This document shows positions 1 through 64,000 of a DNA stretch of 64,000 bases, one piece after another. The DNA is from Solen grandis (taxonomy: Eukaryota > Mollusca > Bivalvia > Adapedonta > Solenidae), in NCBI GenBank assembly GCA_021229015.1, contig CM037782.1, positions 37,246,912 through 37,310,911 of the forward strand, written 5' to 3'. Position 1 is the stretch's first letter, and every line of letters begins with the position of its first letter. Under the pieces are notes generated by a model. The model saw only the letters and a program-made list of their open reading frames with translations. It had not been told where the DNA came from and made no database searches. The translations under genes were made by a program, and so were the position numbers.

Positions 1-500
1 TGTATGGTAAATTTTATAGTTGGCCAACATATTCCCGTTGTTGTACACCCACTCCCTTGAGACAGATTGCTTGATCCTAGCATGGGTCAATAGTCAGACC
101 ATTTATTTTAAAGAAAACGCAAAAGGTGTTGCATTCCTTGTGTTTTCTTTATTATAAACGGGTCTTATTTTTTGCTATATCACTTATTTATTGATAGATA
201 TTCAAACTCCTGTGATCTGATGCTTATGATACACTGACATAGGGTAATTATCACAGAAGTGGAAGCTACATAGGAATCCTGCTTGTCATTTCCCGACCTA
301 CACTCATTTTCAACTCATTCATAGCTTTTATAACAGATAATCTATCTGTAGGTAAGTTAATTAATTCCTCAAACATGACATTATATTCTTTGTTCATACT
401 TATCTATAAAATACAAGTCTTCATCAGTAGTGAAAAACGGATCATTAGGATTGTTAACACTTAGAAAATATTGGTAAAGAACATCAACTGAAATGTTTTT
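1..500. other. AT-rich stretch, no gene seen
   Basis: No open frame, splice-bounded exon or terminal inverted repeat could be supported. Part may be the decayed downstream portion of the LINE that begins at 501, because the reverse transcriptase expected next on the minus strand would lie here, but no RT motif is legible. Confidence 0.4.
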
Positions 501-2345
501 TTACAAAACACCAGCACATTGCTTTAGCATATACCAATATAATTTAGCATTCTTGTATTTTGCATCTTTAAATTTTGCAGTTTGCAATGTATCATGATTT
601 AGTTGACATTTCCTTATACAATGTTTATATTGAGATCTAGCTGTATAATCGCCTCTATTTTGCTCCATTATATTAAGTCTAAAATTATTTAAGGTTTTAT
701 AAAATACATTACATTTCTCATAACACTCTTCATTAAACCATTCATTTTCAGTGATCAATAATTACATGGTTTCGTATTCTTTTTATGTTTAAAAATAGGA
801 GACGCAACATCGTCAATTATATCTTTAAACTGTGTCAAACATGAATCTATTAATTTCTATGTGCAAGGTTACATTTGATACCCTCTCAGTAAAAGTATTT
901 AGTTCTGTAATAACATATTTTCAATGGACAAATTATCAATAGAAACATTGCTACTAACATACTTAAAATTTACTGTATCATATATTGTTACAATTTGCAT
1001 CAAGCAGGGTTTTCATGAAGCACAAAATTGTGCGTTTTGACGCAAAATAATATGAAATGACCCCCATGTTGAATGCTAGTGCGCATCATATAATGTTACA
1101 GTTTGCATCAAGCAAGGTTTTCAATGACGCACAAAATTGTGCGTTTTGACGCAAAATAATATGAAATGACCCCCATGTTGAATGCTAGTGCACATCATAT
1201 ATTGTTACAGTTTGCATCAAGCAGGGTTTTCAATGACGCACAAAATTGTGCGTTTTGACGCAAAATAATATGAAATGACCCCCATGTTGAATGCTAGTGC
1301 ACATCATATATTGTTACAGTTTGCATCAAGAGAAACACAAGACTTACAGAAAGTGAATGTGAAATCAACAATGCAATGGTAGGAAAAAATGTTTAGTTTG
1401 CACACATGGAAAGTGCTTAGGTTGCATAATAAATTTTGTGATGTATTAACGTAATCAACAAGACTTGAACCATGTGCTCCCACGCGCTTGCATAAAGTGC
1501 CCTTCTCTATCTTCAACAAAACGACCATTCAAAATACGATGACCAGTTTGCTTACAAAAATTTAAAAGCATAAGTCCATTATTGTTTATACGCCCCTTAT
1601 CTTGTGACGAATGACTGATACCTGAGTCAGAAACATAGTCATCTGGAAATATATCCATGTGGCAAATATTTTATCATCTGAAACAAAATCTGGTTGGTCT
1701 GATGTATGAGCATTAAATTCATATCCTCGCAAAGAACAAAAGTTACATCATTTACATGTTTTGAATTAAGATCAGTAATAATTTCAATCAGTCTGTCAAA
1801 TATATGAGTCAATCATAGACTGACGACTACTATTTTCAGGTACAACGTAATATAAGCAAATGAAAATATTTTTTTTTAAGTCCGAAAAGAGAACCTTTTA
1901 GTTAAACACAATATATATTGTCATGACTTGTTAAAACCAACGTGACAGTACAAACATACTAATTCTGAATATAAACAATAATTCCCCAGAACATCTTTTA
2001 CTTGTTTTTTTTTTTTAATTTCTGTTCTGTTCAAAACAAAACTAGAAAAACCTGCTACCTGTAAATCTGACAATGCACTGGTCCAAGTCTCTGAAAAGAA
2101 CAATATTATGGTTTTGAATTACATACCATAATTCAGAGGAGTGAAGTTTATTAATTTACAACATGTTGTTGACCCTGATACTGGAGTGTCTGTTTGGGAA
2201 AACCCACCGATCGCTTGTTGACTGTTATTAGCACTGTCGATGGGTTCATTGCTATTTTTAGCACCTGGAAAACCCTGGGCAGTTCCATGTGACTTATACT
2301 CTGTCGCAGGGGTCCTAAAATTTTGGAATCTAACCGGTGGAAAAC
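501..2345 (-). mobile_element. decayed LINE: endonuclease domain and linker
   Basis: Read on the minus strand, pieces of one non-LTR retrotransposon ORF appear in the expected order but in shifting frames. About 2345-2120 is the lead-in (KLINFTPLN). 2103-1925 holds the endonuclease start with FFSETW. 1658-1455 holds the later endonuclease part with INNNGLMLL and RILNGR, followed by GSSLVDYV near 1465. 758-501 is the linker that normally precedes reverse transcriptase (YKHCIRKCQLNHDT, NAKLYW). Stops and frameshifts separate the pieces and a 109-bp tandem array interrupts them at 997-1322, so this is a dead copy. Order and motifs fit an apurinic-type endonuclease LINE; the clade cannot be decided without the reverse transcriptase. 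Confidence 0.7.
997..1322. repeat. 109-bp tandem repeat, 3 copies, each with a 16-bp palindrome
   Basis: Three consecutive units of about 108-109 bp start at 997, 1105 and 1214. Copies two and three contain the perfect palindrome CGCACAAAATTGTGCG followed by a small GCGTTTTGACGC hairpin. The array sits inside the LINE remnant. Confidence 0.85.
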
Positions 2346-2374
2346 CCCCCCCCCCCAAAAAAAAAAAAAAAAAA
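2345..2374. repeat. C12-A18 homopolymer junction
   Basis: Twelve C are followed directly by eighteen A, at the upstream edge of the minus-strand LINE remnant. Confidence 0.9.
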
Positions 2375-3186
2375 CAAATACCCTGAATCATTTGCAGTGT
2401 GAAAATAGATCTTTTATTATATTTCAGCATCCTGTTGGCATAATAAGGTATTTTTCTGCAATATTTACCTCTACGAAATCGAAAGTTTGTTTACCGGAAG
2501 TGCATGTATATGACGGTCTGTATATGACTCTAACGAATCAATAAATTGTTGGAAGCAGTCGTTTTGGTGTTGTTTATTATGTGCCTTTGTGTTTTATATT
2601 TTTTTTGTCAATAACTTTTATTCATTTGTGATTATTTTTTTTATTTAAATGCGTTGTGCTGCAGCTAGCCACTACCATGTGTGTAAGTAAGTAAGTAGCG
2701 TTCGCCCCTGTGCCACGTCGAGGCCCAGCACATTTTTGTTCTTACAAATTACAAATTACTAAGGAGATCAAACATTTTGATTAGCCTTTGATATTGTCAT
2801 TAATTACCGCATTTAAAAGTCGACCGGTTACAGTTTGCAAACAAGCAATGGTCCATTATTACGGCATAGATAATTACACGGCACCGTCCAAATAACCGCG
2901 AAGTACAAACCGTCAATCCATTCATCTTAACTGCCCAATAATGACCTAGACGGGTGTCCCTGCCTGACCCCCACTGACACCTGCCCCGAGGACACACCGG
3001 AAATTCAAGAAGTAGGTCAATTGGTGTGTAAGAGGGACTATTATGAACCGTTTGGACCGATTTTGAAAGTTTTAGACGAGGATTATGGATTTTTTTTCGA
3101 CCGATTTTTTTGGTACTTTTTGAAATCTGAACCGGTCGATTGAGATCAAAATCGGTCAAAACCGGTAAAAAATCGGTTTTTAGGAT
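2375..3186. other. no gene supported; AACCGGTT-rich segment near the end
   Basis: A minus-strand open frame of 119 codons at 2800-3159 shows no family resemblance. It overlaps a stretch (3050-3190) repeating ATCGGT/ACCGGT words, which looks like transposon-end sequence rather than a gene. Confidence 0.35.
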
Positions 3187-3511
3187 CCTTGCTCTGTCGC
3201 CTGTATGGTACAGGTGAAATTAACCGCTTTTGTGACCTGGAAATGGATCAAGAAACACGTGAACGTCTCCGCATGGACGTACCTACATTGTTTTCAGGTT
3301 GAGGCGTGGTATTACTGGCATCACACAAAATGGACTTAACATTAGTTTGCTCACTGACCAGCTGGGCAGCTGTTTGTCCAGATCCAAGTGTTTTGAATGC
3401 AATGTGGACACTCGTGCTTTGTTATGTACTGCCTCCAGTGCAAATAGATTGGGGTGTTGGAACAATGTTGTTAATGGTGTGAGAGTTGACCTCAGGATTG
3501 TTATTTACTAA
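3187..3511 (+). pseudogene. possible PIF/Harbinger transposase N-terminal fragment
   Basis: The open frame from 3299 starts with RRGITGIT and continues with LLTDQLG, SRSK and VDTRALLC. This spacing resembles the N-terminal helical region of Harbinger-type transposases (an RRGI... motif, then L..L...R). The stretch 3187-3298 has related-looking text in another frame. No catalytic DDE part is present. The match is from general resemblance only and could be chance. Confidence 0.25.
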
Positions 3512-3714
3512 TGGCACATACATTGTTAATTATGAAACTGGGAGTTATGGTAGAAGGTAGGCTTTCATTTTGCATTTATATATTTGTTCTTTTATGTCAC
3601 TGGAGATTGTCATGTTTGAGTGGTTTACACATGACTGTAACACAGGGTTGTATAAATGTTAACCATTGACAAAAAAAATCTTGTTTACTTGTTATTCTGT
3701 TTGAGCCAATATAT

Positions 3715-3939
3715 CTATTCCATTTGAGCATTCCTCAAGTATATAGTTACTCTGCCGTCACTGATCAACTTAGCAGGATAAATGATCTGAACTCTAGATC
3801 CTGGACACTCGCATTTCATTTCTTTAAATTTTGGCCACAGACGGAATCTGGCTTCCTGTATCTCCTTTGGGTAGTCATAATCTGTAGAAAAAGGAGATCC
3901 CTTTAACGATCTAACCCTGCTCATGAACATCTCTATCAC
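3715..3939 (-). pseudogene. LINE ORF1-like fragment
   Basis: A 74-codon minus-strand frame reads RVRSLKGSPF, YDYPKEIQEAR, LWPKF and IIYPAKLISDG. This order resembles the C-terminal part of ORF1 proteins of molluscan non-LTR retrotransposons (a basic domain with a PAKL..DG ending). It stops just after the ISDG segment and nothing recognisable continues it, so it is a fragment. Identification is by resemblance; a TE protein library search would settle it. Confidence 0.5.
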
Positions 3940-4544
3940 AAACTAGGCAGGCTATAGGGACTAGATAAATGAAAGTGCTCCTTGGCACATTACCGTCTTC
4001 ACCCATACATCAAGAGAGTTACTTACCCAATGGGACAAAAGAAATATATCTTAATTTTTGAGACTGTCAATATCAACATAACAGCTTTTTCACGCCAAAT
4101 ATCAAGTGAAAGAGACGCTGTGAGGTAAATAGAGAGACAAAGGGAAACATACAAGTCATAATTTTCCTTCTTATTTCTTCTAGCAGTGAGATGAGATTTG
4201 ACAATTGTTGGCAGAGTCGAGCAATGCAGACTGGTCTTCAAATGTGCTTGACGAGTCAAGCTTCTGTACCAGCAGGTCAATATACTTTATGTTGAGCCTT
4301 CTTGCGTAAGCTTGACATAGTCTGTGACCATAAAGTCTGAACGATATACATGTTAGTTCATCAGATTGTCCGGATTTGTTTTTCTGAGCTGTAACTTAGA
4401 CATGGATCATAGGATTTGTAATTATTTAGTCGCCGAATTGGACTATAGGTTTGCACTCTGTCTGTCTGTCCTTCTGTCAGTCAGTCCCTCACATGTTTTC
4501 CGGACTTAATTTCTAAACTCTTGCAGATATTGATCTAATATTTG

Positions 4545-5012
4545 GTGTGTATATATTTTGTGATCACCCTTTGTCCGGCGTGCATCGTGCGACGTGCGTC
4601 GTCAACAATTTGGCTTGTTAACACTCTAGAGGCNNNNNNNNNNNNNNNNNNNNNNNNNNNNNNNNNNNNNNNNNNNNNNNNNNNNNNNNNNNNNNNNNNN
4701 NNNNNNNNNNNNNNNNNNNNNNNNNNNNNNNNNGTTTGAAGATAATTGCTCATGAAATGAAGATGCTAGAGTGCAAACAATGTGAAATCTGGCTTTTTTG
4801 AATTTTAAAAGGGGCATAACTCCTGACCTAATGTTTCGATATCAGCCATAATCGAACTTGGCCGAGATTTTATGGTTATAAACATTGTTTTAAAGTTTGA
4901 AGATAATTGCTCATAAAATGAAGATGCTAGAGTGCAAACGAACAAATTGTGGACGACGGACATCCATCAATCATAAAAGCTCATCCTGAGCATACGTGCT
5001 CAGGTGAGATAA
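4545..5012. repeat. palindrome-ended repeat family A, gapped copy
   Basis: It carries the family's right end: a GACGGAC-type stretch, then AGCTCATCCTGAGCA..TGCTCAGGTGAG with an A-rich tail near 5012. An internal unit with ATAATTGCTCATGAAATGAA is present twice (about 4740 and 4905), and the gap falls in the first half. Confidence 0.6.
4634..4733. other. assembly gap, 100 N
   Basis: Exactly 100 N. The two sides share near-identical sequence with the copy downstream (4735-4940), so the gap lies inside a repeat and its size is probably a placeholder. Confidence 0.99.
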
Positions 5013-6305
5013 AAAAACAGTACAAACCCAATAGGACTTTCATGTAAGGAAGCCTTCCAGCTGGCTTGCTGTAGGTTGTTGACCTGTGATTGTGACCTTG
5101 ACCTGCTTTCATGCATTTGCCCCATGTATAAAATTGTTTAATCTCTTTCTATGTCCCATCATAATTTTAGCTGTCAGACTCTATAATACATACAGATGCC
5201 AATCTCGCCTCCTGTGGGATTTAAACCCACAACACCTGGAAAGGTGATCTGGATCTTACCACTGCATAACCCTTTTCCCCACTCTTTTCATCAACGTTCA
5301 CTTGAATTATTAAGGAAAAGATAACAAACAGTAGGAATTGACACAATTCATGTCACACTATCTAGGGCTTGCTCAGTAACATTATTCAGTAAACTGCTTG
5401 TTAATTTATTAACATAAAAATATCTTGATCAAATTCCATTAAACATTTATTCAAATTGCTTCCATTCATCCTCACTTGTTGATGTCCGGGCAGTAAATAA
5501 CCTTCAAAAAATGAATAAATAAATACAAGAAAATATTTCTGTGAGACACTAATGCCCCAGAGAGAGATGGTCTGAACCAAATATTTGCTTAAATTATATA
5601 ATTATGTACATTTGTACAAAGTTTCATGATGATGTGAAGTAGTTACCTTTAAAGGAAGAGAAAAAAAACTCACAGGTAAACCTGGGGCAGAATAACCATT
5701 TTTACTAAGATAAAGCAGTTAAATAAATACTACTGGTAAATTAATTTTAATGCTCATCCAACCATGACATAATTGTAACAGCTATAAATTTGCATACATA
5801 TTAAAAAAGATTATATCATGATGTACATGTGTACCTAGTTTCAAAAAGATGTGAAGTCATTGTCACTGTCACAGAAAAAAGATGTGAAGTCATCTTCATA
5901 GAAAAGAAAAAAAGCATGATGGAGTTAAAAGCCTGGATATGACAAAATGAACCCCTTTTTGACCTTTGACCCAAGACTTTGATCTTGACCTTAACTGTGA
6001 CTCATTGTCTCAATGTGGTGAACATTTCTACTAGGTCAGTAGTGAAAATTTGGTGAAAATGATGCAGCCAGTTGTGGATCTCTGGACACGATGTAGAATT
6101 TTCCTTTCAAACCATTTTTGTTTTCCTTCTTAAGAGTATAAACCCAAATGACTTCATGTCATTCATTACCACCCCGTACTTAACTACTTCTAGGTTACTT
6201 CAAAATCATCTCATGCATGTAGGAGTTACAAAACTGACACAAAGTCAGACAGACAAACAGTACAATTAATACTCAGGTATATGCCTCCCCTTTTGGAGGC
6301 ATAAT
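5013..6305. repeat. old dispersed repeat sequence ending in a GCCTCC/GGAGGC hairpin
   Basis: No coding signal. 5040-5075 resembles the core of the SINE at 8985 and 5205-5265 a worn tRNA-like head. From about 5940 the text (GACCTTTGACC, TTGACCTTAAC) is typical of dispersed repeats, and the block ends with TATGCCTCCCCTTTTGGAGG plus an A-run at 6280-6310. Confidence 0.4.
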
Positions 6306-6556
6306 AAAAAAAAAACTTTTGTGAGAGCTTTATCTTTATTTTATTTTTTTAATCATGATGAAAATTCCCAATTTCACTACTTTATATATGTTGGAGGAAG
6401 ATGTTGGGACAGAAAACTAGATGTGGGTGTTCCTCGGAACACTTGTGTCGCCTGCATTTAAGCATGTTTGATGAAAGAATTGACTAGAAAATCGATCTTT
6501 TGACAAATTATTGATAAAGCATAATCTATTTTGTGAGGTACAAAATAACACCAAAT

Positions 6557-6589
6557 CACACACACACACACACATATATATATTTTTTT

Positions 6590-6620
<31 letters not shown>
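6557..6620. repeat. CA/TA microsatellite followed by a run of 28 G
   Basis: (CA)n, then (TA)n, then T7, then 28 uninterrupted G (6590-6617) ending in CCCCC. A G-quadruplex-capable tract and a likely site of sequencing length error. Confidence 0.85.
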
Positions 6621-6621
<1 letters not shown>

Positions 6622-6789
6622 CAAATAAAATATTTAAACAGTGCAATATGTAATAATTTTCCCGAGCACTTTCGACTATACAGTCTTCATCAGAGGAGTG
6701 TCAGAATGACTATGAATTCAAAACATTAACTGTAAGAAAAATTATGACGTCATTAAGCACTTATGACGTTAATTATATATATGTTGCAA

Positions 6790-7920
6790 GTTTGTAGTCA
6801 TCATTATCATTATTGAGTTATCATTCTTGTGTACTGCACTCAGACCAATGAGATCTATCTACTATAAATGTTTAAGGCAACACTTCAAATACTTTACAAG
6901 TTATGCACCACACAAGAATTAAATCCAAAAAATAAACAAAGGGAAATAACTCCAAAAATACAACAGTTATCATTCTTGCACAATGCACTCCATGAGATCT
7001 TTCCACCTGTGAGGTTTCAAAGTAATACCTCAAATACTTTTCGTGTTATGCTCCAGACAAAAATGAAGTCTGAGTATCAACAAAGGGCAATAACTCAAGG
7101 AAAAGAGAAACAGAGTTATCATTCATGTGCACTGCACTCAGACCATTGAGATCTATGAAGTTTCAAGTCAACACCTCAAATACGTTTCGAGTTATGCCCC
7201 AGACAAAAATTAAGTCTGAAAATCAACAAAGGGAAATAACTCAGAAAATAAAACAGAGTTATCATTCTTATGCACTGCACTACAAATCCATGAGATCTTT
7301 CCATCTATGAAGTTTCAAAGCAATATCTCAAATACTTTTTATGTTATGCTCCTGACAAAAATAAAGACTGAGAATCAACAAAGGACAATAACTCAGGAAG
7401 AAAAAAAAGTGAGAGTTATCATTTATGTGAACTGTACTCCTCTTCAATGAGATCTATCTATCTATAAATTTTCCTCAAATACTTTTTGAGTTATGCCCTG
7501 GACAAAAATTAAGACTGAAAATCAACAAAGGGCAATAACTCAGAAAATATTAAAGTCAGAGTTATCATTCTTGTGCACTGCACTCCACCTCAATGTGATC
7601 TATCCATGTTTTAAGTTTCAAGGTGATACCTCAAATACTTTTTGAGTTATGGTCCGGACAAAAATAAAATCTCAGAATCAACAAAGGGTAATAACTCAGA
7701 AAATACGAAAGTCAGAGTTATCATTCTTGTGCACTGCACTCCACCTCAATGTGATCTATCCATGTTTTACGTTTCAAGGTGATACCTCAAATACTTTTCG
7801 AGTTATGCTCCGGACAAGAAAGTGTGACGCCGACGCCGCCGACGACGACGACGCCGACGACGACGACGACTGACAAAGTGATCCCTATGTGTCTGCCATG
7901 CTATGCAGGCGACACAAAAA
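6790..7920. repeat. tandem repeat family B, about seven units of ~150 bp
   Basis: The phrase GAGTTATCATTCTTGTGCAC or a near variant recurs at about 6818, 6965, 7105, 7256, 7414, 7560 and 7717. Each unit also holds CTCAAATACTTTT, a GGACAAAAAT variant and CAACAAAGGGAAATAACTC. The block ends in a GAC/GCC-rich tract (7828-7871) and GCGACACAAAAA. Open frames here come from the repeat. Confidence 0.8.
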
Positions 7921-8984
7921 TGAACAGGCAAAAGCGAATCTATACACCATAACCTAAAAAGGTAATTAATATTTACTTGGCAATGGGTTTCCTCTGTCTT
8001 CCTGTATCCAACATTGAAAATTTTGCAGCACTCGGGCCGTCATGTCCATGCTCCATCGAAATGAAACTGAAGAGGAAATTGTTAGCATATCATTGAATGT
8101 TCTAAGAATGCTTACCAAACACACAATCAGAACAGTACAAGGATGTGCCTGCCATTTGTTTTTAACAAGTTATAAAAGAAAAACAATAGCATTGCATGCG
8201 GGTGCCAATGCTCGTCTGTCTATAAATCAGTATACAAAATTAAAAAAAAAAAATCATTGAAACTTGAAAGATATTTTTATTTTAAAACTTGTCCAAAGTT
8301 ATGGCAAAATAAGGTCAAAGGTCAAGGTCAAAGGAAATATTCATAGCTTTGTCAAGATGAATATAAAAAAAAAGTTGTATGTCAAATAGTTAAGAAGTTA
8401 TGGCCATTGTTAAGGTTTTTTGTTAAACAACCAAAAAACAGGTTGAAGATCAAAAGTCAAGGTCATAAGTCCAAAATGTTACATTGATGGAAAAGTCTTG
8501 CCACAAGGACTTCACATGTGAAATATCAGTGCCCTGTTGGTAACAGTTTTGAAATAACTGCATAACTGCATTTTCAAGTCTTCAAAAGTTACAGCAAAAA
8601 TATATCAACAGACAAGGTCAAGACCAACATCTGAATATTTGCATGTCTGGATAGGCCTTGTCAAGATGAATATGCATACCAAAAATGAAAGTTGTATATT
8701 GAATAGTAGGGAAGTTATGGTCATTTTTAAAATTCAGGACAATGACATGTGGGAATGCTAAAGTTACAACAATAGCTCATATTTTTTTCTTTGAATAGCT
8801 GACAAGCTTAAAACGCACACCATGCAAATGACAATTATTTTTTTTAACATCGAATTGTGTATACGGTAACATTTACCAAACTTTGTATCAGTAAGTTGAT
8901 TTAACAAATAACAACAGCCATAGTACAGCTGTGAAGTTCACAACCCTTTGAATACATGTAAATATTAAAAGCAAACAAGCAGCA
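7921..8984. other. repeat-like sequence, no gene seen
   Basis: Contains AAGGTCAAAGGTCAAGGTCA-type text (8310-8330) and two similar segments (about 8320-8420 and 8620-8730) with TGTCAAGATGAATAT and GAAGTTATGG. A 72-codon open frame at 8042 has no recognisable motif. Confidence 0.35.
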
Positions 8985-9233
8985 GGAACTGACTTGACAT
9001 GACTATTTGAGTTTACCATCACTTCGACAGTATTTCAGTCATATAGCGACGTCCAGCTAATTGCAGGTGGAGGAAGACCCCGAATGCAGGGAGGTATCCG
9101 GGTAGAGCCACCGACCTACCGCAAGCCAGCTGGAAGGCTTCCTAATGACCCTGCCGGGATTCGAACCCACGCGGTGAGGGGCTGAGTGAGTGTTAAAGTC
9201 AGCGACTTTACCCTCTCGGCCATGGAGGACCCC
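8985..9233 (-). mobile_element. tRNA-derived SINE, Leu/Ser-like head
   Basis: On the minus strand the element begins near 9233 with GGGGTCCTCCATGGCCGAGA (an A-box-like TGGCCGAGAGGGT) and has a perfect B box, GGGTTCGAATCCC (complement of 9156-9168). Spacing matches a long-variable-arm tRNA of the Leu/Ser type. The body (CCAGCTGGCTTGC, GACTGAAATACTGTCG) runs to about 8985. Pieces of the same body occur near 5045 and 30920. Confidence 0.75.
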
Positions 9234-9302
9234 AGCAGGAACTGAAATTAGACCTTTATATCCAAACAAAGTAAGTTGAGAGGCAGGTTTGTTTTTTGGA
9301 AT

Positions 9303-12300
9303 CAGGGATCAAATTTAACACTCGCTAAATGCGGGTAATTCTTTCAGAATGCGAGTGCCAAAATGAAGTACTTGCAAAAATGTGCAAGTCCATTTCAAAA
9401 GTTCCGTTTTTGTTTTGCAAAAGCATCGGAGAAATTTAGTTGTTTTTGTCTGTGTCCGAGTCCTAAAAACGTTTTGTTCTGCAATTGCGATAGTTATTTC
9501 CCTTTACAGTCTTTCTGCTACGTCAGCGTGCAAGGGAGATCAACTGCAGAGAAGTTTGTATTTTCAATGTTGTCTGGAAGCTTTCTGTAAATATTTTCGA
9601 TAGCTTTTCAAGCGATTAACAACGCGTATTATCGTCTGTCAGCATTAGAATGATATCATCGTTCTTCAAAAGAAAATGTGAAGGATCCAGCGATGGTGCC
9701 AGCGCATCGAAGGTGCCTTCATTTAATTCAAAATCGATTTCTTCTTGCCCTTCCCCACGATTTGTCACAGCATCAATCAAAACCGTCAAAAAGTGGGAAC
9801 GAGAATTAAATATCAGTCTTGAGTATGAAGTGTCAGACGATGGACATTTAGTCACACAGTTATGGTGTGCTGTATGTAAGCAGCACTCATGGGACAAAAC
9901 ATCTAGTGTTACTTTATTTTACATTTTGACACGTTCTGCCAATGAGTAAGTAAAATTCCATATTAATTAAATATTTATAAATGGAATTGGCCCCAGCTTA
10001 CTCATCTTTTTAAATTTTCTGTCTTGTCCAACCATCTTGGGAGGGTCTTGCACACAATGGGTGTATTCAATGGGCTCTGCCCTAGGGGAACCCCTGCCCG
10101 ATTTTTCAATTTTAACAGGAGTTGATAGTCAATTGCAGGGCTGTACCATGGTAATTCCAGAGCTGCACTGCTACATTGATTTGTATTTTAATTCTATGTT
10201 CACTGTAAATGTGTCCTAATTTATGCCAGAGTATAAATCATAAAATGCTTAGGGTGATCAATCTAGAGATCTCTTGGTACTATGTTCTTTTACAGTTTTT
10301 GCTTATACTTTTGTAGATTTATATAATTATATTTGCAGTTGGTGACTGGCAGTAAGATTGTGAAGAAGGAGAGTGTGATGTGTCACAGGAACTCAGCTGG
10401 ACACAAGGCAGCTCTAGATACTAAGGTTGATGCCCAGAAAATTGCAAACAACAAACCTACAGAAATAGAGGCTTCATTTCAGAAGATGGACGAACAACAT
10501 TTAGTTAAAATGACTTACTTATTTAACACTGCTTACTATGTTATGACAGAGGAGAGGCCATTTAGTGATTTCCCTAAACTTATTAAACTACAAAGTAAAA
10601 ATACTCTTGATTTAGGTGAAACCTTCTGCAATGATATGGCATGTAGAAAATTTGCAGCTGAAATTGCTGGGTATCATTTTGATGACACTAAAATGAAACT
10701 TCATAATGCTGACTATTTCAGTATCTTCAGTGATGTTCCACTGACAGAACAGAGAGTGAAAAGGAAGTCATCATGGTCAAATATATTGAAAATTTCTACC
10801 CCGTCATTAAGTTCTTAAAACTGGAAGAACCACAAAATACTAAAGCTCTAGGCATTTTGGAAGCTGTTGATAAAGCATTTTGTGACTTTGGTCTGGAAAA
10901 CTATCATGAAAAACCTGTTGGGTACTGTTCAGATGGGGCAAGTGTGATGATGGGTTCCAAAAAGGGGGTAATTAAACTTTTAAAGGATATCAAAAATGCT
11001 CCATGGGTTCTTAGTGTATGGTGTTTAGCACATAGATTAGAACTTGCAGTTAAAGATTGTTTCAAAAATACATTCATGGACGAAGTCATTGAAGTATTAA
11101 AATTTATTCATGACTTCTACAAAGGGTCTTCAAAACTTAATAAGGAGGCTGAAGAAATTGCTGATCTTGTTGAGGAAGAATTTTTGAAACCTGAAAAAGT
11201 AAATGGCACAAGATGGATTGATCATAAGCTCAGAGCTACTTCAAAATTACTGAGGAATTGGTTGGTCATTGTAATGCACATGGAAAACTATTCTGAGGAC
11301 CATTCTAATAGGGACAGTGACAGAGCAAAGGCAAATGGAATTGTCAAAAGATTGTGTCAATATAAGTTCCTATGGTTTCTGCATTTTTTGAAAGACTTAT
11401 AAAATGAATTAGCAAAAGTGAGTCTAACATTCCAAAGAGAAGACATAAACACATCTAGTGCCATTACAAAATTACAGGCTTCTGAAGTGGCTTTGAGGGG
11501 GTTAATGGATGACCTAGGAGCGAACCAAGTTGAATTTGATGATGAAGTTCAAATGCAAGATGGTAAGCATGTGTATAAAGGTCACCAGCTAAGAAACCAT
11601 GTGCCATATGAGAGTCTTAATAGACAGAAAGTTGCCATTGTCCAGGATATGATTGACTGCTTACACTCTAGATTTGAAAACATGTATGAGGACCAGAACT
11701 TTCTTGTGTGCCATGTCTTTGATCACAAAAATTGGCCTGACAGTGAAGTAGCTTTGATGCAGTATGGTGTTGCGGAAGTCACATATCTTCAATCACTTTA
11801 GACCTGTTTTGGAAAATGCAAACTGTCAATTAGATTCTGCTGTACAGGAATTTACGGAACTAAAATTGCATGTTGCTAGAAATGTTCATTTTAGAAACAC
11901 ATATCCACTTGCTGTGTGGCAGAGAGTCAGTCAAGAAGATGAAGGAAGAGGTGATTATAGGAACATTTTGAAAATAATACATCTGATAAGTGTGTACCCC
12001 CTATCAAATGCCAGCTGTGAAAGGTGTTTTTCAGCAATGAAACGTATAAAAAGTGATTGGAGGTGCAGGCTTAACACTGTTACTCTAGACCAATTGATGA
12101 GAATAGTACTGTGTGGACCAGATCTTGCTGACTTTGAAGCCAGACCCATTGTACGAAGGTGGTGGTTGAACGGACAGAGAACAAAAAGGCCAACTACTGT
12201 CCCATATGGACCAAGGGATTGAATTTGTCATGTGCTGTCAGAATTGTATTCAGTCAGTAAAAAGTTGACCTACACATGAAGTGACACTGACTGTCCAGCT

Positions 12301-12656
12301 AGCCTAAAATAAAAGACAACACTAATGTTTACCATTAATTCATTTTATTTTAGTTAGAAACAAAATGCATAAGTTATCATGATACATTGGCAATTGTGTT
12401 GTAATTAAATATACAAAATCATAAAAACCAATTGACTATTATGTATATGTTTTCATGACAATAACTAAGATTTCTTAAAACAAGAACATTAAGGACAGTT
12501 GATGTTGTTATTCTTTTATCCTATTTTACCAATGCGAGCTATGTAAATAAATGGTCGTTCTTTAAAACTGCTAGTACTAACTGGTGTTTAGCCAGTAACA
12601 AATTATTGGACTGGCATTTTTTTGCCAGTGGCCAAAAAAACTAAATTTGATCCCTG
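9303..12656 (+). mobile_element. hAT-type DNA transposon, 3,354 bp, complete ends
   Basis: Perfect 15-bp terminal inverted repeats CAGGGATCAAATTTA (9303-9317 and complement 12642-12656) enclose a broken hAT-like transposase gene. The host word TGGAAT lies directly outside both ends (9297-9302 and 12657-12662), giving a 6-bp target duplication. Each end has a subterminal hairpin: ACTCGC..GCGAGT on the left, ACTGGC..GCCAGT on the right. CAGGG termini fit hAT; the duplication is shorter than the usual 8 bp, as in some animal hAT subgroups. Confidence 0.85.
9650..12222 (+). pseudogene. hAT-like transposase (ZNF862/C17orf113-like), broken
   Basis: The first exon (from ATG 9650) encodes a Ser/Lys-rich start, TVKKWEREL and the first half of a zinc finger (CAVCKQH). 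A GTAAGT donor follows at 9946. After an intron of about 0.4 kb the finger completes as CHRNSAGHK. The hAT RNase-H core follows with GYCSDGASVMMGSKKG and CLAHRLELAVKD, and the C-terminal dimerisation block has YPLSNASCERCFSAMKR. Three lesions are visible: a one-base loss near 10735-10742 (the sense continues as TESEKEVIM in the next frame), an in-frame TAA at 11400-11402, and a frameshift near 11765-11800. Acceptors at 10338 and 10352 are both possible; only 10352 keeps phase with the donor. Family by motif order; inactive as it stands. Confidence 0.8.
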
Positions 12657-13290
12657 TGGAATGTCCTTCTATCACAAAATCAAATCTTGTGGTGCAAACA
12701 ACTTCTACATTACTTCAATGATTTTGCTAGATTTTTGCTTATGGATTTAGGACGATGTGTAAAAGTGTGCACGTGACATTATTTCAAAGCAAAAGGTTAC
12801 AGAATTATGGCCCCTTGTTGGACTTAAAAAAATCTGTCTGTCTGTGGCAAAAATCTAATTCTACGTAAGTTCACCAATAGAGATTTTGCATATGCTTTTA
12901 TTATGACCTGTAGATGTATGCTGACATAATTTATATGTACAACAATTAAAGAAAGAGTTATTGCCCCTGAATTATCTAAAATATCTTGTGATGTGAACTA
13001 CTTCTACATTAATTCACTAATTCAGCTTAAATTTGCATATGCACTAATAATGACAAATAAATGTGTGTGACATGATTTCTATGTGTAAACTTCTAAAGAA
13101 AAAATGATGGCCCCCAATTTGACATAAAAATTTGCTGACAGTTTTTGCTCTATAAAAAAGTCACATGGCAGGAGTATTCATCACATTCATAGATAGTTCT
13201 AGTTTATTTTAGAAAAGGGACATAACTCTCTCAACATTTACTGGATAGTGACAAAAATTAGTGATGGTTTAAGTCTATCAAAAGCTATTT
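12657..13290. other. repeat-like sequence, no gene seen
   Basis: Repeated phrases such as CTTCTACATTA and TTTTGCATATGC (about 12700-13040) suggest an old dispersed repeat. No open frame with family resemblance. Confidence 0.35.
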
Positions 13291-13388
13291 ATCAGATGTT
13301 TGTTTATTGGTTTAATGTCCAACCAACAGTATTTCATTCATTTTAAGTATGTCTACTTGAGCTATGTATACATATTGCTGCCACACTG
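13291..13388 (-). mobile_element. SINE, first part of a split copy
   Basis: TGTTTGTTTATTGGTTTAAT through GCTGCCACACTG matches the tail half of the SINE complete at 31680-31993. It is cut exactly at CACTG, where a CAGGG-type terminus starts. The missing half resumes at 42838, also with CACTG. Confidence 0.75.
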
Positions 13389-14141
13389 CAGGGGTGGCGA
13401 AATCTCATTTTATTTTACTTGTCCACGGATAACCAAAATTAAAATTTCACTTGTCCGTAGCAAAACACTACTTGTCCATACTTTTTGAAAAACTATTGGT
13501 ATAAGATATGGAAATAGTTGAAATTTTATTACTACTCTTAATAAATTAATTTAGGCATGTAAAAAAAACATTAAATTAACTACCTTAACACTGACATTTG
13601 AAACATTTTTTACTGACTGATTTAACAATCAAACTGTTTAATACCGCAGAATTGTCTTATGAATCTGTTATTGCCGTCAAATTCGACATTTTGATTGGCC
13701 CTCATCATCAACTCTAAGCCATGGGAAGTCTTTAAGGCATGATTCTTAAAATGATCTTTAACGCTTTGTTTCTTCGTATTTTTAATCTTGTTTTTTTTAT
13801 TGTTTTCTTGGGGGTTTGATCGGGATATTCTTCCCCTTTTCTAGTTTGGGAAGATTTTTAATAAGGAATCGATCCATTTGACAAGGAACTTACGATTATA
13901 GACTGTGCGTTAAAGTGCTGACTTTGACCCAAACTGCCCGCAGCGGTTACTTCCCCTTATCTTTACAGTAAACCATAAACGTTTCTATAGTTTAGATGGT
14001 AAAAACTTGCATGGTATTATTGAAAAGATATCATTTTTATAGTGATAATTTGGAAAAGTTCTAAATAATAGAGATTTTGGGATTTGTCGGTCTTGTTTTG
14101 ATAAAATAGGAACAACCTACAATTATGTTAAGACTTTAAAT

Positions 14142-16190
14142 GAAACTAGAACTATCACTAAATGTGATTAATACCCCCGCAATACTGCTTTAGAAATGAT
14201 GAAGTCATTAGGATTAAGAAGAAGAGTATGAAAAAGACATTTTTACATTAGTTTTTTTTCCAGATTTTTGGCCGGGTTACACAGGTTGTGCTTGACCATT
14301 GTATGAAATTGTTTTGAATTCCAACCAGTAGTTTTAAAGTTAAGCTCCGGACAAGGAAAAGTAACAAAGGGCAATAACTCTGTAATTACAATAGATAGAG
14401 TTATGGTTCTTGTGCACTGCACTTCCTCTTATTGTGGTTGACAATTGTATGAAATTGTTTTGAATTCCAACCAGTTCTTTTCAAGTTATGCTATGGACAA
14501 GGAAAAGTAACAAAGGGATAATTACTCTAGATAGAGTTATGGTTCTTTGCACTGCACTTCCTCATATTGTGGTTGACCATTGTATGAAATTGTTTTGAAA
14601 TCCAACCAGTAGTTTAAAAGTTATACTCTGGACAAGGAAAAGTAACAAAGGGCAATAACTCTGTAATTCCTATAGATAGATTTATGGTTCTTGTGCACTG
14701 CACTTCCTCTCATTGTGCTTGACCATTGTATGATATTGTTTTGAAATCCAATCAGTACTTTACAACTTACTGTGAAATCATTTTATTTCGTGGGGATGAA
14801 ATTTCATGGATTCAGTGAAAAAAACATGTTCGTGGGGACAAGAATTCGTGGATTCGTGCATTAGAACATTTTTTTAAAATTTATTTCAACGTTATCTGGA
14901 CGTTGATTCGAAGACCTTTACAAAATTTAAGTTGAAAAGAATGCAGCCTAATATTTATCATAATATGTTAATGACATGACATTTAGTATATGTTAAGATC
15001 TGTTTTCAGAACTTACTTTTAGGGAGCGTTAATCAGACCAAAGTAAGTGTAATAAATCTAAGCTTGTGGCCATATAATTTTCGTAATATTTCGGCCATGT
15101 ATTGCTTAGGATAAAAACCGAGGTCACCACAGTTGTGGCACAGCATGATATCCCAGACCCACTCGTCATCAACTGGGGCTAGACAGGATATCCTGTAGTG
15201 CCTGGGGGCAAGTGGACAATGGGGGCACAGCAGGTGTCAAATCAGTCGTCTTGATGACAACGACAAATCACTGTGCTATATTGGCCATAATACAGGGTGG
15301 ATCTCTTTTACCCATGCAGCTTATCTACGCAGGAACTTGAAGACACTCGTGTACTCAAAAAAATTATGACACAATTTGTAATGAAGCAAAACTTCACAAA
15401 TGAAAGGATAAAACGAGTAATATATATACATGTACATATATCATGTATATATTATAAAACTATGTACCATAAAACACGACTAGTACAGCGACCGCAGTAT
15501 AAACAAAAGTGGGTGGAGTACTGTATATTATGGTGGAAACCAACACAAAATTAGTTGCACTTGTACATTAAACACAAAAAGTAACACAACTAACATTACG
15601 AAGTTTCCTTTGGCGATTTGTTTATTTGCTTTTTAATACATTATATTCCAGAACATAAACTTTATTTATATTATTGAACTCAATTTACTCGAGTCTGTTG
15701 GGGTATGGGAGAAGGTCGTCATTATCGGCGAGCTGTTTGACATGATAAATGAAAACTTTTCGTGGGGACATAAATTCGTGGATAGCGCCGTCCACGAAAT
15801 CAACGAAAATTAATCCCCCACAAAATATTATGATTTTACAGTATACTCCGGACAAGGTTACAAGTTATACTCTGGACAAGGAAAAAATACAAAGGGCAAT
15901 AACTCTGTACTTCCTCATATTGTGGTTGACCATTGTATGAAATTGTTTTGAAATCCAACTTGTACTTTTCAAGTTATGCTCCGGACAAGGAAAAGTAACA
16001 AAGGGCAATAACTCTGTAATAAGTCAAGATGGAGTTATGGTTCTTGTGCACTGCACTTCCTCTCCATGTGCTTGATCATTGCATGAAGTTGTATTGAATT
16101 CCAATAATGCAACGGACCGCTGGACCGACCAACCGACCGACCACCGGGTGACTCCTATATACCCCCCCAAACTTCGTTTCGGGGGTATAA
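14142..16190. repeat. repeat family B, long copy with a nested insertion
   Basis: Starts near 14142 (CTAGAACTATCACTAAATG, ATACCCCCGC). It contains repeated units with GGACAAGGAAAAGTAACAAA and TTCTTGTGCACTGCAC, and ends with ACCGACCGACCACCGGGTGA and a CCCCC..GGGGGTATA hairpin at 16160-16190. A 1,072-bp TA-flanked element interrupts it at 14770-15841. A truncated relative of its start occurs near 26385. Confidence 0.75.
14770..15841. mobile_element. 1,072-bp TA-flanked inverted-repeat element
   Basis: The left end CTGTGAAATCATTTTATTTC pairs with the right end, whose complement is CTGTAAAATCATAATATTTT. Further in, both arms share CGTGGGGA..AATTCGTGGA. The dinucleotide TA is present at both borders (14768-14769, 15842-15843). 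Removing the element plus one TA restores AACTTATACTCCGGACAAGG, the normal text of host repeat B. The TA target suggests a Tc1/mariner-type source, but it encodes no recognisable protein. Confidence 0.8.
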
Positions 16191-16440
16191 AAATATCTGT
16201 AATTGCAGGAATCACCACAGCGTTTTAAATGCATGTCAAGTAGTCCTTTAACTCCCAAATTTAAACTGACACCAGGTTCTAGAATGTTATAAAAAAATTA
16301 AAAACAAGGAGATCTTTACCATTGTTATCTACCTTACCAAATCCAGAGGCATCAGATGGGTCGATTTCATGTCCCCTTAGTTCTCATATTGCCCCTTTGT
16401 CTGCTGTTAATTTTCAAATTGACCATGAATACAGTATTCA

Positions 16441-17040
16441 AACAAGAGGGCCAAGATGGCTCTGTGTCACTCACCTGAGTAAGATGGCTGTGTTAGGCAT
16501 AATGACAAAAAATCTGGCATCTAAAGTGTTTTTCTAACATTTGACTAAGTGACCTACATATTGATCCTACCTGAATTTGCACTCAACTGGGAATTCATGC
16601 AGTCATCATTCATATCAAGTTTAATGAAGACTGGGACAAAAATGTAGGCCTGAAGAGTGTTCACAAGAGTTTTCTAAGATTTGACCTGGTGACCTAGTTT
16701 TTGACCCAACATGACCCAATTTCAAACTTATCCAAGATATTAAGTAGACAAACATCCTGACCAAATTTTATGAAGATTGGGCCAAAACTGTGGCCTCTAG
16801 AGTGTTTACAAGGTTTTTCTAAATTTTGACCTGGTGACCTAGTTTTTGACCCCATATGACCAATTTTGAACTCATCCGAGATATTATGTAGACAAACATC
16901 CTGACCAAGTTTCATGAAGATTGGACCAAAACTGTGGCCTCTATAGTGTTCACAAGCAATTGTTGACGACGGACGACGCACGACGGACAAAAGACGATCA
17001 CAAAAGCTCACCTGAGCACAAGTGCTCAGGTGAGCTAAAA
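16441..17040. repeat. palindrome-ended repeat family A, full copy
   Basis: Starts AACAAGAGGGCCAAGATGGC then CACTCACCTGAG. It ends with a GACGACGGACGACGCACGAC tract and the near-perfect palindrome GCTCACCTGAGCAC-AA-GTGCTCAGGTGAGC (about 17006-17035). Both ends carry CTCACCTGAG. Internal ~160-bp units repeat (ACCTGGTGACCTAGTTTTTG at about 16684 and 16830). Confidence 0.8.
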
Positions 17041-17393
17041 TCTGAAAACCCTTTCATAAAAATCGCCTGGAATTGCCAAATACGCTTTCTGCCTTATCCT
17101 GCTTGAAGCAGTGTGATACAGAAGGTGAAATAAATGATCACCATATTGAAAATATTGTGGAGCAAATATTTTCAAATCCAGTAATTATTTTTCTCTTGAC
17201 ATCCATAAATATAAAACCTTGAGTAGTTTTGAAACTATAATCTATTATGTATCGCAGAATTAACTATATGAGGATATTTAAGACTTTGAATGAAAATGGC
17301 TAGTGTTAACTAGATTAAATTAGAAAAATTAAAACTTTTCTTTGACTGCTCTTTTTCAAAGCTTAAAACCTATTGCTGTTTTTACTGTGTGAA

Positions 17394-17706
17394 TGTTTGT
17401 TTGTTTGTTGTGTTTAACATCCCACTGATGGTATTTCAGTCATTTTGAGACAATGTCTGCTTTAGACAGATATAATGCTGCCACTCTGCAGTATCATGCC
17501 ATAAACATGTGGCATGATACCACACTGAGTCACATTATCCTGACACTACATCAACCAGTCCTGGAACTACCATTTTTTGTTGTGCACCAATCAAGGTAGC
17601 TATAACAGTACCATTTTATACGACTTTGGGATGTTTCGACCAGGATCGAACCAACGACCCCCTGCTTCCGAGGCTGACACTCTAACCACTCATCCACCGG
17701 GGACGG
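17394..17706 (-). mobile_element. tRNA-derived SINE, near-complete copy
   Basis: Minus strand: the head starts near 17706 with CCGTCCCCGGTGGATGAGTG (A-box-like) and has a B box GGTTCGATCC (around 17640). The body follows with GTATCATGCCACATG, CATTATATCTGTCT and GACTGAAATACCATC, ending in a CAAACAAACAAACA tail. Same family as 31680, 24395, 20660 and 37297. Confidence 0.8.
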
Positions 17707-18311
17707 TCATTGTGTGAATGGAGCTGAATTTTTATTTTTATTCACCCACTGTGTGAATTGAGGTTAATAAATTCAAGCATAATCCGTAGCCAAATTTTTA
17801 TGTAATGTCAGAAACATGTAGCAAATACTGAACTGATGTTAACAAACTAACTTTACTGACATGATTGGAGACAAGGGTTTTAAGCAATCAATAGCCTCGG
17901 CAGTATTGATTCACCCTACAAAAAGTCTCGCCTCTTGGCTGGTCTTGTTTAGTTTGTTTTATAACATCATGAGTTTGAGCTTTATGAATTCAATAATACC
18001 AGTGCAAATAATATCAATTCTTAAATAACATAAAAAATATGAAGAAAATACTTCATGCTAGATATAAAGTTGAATTTTGCAAAAAAAAAAAAAAAAAAAA
18101 AAAATGCTACATGTAATTTTTGTTGTGAAGGTCAAGAATCCAAAATGAATTTAACAACAAGCATTTCCATAAGAGTGCTTTTTTGCGGACAGCTCTTGTT
18201 AGACTTAAAGGACCATAACTAGTAAACTTGGATGTTAATAAAAAAAAAAACCATTCAGTATTGTAAAGCAGTTTATGTATATAACACAGTAATATTATGA
18301 CGTGGTTTCAG

Positions 18312-19060
18312 GCATTATTGAAAGCCGTGCAGAAAAAGTTACTTCAAGACATTGATAAAGAATGCTCTACACTTGTGTCAAAAGAAGCTGCTTTGTGCAG
18401 TGTTTTGTCACGACACAGAACTGTGAAGACTTTGATAGAACATGGGGACCATCTGTTAGATGACATTATATTTGAAATATCCGAGAGGTTTGTATTTTTC
18501 TCTATGAATTGATGTTTCACCGTGTTTTTTTTACTGAATGTTGGTTTTGATTAAAAATTACCAGTGAATGTATATTGTGAATTAAATTCTTGGACATTGT
18601 TTATCTGTACTCACTTACTAGTCTATATTAAAGGAGGTTCCAGTATATGTATTATATACAATTCAGAATTACATAATGCATCTAAATGTTATTAAATAGA
18701 AAATTGTTATTTAAATCATAAAAGGTATGTTTGATGTAATGTGTGTGTATATCTGCTATAAGAAATGTCAATATAAAAGATCAGTTTATACTGTTTACCT
18801 TCCCCTAAAACATGCATCAGAATTAAAGTTGAACTATAATGACCATAAATAAATAAACCTCAGAATTGTATTTGAATAGGATGCCATTTATCCTGGATAT
18901 TATCACACTAATGTCAACTGCAGCAAGAGAGCCAACTGAGAGTAAGATAGCACCAGTGGCTGCAGCATATTCCATTTTGATGAATTCCCGCAATAATCAT
19001 CTTTAAGCTTGGCACAGAATGACCACATTTGTAGCAATTAAAGGCCACATGGATGACTCA
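18312..19060 (+). pseudogene. two exons of an unnamed multi-copy gene, one internal stop
   Basis: Exon 18312-18487 (acceptor TTTCAG, donor GTTTGT) encodes ALLKAVQKKLL, DKECSTLVSKE, SVLSRHR and IIFEISER. Exon 18880-19060 (acceptor AATAG, donor GTAAGC) joins in phase through an Arg codon and encodes PFILDIITLMSTAAR, IAPVAAAYSILMNSRNNHL, then a TAA at 19004-19006, then AWHRMTTFVAIKGHMDD in the same frame. The pattern (KEC..L, SVL, MNSRN..L..QR-like) recalls large invertebrate protein families often linked to DUF6589-type proteins; that link is from memory and uncertain. The stop replaces a residue in the middle of a conserved run, so this copy is probably dead. It lies inside the candidate 29.4-kb element and could be its old cargo. 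Confidence 0.5.
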
Positions 19061-20660
19061 GTAAGCAATTTTTAGTTTTATTGTCATCACTCTTTTGTCC
19101 TTGATGTTGTCAGTGTCATCACATTGAAAAACTTTAATCTTCATATTTAACAATTAAACCATATGTCATCAAACTTCATATTATTTTTCTGTATCATAAG
19201 GACTGCATTTTCATCAAGGACCATAACTCATATATTCATTTTGACAAAATTTGTTACCGTTTAAAAAAAAAAGTTTAAAACTTTACACTGTACATAACTT
19301 AGAAACAATCAAAGTTCACATACTTGTTCAGTATTACAAGGGCTACATTATCAACAATAGTCAAAACTTTGGAAAAAAAATACCCCCACACAGCCTTTGT
19401 TTCAAGTGTCCAGCTATAGGAGGTAAGTCACAATGAATTGATGTTTTCAATTGACATATTACACAAAACTATTTCACAATAATAATCTTTTTATACCAAA
19501 TCAAAATTGTTCTCATTTTAATGAAACCCAAATCATACCAAATCTGCAACATTGCATTAAACAAAAAAGAAGTGTGTCACCAAAAGGCTGTTTCTAAGTG
19601 AAGAGCTAGTGAAGCTTCCTATGAAATATGATTGAAATCCATCCAGTAGTTATTGAAAAATAGCGTGGACAAAGAAAACTCCAAGAAATCAACAAAGTGC
19701 CATAACTCAAAAGAAAATCAGTCAACCGTAACCATTTCATAATATGCAAATCTGTGCTTGATATTGAAGCTTCCTATGACCGATTGAAATCCATCCAGTA
19801 GTTATTGAGAAATAGCATGGACAAAGAAAACTCCAGAAAATCAGCAAAGGGCCATAACTCAAAAGAAAATCAGTCAACCGTAACCATTTCATAATATGCA
19901 CATCTGTGCTTGATATTGAAGCTTCCTATGACGTTTGTTTGAAATCCATCCAGTAGTTATTGAGAAATAACCTTTCAGGAAATTTAAAAAAAAAAAAAAA
20001 ATCGATCGCAGGTCATATCGTCCACGGTTAGCATCGTACTTTATTTTAAAAAAAGGAAGGCCTTGGTGAAAAATCATTGTATATACAATAAATCTGTTAA
20101 CAAATGTGCGATCCGCAATAAAACTCATTTTGGTTTACACTAAATCATCGCTTGGTTATCTTACATGTAGATCTATAAATATTTAAGGAAAAAAACATTA
20201 TTGTTTTACTCCTTTAGATATATAAGAATTTCTGTCGGAATATTTGTTCATGACCAACTGCTGGCAGTGACTTGGAATTTTTTAACATTGAATGCTGAAT
20301 AAAATTCAGCTATATTATGTCCATTGTCATTGCTGTAATAAAATGAAATCTGATTGATTTAACACAAATTTTTTGTTTTTATTTCAGCTGAAACAGTCTT
20401 AGTGTAGCAACATGTCCAACCATGTTTTCAACAAGGATGATGCCTCCTCTTGTCCACTTTGTAGACAACACAGACTTTGGATCATGGTGATTTACAAAAG
20501 GTAAATAGACTCTTATTAGAAATGAATACATTTTTTGTGAAAAAAAAAAAAGTTTCTAAGATCCTTGAATACTGAAGTGTCGCATATCAAAGAACAACTT
20601 GAGACATCCACAAAGCTACTGCCTTTACCTTTTTCATGGTAGTTTATTAGACAGGAAGTT
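19061..20660. other. no gene supported; includes a ~153-bp tandem repeat
   Basis: 19611-19985 holds about 2.4 units of a 153-bp repeat (GAAGCTTCCTATGA at 19611, 19765 and 19918). 20392-20500 starts after a good TTTATTTCAG acceptor and might be a worn exon, but every frame carries an early stop or lacks similarity. Confidence 0.4.
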
Positions 20661-20890
20661 TACCTTACATAACACTGTCCCCAGTGGTAAGGGTGTCTGC
20701 CTCTGGAACTGGAAGCCTGGGGTTCCTGTCCCTAGCAGAAAAATGGCACTGTATCTCCCTTGTTTGGTGCTCAGCATATTAGAATAGGTCCCATTCGTGG
20801 TGTTTGGGATAATGCAACTTGGGAGTGGTGTCATGCCAACTATCTATGGCGTGATACTGCAGTGTAACAGCACTATATCTCTCAAACTTA
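20660..20890 (+). mobile_element. SINE, plus-strand partial copy
   Basis: It follows the SINE order from head to body: CCCAGTGGTAAGGGTGTCTG, GGTTCCTGTCCC in place of the B box, GGCACTGTATCTCCC, TCATGCCAACTATCTATGGC and ATACTGCAGTGTAACAGCAC. The CAAA tail is missing. Confidence 0.55.
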
Positions 20891-21769
20891 GTTTTCAAAT
20901 TATAGGTGTCATACTTCTATTGCAACTGAGTTTGATTGTGGCTGAACTCAATTTCTCCTAGTTAACTGACATTGTAAGATGGAAAAATATTTTGAATTTA
21001 TAATGATGAGAAAATTTTGGTTTTACACATTTACATGCACAGTCAGAACTTCATCTTTATCATTAATAGTGGTATGAATGGGAATAAGGATCAATGATCA
21101 AATCTGAGTAAACACTAAATGTTTAAATACAAAGGCAGACTATAGGCTTTGCGCTTCTTAGTTATTTTACTTTAAAATCATTTTACTTTTTTTTTTTCTT
21201 TTTTTTTTTTTAAGTTTCAGACATGATTGTGGGAGGAAGAAAGCTGAAGTCCTTGCAGAATATGAGCAAAATTTCAATGTAAATTTATGCGTAACATCAG
21301 CATATGTTCAGGAATGTCAACAAGGACTTGGACATTCCTCTTTCAAAGTGGAAACTGATCTCTGACCCATGGCGCATTGGATCATCAGGACCACTGATCT
21401 AGGTGAATTCAAGGAAAATCGCTTTGGAACTTGGACTTCAGTGAATTCAAGGCATCCAACAGGTGGCACAAGTTTTAAAAACGTTATAAGTGTTTTTAAT
21501 ACAATAGGTGGAGAAAGAGGAGGTTGTTCAGGACTTGGAACATAGGCTATAGTGCATTATGAAAAAACAAAAAACATTAATTTAATAAAGGATGAAACCG
21601 GATACTACTCTTAAGCATGGGGAATCAATATCCATGTTGGTCACTGTAATTTGTTTAAAAAAAAAAGATTGTTTAGACTGTTGATACAGATGTGATGACA
21701 TGAATAAAAATTCTTTTCGTATCCAGCCATGTTGCCTGTTTATATCCCCTGGTCCACCATACTCACTGC

Positions 21770-22140
21770 ATGAGTATTTGGCACCATTGAATTTCCATTA
21801 ATTACATTGAAGGTTATTGATATTTCATTTTAAATCATTGATTCACCATTATTTTATGTAAAATGACACCACCAAAATACCATTGAAAAACCATTTTATT
21901 CCATTAAAATCCCTCATTGGATACCATTGAAAATAATTTATTTTTCATTTTTTTAGGGAGAGCTCATTTGCATATTTCGGCTCATTTCAATGGTGTTTCA
22001 ATTGAATTTCAATGGTGTTTTGATGGAGTTTCAATGGTTGCACTATTTAGTATATAAAGACTTTCAGTGGTCCTTCAAGGGTTGTGCTACATTTGGTTCT
22101 GCAAAGAGAAATGGTAATTCAATGGTGTTTCAAGCCATTT
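21770..22140. repeat. short-word foldback array (CCATTGAA / TTCAATGG)
   Basis: In the left half (to about 21930) CCATT or CCATTGAA recurs on the plus strand. In the right half (from about 21980) the complement TTCAATGG recurs. Spacing is irregular, so the segment folds on itself without having ordinary long inverted arms. No gene. Confidence 0.6.
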
Positions 22141-23479
22141 CATTTCGATAAGGGAAGGGAGAATTTGATGACAATAGATCTTTTTACACTTTTTTATAGC
22201 CTTTGTATTTTTTACCAATGTCTCATATTTACAAGGAACATACCATAGGTGATCCTTTAAGTTTGGATGGAGTTTGGGGTCTCTGGGTTCATGGTAAAGT
22301 CTTGCATTTATATATTTTTGATAAAGTTGAATATTTTTCAACCTCATTACAAGTCATAGCAATGACTTGCCAACTTATATTTTTCACAATTACAAAATGC
22401 CATGACTCTGTCAAGTTATATAATTGTGTTTACAATTTTTTTGGCAATTTTTCTGTCCATAACTGAGTGAATGCGTAAACATTTTTTTAAATATTGTTAC
22501 TGACAAGATTTTGAGCCGGGGGCATTTGTGTTTACCAAACACGTTCTTGTTTCAGAATGCTAAATGTCAAAAAATTTGTGTTTGATTGGCAGGCAAACAG
22601 CTTAGAACTTGACGCTGAGTTCTGAAAATACATTGATTAAAAATGGATTAGATTTACCCTTATCGATATAGTATATCACAATATTGCAAATGAATGGTTA
22701 AACATGTAAACAAAAGTTTTTATGCTGTAATGGATAGCATAAGTTAATCATGAATAAGTGTGCTATTTTGGGACAGCCCTGGTACATGTATGTTGGAACT
22801 TAATTTACTTTGAGAATTACTTGTCGCAGAAATGAGAATTACTTGTCACAGAAACAATTTTACTATTAGCTGACATACAGTTGGGCAAATATTTTTTTTT
22901 ACTTTTCATAGTTTTTCATATAGGTATACAGTTTCTGTTATCATACTCTGCTATCATGCTAAGTTTAAGAAAAATACTGAAAATGTCCTTAATTGACCCA
23001 TAGTAGTGTTTATACGAAATGATGCTATTGGAAAATTATTTACTGTTTCAGTTTCCTATATACATGTAGTGCTTTCTAATTTTATTATAGAAAATTGGTA
23101 ATGCATTTGGTATTAACAAACTTGTAAGATACACCCAACACTCACTAGTCATTATTGTTAATTTGCATTTTTCTCATTTGTGTATATTTACAATCTGGCC
23201 ATTTGATTGTGGGCCTTGTAATAAAACTGTTATATTGATAAACTGAGGTAATTTTTTATCTTAATCTTTAGCACATCTATCAGCATGCAGTGCTGGTCTG
23301 TCTGCCTTCCTTCAATTATTTATGAGTCAGCAGTACACTTGTCACAGTGCACACTAGTTTCTAAGTTTTGAGAGTTGTAAAAAAAATGTTTAAAATGTCA
23401 ACATGGACATAGAATTATATTTGTGCCCATCTTACAAAATACAGAATGGTTTGATAAATGGTAAAACAGCCCTTTTAAG
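22141..23479. other. AT-rich, no gene seen
   Basis: Overlapping open frames on both strands at 22087-22466 lack motifs and splice context. The rest shows no repeat ends or coding signal. Confidence 0.35.
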
Positions 23480-23860
23480 TCTGACCATGGACTACCAAGG
23501 TATTTCATGGTCTATTGACCATGTTTTGTTTCTCATGGCCACCAGGGTCTCCAATAAATTAACATGGTAGAACATGGTGTCAGTAGACATGATCTACCAT
23601 GTTATTTAATGGTAGACCATGGTGGTGGTTGTTAAACCATGGTTAGGTGACCATGAAAAGCTGTGTTGCCATTTAACAAAACATGGTCTACTATGGTAGA
23701 CCATGGTGGTGGTGACCATGTTAGCAACCATGGTTAGGTGACCATGAAAAGCTGTGGTGCCATTTAACAAAACATGGTCTACTATGGTAGTTTATGGTTA
23801 CAGGACCATGAAATACCATTGTAGTTCATGGTAGTTCATCGTTAAATGACCATGAATTTC
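23480..23860. repeat. short-word array of ACCATGG / CATGGT
   Basis: The self-complementary core CCATGG and its variants ACCATG and CATGGT occur more than twenty times in about 380 bp. A longer unit containing AGGTGACCATGAAAAGCTGT is present twice (about 23646 and 23735). Confidence 0.75.
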
Positions 23861-24394
23861 GCTGGGGTGAATATATATTGCATTTTTCTTGAAAAAGGGA
23901 AATATATTGAGGAATATTTATATATATTTGCATGAGTGATGATAGTATAAAATTGTTGTATTATTCAATTACCTGGAAGGGTAAACATTAATTTAAAAAT
24001 ATTATTGTATTTAATAAATAATACAAAAACAGTCAAGTATACTGAAATGATAACAGGATCATTTCAGTTCAAAACAATATATGTAATGTATGTGTTATAT
24101 GTGTTTGTTATTTCAATGCATTTAAGTGAAATGAATAAAAGATAACTTATTTAACAGGGTCTGTTATTTATCAGCATATAAAATGCAAAAACCAAATCTC
24201 CATTGTACAAGTGTATATTATTTCTTATAACATTATAACGATTATATATGATTCATTGACTGGTTTCTGTCGTTCCAAATGAGCTAATAAAGAACATTCC
24301 TATCTAACATATATGAATATAACTGTTTAGACTATTCTGAGTGAAAATTTCTCCAATTAAGACTATAGCTACCATGCTTTGGGCTCAATATGAA

Positions 24395-24575
24395 AGGGTG
24401 GTTCCAGGACTAGTTCACCCAGTGTCTGATTAATGTAACTGGGTGTGGGCATCATGCCACACATCTACAGCATGATACTGCAGTGTGGCAGCATTATCTG
24501 TCTCATGTAGACATCGTCTCCAAATGACTGAAATACTGTCGGTGCAACGTTAAACCCAACAAACAAACCTCTTTC
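24395..24575 (+). mobile_element. SINE, head-truncated copy
   Basis: Plus-strand body: GGTTCCAGGACTAGTTCACC, GCATCATGCCACACATCTAC, GATACTGCAGTGTGGCAGCA, AATGACTGAAATACTGTCGG, and the tail AACAAACAAAC. The tRNA-like head is absent. Confidence 0.7.
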
Positions 24576-24799
24576 CATATTGTGGAAAGTGTTTTACATT
24601 AATCTACAATAATCTAAATATTCAACTGGTTCACTGCATCAAAGTTTGTAAAAACTGAGGCCCGGCGTGCAAATTAAAATATGAGATAATATGTTGTTAA
24701 GGGTGATGATTGAATAACGAATGAGATAAGTTGATGTTTAGTTTAATGAAGTATAAGAAAATAATGTATAAAAAGTAAATATAGTAAGTGAACAAGGGT

Positions 24800-25155
24800 C
24801 AGGACTGCCACAAAATACGCCCATCACAGTATGGGGACTCTCAGAAATAGCTCAGAGAAACCTAAATCCCATTAGTTAATGAATGTTACTTATTAAAACA
24901 ATCATGTTGAAAGTTTGAAAAGGATTGGTCCAACAGTATTGAAGTTAGAGCCCAGACAATCACAATTTCAAGTATTTTGTGTACGTCAAGGGTCATAACT
25001 TTTAGGTCTTTCACGCGATAATGCTGGATATCGAACTCATCCGTGATATTATGGCCATGCACATGTGTGAAAAGTTTGAAAAGGATTGGGCTAACGGTAT
25101 TGAAGTTAGAGCCTGGACAATCACAATTTCAAGTATTTTGTGTACGTCAAGGGAT
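24800..25155. repeat. ATACGCCCATC repeat, left half of a split copy
   Basis: Starts near 24817 with ATACGCCCATC and carries ~155-bp internal units (AGTTTGAAAAGGATTGGTCC, GAAGTTAGAGCC, TTGTGTACGTCAAGGG). It stops abruptly at 25155 in the middle of a unit. The unit continues at 40266 after the 15.1-kb element. Confidence 0.75.
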
Positions 25156-25660
25156 CCCTTACGAAAACCACTTTCTGACAACACACTTGCACTGAACTGG
25201 TAATAAGCTAACACAGCAATGATTTCTAACTGACTTTAAAAAGTGCTGTCTGACAATTCACTGAAATCCACAGGGTTTCACACTGGTATGAAAAAAAAAA
25301 ATCTTGAAACACACTGACAGATAATTTCATACTGTTGCCAGTCTCTGACATCAGACTGGCAGTACAACTGGTTATAAACAGATTAGAATCAGTGCCAAAA
25401 GGAGGTATGACGACACACTGACAATAACCTGACATTAAATGGAAAGAATAACAGACATGACATTAGACTGACAATAAAAAACTTTGACTTTTAATATTTC
25501 AGACTTATATCTGAGTATAAGCTGACATTAATAACATTTTAACTAAACAGCAGCAGTGATCGCTTCTGATCTGACAATAAACTGACAATAATTTTCTTTA
25601 TCATTTCTTAACAAACTTGTATACTGACAACACACTGGCAACAAAATTTTTTATCATACT
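25156..25660. repeat. left subterminal word array of the giant element
   Basis: TCTGACA, ACTGACA, CTGACAAT and ACTGGCA words recur every 15-40 bp, mostly in one orientation (for example near 25240, 25310, 25415, 25470, 25580, 25625). The mirror array lies at 39560-40265. Confidence 0.75.
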
Positions 25661-26559
25661 TATACCACAGACCCTATCAATAGATTAACTTTAGAAAAAG
25701 TGTTTTTTAAAAGCAAGCTTAAAGGCGTATTTCACAATAGTGCCATTTTACTATATAGACAAAGAAGGAAAATCAAAACTTGCGGACAGTTTTTTTTTAA
25801 CTTGGCATGATTATATAGAGAATCACATCAGGAACAAATTTATGGAATAAAAAAAGGCAGTCACTATGCTATTTTTGGAGTTATCTGCCCCTGAAAGTGT
25901 GTTTTTGGCTTTTTTCTTCAATTTTCAAGGGCAGATAACTCAGTATTATGGGTCATCAACTCCAAATTTCATTTTAACTCGATGTTTGATATTATATCCC
26001 CTATCACTGTGCAAAAGATGTAGAAATTCTATTCAGCAGATTTTATACTCTAATTGTAAACGCAAAATATAAAGAAATATTCTTAATTTTTTCAAGAAAA
26101 ATGCTATATGTCTTTTGCTAAATATTGTGAGAAATTAATTTAATGGAATTTTTTAAAATTTTTAAAAAAATTGAAATAAAATAGAGTACCAAAAGGCTTG
26201 AGTATTGAGTTATCTGCCCTTGAAAATGAAAGAAAAATGAAAAAAAAATGGCGCTATTGTTAAATACCCCTTTGTCAAGATGATACTATATCGCTCAGGT
26301 TGGACCTCTACATTTACAAGGTAAACTAATTATAGACAAGAAATTGTCAGAAGACAATAAAGCTCGCCAGGCAGAGCGCTTTACAACTAGAGCTATCACT
26401 AAATACGATTAATATCCAAACACAGCGTCTTGTCTCTATGAAAAAGAGGGACGGGACAGGAAATACACACATACAGACAAGATAAAGAACAAGATTCCAA
26501 TATAACACCCCCCCCCCACACACACACTAACATACTACAGTAGTATAGGCATAAATACA
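25661..26559. other. spacer inside the giant element, no gene seen
   Basis: AT-rich. 26340-26460 resembles a truncated start of repeat family B (CTAGAGCTATCACTAAATAC). A C9 run and CA repeats lie at 26508-26526. Confidence 0.4.
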
Positions 26560-26941
26560 CCACTTTCTAGTCAGTATTCTACTTTCTAATAAGGTGAATA
26601 AACCCCGCCCCCTGGCAGCCATGATTTTTAATGATTGGAATAATTTGAACAATCTTGGTAGAGAGTCACCCAATGACATGTGCAAATTTTTTTTGAAATC
26701 CGGCCAGTAGTTTTGGCAACCATATTTCTGCACAGAATCAAAATATTTGAACAACTTTGAAAGAGCATCACCCAAGGAACTATTAAGTGTCATAAAAATT
26801 GGCCAAGTATTTTAGCTTGAGATGTCGATAAAAGAAAAGTGTTTACGTCAGACTCACACACGGACGGATGTGCAACACTTGCCAGACAACAGGTAATCAC
26901 AATAGCTCATCTTGAGCACGTTGTGCTCAGGTGAGCTAAAA
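26560..26941. repeat. palindrome-ended repeat family A copy
   Basis: Internal family text (CCCCGCCCCCTGGCAGCCAT, CCGGCCAGTAGTTTTGG) and the right-end palindrome AGCTCATCTTGAGCACG..GTGCTCAGGTGAGC, ending at 26941. It sits downstream of the transposase stop codon. Confidence 0.7.
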
Positions 26942-27017
26942 ATTGCTAATATTTAAACTTTTCAGCTTTACACAATAAATTTTCTTTCATTTATATGTAA
27001 CTGAACAGCTTCTACAG

Positions 27018-30000
27018 TTAATCACATTCAAAATAATTTGGCAATTCACTAATATAGAGCTCATTTCCAATTTCCATGTATACACATTTTGCAATTATAT
27101 GATCTAAATAAACTACAATTAAATGGTCAGTTTCATGAACTTTTTTTATGTGCAATTCTGTGTGTTGATTATGGATGCTTCCCATTTGTTCAAATGACTG
27201 CATTAAGGCCATTGCCCTTTCAGTCCCAATTTGTACAAAATACTTGATTTGTCCATATGCGAGAGCTGCATTGTGCTTGAATTTCACTGTGTAAGAATTT
27301 CTCTTTGACACTCGCGAATAAGATGATGAATGATAAACTGAGCCATGCATATAAACTCGTTTGAAAATCTTAACTGGGGTATTGTTTTCTGCTTGAACAA
27401 AATTCAGCAATGTAATCCGTTCATAATGTGGGAGATTTGATATTTTTTTCTTTTCTGTTGCTCCCACCACATGCATATCTTCCATCAGTGGCTCTTTCAG
27501 GGTAACCCGATGTTTCTTTGAAAGCAAATCCAGTATTTTTGCAGCAGTTTCATTCTCTTGTTTGAATTTTCGGCTGTAGAATGGGAGTTTTTGAGAAAAC
27601 ACAACTGCATTTAAAATCTGTCCATCCACATGCTGTGTTCCATGGAAAAAATTTCCCAACTCTCCATTATAGTCCTCAAAAGAGAAACAAGATGAAGTCC
27701 AAAGTGGTCCTAACTGACGAACAGTGTCTGGAATATGAAGGAGTAGATGAAAATTTATTGTCATATATTTTTCACCATATAGATTTTCCATTAACAGACA
27801 GAATGAACGGAAACATTTTCCACTTTCCTCGATGTCTTCAATAGAGATTGAAGTTGACAACAGCAAATATATACCCTTCACAAGGTACATGAAATGATCA
27901 TAATACAAATCAGGTAATATTCCTTTCAAACAAATAGGACTGTAGTGCAGGAGCCAAACTCTCAATTCCGATGCCTTGAAGTGCTTTAAATGTTCCTTAA
28001 TTGACCTTGGTGTTCTGGTTACGGAATTGGGCGGGCAGATACTTAAGAGCCTCTGGTCTACTTTATCCACCTTGTCACCAATGTAACATGCGCCAGACTT
28101 ATTTGCAACATTAAACCAAACTGTAAGCATTCGTTTCACCACCCCATGACACACAGTATGCATGTAATCAACAGAAATGCTGTTCACAACATTGAAGGAC
28201 TTTAGGTCAAAAAATGCACATTTTTTCTTTATGCCAACCACCGGTTTTTTTTTGGCAAGTGCATCCTTTGCATTTTCTAATATACTTTCAGAAGTTCGTG
28301 CTTTTGTAAATCCAGCAGCTGATTCAACATTGAATGGGTACGCATGTGCATGCCCTTTACCGCTTTTAACAGTTTTACCCTTTTCTTCACAAAATGAACA
28401 ACCATAGTTACCATTGTGGTGTACCTTTTGAAGGAAATCATCCTTTGCAGGTGTGTCAAAGTGTCCTGTAAGAGCAACAATTCTTGAATGAACTGTACCG
28501 ACAGAAGTTTTGAATGATTCTCCATTGATTTCTAAATGCTTTAATTCATTAATGATTGGTTTAAACATTACATTCATGTCGGGCTTTCTTTTTCCACTCC
28601 ACAAACCTGCAAGTATTCTATACTTTGATTGAGTCCTATTTTCAGGAGGGAGTTCATTAATCTGGCAGTACACAGGCCAGAGATGGAAAGAGGATGATTT
28701 GAATACTGATACACCATCTGTATTCACTTTCAGTGACATATTGAATTTTTCACTTAAAATTCTATTATTTTCAAATAATGCTTTGTACATTTCCCCATCA
28801 AACACATCTTCGATATTCTGGGTATCCTGTCTTACTCTTGTGAATCTGTATTGCAGGAGGTCACAAAATCTGTCATCAGCAAAAAAGGACTGAATCTGAC
28901 CTGTGATAGAAAGTTTGATAAATTGTGAAATATCTTTTGTAACCTTTTTACATGACTTGCAATAGTCATTTCCACCCATTTCAGTTAAGCACTGGTTACA
29001 ATACCTACTTATTTCCATTGGAGTATCACAACAGTTCACGAAAGCTTTCTTTAACTGACTGACACTTGAAAAATAGTGACAGCCTTCAGGCAAGTGTGCT
29101 TTAATTACTGACAAAAGGTCAATCAAAGCTGCACCTGTAATTTTATGACACATTGCATATTGCAATATCAATACGGCACTTTCATCTGCTGACAATTTAC
29201 ACTCTTCATATAATTTCTTATCATTTTCCACAACATTTAAATCTGTTTCATCTTCAGAAAATTCACTGTTAGTGTCAATAGCATAATCTTCAAAATCAGA
29301 GTCACTTAAAACACTGTTTGTATCATATTCACTTTCCTGGTAATCCTGATCAGACTGAACATATTCTCCTTCTTCAACTGTACAATTATCTGTCACCACC
29401 TTCTGAGTTTTATCTGAATCCCTCAAGGCACCAGATGCACTAAAAACAAAAGAAATAAACATAATAATTATATTATAATTAAAAACAAGTGGGCCATGAT
29501 GGCCCTTAATCACTCACCTGAGTATCATTGCTAGATGGAAGTATAATCTGGAATAAAATTGCCTAATGATAGTGTAAAATGCGTAATATGTTATTTTTAG
29601 AGAATATATTTAAAGTTTTTACTATAATTATGTACATAAAAGGCAAATTAGCCCCAACCCCTGGTGGCCATGTTTGTTTCACAGATCGGAATAATTTGAA
29701 CAACCTCGGTAAAGGTTACCCATAGGACGTCTGTGCCAAATTACTTTGAAAACTGGCCTATAGTTTTGGAGAAGTTGCTTAAAGTTTTCACTATATACAT
29801 AAAATTCAAATTAGCCCCACCCCTGGCGACCATGTTATTTTACGGATAGGATCTTAGCAGAGGGCCTCCAAAGGAACATCAGTGCCAAATTATATTGAAA
29901 TCTGGCCAATAGTTTCGAAGAAGTAGTTGCTTAAAGTTTTCACTATATACATTTGAGGCAAATAAGCACTGTCCCTTGGCCCCTTTTTATGAATCTGAAT

Positions 30001-33000
30001 AATTTGAACAACCTTGGTATAGGTCGTTTAAAGGTTTATCTATATACATATAAGGCAAATAAGCCCCGCCCCTGGCGGCCATGTTCTTTTTACGGATCGA
30101 AATTATTTTAGCAAACTTTGTAGACATCCACCCAAGGGACATCTGTGCCAAATTAGTTTGACATCTGGCCAGTAGTTTTAGAGGAGAAGATTTTTTTAAG
30201 TTTTTGAAAATCATTTTTATTTCCGTTGCCATAGCAACCAGAGTTCTTAATGGATCAACTTTATTTGAGTATCTTTTGTGAAGGTTCACCCAAGGAACAT
30301 CCCTGCCAAGTTTCATTAAATTCTGTCCAGTGGTATCAGAGATGTTGTTTAAAGAAAAATGTTGACAACAAAATAAATAAAATAAATAAATAAAAATAAA
30401 CTTTGGCATTATTATTTTTGGTAATTTGCAATCAATTATCATCAATATTAATAAGAATGATTTTGTGGTCCCAATAAAACTGTTCACTTGGATTATACAA
30501 CTTTCATACTTGTCTAAAGAAATCCTCCTTTTCTTGCGCTGGTAGCATTTCGTTGATTTAGGCTGGCTTGCTGCAGGATTATCATCTTGAAGATATTGAC
30601 AGTATAGTCGTTTTACTTTCTTACTGGAGTCCTTGGAAAGATCTGCAAAAATCACAGAATGTTACAAGTAACTGGTGTAGCACACAACATACAAGGCCCC
30701 TATTGGCTGTGCATATTTGACTATTTTCATTATAACAGTAACCAGAAATTTGGTTTAAGGAAAGAAAAAAAAAATTTTTTTTTTTTTTTTTTTTACTATA
30801 CATGACAGGTACACTTGTCAGTTTTTTCTCCCTTCTTGAGAACATATCAACTGTTTTATATGTATCCTATAAAATTGTCTTTGAAGCCCTGCTGACTTCT
30901 GGATTTATCATATAACGATGACCAGCCTTTTACTGGTGGAGGAAGATTATGAAAGCAGAGGCATCTGGGTAAAACCACAACTGCAAAGCCAGCTAGAAAG
31001 CTTCCTCAAGTTACATACATTTTTGTGCTCTGAAGGAAAAATATTAACAGTAACATGTCACCAAATCAATGATTAAATATTACCTTTATCTTTTTTGTCC
31101 ATATTTTCTGGAAAACGGCAATTCCAAACCTGGTATGAAGAAATAAATAACATAATTACACCAATTAATGCTGAATAAAAACAAGAGCTGGCCATAAGAC
31201 TGCATACTTGACAATTCCATTGACTTCTTGTCAGTATTATTAGGCTAAGTTCAAAGGGGGCCATAATTCAAGCAAAATGCAATGCAGAATTACCTGCCCT
31301 GATAGTTGGAGTTGGAATAAAGTTATAATCCATTATAAGCCTTAGCTGTGGAGACTTTTAGGTTGATCCCAAAAAATTAACCTTGGAGACTAAATCCAAA
31401 AGGAGACATAATTCACTCAAAATTCAATGCAGAGTTAACTCCAAAAAACTTAATCTGTAACGCCAACACCAGCAGGAGTGTAATAGCCAGTCCTTATTCT
31501 TCAAGCTAAAAACATAACCAATGAATACCTTTTTAAATATTATTCTACATAAATCATGCTCATGAAACAAAGTGAAACTGTGAAATCAACTTCCTTTCAT
31601 TCTTATATATAGTTAACAAGAAATCTGTGAGCTACTTCTCACTTTATATACCCCCGTTCTTAAAGGATACATTAGAATTGATTGTTTGTTTCATGGGCTT
31701 TAACGTCCCGACAGTATTTCAGTCATTTGGAGACGATGTCTACTTGAGACAGATATAGTGCTGCCACACTGCAGTATCACGCCGTAGACATCTGGCATGA
31801 TACCACACCCAGTCACATTATCCTGACACCAAGCCAACCAGTCCTGGAACTACCCTTATATGCTGAGCGCCAGGCAAGGGAGCTATACCAGTACCATTTT
31901 CAACAACTTTGGTATGTCAAGGCCAGGGCTCGAACCCACAACCTCCTGCACCGGAGGCGGACGCTCTAACCACTAGACCATCAGGGACGGTCATTAGAAT
32001 TGTGATCATCTAAATAAAGCAATAGTCAAAGTCATTATTTAGCAGGAAGTGTGTGTAAGATATGGCTGAAAAGGGGGAGGGGCAGTATGGGACCCTATAC
32101 AAAACCCCTGTACCAGATTTTATGTGGCTGTAATATTTAGTTGGTGAGAAAATGCAACAAACATTTTTACTCTACATACTAAGCAGAACAAGAGGGCCAT
32201 GATGGCCCTAGATCGCTCACCTGAGTTTCATGCTCTCAAGAGTTGAAATAGAAAACAAAAGTAGTTGGGTTATCTGAATGTGAAAGTAGAATTTAAAAAA
32301 ATTAGCCATTGCCATAGTTCTTCAAAGATCAAGATTATTTTTGCAACTTTTGTGAAGGTTCACCTAAGGAACATCCCTGCCAAGTTTAATTAAATAATGT
32401 CCAATGGTTTAAGAGGAAATGTTGTTTAAAGGTTTCTCTATATACATATAAAGCAAATAAGCCTCGCCCCTGGCAGCCATGTTTTTTTACAGATCGAAAT
32501 AATTTTAGCAATCTTGGTAGACATCGACCAAAGGAACATCTGTGCCAAATTATTTTGACATCTGGCCAGTAGTTTTGGAGGAGATTTTTTTTAAAGTTTT
32601 CAATTATTTTTCTTTTTGTTGCCATGGCAGCCAGAGTTCTTCATGGATCAAATTTATCTGAGTAACTTTTGTGAAGGTTCACCCAAGGAACATCCCTGCC
32701 AAGTTTCATTAAATTCTGTTTAGCGGTTTCAGAGGAGATTTCGTTTAAAGAAAATTGTTGACGACGCACGACGACTGACGCCAGACACCGGGTGATCACA
32801 ATAGCTCACCTTTTAAAAATGCACCGAGTCATTCGAAAGGAAGTGGATGTCCAATATGATCAAAAAGGGGAGGCGCAGTATGGGACCCTATACTGAAGCC
32901 ATGTACCAAACAGAACCTGCAATCTCTGGACCTATTTTTACATTCAACTAAGGATACATGGAATTTAACATTTTAATCTTCAAATGAAAGCATGTATTAT

Positions 33001-34464
33001 ACAATATCATGTACATTTATCCAGGTGACTTCTGTTCACACTGACTTACCCTTGGTTGATAAACTGTCCAGATATTTAGTGGAGGCCAGTATGACCATCT
33101 TTAGGCTGAACTCTGTCAAGGTACCAAGGATGACCATGGTCAGATGGGTGACAGGTGGCCATTCCAAGAGTCTGAAACAAACACTTAGCTGGCTAGAAGA
33201 CAAAACATTTAACATTATTTAAGAGCAAAAAACAAACAAAACAAAAACAGATTATAGACTCTATTAACTCTAATGAAATAAAATTGAAAAAAAAAAGAAA
33301 AAAAGAAAGAACAAAATGTAGCATTTTGATTAATGTTGATTGATGAGTTTAGAGAGAGAGAGAGATGATAAACTTGATGTGGAATGCTCCACAGCCACCT
33401 GAATATTTGTGATCGTACATCTTGACACTCAAGACGTAAGCCTATTATGTACATATAGGTAGCCTCTCGGCCAAAATGCTAACTCATCTCACCTGAATAT
33501 CAGAGAGAGAGAGAGATAAACTTGATCCACAGCCACCTGCATGAATTTGTGATCTTACATCTAGACCCTGACTATATTTGTGTAGATCTACATGTATGTA
33601 TACATAATTATATAATTATATGCAGGTGACGGCCCAAATGCTGATCCGATATTTTAATAAGAGAGAGAGTAAGAGAGAGAGCTTGTGGATGAAGTCTTTC
33701 ATAATAAAGCAAAAACGGAGAGAAAAAAAAACTTTGCAGAAAGAGTTTCAGTATTGCGTTGTCGTTTATACCCTCATGCCATATTGATTACATGAATTCA
33801 TGACGTAGAACATTATGTATAAGTGACGTAATATTTAATGTGCAAGTTAAAGTAAAAAAAACTGTGTTTTGTAAAATTGTGATTCAGGATATTTATGGGA
33901 TATATTGATAAACAGTATGTTTCAATCTCATTTGTGTAGTTTGAAAGATGAAGTCTACATAATATCTTGCTGAACCTGACCCTCTTATAAATTTTTTAAA
34001 AGTGTCTTGATTACCATAAAGAACATTTATTTAATGGTGTGAAATGAATTACATATGCTTTACAGTAAGAAACACAAACATGCGAATAACAAATATAGGT
34101 TATTTGAATGAAAAAAAACTAAATTCCGGAATTATTTTGGGTTACTTTATATTTTCATAAAAACACTGTGCATCAAAAAAATGCAATATGTACGAGGGTA
34201 CAGCAATATGTACAGCAAGGGTTCAATACCAAAAACATTCTTTAAAGAAGAAAAAAATATATAAAAGCAGCTGAGTTAGAACCCATGGCTTCCTTGTTCA
34301 AATAAATGCACTCTCATGCTTGGCTTTAAATTTACCTTCAATTTTTCATCAAGAGACTTTAGAAACTTCTGTGGGTTCAGTAAGGCCTTGGTTTGCTGGA
34401 ACTGGAAATACTTGCTGGCCGATCCACCACCTTCATCAATGATATTTTCATAACTGTCTCCCAT
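27018..34464 (-). CDS. tnp2/CACTA-type transposase, four exons, ~909 aa
   Basis: Exons in transcript order: 34464-34336, 31129-31084, 30642-30510, 29439-27018. Each border has GT..AG (donors GTAAAT, GTAATA, GTATGA), and phases fit at every join (129+46+133+2422 nt = 910 codons). The ATG at 34464 follows an in-frame stop. The N-terminus is Lys-rich (residues 50-100), then a very acidic stretch (about 120-170). A Cys pair-pair knuckle lies near 247-265 (YCNQC...YCKSC). The Transposase_21 core has NTDGVSVF (Asp about 344), LWSGKRKP, GHFDTPAK (Asp about 431) and NGNYGCSFC. A DUF4218-like region has FHLLLHIP, LGPLW and FEDYNGELG (Glu about 691). It should cut and rejoin the element's ends in the nucleus. 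The last exon is open further upstream (to 29513), but those codons translate a repeat end and follow the acceptor. No stop or frameshift is seen. Family is firm, the exact 5' end less so. Confidence 0.8.
29485..30400. repeat. repeat family A copy inside a transposase intron
   Basis: Starts AACAAGTGGGCCATGATGGC, CACTCACCTGAG. It has several internal units with GCAAATAAGCCCCGCCCCTG and CTGGCCAGTAGTTTT, and ends near 30400 in AAATAAATAAATA instead of the usual palindrome. It lies wholly within the intron 29440-30509. Confidence 0.75.
30915..31012. mobile_element. SINE core fragment
   Basis: CGATGACCAGC..TGGTGGAGGAAGA..ATCTGGGTAAAACCAC..AGCCAGCTAGAAAGCTTCCT matches, worn, the body of the SINE at 8985-9233. 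Confidence 0.5.
31680..31993 (-). mobile_element. tRNA-derived SINE, near-complete copy
   Basis: Minus strand: the head starts near 31993 with CCGTCCCTGATGGTCTAGTG (A-box-like) and has the B box GGGTTCGAGCCC (31927-31938). The body (GTGTGGTATCATGCCAGATG, GACTGAAATACTGTCGGG) and a CAAACAA tail end at 31680. Best reference copy of this family in the window; it lies in a transposase intron. Confidence 0.85.
32187..32812. repeat. repeat family A copy
   Basis: Starts AACAAGAGGGCCATGATGGC and CGCTCACCTGAG, with internal GCCTCGCCCCTGGCAGCCAT. It ends ACGACGCACGACGACTGACG then GATCACAATAGCTCACC, with the final palindrome truncated. Intronic in the transposase gene. Confidence 0.8.
33050..33171 (-). 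other. possible additional exon, function unknown
   Basis: Bounded on the minus strand by TTGTTTCAG and a GTAAGT donor. Only one frame is open, giving LLEWPPVTHLTMVILG and STKYLDSLSTK. Its phases (needs two bases, leaves one) do not fit between the transposase exons 34336 and 31129, so it is either an alternative exon that needs another partner or chance. The plus strand is also open here. Confidence 0.2.
33354..33680. repeat. GAGA microsatellites in a duplicated segment
   Basis: (GA)n runs near 33354, 33503 and 33662, with a repeated context ATAAACTTGAT..CCACAGCCACCTG..TTTGTGATC at 33367-33416 and 33516-33555. Confidence 0.7.
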
Positions 34465-35521
34465 AAATTTTAATCTGCGCAGGTAAGTTTGTCTGTGTTT
34501 ACTTCTTTATAAATACATATCCAGGGAAGACACCTGTCAAAAAGCATATATATACATACAGAACCATTTTACTAAACATCACTTGACTTGCAGCATCATT
34601 GGACTCATGGTAATCTCAAAAATAGGGCCCCAGGAGTGCCACTAGTATCTTTTTTTTTTTTTTTTTTTACTTGGTAGCCTGTAGAATGCAATGACAGATG
34701 AAATTGGCTATTTTATTTCTGGCACGGGCTATATACGGCTTTTTAGCTGGAGTACATATAAGTTTTTCTAAGTGTATTTTCCAGAAATAACAAAGAAATA
34801 ATGACAATTAAACCTGTGAATACTGAATATACCCTATACGCGTAGCAGATCAAAACATTTTACTAACGTGACTCCAAGGATGGACATGTACAGCACATAA
34901 GTATGAACAGTACCTGTAGAACCATAGTGTCCGTTATTTGTTTATATCATAAAGCAGATGCTGACTGGCAAAATTGTATCCTTACCAAAAGCTTGGTATT
35001 CTTCCAGTATGGAAACAAAATTTAGATGAATAACTGATTCTAATTTCACCCTATAAAACTCATCACTTGACTCACGGCTAGTAAAATATTTCATGCAATC
35101 ACGATTTTGACATGCATTGCTGCGTCATTCTCTTTCCTTAGTATTTTAAAATGAACAGAAATCTTATGAAAACAAACAAATATTACCTTTTGTGCGCCAG
35201 TGGCTTTCCTTTCTGCAAGGATTCTGCCTATCTAAACGTTCAAAATTTGTCGTACGTAAATATTTTCCTGCTGCTTACAACATTGAAAAATACTAAGAAA
35301 TAACAAAATAAATAAAATGTATATATATATATGCTGTAAAAATGATCAGCGCTTCGTTGAGATCATCCTTACAACATATTGCAAGTAACCACCACCCCCG
35401 TATTGGAATATAGTTTAATGAAATGCAAGTCAGTTATTATTTAATTCCCACATTTTATCGACGCTGTAAGCGGTTACATTTTGCTGGAACGCTTGGCGGG
35501 CTTTTTTTGGAACCGAAAAAA
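34465..35521. promoter_or_regulatory. spacer between two divergent genes, probable shared promoter
   Basis: The transposase start (34464, minus) and the BEN start (35522, plus) face away from each other across 1.06 kb, so their promoters must lie here or in unseen 5' exons. No clear TATA box or known motif cluster was identified. A T18 run lies at 34651-34668. Confidence 0.4.
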
Positions 35522-38500
35522 ATGGAAGGCTTGTATTATTTGGTACAATGGGAGGATAGACTGCTGTCTATTCTGAAGAAAGACAAAATCACCAAACCAC
35601 TGAAATCACAATATGATGAGGGCGACATTGTGACAGCTAAGTATGGGAAGCAACATTTCGAGGCCGTCATCTCGGAAATTCATCGTAAGTATAGCAGACG
35701 AACGCATTTCGCTCTATTTCAGAGAAGTGAATTCTACACATATATTTAAGAAGCCTTAACTTTTGCGCATAAAATTGAAAAGGTTTGAATATATTGACAT
35801 GTATTTTCGGATATTAGATCTATTATAATATGGAGAAAATCATTTTAATATGGTCGGTGATAACATTGTTTTATCTACCTCTGCATCCAGCTTCAGAGAT
35901 GCAAGGTTTTTTGGGGTTTTTTTTTTTTTTTTTGAGATGCCATATGTATATATCATCCGAGTTGGACTCAACTAGAAATTCAAGGTTTCTTATTTTACTG
36001 CAATAAACTTGATATTTAATGGGTATTTTTATGCTCCCCAAAGCGAGAGCATATAGTTTTGGAAAAAAAAAAGTTGGCAGAAATGTTTAACACCTTGAGA
36101 TGATGTGTTGAGTACAATCCCCAGATCTGTAGCTCAACTTTAAGGTCACACTTACTAGTTCAAAGTATAAAAAAAGGTGCATTTTCAGTGTTTCATTTAC
36201 ATTTCAAGATAATGAGTCCTGTACCACTTTATTTATAAATTCAATGAGTCCACTATGTAAAAATTTATCAATTTTAATGAATCCCTGGCAAATTTTGTGA
36301 GTCCAGAACTCGGGACTTGCAGGTAAAAAAATCACTGCATTTTGGGAGCATTTGTCACATCCTGTGACATATCTTGTTAATTTATTTGCTATTATACTGA
36401 CTGTTTGCTTTTGGAAAGGGTCCGTTTGCCAGAGGGATATTAAACAGATTTAGACACTAACTTTTTTGGCAGGTGTCCTGAAGGCATAATTTAGCAAAAA
36501 TTGACACACCTCACTCCCATTTAAAATGCTAAATTTCAGGAGTACCTTCTTAAAGTTTGGTGTCCTTGGGATCCTAAGACAGTTAGTGTTGACCTCTGTT
36601 AAAGGCTAGGACAACCCCTGCTTTTTTAGTGTAAATTGGTTTTATTAAATTAAAATTAATAAGAAAATCAACCCATTAATTGCAGCAAACCTGAAGTACC
36701 TCAAGGAGCAAACAAAACTTCCACCTAAGTACAGCTACGTGGAGGCAAAAAAGCACCAGCTGTCTGCAGGTATGCATAAATAAAATTATGTCAAAAATCT
36801 ATGTGTCCAACTTCTACACTATTGTCCATATGTCTGTCCAGAAATATAATTTTTTATGTCCATGTTTACCAAATCTTGTGTGACAAACTCGTTCAGATGT
36901 CTGCATTTGATTTTGCTTCATAATTTTGCAGATGAACAACTATGATCATTTCCAGTCCACAGAACATCATTTAGAAGTAATACCTTGGTCAATAATTCAT
37001 TATTGCAGCATCAGCTAGCATTATGTATCATACATGGACTCGCTCAAAATAGTGAAATAACATAAGTGTAATTAAAAAATCTGCAATTAGCAGGTTGAGC
37101 AGACATTATTCAGGGCTTTTTTTCACTAGAAGGAGGAGGCCTGGCCTCTCATTTTGGGGGGAAAATATATCGCCAATTAAACAAAAGGGAACAAATTTTA
37201 AAAAATAACTTTTAATTTTAAAGCCAATTTTGGGGTAAAAATGCATTTAAAAAAAAATTTCAGAGGGAAACTATATAGTGACAAAAAGCCAAGTTATTGT
37301 TTGTCGAGTTTAATGTCCCTACAACAATATTTCAGTCATCTGGAGTCGAAGATAATGTCTTCTCGAGACAGATATAGTGACGACACTGCAGTAACACTCT
37401 GTAGACATGTAACATGATCACACACCCAGTCATATTGTTCTGACACTGGACCAACCAGTCCTGGAACTACCCTTATATGCTTAGTACCTGGCAAAATAGC
37501 TATACCAGTGCCATTTTTAACAACTTTTGAATAAAATATTGAAAGAAGGCTTCAGTATCTAATGAAATATGAAGGATATTAAAGTTAAAATAGCTGACAA
37601 TCAGTTCTTAGGTGTGGTTCTTATGATTCATATTAAAAATGCTGAAAATACATTTGATTTGCAATAGGTATTACACTGACACAAGTATATCTGTTGAATA
37701 AATGCTTTTCTGCTTCAGCCTGTTCACTCTCCTTACACACTGGCTGTCAAATCTGCAGCTGTAAATAAAAACAAAAAAACATCAACTTATTAGAAAACAA
37801 TAATGAAAAAAGGAAAAGGTAATATTTTCAGAAAAAGGGGGGGTGGGGGGGGAATAATCTATTGTAAATTGTCACTTACAAGCTTAATGGTATAACTATA
37901 AAAACATACATGTAGTAATTATCTGTAAAAACATCAAAATGATTGACTTACATTTCTTCTGTTTTATTAGACAAATTGGCCAGTCCAGGAATTGAATATC
38001 ATCCATCCTACACAGTTGTTAGTTTGCAAACCATCTGACTATCTTGTTCTTTTCTAGATGGTAGAGGTCTACCCCCAAACCGATGTGTACTGGTATCGTG
38101 CGCAGAGGGACGCAGCGCTGTTTAATGGCAAGGAGCAACCTGAACCCACGTTGAGCAAAATTATCGACATCTTCTTCACAAAAGAAACCCAAAAACAATC
38201 CAGCGCCAGGGGAGGAGGGACCTTCCCCCCTTTGAAACAATACATTGTAATACATATACATTGTTTTACGTTGCATTTTTAACTTGGCTGTGTTTTTTTT
38301 TTTTTCCCTAAGAAAACAATTCAGGTACATTTTGTATTGTCTTCACACTGGTGTCATGATTGTCTGTGTCAGTCATAGTGAAAAACTTTAGCCTTGGCTA
38401 TTATTTCTAAACTACCCTCCAAGTGCATTGGATAGCATATAAAAAATTGTATTTGATAGATAAAAGTTGAAGTACAAATGGTATGCTGCTGCTTTGTTTG

Positions 38501-38724
38501 TTTTTTTTATCCATATATTTACAATTGCTTGTAATTGCCATATAGCATGAATCCTTTTTTTTTTTTTAGGTTTTATACAGAAAAAATGGGAGATAAGAGA
38601 ATCGGCCCTTATTAAAGTTATTAACGATAAATGCAGCCACCAGAGAAGGCCAAGGAGAACAGGGCTGTATAACAGGGAGAAATACCTTCTAATGAAGTCC
38701 AAAAGGAACTGCAAAAATGTTTAG
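35522..38724 (+). CDS. BEN-domain DNA-binding protein, five exons, ~208 aa
   Basis: Exons 35522-35684, 36686-36769, 37971-38017, 38058-38246 and 38581-38724 total 627 nt (209 codons with stop) and every phase fits. Donors are GTAAGT, GTATGC, GTTAGT and GTAATA; all acceptors end in AG. Residues 5-54 look Tudor-like (YYLVQWED, YDEGDIVTAKYG). 56-82 are Lys-rich. 99-190 form a BEN domain: VEVYPQTDVYW, AQRDAAL, LSKIIDIFFTKE, SSARG..TFPPL, then IKVINDKCSHQRR. The tail is basic. BEN domains bind DNA and often act as chromatin or transcription factors. Intron 3 would be only 40 nt, with a plausible branch site and polypyrimidine tract; the weakest point of the model. Divergent partner of the transposase within the same element; may bind its subterminal words (inference). 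Confidence 0.75.
37297..37535 (-). mobile_element. SINE, head-truncated copy
   Basis: TTGTCGAGTTTAATGTCCC, ATATTTCAGTCATCTGGAG, CCAACCAGTCCTGGAACTAC and ATAGCTATACCAGTGCC follow the SINE body in order. The head with A and B boxes is missing. It lies in a BEN gene intron. Confidence 0.65.
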
Positions 38725-39034
38725 AATACTTCAGTAAAAACTATAACTTGTTATACCCCACCTTCACAAAGTAAATTAACAATAAATAGTAACTAATAAA
38801 TGGTAAAACAACTTATTTTTCTAATACTTGAGATAGTATTTTTAAAATGTTGTTCATTTTAAAACCTATATTGAAGGATTGTTGTTATTTTTTTTTTTTT
38901 TGGTGTAGCCTACTCAGATGATTTTTGTTGTTCGTTTTAAGCGGCTTAACCGAATACTTTTTCATTGATTAAAAGTTTGTCGGGGAAAACCCGGGTTGTG
39001 CATTTATCATGTGATAAAAAGAATCTGACACTCG

Positions 39035-39323
39035 TCCTAGTATGCTTTGGTAGTATGTGTGTTCTCATACAAATAATAGACAGAGTGTCCCGAACATATA
39101 TATAGGATCTGATACGAGTTGTCATTTAAAATAAACTTTTCTTCAACGAGTTCAGGAAAACTGTTATTAAGCTTGCCAGAGGCTCGCTTAATAACACTTT
39201 TCCTGAACTCTTTGAAGAAAAGTTTATAGTAAATGACAACTCGTATCGAATCCTTTATATATGTTCGGGACACTCCATCTATTATTTGTACGAGAACGCA
39301 CATACTACCAAAGCATACTAGGA
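39035..39323. repeat. 289-bp near-perfect palindrome (138-bp arms, 13-bp loop)
   Basis: Left arm 39035-39172 (starts TCCTAGTATGCTTTGG) is the reverse complement of right arm 39186-39323 (ends CCAAAGCATACTAGGA), with a few mismatches. The centre is TTAAGC..GCTTAA around a 13-base loop. The arms are symmetric about 39179. It lies near the right end of the giant element. Confidence 0.9.
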
Positions 39324-39559
39324 TAAGTATTACTAAACATTAGATATATATCAAGTTATCAACAAGAATATAACTCAAGTGGTAGTTAAGAAGACTGGGT
39401 GTTTTTTCCCCATACAGAGTTATCAAATGTTTATAAATGTACTGTTATGATGTACTGTTATGTTTTTGTTTTGGGGACCATTGATAATTAAAAAATTAAG
39501 CTCCAAGCTATTTTGGTTTCTTGTCATTGTGCTGCCATTTAAAAAAAAAAAATTTGCCA

Positions 39560-40265
39560 GTTGATTGTCAGTTTGAAACCCTGCAGTATTTATAAATTAT
39601 AAGTGAATTAAAATATTTTGTTTATTAATTTATTGTCAGTGTGTTTTCAGCTTGTATAAAATTTAAGTCCATGTGTTGTCAGATCTGGTAACAGACTGAT
39701 AATTGACAGAAAAAGATCTGAAGCATTTCTGGCAATAAGCTGATACCACACTGACAATGTACCCCATAGTGAATTAAAAAATGGCTATTAATTTATTGTC
39801 AGTGTGTTGTCAACTGGTATAAAATTTAATTCCAGTCATTTATCAGTTCTGAGGTTTGACTGGTAATAGTCTAGCGATAGACTAAAAAGTCCAAAATCAC
39901 TGCTAATGTTAGTGTGATGTCATTGTATTGCCAGAATTATCCTTATTTCCAGTTTATTGTCTGTCGTGTTAGTGTGTTATCAGTTCAGTCTTGTGAGTCT
40001 GAGTCTTGAAATTTCAAAGAAAACGACTATTATTAAAATTAGAATTGCATTATAACTAACCTGACAATAAAATTGTTCCATGCTGGTAATACACTAATTG
40101 TGTGAAGGTTAATAGACTGATTTGCAACTGACAACAGACTAAGTCCATGTGTTGTCAGATCTGGTAACAGACTGATAAAAGACAGAAAACGATCTGAAGC
40201 ATATCTGGCAATAATATGGCAAAAAACTGATTCCACACTGACAATGTACTCCGTTTTCGTAAGGG
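39560..40265. repeat. right subterminal word array of the giant element
   Basis: Dense TTGTCAG, ATTGTCAGTGTG, CTGACAAT, TGGTAACAGACTGATA and CCACACTGACAATGTAC words in both orientations. A ~400-bp inner segment repeats (AGTCCATGTGTTGTCAGATC at about 39668 and 40141). Ends in the TIR GTTTTCGTAAGGG. Confidence 0.75.
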
Positions 40266-40626
40266 ATATAACTTCTAAGTCATTCAAGCGATAATGCTGG
40301 ATATCGAACTCATTCGCGATATTATGGCCATGCACATGTGTGAAAAGTTTGAAAAGGATTGGGCAAACGATATTGAAGTTAGAGCCCGGACAATCACAAT
40401 TTCAAGTATTTTGTGTACATCAAGGGCCATAACTTCTAAGTCATTCACGCGATAATGCTGGGTATCGAACTCATCCGAGATATTATGGCCATGCACATGT
40501 GTGGAAAGTTTGAAAAGGATTGGGCAAACGATATTGAAGTTAGAGCCCGGACAACAAATGTTCCACGCCCGCCCGCCCACGGTGAGTGTTCACATAATAC
40601 GCCCCATCTTAAGATGGGCGTATAAA
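40266..40626. repeat. ATACGCCC repeat, right half of a split copy
   Basis: It resumes the unit broken at 25155 (ATAACTTCTAAGTCATTCA, GATAATGCTGG), runs through two further units, and ends in the hairpin ATACGCCCCATCTTAAGATG then GGCGTAT at about 40625. Confidence 0.75.
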
Positions 40627-41029
40627 AAAATGGGGATTGTATATTATGGGATATTGCATGAGTGTGCTATTCTGATGGCTTATATTGCTCCAGTTGATTG
40701 TGTAAAGTGAGACTACTACTTTATATAATCAATAAAAGTGATACAATCCAGTAAAATAACACTCATTTAATTTTCATTTTAATATTGAATTAATGTAGAT
40801 GTTTTCATAAATATAAATGTAATAATAATTTGTTTAAAAAAAAATATCCTTCAAAGAATAAACTATAGTCCTATAAATTTGATGTTATGCTTGCACATAT
40901 GTCAATATAAAGCACAATCACATTATATCAAATTCTTACATTTGGGGGGATATATAAATATTTTTATCATATATTTAAAAACAATTCTATGTAGGTTTTA
41001 TGTAACACATGGATACCATTGTTCAACTA

Positions 41030-42239
41030 TGTGACATTCATCAATTATGACTGCAGCCACACTATCTACGAATGATCTCAACAGCATCTTCCCACATTCA
41101 GTGTTCAGTAATGCCTCAGGGTAGGCAAAAATGATAGAATAGAGACCTTCTTCTATTCCTTTAAAATCAATATATGGCTGAATGTCACTAATGGGCCAGT
41201 CACAAATCAGTTGCGATGCGTCGGCGATGGGTAAAACCCGGGAAATTTGAACAAAATCTTGAGACAGATCTCACGATTTTGCACCCGTCGGAGGCGCTCT
41301 CCGGACACCTGCGGCTTGTTGCAGATTTTTTAGACATCGCCACACCCGTCGCGGTCCCCAACTTTGAACTTAAAATTTTAAGATTGCTCGCAAGATTTTT
41401 CACCCATTTTGGGCATCCCAGACACAATCTCCGATGACCTACGATGCCCTCCGATTAATCGGAGGCGTCCTCCGAATAATCTGAGACTAGTCGCAAGATT
41501 CTGTGTGGGATTGGAAATTCAGGTTGAGATTCAATGTCTGCGAGTAGTCTCCGGCGCCCTCTGACTGAATAGGAGGCGCCCTGCTACAATTCGTACACTT
41601 TCTGTGATCGTCTCCAATGAATCGTACGGTGGAATCGTAGTAAATCGCAGTGTATATAAGGGCGCCTCCGACCGGATCGCTAAAAGTTTGAGACGCTCTT
41701 GCTGCAGGAGGCTGTGACAGAAGATTTTGAAGATATCGCAGATATCGTCTCCGATCGCCTCCGATGCAATCGGAGGCTAATCCCACGATTTTTCGACAAA
41801 ACTGGGTCAAAATCCTTGAAAAAATCTCAGACAATGTGACTGCTCCACTTTTATTAGGATTATTGCTAGGATTGTTCAAGGATTCTTTATTTTCTACGAC
41901 GACCCCCGGCCAAAACTAATCCCTGACAGATCGCCGACATTGTGACTGGGCCATAAAGGGCAGGATAAGGGAAGATATGCCATAATCCTTCAATTGTTTC
42001 AGCTGGTCCTCTTGAATGATATTCAAGGGAGAAATCACCAACACTGTGGTTCTGCTGTACCCCCTCCTCTTCATAATGCCTGGTAGCAACTGGTATATGA
42101 TACTCTTTCCATATCCAACTGGTAAATTTACAATTAAATCTCTTCCCTCAGTAATAATTTTCAAACAATCTAATTGTTTCTGTTTTAAAATAATGGATGG
42201 ATTTAAGTCATAAACAGATTCTTTTATAAGTCGTTCCAT
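41030..42239 (-). pseudogene. RecQ-like helicase N-terminal part, interrupted
   Basis: From ATG 42239 the minus strand encodes a RecQ-type DEAD/H start: LKQKQLDCLKII (Q-motif region), NLPVGYGKS (Walker A, motif I), VLVISPLNIIQEDQ (motif Ia) and SSLILPF at about 41955. A 762-bp element lies at 41192-41953. Beyond it the frame resumes with SDIQPYIDF, FAYPEALL and VIIDECHIVEQW (motif II as DECH) to about 41030, ending at a weak GTATCC donor. Removing the insertion and one TAA duplication rejoins the two parts in frame. Later helicase motifs are not seen before the host repeat at 40626; they may lie beyond the 15.1-kb element or be lost. An ATP-driven 3'-5' DNA helicase role is known for the family; this copy is interrupted. 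Confidence 0.7.
41192..41953. mobile_element. 762-bp TAA-flanked element (Harbinger-like MITE)
   Basis: Ends TGGGCCAGTCACAA (41192) and complement TGGCCCAGTCACAA (to 41953), one mismatch in 14. The TAA duplication lies at 41189-41191 and 41954-41956. The interior is CpG-rich and packed with CCTCCGAT / ATCGGAGG and GGAGGCG words in both orientations. No transposase. A three-base T(A/T)A target fits PIF/Harbinger. Confidence 0.8.
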
Positions 42240-42837
42240 ATTTTGATATTTATGTTTGTTTACATTGGTTACGTTACAGTAAAAAAAAAATTTTTTTTTT
42301 TTTTTTTTTCCTTTTTTTTTATTTATATTATTCTTATTATATAAATGATAGAACACTAAAATGATGCATAGAAACAGTTTCTTAACAATTCTTAAAAAAA
42401 GTTAAAAAATGTGTATATATCAGAAATTCTGATAAATGACACTCGTGGTGGCAGAGATCTATGCCGAAGAATGAAGGGGAGATAACTGCGTGGAGACTGA
42501 CTTTTAGTCTGGTTCCCAACATAGTGACAGGGGCAGGTAATCCAGGCTAATTGACTTTGACCTTTAATTTTCATATCTTATCATTTTAGAAACGAAACCA
42601 GTCAAAACGGAATGGTTTAATATGCGGATCATCTTGTAAGATGCCGAAAAATAAACTTTATTTGACAGACGCACGTCAGGGATATCTTTACAGTTGAAGT
42701 GCTGCAGTTTAGAGTTTTGAATTTAAATTTTTGCTACGGTTTCGGATTTTTGGTTGTCCACGGACAAGTCAACAGTGAAAATTTACTTGTCCGTGCTGGC
42801 AAATGTACGACTCGGACAATGGATTTCGCCATCCCTG

Positions 42838-42990
42838 CACTGTCGTATCATGCCATATATGCTGAGCTCCAAGAAAGGGAGCTATACCAGTACCATTTTT
42901 TTACGATTTTCGCTTGTCACTGCTTGGATTGGACCCACAACCTTAAGATCTTGTGGGGATGCTCAAACCACTTTGTCTCTAGGACAGGTG
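42838..42990 (-). mobile_element. SINE, second part of the split copy
   Basis: CACTGTCGTATCATGCC, TATGCTGAGCTCCAAG, GGGAGCTATACCAGTACC and TTGGATTGGACCCACAACCT continue the SINE cut at 13388, ending in a worn tRNA-like head. Together the halves make one SINE lacking about 75 internal bases. Confidence 0.65.
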
Positions 42991-44587
42991 AACTATAACT
43001 ATATTAATGCTAAAAAGCTAAAAATATGTCATTAAAAGATAACAACTGGTACTATATTAAGTAAATATAGTGACCAAACATGACCTGTATTTTGATATAT
43101 ACCAGAGTTCGACATTAACTTTTTTGAGAGCTGGACCAGTGGTCCAGTAACTTAGAAAACGTACTAGACCTGACCTTAACTGAACTAGACCGAAGTGTAA
43201 AAGACATACATGTCATATTTAGATCAAAATACTTACTTTGGAATACCTAACTGTTTTGTTCCATGTTTACCTTTAAAAATTAATAAAGGTCTACAAAGAT
43301 GATACTAGAATTACTCTTGTGTTACATGCTATTCATTAACATTGCATGAACACTTTGATTGTACTTATATGGAAATCCCCATATATGCGAGTTCCGGATA
43401 ATGACTATTGTTTAATGATTTTCAAGCAATTCCATTTAAAGCAAAAAGACCTGTTTCTTGTCATCTATTCATAGTTTCTTTGATTCCTTTTTCATTCATT
43501 ACTGACGTTGTCATTTTGTCGGATGAAAAGACTATTTGACATTTTTATCATCGTAAAAAGGTCTATTGTCGTTATACATCATGGGATCCCAGCATAATAA
43601 ATAGATTAGCGTTCATGCATTAACTTGCATCTCTAGCATTTAAATTAAATTTTATTCATTATAATACGAAGATTTTGTAAACATTATAAAATGAAAAGTT
43701 AGATGAAGAAATAAGCATCCTTAGTTTAGTATTACGACACTGAAGTGCGGGGGGGGGAGCCTAACCAATGAGTGAACGCGTGTCAAGGTTGTTACTGAAA
43801 ATGCCGCTTAATATAGCACACGTGGATTTTCCAAGAAACTGTTTCAACAAGGGTCAAAAGTTTAGCTATTACAGTTATTTTTTGGGCGTTTGCTGTGTCA
43901 ATAGATAAAATTTCTGCGAACTTTGATCAATTTAGAACACGACCAGTCGGTCGTGTTAGCCTAGAACCTAACTGGACCTGACCATCAATCTACTAGTGAA
44001 GAAGAGAAACGACAATAAAATCCAAAAATCTAATGTATATTTGAATGATTTTAACAGCTTACTATATGTTAGACATGCTGCAATATACGAAAGTGCAGGT
44101 GCCCGCTTGCGATGCATCAACAGCCAATCAAAATGCCGTTCATAAATTAAGTTGCGAGATGCTAAAAATGGGTTTTCCAAACTTGAATGAAAAAAACATC
44201 GGTAATCAATATAAGAATTAAATGTTAGGAGTTAAGAGATCGATTTTTTTTTATCATTTTTATTCTTATGCAAATGAAAAAATTGTAAATTAAGATAATA
44301 AGCTATTACTGGATCTTTTTTTTATTAGACCAGTCGGGCCAGTTACTCGTGGGTTTTGCAAGACCGGACCCACTGTGTACTAGACAATGTCGTTCGGTCG
44401 TAGGTTAAAGGAATACGCTCGGCTGATAACAACTAGGTTTTAATTGAAAGATATTGATGTAAATAAACCAATTTAATTACTCATTTCACTGAATCAATCG
44501 TAATAAGAAAGAAATTGCAAGTTAAAGACGTCTATTTACACCAATTTGCTCCGAGACATGGGCGCAGACATTGTTTACGTCTCGTGG

Positions 44588-44638
44588 TCTCGCGAGACTT
44601 TTTTTACAACAATCGTGACGTCACAGACACACTTCCGG
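44588..44638. promoter_or_regulatory. TCTCGCGAGA, TGACGTCA and ACTTCCGG within 51 bp
   Basis: Three textbook CpG-promoter motifs stand together: the palindrome TCTCGCGAGA (44588-44597), a full CRE TGACGTCA (44616-44623) and an ETS-type ACTTCCGG (44631-44638). They lie inside the TTAA-flanked element, just beyond its left arm. Motifs are exact; promoter activity is inferred. Confidence 0.5.
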
Positions 44639-44786
44639 TTGCGTACATACATTGAAATATAGAAGGGAATTACGTGTGTTGTGGAGAAATTTTACCCCCA
44701 AAAAGAAACAGGAAAGCAAAAAGTATGAATATGATGAAAATATATTATTAAAAGATTAAACTATGATCATTTTATTGTTTTCTTAC

Positions 44787-45086
44787 TTGTGAGTGAGAGA
44801 GTCTGGAGCCCTCGTCCTATGACCTTTGTATGCCAGAATGGTAATGAATGCAACTTCTAAAACAGAATCATTCAGAACTAAGGTGTGAAAGTCCGTATGG
44901 TCCGTAATGCACGTAAATTCATCAACATACATTTTCCATATTGGATGGCATCATAACACAGTTATCACACAGACAAAAGTCCTTAGCACATAAATATTCC
45001 TCCTCCCGTACGTCATTGTCTTGAAGCAGTTGCAGCTCTTCCTCAGTATATTCGGGCTCAAAGTCGTAAGGAACTATACACTCCAT
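44787..45086 (-). pseudogene. P2X7-like cytoplasmic domain fragment, frameshifted
   Basis: ATG 45086 opens a 54-codon minus-strand frame with PYDFEPEYTEEELQLLQDN, then a Cys-rich block FCLCDNCVMMPS, to a stop at 44922. In another frame from about 44955 the text continues DEFTCITDHTDFHTLVLND, SVLEVAFITI and KGHRTRAPDSLTH, to a GTAAGA donor at 44786. The order (YTEEEL, then C.C..C..MP, then C..DH..F....LN..VLE) matches the intracellular ballast domain of P2X7 receptors, which is widely found as stand-alone invertebrate proteins. No channel or transmembrane part is present. One indel breaks the frame. The final exon of such domains (IPS-IR-type text) may have a remnant near 44640-44690. It is cargo in a TTAA-flanked element. 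Confidence 0.65.
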
Positions 45087-46075
45087 TTTAAGAAATATCT
45101 CAAAAACTTTATTAAACTTCCTGCTATAGTGATTGAACCATAACTTAAGTCAATACCCCTTGTCACGAAATCATTTATTCACATACTCACAAACATCGCT
45201 ATTTTAATTGCGCAAATCATTACAGCAATTATCAACAATTTTTAAACACTTTTTTAATCAAACATATAAATATATAAAAGGGGCGGTATCATGTAAGTAG
45301 AAATCTAATTGCAATGACGGTAACTGTGAAATACTATAGAGACGAATCAAAGGGACACCGTGTTGTAATTATGATTAACACACCTAATTGCTCGCAATTT
45401 AGCAAAATAATGTAAATTATGCTATCTACTTTCTGTATATCACACTAACATGAGCTCATTGCGATACGATACTTTTACTTATATATATTTATTTAAACAG
45501 ACTTTTTCCGTAAAATAGCATAATATAGATTATTATAATATAAAACGTGGATTCAACACTTTTCTTTCATATTTATATAATGCATTTAGTATGTTTGTGG
45601 TGATGATTATACTCTACATGTCCGTTTCAGTATAACGTGCACATCAATTGTCTGTTGACATGGTGACTCGGTCGCACGCTTCGTTTTATGGCCGTGTTTT
45701 ATGGCCCTGAGGTGCGATTTTATATGACGCTTATTCTATTACAAAGGCTTGCCAGTGATTTCTTATCCAATCAGTTTAACACCACACAACTTTTCAATAA
45801 CCGCAGTTGCAAGCATTTCACGGTAAAAATGACAAAGATGTATTATAGAAATAAAAAATATCGCGGATCAAATTGGTTTAAATAGACGTCTTTAACTTAC
45901 AATTTCTTTCTTATTACGATTGATTCAATGAAATGAGAAATTTAATTGGTTTATTTACATCAATATCTTACAATTGAAACCTAGTTGTAATCAGCCGAGC
46001 GTATTCCTTTAATGCTTTTATCACAACCCCTATTAATGGCACTCATCGATCGGGATATGGTTCAATGGGTATTTG

Positions 46076-46114
46076 TGACGTCACAGAAAGGTAAACATGA
46101 ACAAAGATGGCGGC
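46076..46114 (+). promoter_or_regulatory. CRE (TGACGTCA) plus YY1-like AAGATGGCGGC
   Basis: TGACGTCA at 46076-46083 and AAGATGGCGGC at 46104-46114, in the part of the compound element between its two right termini. The spacing resembles start-site-proximal promoter motifs; activity is inferred. Confidence 0.4.
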
Positions 46115-46453
46115 GGCCATAGCCGATCGAAATCACAAACTTTAAACAGCTTTATCTTCATAAATATAGCTTGTATAAAAATGAAAGTCATGTCAAAGTG
46201 ATCTACACTAAAAGGTTTGTTGATGGTTAAATTTTCATTTCAGCCGGGCGTATTCCTTTAATGTCGAACCCTGTATACTCATATAATCCAAAAACGAATT
46301 GAGACATTGAGACTTACAAAATGTATTTAACAGAAATAAAAAATCCACCAATGGGTATTCACCATTGGGCATAAAAACTGTAAATGGGTGATATAGCTGG
46401 TCACTTCATTCCACCTCACCTAAAAGTGTACTTTTCTAGAAAAACTATTAATG

Positions 46454-47875
46454 CAGGGTTCGACATTAAGGCCCGACCGAACGACATTCACTAGTAGATC
46501 GGTGGTCCGGTCTATGTACAAATCAAATAGACAAAGTATTTATAATGGTCATACAATTGACGCTTGTTGATTACATTTTCTTGGGAAAACCCATGTGTGC
46601 TATATTTGCCCCATATATTTAGTAACAACCTTGACACGCGTTTTCTCATTGGCTCGTGTTTTCAGAACGAGGCTTTTCCCCACGCACTTGCCAAATGTCG
46701 TAGCAGGATAATAATGCTTATTTCCCCATCTAACTTCCCATTTTGTATCGTTAACGATGGCTTCGTATTTTTATTGATAATATTCAAATAAAAAAAATAC
46801 AAGGGGTGCAAATTTATGCACGAATATCTGTAATACTGTATTATGGCAACAGATTATTTTACGTTTTGTTTATACCGCACTATGCGCATCCGACGTGAAA
46901 ATATCAAACAACTTATTTAATATCGGTTTTTTCGTCAAAAAAAAAAAAAAAAAAGAGACGAGGACAATAATAAACAAAAGGGTAATGATGCTTCGAAAAA
47001 GCAATATGAAAATACCAAGCAGAAAAGATCGTTTTGTCCTAAATGGAAAGATGAGTTTAGTTGGCCAGACTTTGGTTATGTTTAGTAAGACATTCAGAGA
47101 GTATGAAGGGAGTGGACAATTTCAGAATCAGTAATTTAAAAAGGCATTTTGAGTCTGAATCCCATAAGTCTAACCAACGAAACCATGACTGACCACTCAA
47201 CAGCATTTTTTTGCATCCCCATACTGACAATTAACTTTTAACATGCAATAGAATCAATGTGTGTTTGAACATGCAAGACAACACAAATATAACCTAAGAG
47301 AATAAAAATAAGTTCTACTTTGAATTCAATATACGATAATCAATATTATCATACTGATTGTGTTAATTTTCAAATTTGTTCAAAAGGTTTGTATTGATAC
47401 TTTTTTTATTGATTTTAATTCAGTAACTTAATCAATTCAATAATAAATGCGTAAATCTCATATTTTATTATACAGGTATCAGATTCTATATTCAAGTCAT
47501 GTTGGTATGGGCATACTTTATTCTCTAGTCATAAAAGTACCATAGTATCACTATGATACCTTAATTAGACTAGAAATTTAAATGACCTAAGCTACATGAC
47601 TAGAATATTAAGTTTCATACTTAATTTTCTTGTTATAAAGGTCTCATATTTTTTTGTTTTTATTGGTATGTTCATTAAACAATGCTTGAAATCGATTGAT
47701 TTTAGTATGACTTGTATCATTAAACCAAACTTAAGTGTAAAACAAATAATATACATACTTTATGTGTATTATGTGTTTTACACTTTGGTCTAGTTTAGTT
47801 TAGGTCAGGTCTAGTAGGTTTTCCAAGTTACTGGACCACTGGTCCAGCTCTCAAAAAAGTAAGTGTCGAACCCTG
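46454..47875 (+). mobile_element. hAT-like non-autonomous element, 1,422 bp
   Basis: Ends CAGGGTTCGACATTAA (46454) and complement CAGGGTTCGACACTTA (to 47875). The 5-bp duplication TAATG lies at 46449-46453 and 47876-47880. Same family as 43103-46273, opposite orientation. It retains only an N-terminal zinc-finger piece of a transposase. Confidence 0.85.
46978..47191 (+). pseudogene. zinc-finger exon remnant of a hAT-type transposase
   Basis: One frame reads NDASKKQYENTKQKR, FCPKWKDEFSWPDFGYV and stops at TAG (47083). Shortly after, in another frame, comes DNFRISNLKRHFESESHK and a stop. The order (FxxKW..EF.W..F, then ...L.RH..S..H) is the N-terminal zinc finger of ZNF862/C17orf113-like hAT proteins. 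Catalytic parts are absent, so the element keeps only this relic. Confidence 0.6.
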
Positions 47876-47880
47876 TAATG

Positions 47881-48660
47881 TATCAAAGAATATCCATTCT
47901 TCTCATGAAAAAAACAAGGAACCTAAAGATCAAAGAGAAACACAAAACCAAAGTGTCTAACTTTTAATGCTGATAAAGGTTTCATAGCCCTATGGCAAAA
48001 ACTTTTAAAAATCCCGTGACAAAAATTCAGACAGGTGGATGCACAATCAGAAGCAAATCTTATTTACCCCATCCCTTTTATTTAAGTTAGGGCATGAAAA
48101 AATATGCATCAGTATAAAAATTATGTATATATTTCAGTTTAAAGATTACAAAATGCAGGCTTTACCTGATTTCTTCCTCCTTCCTTTCAACAGGCAGGCC
48201 CTTTCGTCATTGTTTATAGCACATCATTCAAACCCAGTTTTACTGGAACTTTCGGTGTCCTTATCACAATCTGCAATAAAAAGCAAACAAACTTTTCATG
48301 ATACTTTTAAGTAACATACGTTTCAGTATTTAAAGAGGTATGGTATGAGCACAACTCCCTTGAGAATCAAACTCAAAGACTAGATGGCTTTTCTAGAAAG
48401 AAAGGCAGAAAAAAAGTAGGAAAAATAGGATTTTCTAAAATAAAAATAGGATACATTTTGTATTTATCCAGCATTCAGAATGTTTTTTTTTCTACACACA
48501 AAAATGAACAGGATCTGCACGTATCAAGTGTCAACACCCATGGACATTATCACTGATCAGGAAAGCTGACAGTTGGTTCCAAGCAGCATCAACAAGATGG
48601 ATGCAGTCCTATGACACAAGTGCTTTTTTTTGAGATGTCAAGTTTATAACTTTACTTAGA
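47881..48660. other. no gene seen
   Basis: An AT-rich spacer. Open frames (48039-48314) have no motif or splice support. Confidence 0.35.
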
Positions 48661-49995
48661 AAACAAGAGGCCCATGATGGCCCTAAATCGCTCACCTGAG
48701 ATAAATAGGTTGACCCAAGGAACATCTGTACCAATTTATTTTATAATCTGGCCAGTAGTTTTGCAGAAGATGATTTTTAAAGTTTTCATATTTTTTTTTT
48801 TTTTTTTGCCATGGCAACCAGAGTTCTATATGGATCAAGTTTATTTTAGGAACTTTTGTGAAGGTTGACCCAAGGATCATTCCTGCCAAGTGTAATCAAA
48901 TTCTGTCCAGTGGTTTCAGAGGAAATCCCTCTGATTAAAGTTTTCCCTATATACATATAAGGCAAATAAGCCCCGCCCCTGGCGGCCATGTTTTTTTACG
49001 GATCGGAATAATTTTAGCAACTTTGGTAGAGGTTCACCCAAGGAACATCTGTACCAATTTATTTTAAAATCTGGCCAGTAGTTTTGAAGAAGATGATTTT
49101 TAAAGTTTTCATATTTTTTTTTCTTTTTGTTGCCATGGCAACCAGAGTTCTATATGGATCAAGTTTATTTTTGCAACTTTTGTGAAGGTTGACCCAAGGA
49201 TCATCCCTGCCAAGTTTAATCAAATTCTGTCCAGTGGTTTCAGAGGAGATGTTGTTAAAGGTTTCTCTATATACATATAAGGCAAATAAGCCCCGCCCCT
49301 GCTGGCCATGTTTTTTTACGGATCGGAATAATTTTAGCAACTTTGGTAGAGGTTGACCCAAGGAACATCTGTACCAATTTATTTTAAAATTTGGCCAGTA
49401 GTTTTGAAGAAGATGATTTTTAAAGTTTTCATTTTTTTTTTCTTTTTGTTGCCATGGCAACCAGAGTTCTACATGGATCAAGTTTATTTTAGCAACTTTT
49501 GTGAAGGTTGACCCAAGGATCTTCCCTGCCAAGTTTAATCAAATTCTGTCCAGTGGTTTCAGAGGAGATGTTGTTTAAAGGTTTCTCTATATACATATAA
49601 GGCAAATAAGCCCCGCCCCTGGCGGCCATGTTTTTTTACGGATCGGAATAATTTTAGCAACTTTGGTAGAGGTTCACCCAAGGAACATCTGTACCAATTT
49701 ATTTTAAAATCTGGCCAGTAGTTTTGAAGGAGATGATTTTTGAAGTTTTCAAATTATTTTTCTTTTTGTAGCCATGGCAACCAGAGTTCTTCATGGATCA
49801 ACTTTATTTTAGCAACTTTTGTAGAGCCTCACCCAAGGAACATTCCTGCCAAGTTTCATTAAATTCTGTCCAGCGGTTTCAGAGGAGATGTCGTTTAAAG
49901 CAAATTGTTGAGTCGGACGCCGCACGACGGACGCCGCCGGACGAAGGGCGATCACAAAAGCTCACCTTGAGCACTTTGTGCTCAGGTGAGCTAAA
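48661..49995. repeat. repeat family A, long copy with 320-bp internal tandem units
   Basis: Starts AAAACAAGAGGCCCATGATG, CGCTCACCTGAG. GGCAAATAAGCCCCGCCCCT recurs at 48961, 49281 and 49601, an exact 320-bp period. Each unit has GTTGCCATGGCAACCAGAGT (a CCATGG palindrome) or a close variant. It ends with GACGCCGCACGACGGACGCC and the palindrome AGCTCACCTTGAGCAC..GTGCTCAGGTGAGC. Open frames on the minus strand are the repeat read through. Confidence 0.85.
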
Positions 49996-50063
49996 AAACA
50001 ACAAAAAAAACCTTCAGTTTAAACAAGAAGGCCATGGTGTTTATAGAATGCTCACAAGAGTAC

Positions 50064-52068
50064 AACAAGAGGGCCAAGATGGCCCTAAATCGCTCACCTG
50101 AATTTGGTTTATTGCAGAAAGGCTTGAACCATTACAAGATACCATATACCAAATATCAAAGCTTTATGTCGGCATGTTTCTAAGAAAAGGCATTTTACAG
50201 TTATGCCTTCTGGTTGCCATGGCAATAAAAGTTCTTTAAGATCCAACCAGTGGTTTCAGAAGTAAAGATTTTTCGTTTTCCTTATATATAGTCGAACCCC
50301 GGTAACTCCACCACCTCTTATTCAAATACCCGGCGTCATTCGTTGGTCCCTATCACTCTCCTTCTTATTTCTATATATAAAAATATTTGAGTTATTCAAA
50401 TTTGTGCCACTCGAATACCTGGCCTCATCCGAAAAGATTTTTTGGCCTGTGCCAATCAATTTGTATGATTTTCGCAACTCCCTATCCTAAGTCGCTTACG
50501 AGCATTAATTACTGGCGACATTTTTAAAACAAACAATTGAAAGGCGCGAACATCAATTAGTTACCGAAATGGGTGGAGACGGCCGCTTACATTTTGCACA
50601 AGTTGTTAATTGAGTGGATGTTTGTCAAGTTCAATCATAAAGGTGATGATTGTAGTATTTCAAATATGCTGGTAAAGGAAAATTTAAACAAGTGTAACAA
50701 GCAGACCACGATTACAGTTTTTCGAAACAACATTAATGTAACGTTGATACATGTAGTTTCTTGGTGTTTAGTCAGACATGATGAATGTATTGAAGTAAGC
50801 AAATATGCAGAAAAAAGATGAACGTTGGTAAATTAAATATTAATTATCCATTGCTTTTTTTCAAGACGGCGTTGATATTGGGCACATGTTGTTGCTAGTG
50901 ATTTAGTCAGACCTGATAAATGTACTTGTATGTATGTATCTTTGTTATCAACGTATGCATTGATTATCTTTGTATCGAAATCATTTATGCATAAGAAGAT
51001 GAAAGTTGTAAAATAAAAATTAATTATCTATAGTCGTTTTCATTTACATTACTTAATCATAACATATTTTAAAAAGTGTACATTATAAATTACCTTCACT
51101 GTATGAAAAAAGTGGGTGTGATGGACTTTTGTTCCAACGATTGACGTGATTTGGGTTATTCGAATACATGCCTTACTCGAAATAAAAGCTGATCCCCGGG
51201 ATATCAAATAGCCGGGTTTGACTGTAGTTCCATACAAAATCTAGGCGTGCCCCAGGGGTGGACTCATGTAAACCCTGATGTACTTATTTGTTGATAGTGT
51301 TGAGGCACCATGAGCTGATGCTATGTACCAAATATCAAATCTTAAGGTCTTTATGTTTCTGAGAAAAAGCATTTTAAAGATAATTCTTTCTTGTTGCCAT
51401 GGCAACCAGAGTTTTTCATGGAGATGAGAAAATAATAGGAATTTTCATTGGGCTATCATAAGTATCATTTTGGTAAAATTTGATGAAATTTCATCTGGTA
51501 GTTTCAGAGAAGAAGATTGTTGAAATTGTTGACGCACATCAGCACAAGTTATACCTTCTAGTTGCCGTGGCAACCAAAGTTCTTCATGAAATTCAATGAA
51601 AATTAGGAATTAGCCTCAGGCTAACATAAGAATCATTTTCGTGAAATTTGGTGTTAATCCATGGAGTGGTTTCGGAAGAGAAGATTCTTCAAGAATTCCC
51701 TATATAGTTTTATACAAAAATATGGGTGTGGTCCCCGGGGCCTATTGTGACCCCAGGGGCACAAATTTTGCACTGATGTTGCGGCAACATGAGCTAATGC
51801 TATGTACCAAATATCAAATCTGAAGGTCTATATGTTTCTGAGAAAAAGCATTTTAAAGATTATTCTCTCTTGTTACCATGGCAACCAGAGTTTTTCATGA
51901 AGATGAAAAAAAAAAGAAATTTGGGCCATCATAAGTATCATTTTGGTAAAATTTGAAGAAAATCCATTGGGTAGTTTCAGAGAAGAAGATTGTTGAAATT
52001 GTTGACGCACAACGGACAATCATGGGATCACAAAAGTTCACTCTGAGCTTTGTCCAGGACAGCTAAAA
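50064..52068. repeat. repeat family A copy with a nested pogo-like element
   Basis: Starts AACAAGAGGGCCAAGATGGC, CGCTCACCTGAA. Two long internal units (GTTGCCATGGCAACCAGAGT near 51395, a variant near 51875) repeat at about 480 bp. It ends AAAAGTTCACTCTGAGCTTT, a worn palindrome. Interrupted at 50289-51224. Confidence 0.75.
50289..51224. mobile_element. pogo/Tigger-like TA-flanked element, 936 bp
   Basis: Left TAGTCGAACCCCGGTA, right complement CAGTCAAACCCGGCTA. TA on both outsides (50287-50288, 51225-51226). CAGTC..ACC ends with a TA target are typical of the pogo group. An internal segment (TTTAGTCAGACATGATGAAT, then GATGAACGTTGGTAAATTAA) recurs about 170 bp later in variant form. Host text CTATATA-GTTCCATACAAAA is restored on removal. 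No complete transposase. Confidence 0.7.
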
Positions 52069-53561
52069 TGCCTGACTAAAAAATATCAGCTCATTTAATT
52101 GTTTCATCCGTCCATCCCACTTTCAGGTATGCTCCATAACTCTTCATTTATGCCATTATGGATGGATTTCAATAAAACTTCACAGAAGTATTCCTCATAA
52201 CCCAAAGGGTGTGTTGCACGCATCAACTCTAGTTCAAGGTCAAAGGAGCTGTTAAAAATTGTCTTTGGTGTTCATAGGTGTGTCTGCTCTATAACTTCCA
52301 TATTTATAGATGGATAATCAACTTTACAAAAGTGTTTGACATTTTGTCATAACACAAAGATGTGTCACAAACATCAACCATATGCATGCCTGAAAGGTTA
52401 GACTAATTGATTCAAAGGAGTTGTAAGAAATTCTTTTTGGTATTTATAGGCTACATCTTCATGTCCACTCAGTATAACATCAATATTTATAGACGGATAT
52501 TTATACAACTTTACAGGAATGTATGTCAATACATGAAGAATTTTGCAAAACCATATGCATGCTTGAAAGGTTAGATCACACAAGTTGTTAGAATCATAGG
52601 CTTCATTTTCACGTCTGCTCTAAAACTTCCAAATCTATGTTTGGATTTTCATAAAACTTTACAAAAGTATTTGTCATAACATAAAGCTGCATTGCAGGCA
52701 TCAACTATTTGCATGCTTGAAAGGTCTGTGAAGTTTGGGAATCATAACCCATTTCCATTCTTTTCTATCAGGCACAAATTCTTCATGTGTGTGTGTTGTT
52801 GTTGTTTTTTGGAAGGGGGCGGGGGTGTTCACTGGTGGGGACTCCTGACAGTAATTGCTTGCTACTGACAAAGTCTCTCTTTAGTGTGACACATCATCTC
52901 ATTGAGGCAAAAACTTACTGCCAAATCATTTGAGAATTCTGATCCACTGAAAATGTTACAGCCCAAAAAAGCAAAAAATTTGCAATGAACCTCTAAGTAT
53001 GAACTTGCAACTAGGGACCCAGCTCTTGTGCTTAACACTGTGGATCATTTAGGAAAACTTTACTGACAACTTATTTGAAAATCCTTCTATCCATGTCTAG
53101 GTTAAATCCCAGACAAGCAAATGACCTTTGACCTCAAAGAATGACCTTGACCTTTGAGTTAGGGTCACACTCCAATGGACATGACACTTTGTCCAAGGTA
53201 AAAATAATTGCAAGTTTATTTAGAAATCCTATGATCAACATCTAAGTTACAACCCAGATGAGCAAATGACCATTGACCTCTATGTGGGACCTTGGAGCTG
53301 GGGACCTAACTCTTACAGGTACTCTGTCTCATTAAGGTTAACATAAGTGCCAAATTATTAAAAATCCTGCTATCCATATCTAAGTTACAGCCTAGACAAG
53401 CAAATCCAACTCCATGACCTTTTACCTCTAGGTCTGACCTTGACCTTAGAGCTAGGGACTAAACTCTAGTGCCTAACTCTACGTCTAACTGAGGTTAACA
53501 TAACTGCCAAGTTATTTAAAAATCCTGTGATCCATGACTAAGTTACAGCACAGGTGATTTG
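52069..53561. repeat. old dispersed repeats, no gene seen
   Basis: Loose repeats of CATCAACT..GCATGCTTGAAAGGT (about 52370, 52550, 52700) and AAATCCTGCTATCCATATCT-like phrases (53080-53540). A G-rich run lies near 52814. Confidence 0.4.
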
Positions 53562-53740
53562 ATGGATCCTCTCATTCTCAAGAAAAGAAAAGAAAACTGG
53601 ACCGAGCTGGACAAAATGTCAGTTCTATCGATGGTTATCGATAGTGCTGATGTTTTGTTCAGCCGTTTCAAAGGTTGTACCTCTGGGTCAACAAAGGTGA
53701 AGGAAAAGAAATGGGCTGAAATTACTGAAAAAGTCAACGC
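53562..53740 (+). CDS. Myb/SANT-like DNA-binding domain, first exon
   Basis: ATG 53562 begins KKRKENWTELDKMSVLSMV, then FSRFKGCTSGSTKVKEKKWA and EITEKVNA, ending at a strong GTAAGT donor (53741) with two bases left over. The shape (R.NWT..E...L...V, then F, then K...W..I...VNA) is the trihelix/Myb-SANT-like domain found in zeste-type regulators and in the second protein of Harbinger transposons. Downstream, TATGCTAG at 54004-54011 could be a phase-correct acceptor (INEALGAICYFW follows), but that text is not typical of the family. Only this exon is supported. It could be a host gene or a transposon-derived fragment. Confidence 0.55.
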
Positions 53741-54160
53741 GTAAGTATCAAATGATGAATGAGTAGTCCTTTCTGTTATGTGTATATTTACAAAATAACG
53801 ATATTTCACCAATTAATCAGACTTGATATCCATCAATTTCAATAAATATAAATGTTGATCTTACATAATATGTGAAGACGACAGTTACTTAGTGGGAAAT
53901 ATATTATATCATTACCTCCCTTTCTCCCGGAAGTTTTGAAAGTGAAAGTGGAACGTAATTGTTTCTGATATAATTTTTTTTTTTCTTCTAAATGTACTTT
54001 TTATGCTAGTTCCATCAATGAGGCGCTCGGCGCGATATGCTATTTTTGGTACTGGTTCTCATGCCTCAGTGTAGTTGATTTCAACAAATCGAATGTAGAA
54101 TGATATCACAAATGATGGTACACAAATGTGGAATATGTTTATGGGAAGTTATGTTATTTA

Positions 54161-54733
54161 AACAAGAGCCCAAGGGCTCTAATCCGCTCACCTGAGTAAA
54201 GATAAAATGTCCCACCATAAAGTTACAAAAGATAGGTTAAAGATCAAGGTAACAATGCTGTATGCCAAATATCAAAGCTTCCGGCCATATGATTTCAGAG
54301 AAGAACATTTTCTAGATTTTTTCCTTTATTAGCCTATGTTGAAGAAAGAAACCCCCTGGGCGGGGCCAATTTTGACCCCAGGGCCATTATTTGAACAAAC
54401 TTGGTAGAGATCATTAGACAATGCTACATGCCAAATATCAAAGCTCCCGGCCATAAGGTTCCAGAGAAGAAAATTTTTCTAGATATATTCCTATATTAGC
54501 CTATGTTAAAGAAAGTGACCCCCAGGGCGGGGCCAATTTTGACCCCAGGGCCATAATTTGAACAAACTTGGTAGAGATCCACTAGACAATGCTACATGCC
54601 AAATATCAAAGCTCCCGGCCATAAGGTTCCAGAGAAGAAAATTTTTCTGATTTTCCATATTAGCCTATGTTAAAGAAAGTGACCCCCGGGCGGGGCCAAT
54701 TTTGACCCCGGGTATGCCAAATATCTGGCCATT
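54161..54733. repeat. repeat family A variant, cut by the assembly gap
   Basis: Starts AACAAGAGCCCAAGGGCTCT, CGCTCACCTGAG, with the palindrome changed to AGCCC..GGGCT. At least 2.5 units of about 170 bp follow (CGGGGCCAATTTTGACCCC at 54361, 54531 and 54692). Confidence 0.8.
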
Positions 54734-54833
54734 NNNNNNNNNNNNNNNNNNNNNNNNNNNNNNNNNNNNNNNNNNNNNNNNNNNNNNNNNNNNNNNNNNN
54801 NNNNNNNNNNNNNNNNNNNNNNNNNNNNNNNNN
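54734..54833. other. assembly gap, 100 N
   Basis: Exactly 100 N, placed inside a tandemly repeated segment. The true length is probably unknown. Confidence 0.99.
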
Positions 54834-55451
54834 ATGTAGCATCAGACAAAAAAAAAAGTAATAAAAACTCTGTTATGCTTCGTCATAGGGAATGCTATCA
54901 AATACTATACATCGTTCTATAGGTGATACACTAATCTATATAGGAATTAAATATAGGAATTAAATCAAAAGCTACATGCAAGACTAAGCAATAACAGGCA
55001 AAACTATGCACATTTTATATGTAATTTGTACAAGTATTTTATTTTCGGCTGTCATAACATTTTCGTATGCAAAGGCAGCTCATTTTAAAAGGAATTTCAT
55101 CAAGTCTGTTTCAAGAGAGTAAGTCAGATTTCACAAAGTATCATATATATATATATATTTTATTTACACATACATGTGCGCATTTATGTATCATGACTTT
55201 AATTTTCTGACATCGATTTCTTAAAACCATAGCAAAATAAAAAAAAATAAAAAACGTGTCATAAATTGTTGTGTTCAAATATTCTTCCACTTTAAAATAT
55301 TAAATATCTATTTCGTTATATCACAGGAGGGTAGGGAAGTCAAATTTCATATGGTCATTGTTTGGTATATTAACATACGTGTATTTGTATACATTACTTT
55401 GATAAATGGATACGTATTGGATATGCTTTGACTTCATGTATACACTTTCAG
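54834..55451. other. AT-rich, intronic sequence
   Basis: No coding signal or repeat ends. It directly precedes the acceptor of the receptor exon at 55452. Confidence 0.4.
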
Positions 55452-58400
55452 GAATGGTTAGATCAGCGGTTAGTGTGGGATCCGAGGAACTTCAACGGTT
55501 TGGAGATACTACGTATGCCATGTGATAAATTATGGCTTCCCGATATCGTCTTGTATAACAGGTAACTGACATCCACTAACGAGCCCGTCGTGGTAATACT
55601 CACTGCCACCAACAAACCCATATTGGTAACTCACTGCCACCAACAAACCCATAGTGGTAACTCACTGCCACCAACAAACCCATATTGGTAACTCACTGCC
55701 ACCAACAAACCCATATTGGTAACTCACTGCCACCAACAAACCCATACTGGTGACTCACTGCCACCAACAAACCCATTGTGGTAACTCACTGCCACCAACA
55801 AACCCATATTGGTAACTCACTGCCACCAACAAACCCATTGTGGTAACTCACTGCCACCAACAAACCCATTGTGGTAACTCACTGCCACTAACAATTCCAT
55901 TGTGGTAACTCACTGCCACTAACAATCCCATTGTGGTAACTCACTGCCACCAACAAACCCATATTGGTAATTCACTGCCACTTACAAACCCATACTGGTG
56001 ACTCACTGCCACCAACAAACCCATTGTGGTAATTCACTGCCACTTACAAACCCATACTGGTGACTCACTGCCACCAACAAACCCATTGTGGTAACTCACT
56101 GCCACTAACAATCCCATTGTGGTAACTCACTGCCACCAACAAACCCATAATGGTAACTCACTGCCACCAACAAACCCATTGTGGTAACTCACTGCCACCA
56201 ACAAACCCATTGTGGTAACTCACTGCCACCAACAAACCATATTGTACTCATGCACAACAAACCCATTGTGGTAACTCACTGCCACCAACAAACCCATTGT
56301 GGTAATCACTGCCACCAACCTTTGTACCATCCACTACAATCCCATAATGTACTCACTGCCACAACCATATATTGTGATTAGCACAAACCTAGTGGTAACT
56401 CACTGCCACCAACAAACCCATTGTGGTAACTCACTGCCACCAACAATCCATACTGGTGAACTCACTGCCACCAACAAACCCATTGTGGTAACTCACTGCC
56501 ACCAACAAACCCATTGTGGTAACTCACTGCCACTAACAATCCATATGGTATCATGCACACAACCTATGGACTATGACAATACCCATTTGGTAACTCACTG
56601 CCACCAACAAACCCATTGTGGTAATCACTGCCACCAAAACCCATTATGGTAATCACTGCCACTTACAAACCCATATTGGTAACTTCACTGCCACATACAA
56701 ACCCATATTAATGGTAACTCACTGCAACCAACAAACCCATAGTGGTAACTCACTGCCACTAACAAACCCATAGTGGTAATCACTGCCACTAACAACCCAT
56801 AATGGTAACTCACTGCAAACCACAAACCATATTGGTAACTCACTGCCACCAACAAACCCATATTGGTAATTCACTGCCACCAACAAACCCATTGTGGTAA
56901 CTCACTGCCACCAACAAACCCATTGTGGTAACTCACTGCCACCAACAAACCCATTGTGGTAACTCACTGCCACCAACAAACCCATATTGGTAACTCACTG
57001 CCACCAACAAACCCATTGTGGGTACTCACTGCCACCAAAACCATTGTGGTAACTCACTGCCACCAACAAACCCATAGTGGTAACTCACTGCCACCAACAA
57101 ACCCATTTGGTAATCACTGCCAACAAACCCATTTGGTAACTCACTGCCACCAACAAACCCATATTGGTAACTCACTGCCACTAACAATCCATTTGGTAAC
57201 TCACTGCCACCAACAAACCATATTGGTAACTCACTGCACCAACAACCCATAATGGTAATCACTGCCACATCAAACCATATTGGTAACTCACTGCCACTAA
57301 CAAACCCATATTGGTAACTCACTGCCATCACAAACCCATATTGGTAACTCACTGCACCACAAACCCATTTGGTAACTCACTGCCACCAACAAACCCATTG
57401 GTAACTCACTGCCACCAACAAACCCATATTGGTAACTCACTGCCACTAACAAACCCATTGTGGTAACTCACTGCCACCAACAAACCCATATTGGTAACTC
57501 ACTGCCACCAACAAACCCATATTGGTAACTCACTGCCACCAACAAACCAATTGGGGTACTTCACTGCCACCAACAAACCCATTTGGTAATCACTGCCACC
57601 ACAAACCCATATGTGGTAACTCACTGCCACCAACAAACCCATAATGGTAACTCACTGCCACCAACAAACCCATTGTGGTAACTCACTGCCACCAACAAAC
57701 CCATATTGGTAACTCACTGCCACCAACAAACCCATTGTGGTAACTCACTGCCACCAACAAACCCATTGTGGTAACTCACTGCCACCAACAAACCCATATT
57801 GGTAACTCACTGCCACCAACAAACCCATAATGGTACTCACTGCCACCAACAAACCTAATTGGTGAACTACTGCCACCAACAAACCATTTGGTAATTACTG
57901 CACCATACAAACCCATATTGGTAATCACTGCCACCAACAACCCATATTGGTAACTCACTGCCACCAACAAACCCATATTGGTGACTCACTGCCACCAACA
58001 AACCCATTGTGGTAACTCAATGCCACCAACAAACCATTGTGGTAACTCACTGCCACAACAAACCCATATTGGTAACTCACTGCACCAACAAACCCATTTG
58101 GTAACTCACTGCCACTAACAAACCCATTGGTAATCACTGCACAACAAACCCATATTGGTAACTCACTGCCAACATCAACCATATTGGTAACTCACTGCCA
58201 CCAACAAACCCTATTGGTGACTTACTGCCACCAACAAACCCATATTGGTAATTCACTGCCACTAACAAACCCATATTGGTAATCACTGCCACAACAAACC
58301 CATATTGGTAACTCACTGCCACCACAAACCATATGGTAACTCACTGCCACAACAAACCCATGTGGTAATTCACTGCCACAACAACCCATTGGGTAACTCA

Positions 58401-61400
58401 CTGCCACAAACTAGCCCAGAATGGTAACTCACTGTACTAGAACATAACAATAATGGTGACTTACTGATTAATAATAACCCATTTTGTGTACTCATCACAA
58501 TCAAATCCGATACTGGTACTCTTACTGACACAATAAACATTAATGTAATCACTGCAACAACAAAGCCATTTTGGTAAAATCTGATGCCATAAACAAACAT
58601 ATGTGTAACTATGCATTACAATCCTATGTTGTAATTCCTGCCACACATACCATATTGGTGACTCACTGCCACCAACAAACCCATTGTGGTAACTCAATGC
58701 CACCAACAAACCCATTGTGGTAACTCACTGCCACTAACAATCCCATAATGGTAACTCACTGCAACCATCAAACCCATATTGGTAACTCACTGCCACTAAC
58801 AAACCCATATTGGTAATTCACTGCCACTTACAAACCCATATTGGTAACTCACTGCAACCATCAAACCCATATTGGTAACTCACTGCCACCAACAAACCCC
58901 TATTGGTAACTCACTGCCACCAACAAACCCATATTGGTAACTTACTGCCACTAACAAACCCATATTGGTAATTCACTGCCACTTACAAACCCATATTGGT
59001 AACACACTGCCACCATCAAAACCAAAGTGGTAACTCACTGCCATCAACAAACCCATAGTGGTAACTCACTGCCAACAACAAGCCCATTGCGGTAACTCAC
59101 TGCCACAAACTAGCCCAAGACATAGGGGTAACTCACTTTGTATTAGAAAGTAAACAAAATGAGTAGCCTTTATGATTTAATAATTAATAGCTATTTTGTT
59201 ACATAATCTTATATCCGGTACATGAAGTATTTTTACTTGAAATATTGAAGATTCGTGTTAACATTAAAGACTGCAAAACACCGTGAGCGCAAGTTTTACT
59301 TCGAAAAGTGTTGGCCGCTTATGGATGTTCCGATTAAACAAACTATGTTAACTTTTTACATCTGGAGTGTTTTTATATTCTATCTCATATATGTAAAATA
59401 TAATAAAAATATTCGTGTACACCTTATAGCAACCACCTCCTAGTTATATTGTTGAATGGATCTGTCATGAATATGTTGCCATGTACTGGAACAACTCAGG
59501 ACAATAAAGAGTAATTGAGATAGGCTTAGCCTTAATATCTTGTCTACGTGAAATTAACATGTTTAAGGTAGCTATAAGCATTAGTTCGGTGTTTCTTAAA
59601 GGCTTCATAATCACGTGGCTTACCAATGCGACTTTAGTGATAGTGTTTCCATTACATGTCATAATGGTACTGTCAAAACCGGTTTAAATGAAAAGATTTT
59701 GAAACGGATATGAAGAGTGTTTGTATTTCTAATAATTTTCTTTTTATTCAATTATGAATTTTTGCTGTTTGTCTACTTATAGTTATTTTGCAATACGTCT
59801 TCAGGTTTCCTTGGACTGTTCGCAAATCTCACGCGTATTGGAAAACGCCTCGTTTCTCAGCATCTTTTGAAATATTCTAAGAGCTGCATCAAAATAGAAA
59901 TATTAGACACATTGAGTAATTTCTCTGAGGGGATATTTTAATAACATATTTTAACGTCTGTAGCAAACAAATCCATCATTCTTACTCGGGATTACTTTGA
60001 CAAATAAAACTATTTATAGTTTCGGAAGGGTTCTGCCTCTTTCGCGTCAAAAACTTATTAAGCGGTTAGAGGCACGCGTGCCTGTATGTACGTATCAGTC
60101 AAATATCTAACTTAATTGAGTTATACTTCTGCAATTTATCAATGCTGGAAACTTTAATGCTTTTGTGAACAGCGTCGAAAATGCTGCGTCAGGGATATGA
60201 TTTGAGATTGTTTCATGTGATTATACATGTATTTGTAAAAGGGTTGGAATGTTGATGTATAATCTTCAAGATATGCTTCAAACCATATATATTTTTTTTA
60301 GTTGATCTCGTTTGATATTTTGTAGCGTCCCGACATAACGATAAGGAATTTATCCCTGAATACTGATTAAATACTCGGCACATGTGACAGCTTTGTGTTA
60401 TTTTAATTCCGTGTTATTTCAAGCAGTTTTTGTTATTGCTTGAATTAATACTTGCGAAAAGAATACAAAAATTCAGCTTGTGTGTTACATCAAATAAATG
60501 GAGAGGAAATATCGAATTGTTAGTCAAACAAGACACACGTTTTCTAAAGATTTAATTCAAATGACTGACATCGACTTGAAAAATGACGGCGTTTTTGTAT
60601 ACAGTATTTCCAAAATACTGTTACAGTTGGTAAACTCCAAGACAATTAGACCAACTCAAGGAGGGAGTTCCTCCGTCACATGGCTATAGATGATCATCGT
60701 ACCATACTATAATTATTTTCAGTTGTTTGGAATGAGACCTCTGTTCAAAGAATATTGGAAATTTATATTTGAATATAGATGATTACTGAAATGACGCTTA
60801 ACGTTATAAACTGCTAAGAAAATCGAATGTTATTAGAGTCCTCTGCAATCTACTGGGTATAAAATGCGCATTTTCCATGAACCACTATTAAACAATATAT
60901 CATTTCACATAGAAATAAATTACCATTCATCTTTATTTACTTCTGCTTCGTATCGATTATTTGTCTGTAATGCTGCTATGTGCAGTTTATGTACACGAGA
61001 CGAAAGGTAATTTTCGTTTAAAGGTGTACTGACTATACTACCATTTAAATCAAATGGGCACACTTTCAGTAGGTCAAATCACATGTTACTCGTACGCTAT
61101 TCGTTATTATTATACGATATAATCTAATTTTATTTTGAGCTGAATATTACTTTTTTTCCTCTTGTGGAAACGCCATATGCATAGAATTGTCTCCTTATTT
61201 ATTATATATAATTTTCATATACATAGTCAACATGCATTACCACTGGACCATGGCACCAAAGTTCCAGGTCAAATCTCTGGTTCTGGTGTACGACATGCCA
61301 AGTACATGTAAACATATGGACCTTGAAATCTTGTTTGAATGTTTCAGTGCCGACGACTTCACTACGGGTTATATGCAAAGTAAGGCTATGGTAAATTACA

Positions 61401-61528
61401 ACGGAACCGTTTTCTGGCCCCCACCGGCGAAATTCCGAAGTTCGTGCAAGATTGATATAACATACTTTCCTTTTGATGATCAACTATGCAAAATGAAATT
61501 TGGCTCATGGACATACGATGGATTCCAG
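55452..61528 (+). CDS. nicotinic acetylcholine receptor-like subunit, two internal exons
   Basis: Exon 55452-55561 (acceptor TTTCAG, donor GTAACT) encodes [36 protein letters not shown]. Exon 61348-61528 (acceptor GTTTCAG, donor GTAATC) joins in phase through a Ser codon and encodes [26 protein letters not shown] and the signature Cys-loop [15 protein letters not shown], then [12 protein letters not shown]. These are the mid ligand-binding-domain exons of a pentameric Cys-loop channel at the cell surface. The WPDIVLYN-type text and PFD inside the Cys-loop mark the cation-selective nicotinic group. Signal peptide, loop C and membrane segments are outside the window, so alpha or non-alpha cannot be told. 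The 5.8-kb intron opens with a minisatellite. No stop or frameshift. Bivalves have many such genes. Confidence 0.85.
55561..59138 (+). repeat. 31-bp minisatellite, about 115 units, starting at a 5' splice site
   Basis: The unit is GGTAACTCACTGCCACCAAC followed by AAACCCATATT or AAACCCATTGT. The first unit (55561-55591, GGTAACTGACATCCACTAAC...) contains the exon's last G and the real donor GTAACT. The array therefore begins exactly at the exon-intron border, and each later unit copies the donor-like GGTAACT. Units near both ends are clean. The middle (about 56230-56650 and 57090-58640) is full of one-base losses. Open frames on either strand across the array are repeat translations. Confidence 0.95.
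59139..61347. other. rest of the receptor intron
   Basis: No repeat ends or motif-bearing frames. Small open frames at 59255, 59465 and 60498 look random. The acceptor at 61341-61347 is GTTTCAG. Confidence 0.5.
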
Positions 61529-61947
61529 GTAATCTCACAAGGTTTGAACTATTGTGTGACTTGTCCAAAACAGGGTCTTACTAAGTTGTCCGTCTCATCC
61601 GGGCCTACAGAAAGAGGACTGTTCAAGAGTCTAGTGCAGGTTTGCCAAAACATCTAAATTCGAGATTTTCCCCAACTCGAAACTACTAAGGTCTGGACCT
61701 CCCTTATTTATTGACTAATAGAATAGAAAATTTGCACACACATTTTTATTAACATACTAATGTAGAAAATGAGTTTAAATATCTGTAATATTTACTACTT
61801 TTGTTGGTTAAGAATTCGAAAGTTTCGAAATAATTTAAATTTTCAGTAAGATATATTTTTGGGGGTAAGATCAACTCAGTTTCATGCCATCCATTTGTTA
61901 ATCTGTTTCCTTATGGGAAGATCATATAAAGAGTTTTCATATGCGAT

Positions 61948-61993
<46 letters not shown>

Positions 61994-62454
61994 AAATGGC
62001 TATATCTTACGGTTTGAAATGTTCAAAATTCCTTTTCATGCGCAAATTTTAATTTTGATTTAATGCAATTTATCTCAAAACCTAAAATGTCAATTTTGAG
62101 ATTTCAAAAACACACTTTTATTCTAAAGAAATAACACTATTCATGTATATATTCGCACGTAAATGAAAACGACAATTGATAATTACGATTTCTTTTATAT
62201 TTTTTATCTTTTTATGCATAAATAAAAAACATATTGGATAAGGTTTACCATCAATAAACAATACAAGTACATCCACGCCACGTATTGGGATATACTGAAG
62301 TACAAACAAATATTGGATATAACGGTCGCCAAATTAATCACACAAGCACAATCGTTCATTTAATAAATATATATTCACCATCAATATTTTGGAGTTAATC
62401 ACTCAATCGGTGTTCGATTAGACGAACATAACATAACAATACAGCGCCTTTGTA
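61529..62454. other. intronic spacer with a CA microsatellite
   Basis: Follows the donor at 61529. (CA)n occupies about 61951-61990. Nothing else is legible. Confidence 0.6.
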
Positions 62455-63736
62455 CGAGGGCGAGTCAATAAATAACCAGCATATGATATCTCCGATCAAC
62501 CGAGACATCCACGATTTTCACGCATTGTTTCAATACATGTACTATACCTGTGTACAAAACTACACATGTATACGGTCATTTGTTTGTCAGATATTGAATG
62601 TCAAACATGGCTAGTGATGTAAAAGCAAGCTTTTCATCAAAAGTGGAGTACCGTGCTGTAAAACGGTACTTGCATTTAAAAGGTAAAACTAATAAGGACA
62701 TACATGCTGAGTTAGTTGATGTGTATGGGTCTTCTGCACCATCTTATTCTCAAGTTAAATTCTGGGTTGGGGAGTTTAAACGCGGTAGAACGTCTTTAGA
62801 AGATGAAGCCAGGTCTGGACGCCCAGTTGATGCCACCGACGAAGAAATGTGAAATAAAGTCAGAGATCTGGTATAATCAGATAGGCGAAGTCAGGTTGAA
62901 GAAATAGCACAGGCATTATGCATTTCACATGGTACTGTTTCAACAATCTTGCATGATCGTTTAGGGATGCGCAAGCTTACAACCCGTTGGGTCCCAAAAT
63001 CCCTTAGCAATGAGCAAATGGCAACGAGAGCATCAGTATGCAGTGCGTTGTTGAAGCGTTTGAGGTCAAAAGATGAATTACTTTTGCGTCTAGTTACTGT
63101 GGATGAGACTTGAGTGCATTATTATGAACCAGAAAATAAAGCCCAGAGTCGTCAGGTGCGTAGGGCCGGGATCCCCAAGGCCAAAGAAGTTCAAGACTCA
63201 ACCATCTGCTGGCAAAGTGATGGCCACAGTATTTTGGGACACAAAGGGCGTTATTTTGTTGGACATTTTACCCAAGAGAAGTACAATAACCTGAGCATAC
63301 TATGCAAACTTGCTAGATCTGCTGAGGAACGCCATCCGCGAGAAATGCCGTGGTAAACTCTCCAAAGGTGTTTTGCTGCAATAGGACAATGCAAGAGTCT
63401 ACACTTGTAAAGTTGCAATGGATGCTGTGGAGCGAAATGGGTATGAATTAATACCGCACCCTGCCTACTCAATAGACCTGGCTCCTAGCAACTTCTTCCT
63501 TTTTCCAAATTTGAAAGAGGATATACGTGGACGTCATTTCCAGTCTGACGAAGAAGTCGTGGCGGCAGTTGAGGAGTGGTTCCATGGAAAGGACCATGAC
63601 TTCTTCACTTCTGGGCTGATGGCACTTGAACACCGTTGGTCCAAGTGCATAGCCATGGAGGGAAATTATATTGAAAAAGAAGAGGTAGATCTCAACCCGA
63701 AATAGGTTAGGCTGGTTATTTATTGACTCGCCCTCG
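62455..63736 (+). mobile_element. mariner element, 1,282 bp, complete ends
   Basis: Terminal inverted repeats begin CGAGGGCGAGTCAATAAATA and extend to ACCAGC (26 bp); the right end is GCTGGTTATTTATTGACTCG then CCCTCG. TA duplication at 62453-62454 and 63737-63738. Length, TA target and transposase all fit mariner. It lies downstream of the receptor exon, in the same intron if the gene continues. Confidence 0.92.
62598..63705 (+). pseudogene. mariner transposase, inactivated
   Basis: The N-terminal HTH region reads YRAVKRYLHLKGKTNKDIHA and FKRGRTSLEDEARSGRP. In-frame stops follow at 62850-62852 (TGA), 62874-62876 (TAA) and 63111-63113 (TGA where VDET-W is expected, giving VDET*VHYYEPENKA). 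The frame shifts between about 63120 and 63420, and a TAG (63382-63384) precedes DNAR. The C-terminal part has NGYELIPHPAYSIDLAPSN, FFLFPNLKEDIRG. In the mariner DD34D triad the third Asp belongs where this copy has Asn (APSN), 35 residues after the Asp of DNAR. So the copy is dead by stops and by loss of a catalytic residue. Confidence 0.9.
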
Positions 63737-63738
63737 TA

Positions 63739-64000
63739 TCACCAAGTTATGATCTGAATACAATATGGGGTTGTGTAAGACAAACAAATTATAGTATGGT
63801 CATTTGGCTGTACATATATACACAATAAAATAAACAATGAAAGTGAATATGGTTAGGGATGATTTCTTATTTAAGAATCAGATATATGAAAGTTTTAAGG
63901 AACGGTATTAATATAACAGTTGTTACATGAGAGGCGGCTACATTTCTCACAAGTGCTTCAAATCAGTGGAATATTATATGCATACCAATTTCAACAAAAG
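63739..64000. other. no gene seen
   Basis: AT-rich sequence after the mariner TA duplication, with no legible motif. Confidence 0.4.

Follow-up and report, generated by a model that had tools for sequence, protein, structure and literature searches.

A two-gene tnp2-type transposon with a highly diverged BEN-domain gene in Solen grandis

Introduction

Plant En/Spm (CACTA) transposons depend on two proteins, the tnp2 transposase TnpD and TnpA, which binds short subterminal repeats. A stretch of 64,000 nucleotides from the genome of the bivalve Solen grandis, hereafter the window, holds an element in which a tnp2-type transposase gene and a gene for a putative BEN-domain protein lie divergently between two arrays of short words. 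BEN proteins are known as repressors and chromatin factors. The locus raises the question whether the BEN gene is a working part of the transposon, with the place that TnpA has in plants, or a host gene that was trapped between two transposon ends. Among the papers listed by searches of open-licence PMC, none was seen to describe BEN paired with tnp2. A preliminary description of the window had proposed a two-gene transposon with the BEN protein as counterpart of TnpA; our analysis gives a probability of roughly 70 % that the element has an inherited BEN gene which serves the element.

Ends, insertion site and word arrays

As judged from its ends, its insertion site and its copies, the region is a real DNA transposon of the cut-and-paste type that was active recently, and its two genes point away from each other (Table 1). 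The exact inverted ends of 13 bp were confirmed, and a scan of the window for CCCTTACGAAAAC with up to two mismatches still gave just the two terminal matches; in a control with the same search, 27 of 100 shuffles had at least two matches. The exact 13-mer occurred 21 times in the genome and its reversed control 28 times, thus the count was not above chance and was dropped as evidence; the case is carried instead by the word arrays, by the older repeat that the insertion split and by the second full-length copy. Eight of the 21 exact sites were inspected. Four were the ends of the window element and of its full-length copy on C3, and the remaining four (L001, L002, L005, L006) had zero or one word and appeared chance-like. 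The 13-mer sites at C7:52496576 and C17:9749719 are right ends by DNA similarity.

Table 1 Features of the transposon in the window (positions within the 64,000 nucleotides)
Feature	Position	Strand	Remarks
Target-site duplication AT, left copy	25154..25155	.	
Whole transposon	25156..40265	.	15,110 bp; based on terminal inverted repeats, split repeat and full-length C3 copy
Left terminal inverted repeat	25156..25168	+	CCCTTACGAAAAC
Left subterminal array	25175..25641	+	12 CTGRCAW words, 11 in the same orientation
tnp2-type (CMC/Transib clade) transposase	27018..29513	-	831 open codons; based on Pfam, alignment and predicted fold
BEN exon 1	35522..35684	+	54 aa; C16 match in two frames
BEN exon 2	36686..36769	+	Based on splice phases; identical in C3 copy; unmatched in C16
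BEN exon 3	37971..38017	+	Both splice sites kept in C16
BEN exon 4	38058..38262	+	First part of putative BEN domain; donor GTTTTA
BEN exon 5	38570..38724	+	Second part of putative BEN domain and stop
Right subterminal array	39565..40244	.	12 CTGRCAW words, 6 per orientation
Right terminal inverted repeat	40253..40265	-	13 bp, exact
Target-site duplication AT, right copy	40266..40267	.	

The insertion split an older repeat, whose unit is present at other positions of the window as TCAAGGG-TC-ATAACTT and TCAAGGG-CC-ATAACTT. At the insertion the same unit reads TCAAGGG-AT-[element]-AT-ATAACTT, i.e., 2 bp were duplicated, and the intact units thus bear out the AT duplication proposed before. The C3 copy is flanked by ATC on both sides, or by AT on both sides plus one additional C at the left end; the right flank on C7 likewise starts with AT.

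The density of the word CTG[AG]CA[AT] (CTGRCAW) was 24 per kb in the left 501 bp and 17 per kb in the right 710 bp, against a background in the window of 1.0 per kb within the element and 0.5-0.8 per kb outside. First-order Markov sequences yielded means of 0.6 (left) and 0.4 (right) words and, among 1000 sequences, maxima of 5 (left) and 3 (right). The 12 words at each end agree with the arrays reported earlier. A ranking of 7-mers, which was not seeded by the word of the preliminary description, had CTGACAA at the top. Two further repeat structures were observed in the element: near its right end an inverted repeat (39030-39328) with arms of 148 nt, 90 % complementary, and a 3-nt spacer, and two 150-bp stretches (31766-31915 and 37383-37532) which are 83 % alike and probably represent nested dispersed repeats.

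The transposase and its affiliation

The transposase exceeded the Pfam cut-offs for Transposase_21 (43.4 bits, cut-off 28.6), DUF1258 and DUF4218. The candidate catalytic residues D266, D353 and E613 as well as C372xxC375 and H589xxxH593 were present in all 26 aligned proteins, with the C(2)C and H(3)H motifs between the second D and the last E of the DDE triad. A second set of cysteines was almost equally constant (C172, C175 and C185 in 26 of 26 proteins, C188 in 25 of 26). The structure model matched RAG1/Transib in Foldseek, predicting a RAG1-like core fold, and residues 678-821 at the C-terminus appeared BAH-like in the model; the VIA-align structural list is a re-examination of Foldseek's own matches and not an independent set. 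Two possible upstream exons were joined and rejected, the Pfam rows being weak and below cut-off. Searches of phage records and viral contigs found no tnp2 relatives.

According to its transposase sequence, the element is a tnp2 element of the CMC(T)/Transib clade, with a DDE triad containing C(2)C and H(3-4)H and a Transposase_21 domain. The main text of PMC12730594 assigns EnSpm, Mirage, Chapaev and Transib to the CMCT clade, describes the same DDE arrangement, the C(2)C and H(3)H motifs lying after the second D and before the last E, and contains no word starting with BEN. EnSpm termini are given there as CAC..GTG, whereas the element terminates in CCCTTACG..CGTAAGGG, i.e., CCC..GGG, and is therefore not an EnSpm/CACTA element proper. 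The DUF1258 match is a lead only for a placement with Mirage/Chapaev/Plavaka. Insertions of EnSpm elements cause duplications of 3 bp or, more broadly, 2-3 bp, those of RAG/Transib elements of 5 bp. Plant En/Spm shares with the element a tnp2-domain transposase, a second element-encoded protein, subterminal word arrays and a short duplication, but here, besides the deviating termini, the second gene is a separate, divergently oriented one for a BEN protein, a candidate binder of the words. RAG1/RAG2, ProtoRAG and Transib resemble the element in the predicted RAG1-like core fold and differ from it in the length of the duplication, 5 bp against 2 bp in the window (or 3 bp), and in the partner, which is here a BEN protein, while the BAH-like domain would reside within the transposase itself. 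Such a transposase, RAG1-like and with a BAH-like tail, can be set beside RAG1-RAG2 for comparison. Harbinger/Nuwa elements combine a transposase with a Myb/SANT second protein (PMC12730594, main text); they have a separate DNA-binding protein in common with the present element, but the transposase superfamily and the DNA-binding domain are different.

The BEN gene

The model of the BEN gene, built from splice signals and the comparison with a relative on C16, comprises five stop-free exons for 217 aa, divergent from tnp2. Together with the 831-codon frame it upholds the claim of two divergent genes free of stops. The C16 comparison backs exon 3 as well as the splice sites used in exons 3 to 5; at the exon 4 donor, the window has GTTTTA versus the standard GTAAGT at the aligned C16 site. 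Neither the window protein nor the C16 protein matched Pfam PF10523. With an HMM of the four solved BEN domains (insv, BEND6, NACC1, Bsg25A) the window protein ranked second of 5001, one of 5000 shuffles having a higher score. A profile of the window, C16 and C14 proteins aligned by hhalign to the solved BEN domains with a score of 31.0 (P 6e-5), versus a maximum of 18.4 among 150 shuffles. These profile comparisons support a C-terminal BEN domain in the window protein, very diverged and below Pfam detection. The four proteins with solved structures also have the BEN domain in the C-terminal part; in contrast to them, the domain is here borne by a transposon.

Direct searches retrieved less. 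A phmmer search of the PDB with the window BEN protein yielded nothing, then one unrelated enzyme at E 0.2, an approximate BEND5-like query retrieved no BEN chain, and none of 40 candidates from a protein database had E <=0.01 with the joined BEN exons. The structure prediction for exon 1 alone had a pLDDT of 57 and was set aside. In the 128 codons of exons 3-5 compared with the diverged C16 copy, pS was 0.75 (saturated), pN 0.18 and dN 0.20; the saturated pS with a low pN is a sign of purifying selection on these exons.

Copies and relatives of the element

Copies were sought across the 1.32-Gb genome that contains the window. A second full-length copy with the same ends and both genes, of the kind that the preliminary description proposed to look for, was located at C3:36367662-36383309; it aligns to the window element over 15,066 bases, of which 61 are mismatched, with 30 gaps in the alignment. 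It sits in flanks unlike those of the window, thus the entire unit had moved, both genes included. BEN exons 1-4 of this copy are identical to the window; exon 5 has a 505-bp insertion duplicating part of the exon, and a break interrupts the transposase frame close to its C-terminal end. The right half of the element, including BEN, is present at C7:52487781-52496576, piecewise 96-99 % identical and with insertions, one of which interrupts BEN exon 4. An additional right end was detected at C17:9749129-9749719 (97 % identical). In this region (C17:9749129-9753622) the right end lies 3.7 kb before a stop-containing BEN match, possibly a case of nested elements.

Two relatives are more distant. 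At C16:17.634-17.65 Mb the order of the window is kept: a remnant of tnp2 is joined by exon 1 and exons 3-5 of BEN, and these by the right end. The right end is piecewise 79-85 % identical and has 4 strict words, in the last 280 bp, and a left end was not found in the 19 kb read. With exon 1 in two frames and exon 2 unmatched, C16 is a decayed copy. At C14:19.325 Mb, BEN exon 5 (50 % identity to the window over 54 residues) is followed by 12 words in 520 bp and then by the end TTTTTCATAAGGG; tnp2 was not found in the 20 kb read.

The BEN protein query led to five genomic places, every one with an element end of the window's kind nearby, and none of them had the appearance of a plain host gene; a conserved host gene without the ends was what had been named as an objection to the pairing. 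Ends without a detectable BEN, the other objection raised beforehand, do exist: an 11-kb region at C7:49.484-49.496 Mb has both element ends at 75-80 % with the word arrays retained, while neither BEN nor tnp2 gave a match there below E 0.4. With tnp2 undetected as well as BEN, this copy looks non-autonomous. The window, the C3 copy, the C7 right half, C16 and C14 all carry BEN, and these comparisons support the BEN gene as an inherited component of the element family.

BEN and tnp2 genes elsewhere in the genome

The Pfam BEN model had 19 matches in the genome, all above cut-off, the window not among them. Six were located no more than 15 kb from a tnp2 locus (49 such loci in the list), where 0.021 were expected for random placement along the genome, i.e., a proximity about 285 times the expectation; the tnp2 list comes from the 54 of 174 candidates that were scored. 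Five of the six are divergent from the nearest tnp2, and the sixth (C1:26590807) has its nearest tnp2 on the same strand and a divergent one 11.7 kb away. The transposases paired with BEN elsewhere are 30-39 % identical to that of the window. Judged by their transposase stretches, C9:39.88 and C2:36.02 represent a single element in two copies (99.7 % identical over 5,269 bp), and C3:12.92 and C15:32.55 another (98.7-99.9 %); the compared sequence falls wholly inside the similarity and stops short of element ends. On this evidence two further families are recently duplicated, each copy with an adjoining BEN match, and the six close BEN matches represent at most four families.

In a tree of 54 proteins, drawn from 24 of the 30 tnp2 loci L009-L038 and 30 of 32 proteins of a second set (the rest being too short), the BEN-paired transposases fell into three separate groups, window/C3:36.4, C9/C2 and C3:12.9/C15; C1:26.6 is a possible fourth, and C2:86.4 is outside the tree. 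At C9 the partner combines a BEN domain with a stretch resembling a coiled coil. Its comparison with the BEN protein of the window gave no significant similarity, and the recurrence could therefore reflect repeated capture; either the pairing is old and its members are now far apart, or BEN was acquired on more than one occasion.

A BEN gene enclosed by chance, as a host gene trapped between two ends and paired without function, would be in line with the 13 of 19 BEN matches for which no tnp2 was found within 15 kb and the 40 of 49 tnp2 loci for which no BEN match was found within that distance (window and C3:36.4 counted as paired). These unpaired loci include L022 and L037, which are closely related to the C9/C2 transposase that does have a BEN partner. 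Unpaired tnp2 loci are often fragments and Pfam misses the window BEN, thus the absence of BEN is weak evidence. Two full-length copies, two diverged relatives, the conservation at the protein level and the excess of pairing over random expectation speak against chance capture, which is largely refuted and in our estimate very improbable. Two pairs of BEN matches with equal or near-equal scores, C11:52170321 with C19:43614317 and C8:1487853 with C17:9753437, had no tnp2 found nearby and are perhaps more transposon-borne BEN copies.

The BEN-tnp2 pairing is thus not a one-off within this genome, and caution is advised, as some annotated BEN genes in such genomes may be transposon-borne. Tentatively, and with clear reservation, BEN and a BAH-bearing RAG1-like tnp2 transposase may be the two components of an old transposition system that is widespread among animals, in which BEN proteins bind the ends even where the transposases belong to deeply separated branches; in the course of evolution, genes may have been exchanged between the BEN transcription factors of hosts and the BEN proteins of such transposons.

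Possible role of the BEN protein

The transposase, with its predicted RAG1-like RNase H core and C2/H2 motif, would cut at the CCCTTACG ends, and the insertion would leave a duplication of 2 bp, perhaps 2-3 bp. The BEN protein would bind the CTGRCAW words of both subterminal arrays and unite the ends, or recruit or regulate the transposase, like TnpA in plant Spm, and the BAH-like domain may tether the transposase to chromatin. The position of the words at the termini and their retention beside BEN in the relatives favour BEN as the word binder. We see about an even chance that BEN binds exactly these CTGACAATA/CTGRCAW words in a TnpA-like role. A candidate second protein is now available for tnp2 transposons outside plants, and the BEN protein and the CTGRCAW words are a natural pair for studying how BEN domains read DNA.

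Element membership of BEN is established by sequence, its binding to the words is presumed, and BEN could instead be a transposon-borne regulatory or anti-silencing protein which shapes expression or chromatin and is dispensable for joining the ends. Fungal transposons with TET/JBP genes, thought to counter silencing, are a precedent (PMC12730594, main text). The terminal words retained next to BEN in C14 (12, dense) and C16 (4, thin) argue against this role, and we consider it rather unlikely. The gene-less C7:49.484-49.496 Mb copy retains its arrays, as expected of cis-acting sites, and this fits either binder: the words may be bound by the transposase itself, whose cysteines C172, C175, C185 and C188 could hold zinc, while BEN binds something else. 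No decisive point opposes such binding by the transposase, which we also hold to be the less probable course. The two alternatives overlap with each other and with the preferred reading, in which BEN binds the words and serves the element.

Other features of the window

Outside the element, several adjoining open frames at 10327-12219 resemble parts of a broken transposon gene of the hAT or zinc-finger type. To the right of the element, an open frame on the minus strand (41919-42401) looks like the beginning of a RecQ-like helicase, and another at 61139-61654 looks like an exon for the ligand-binding part of a nicotinic acetylcholine receptor.
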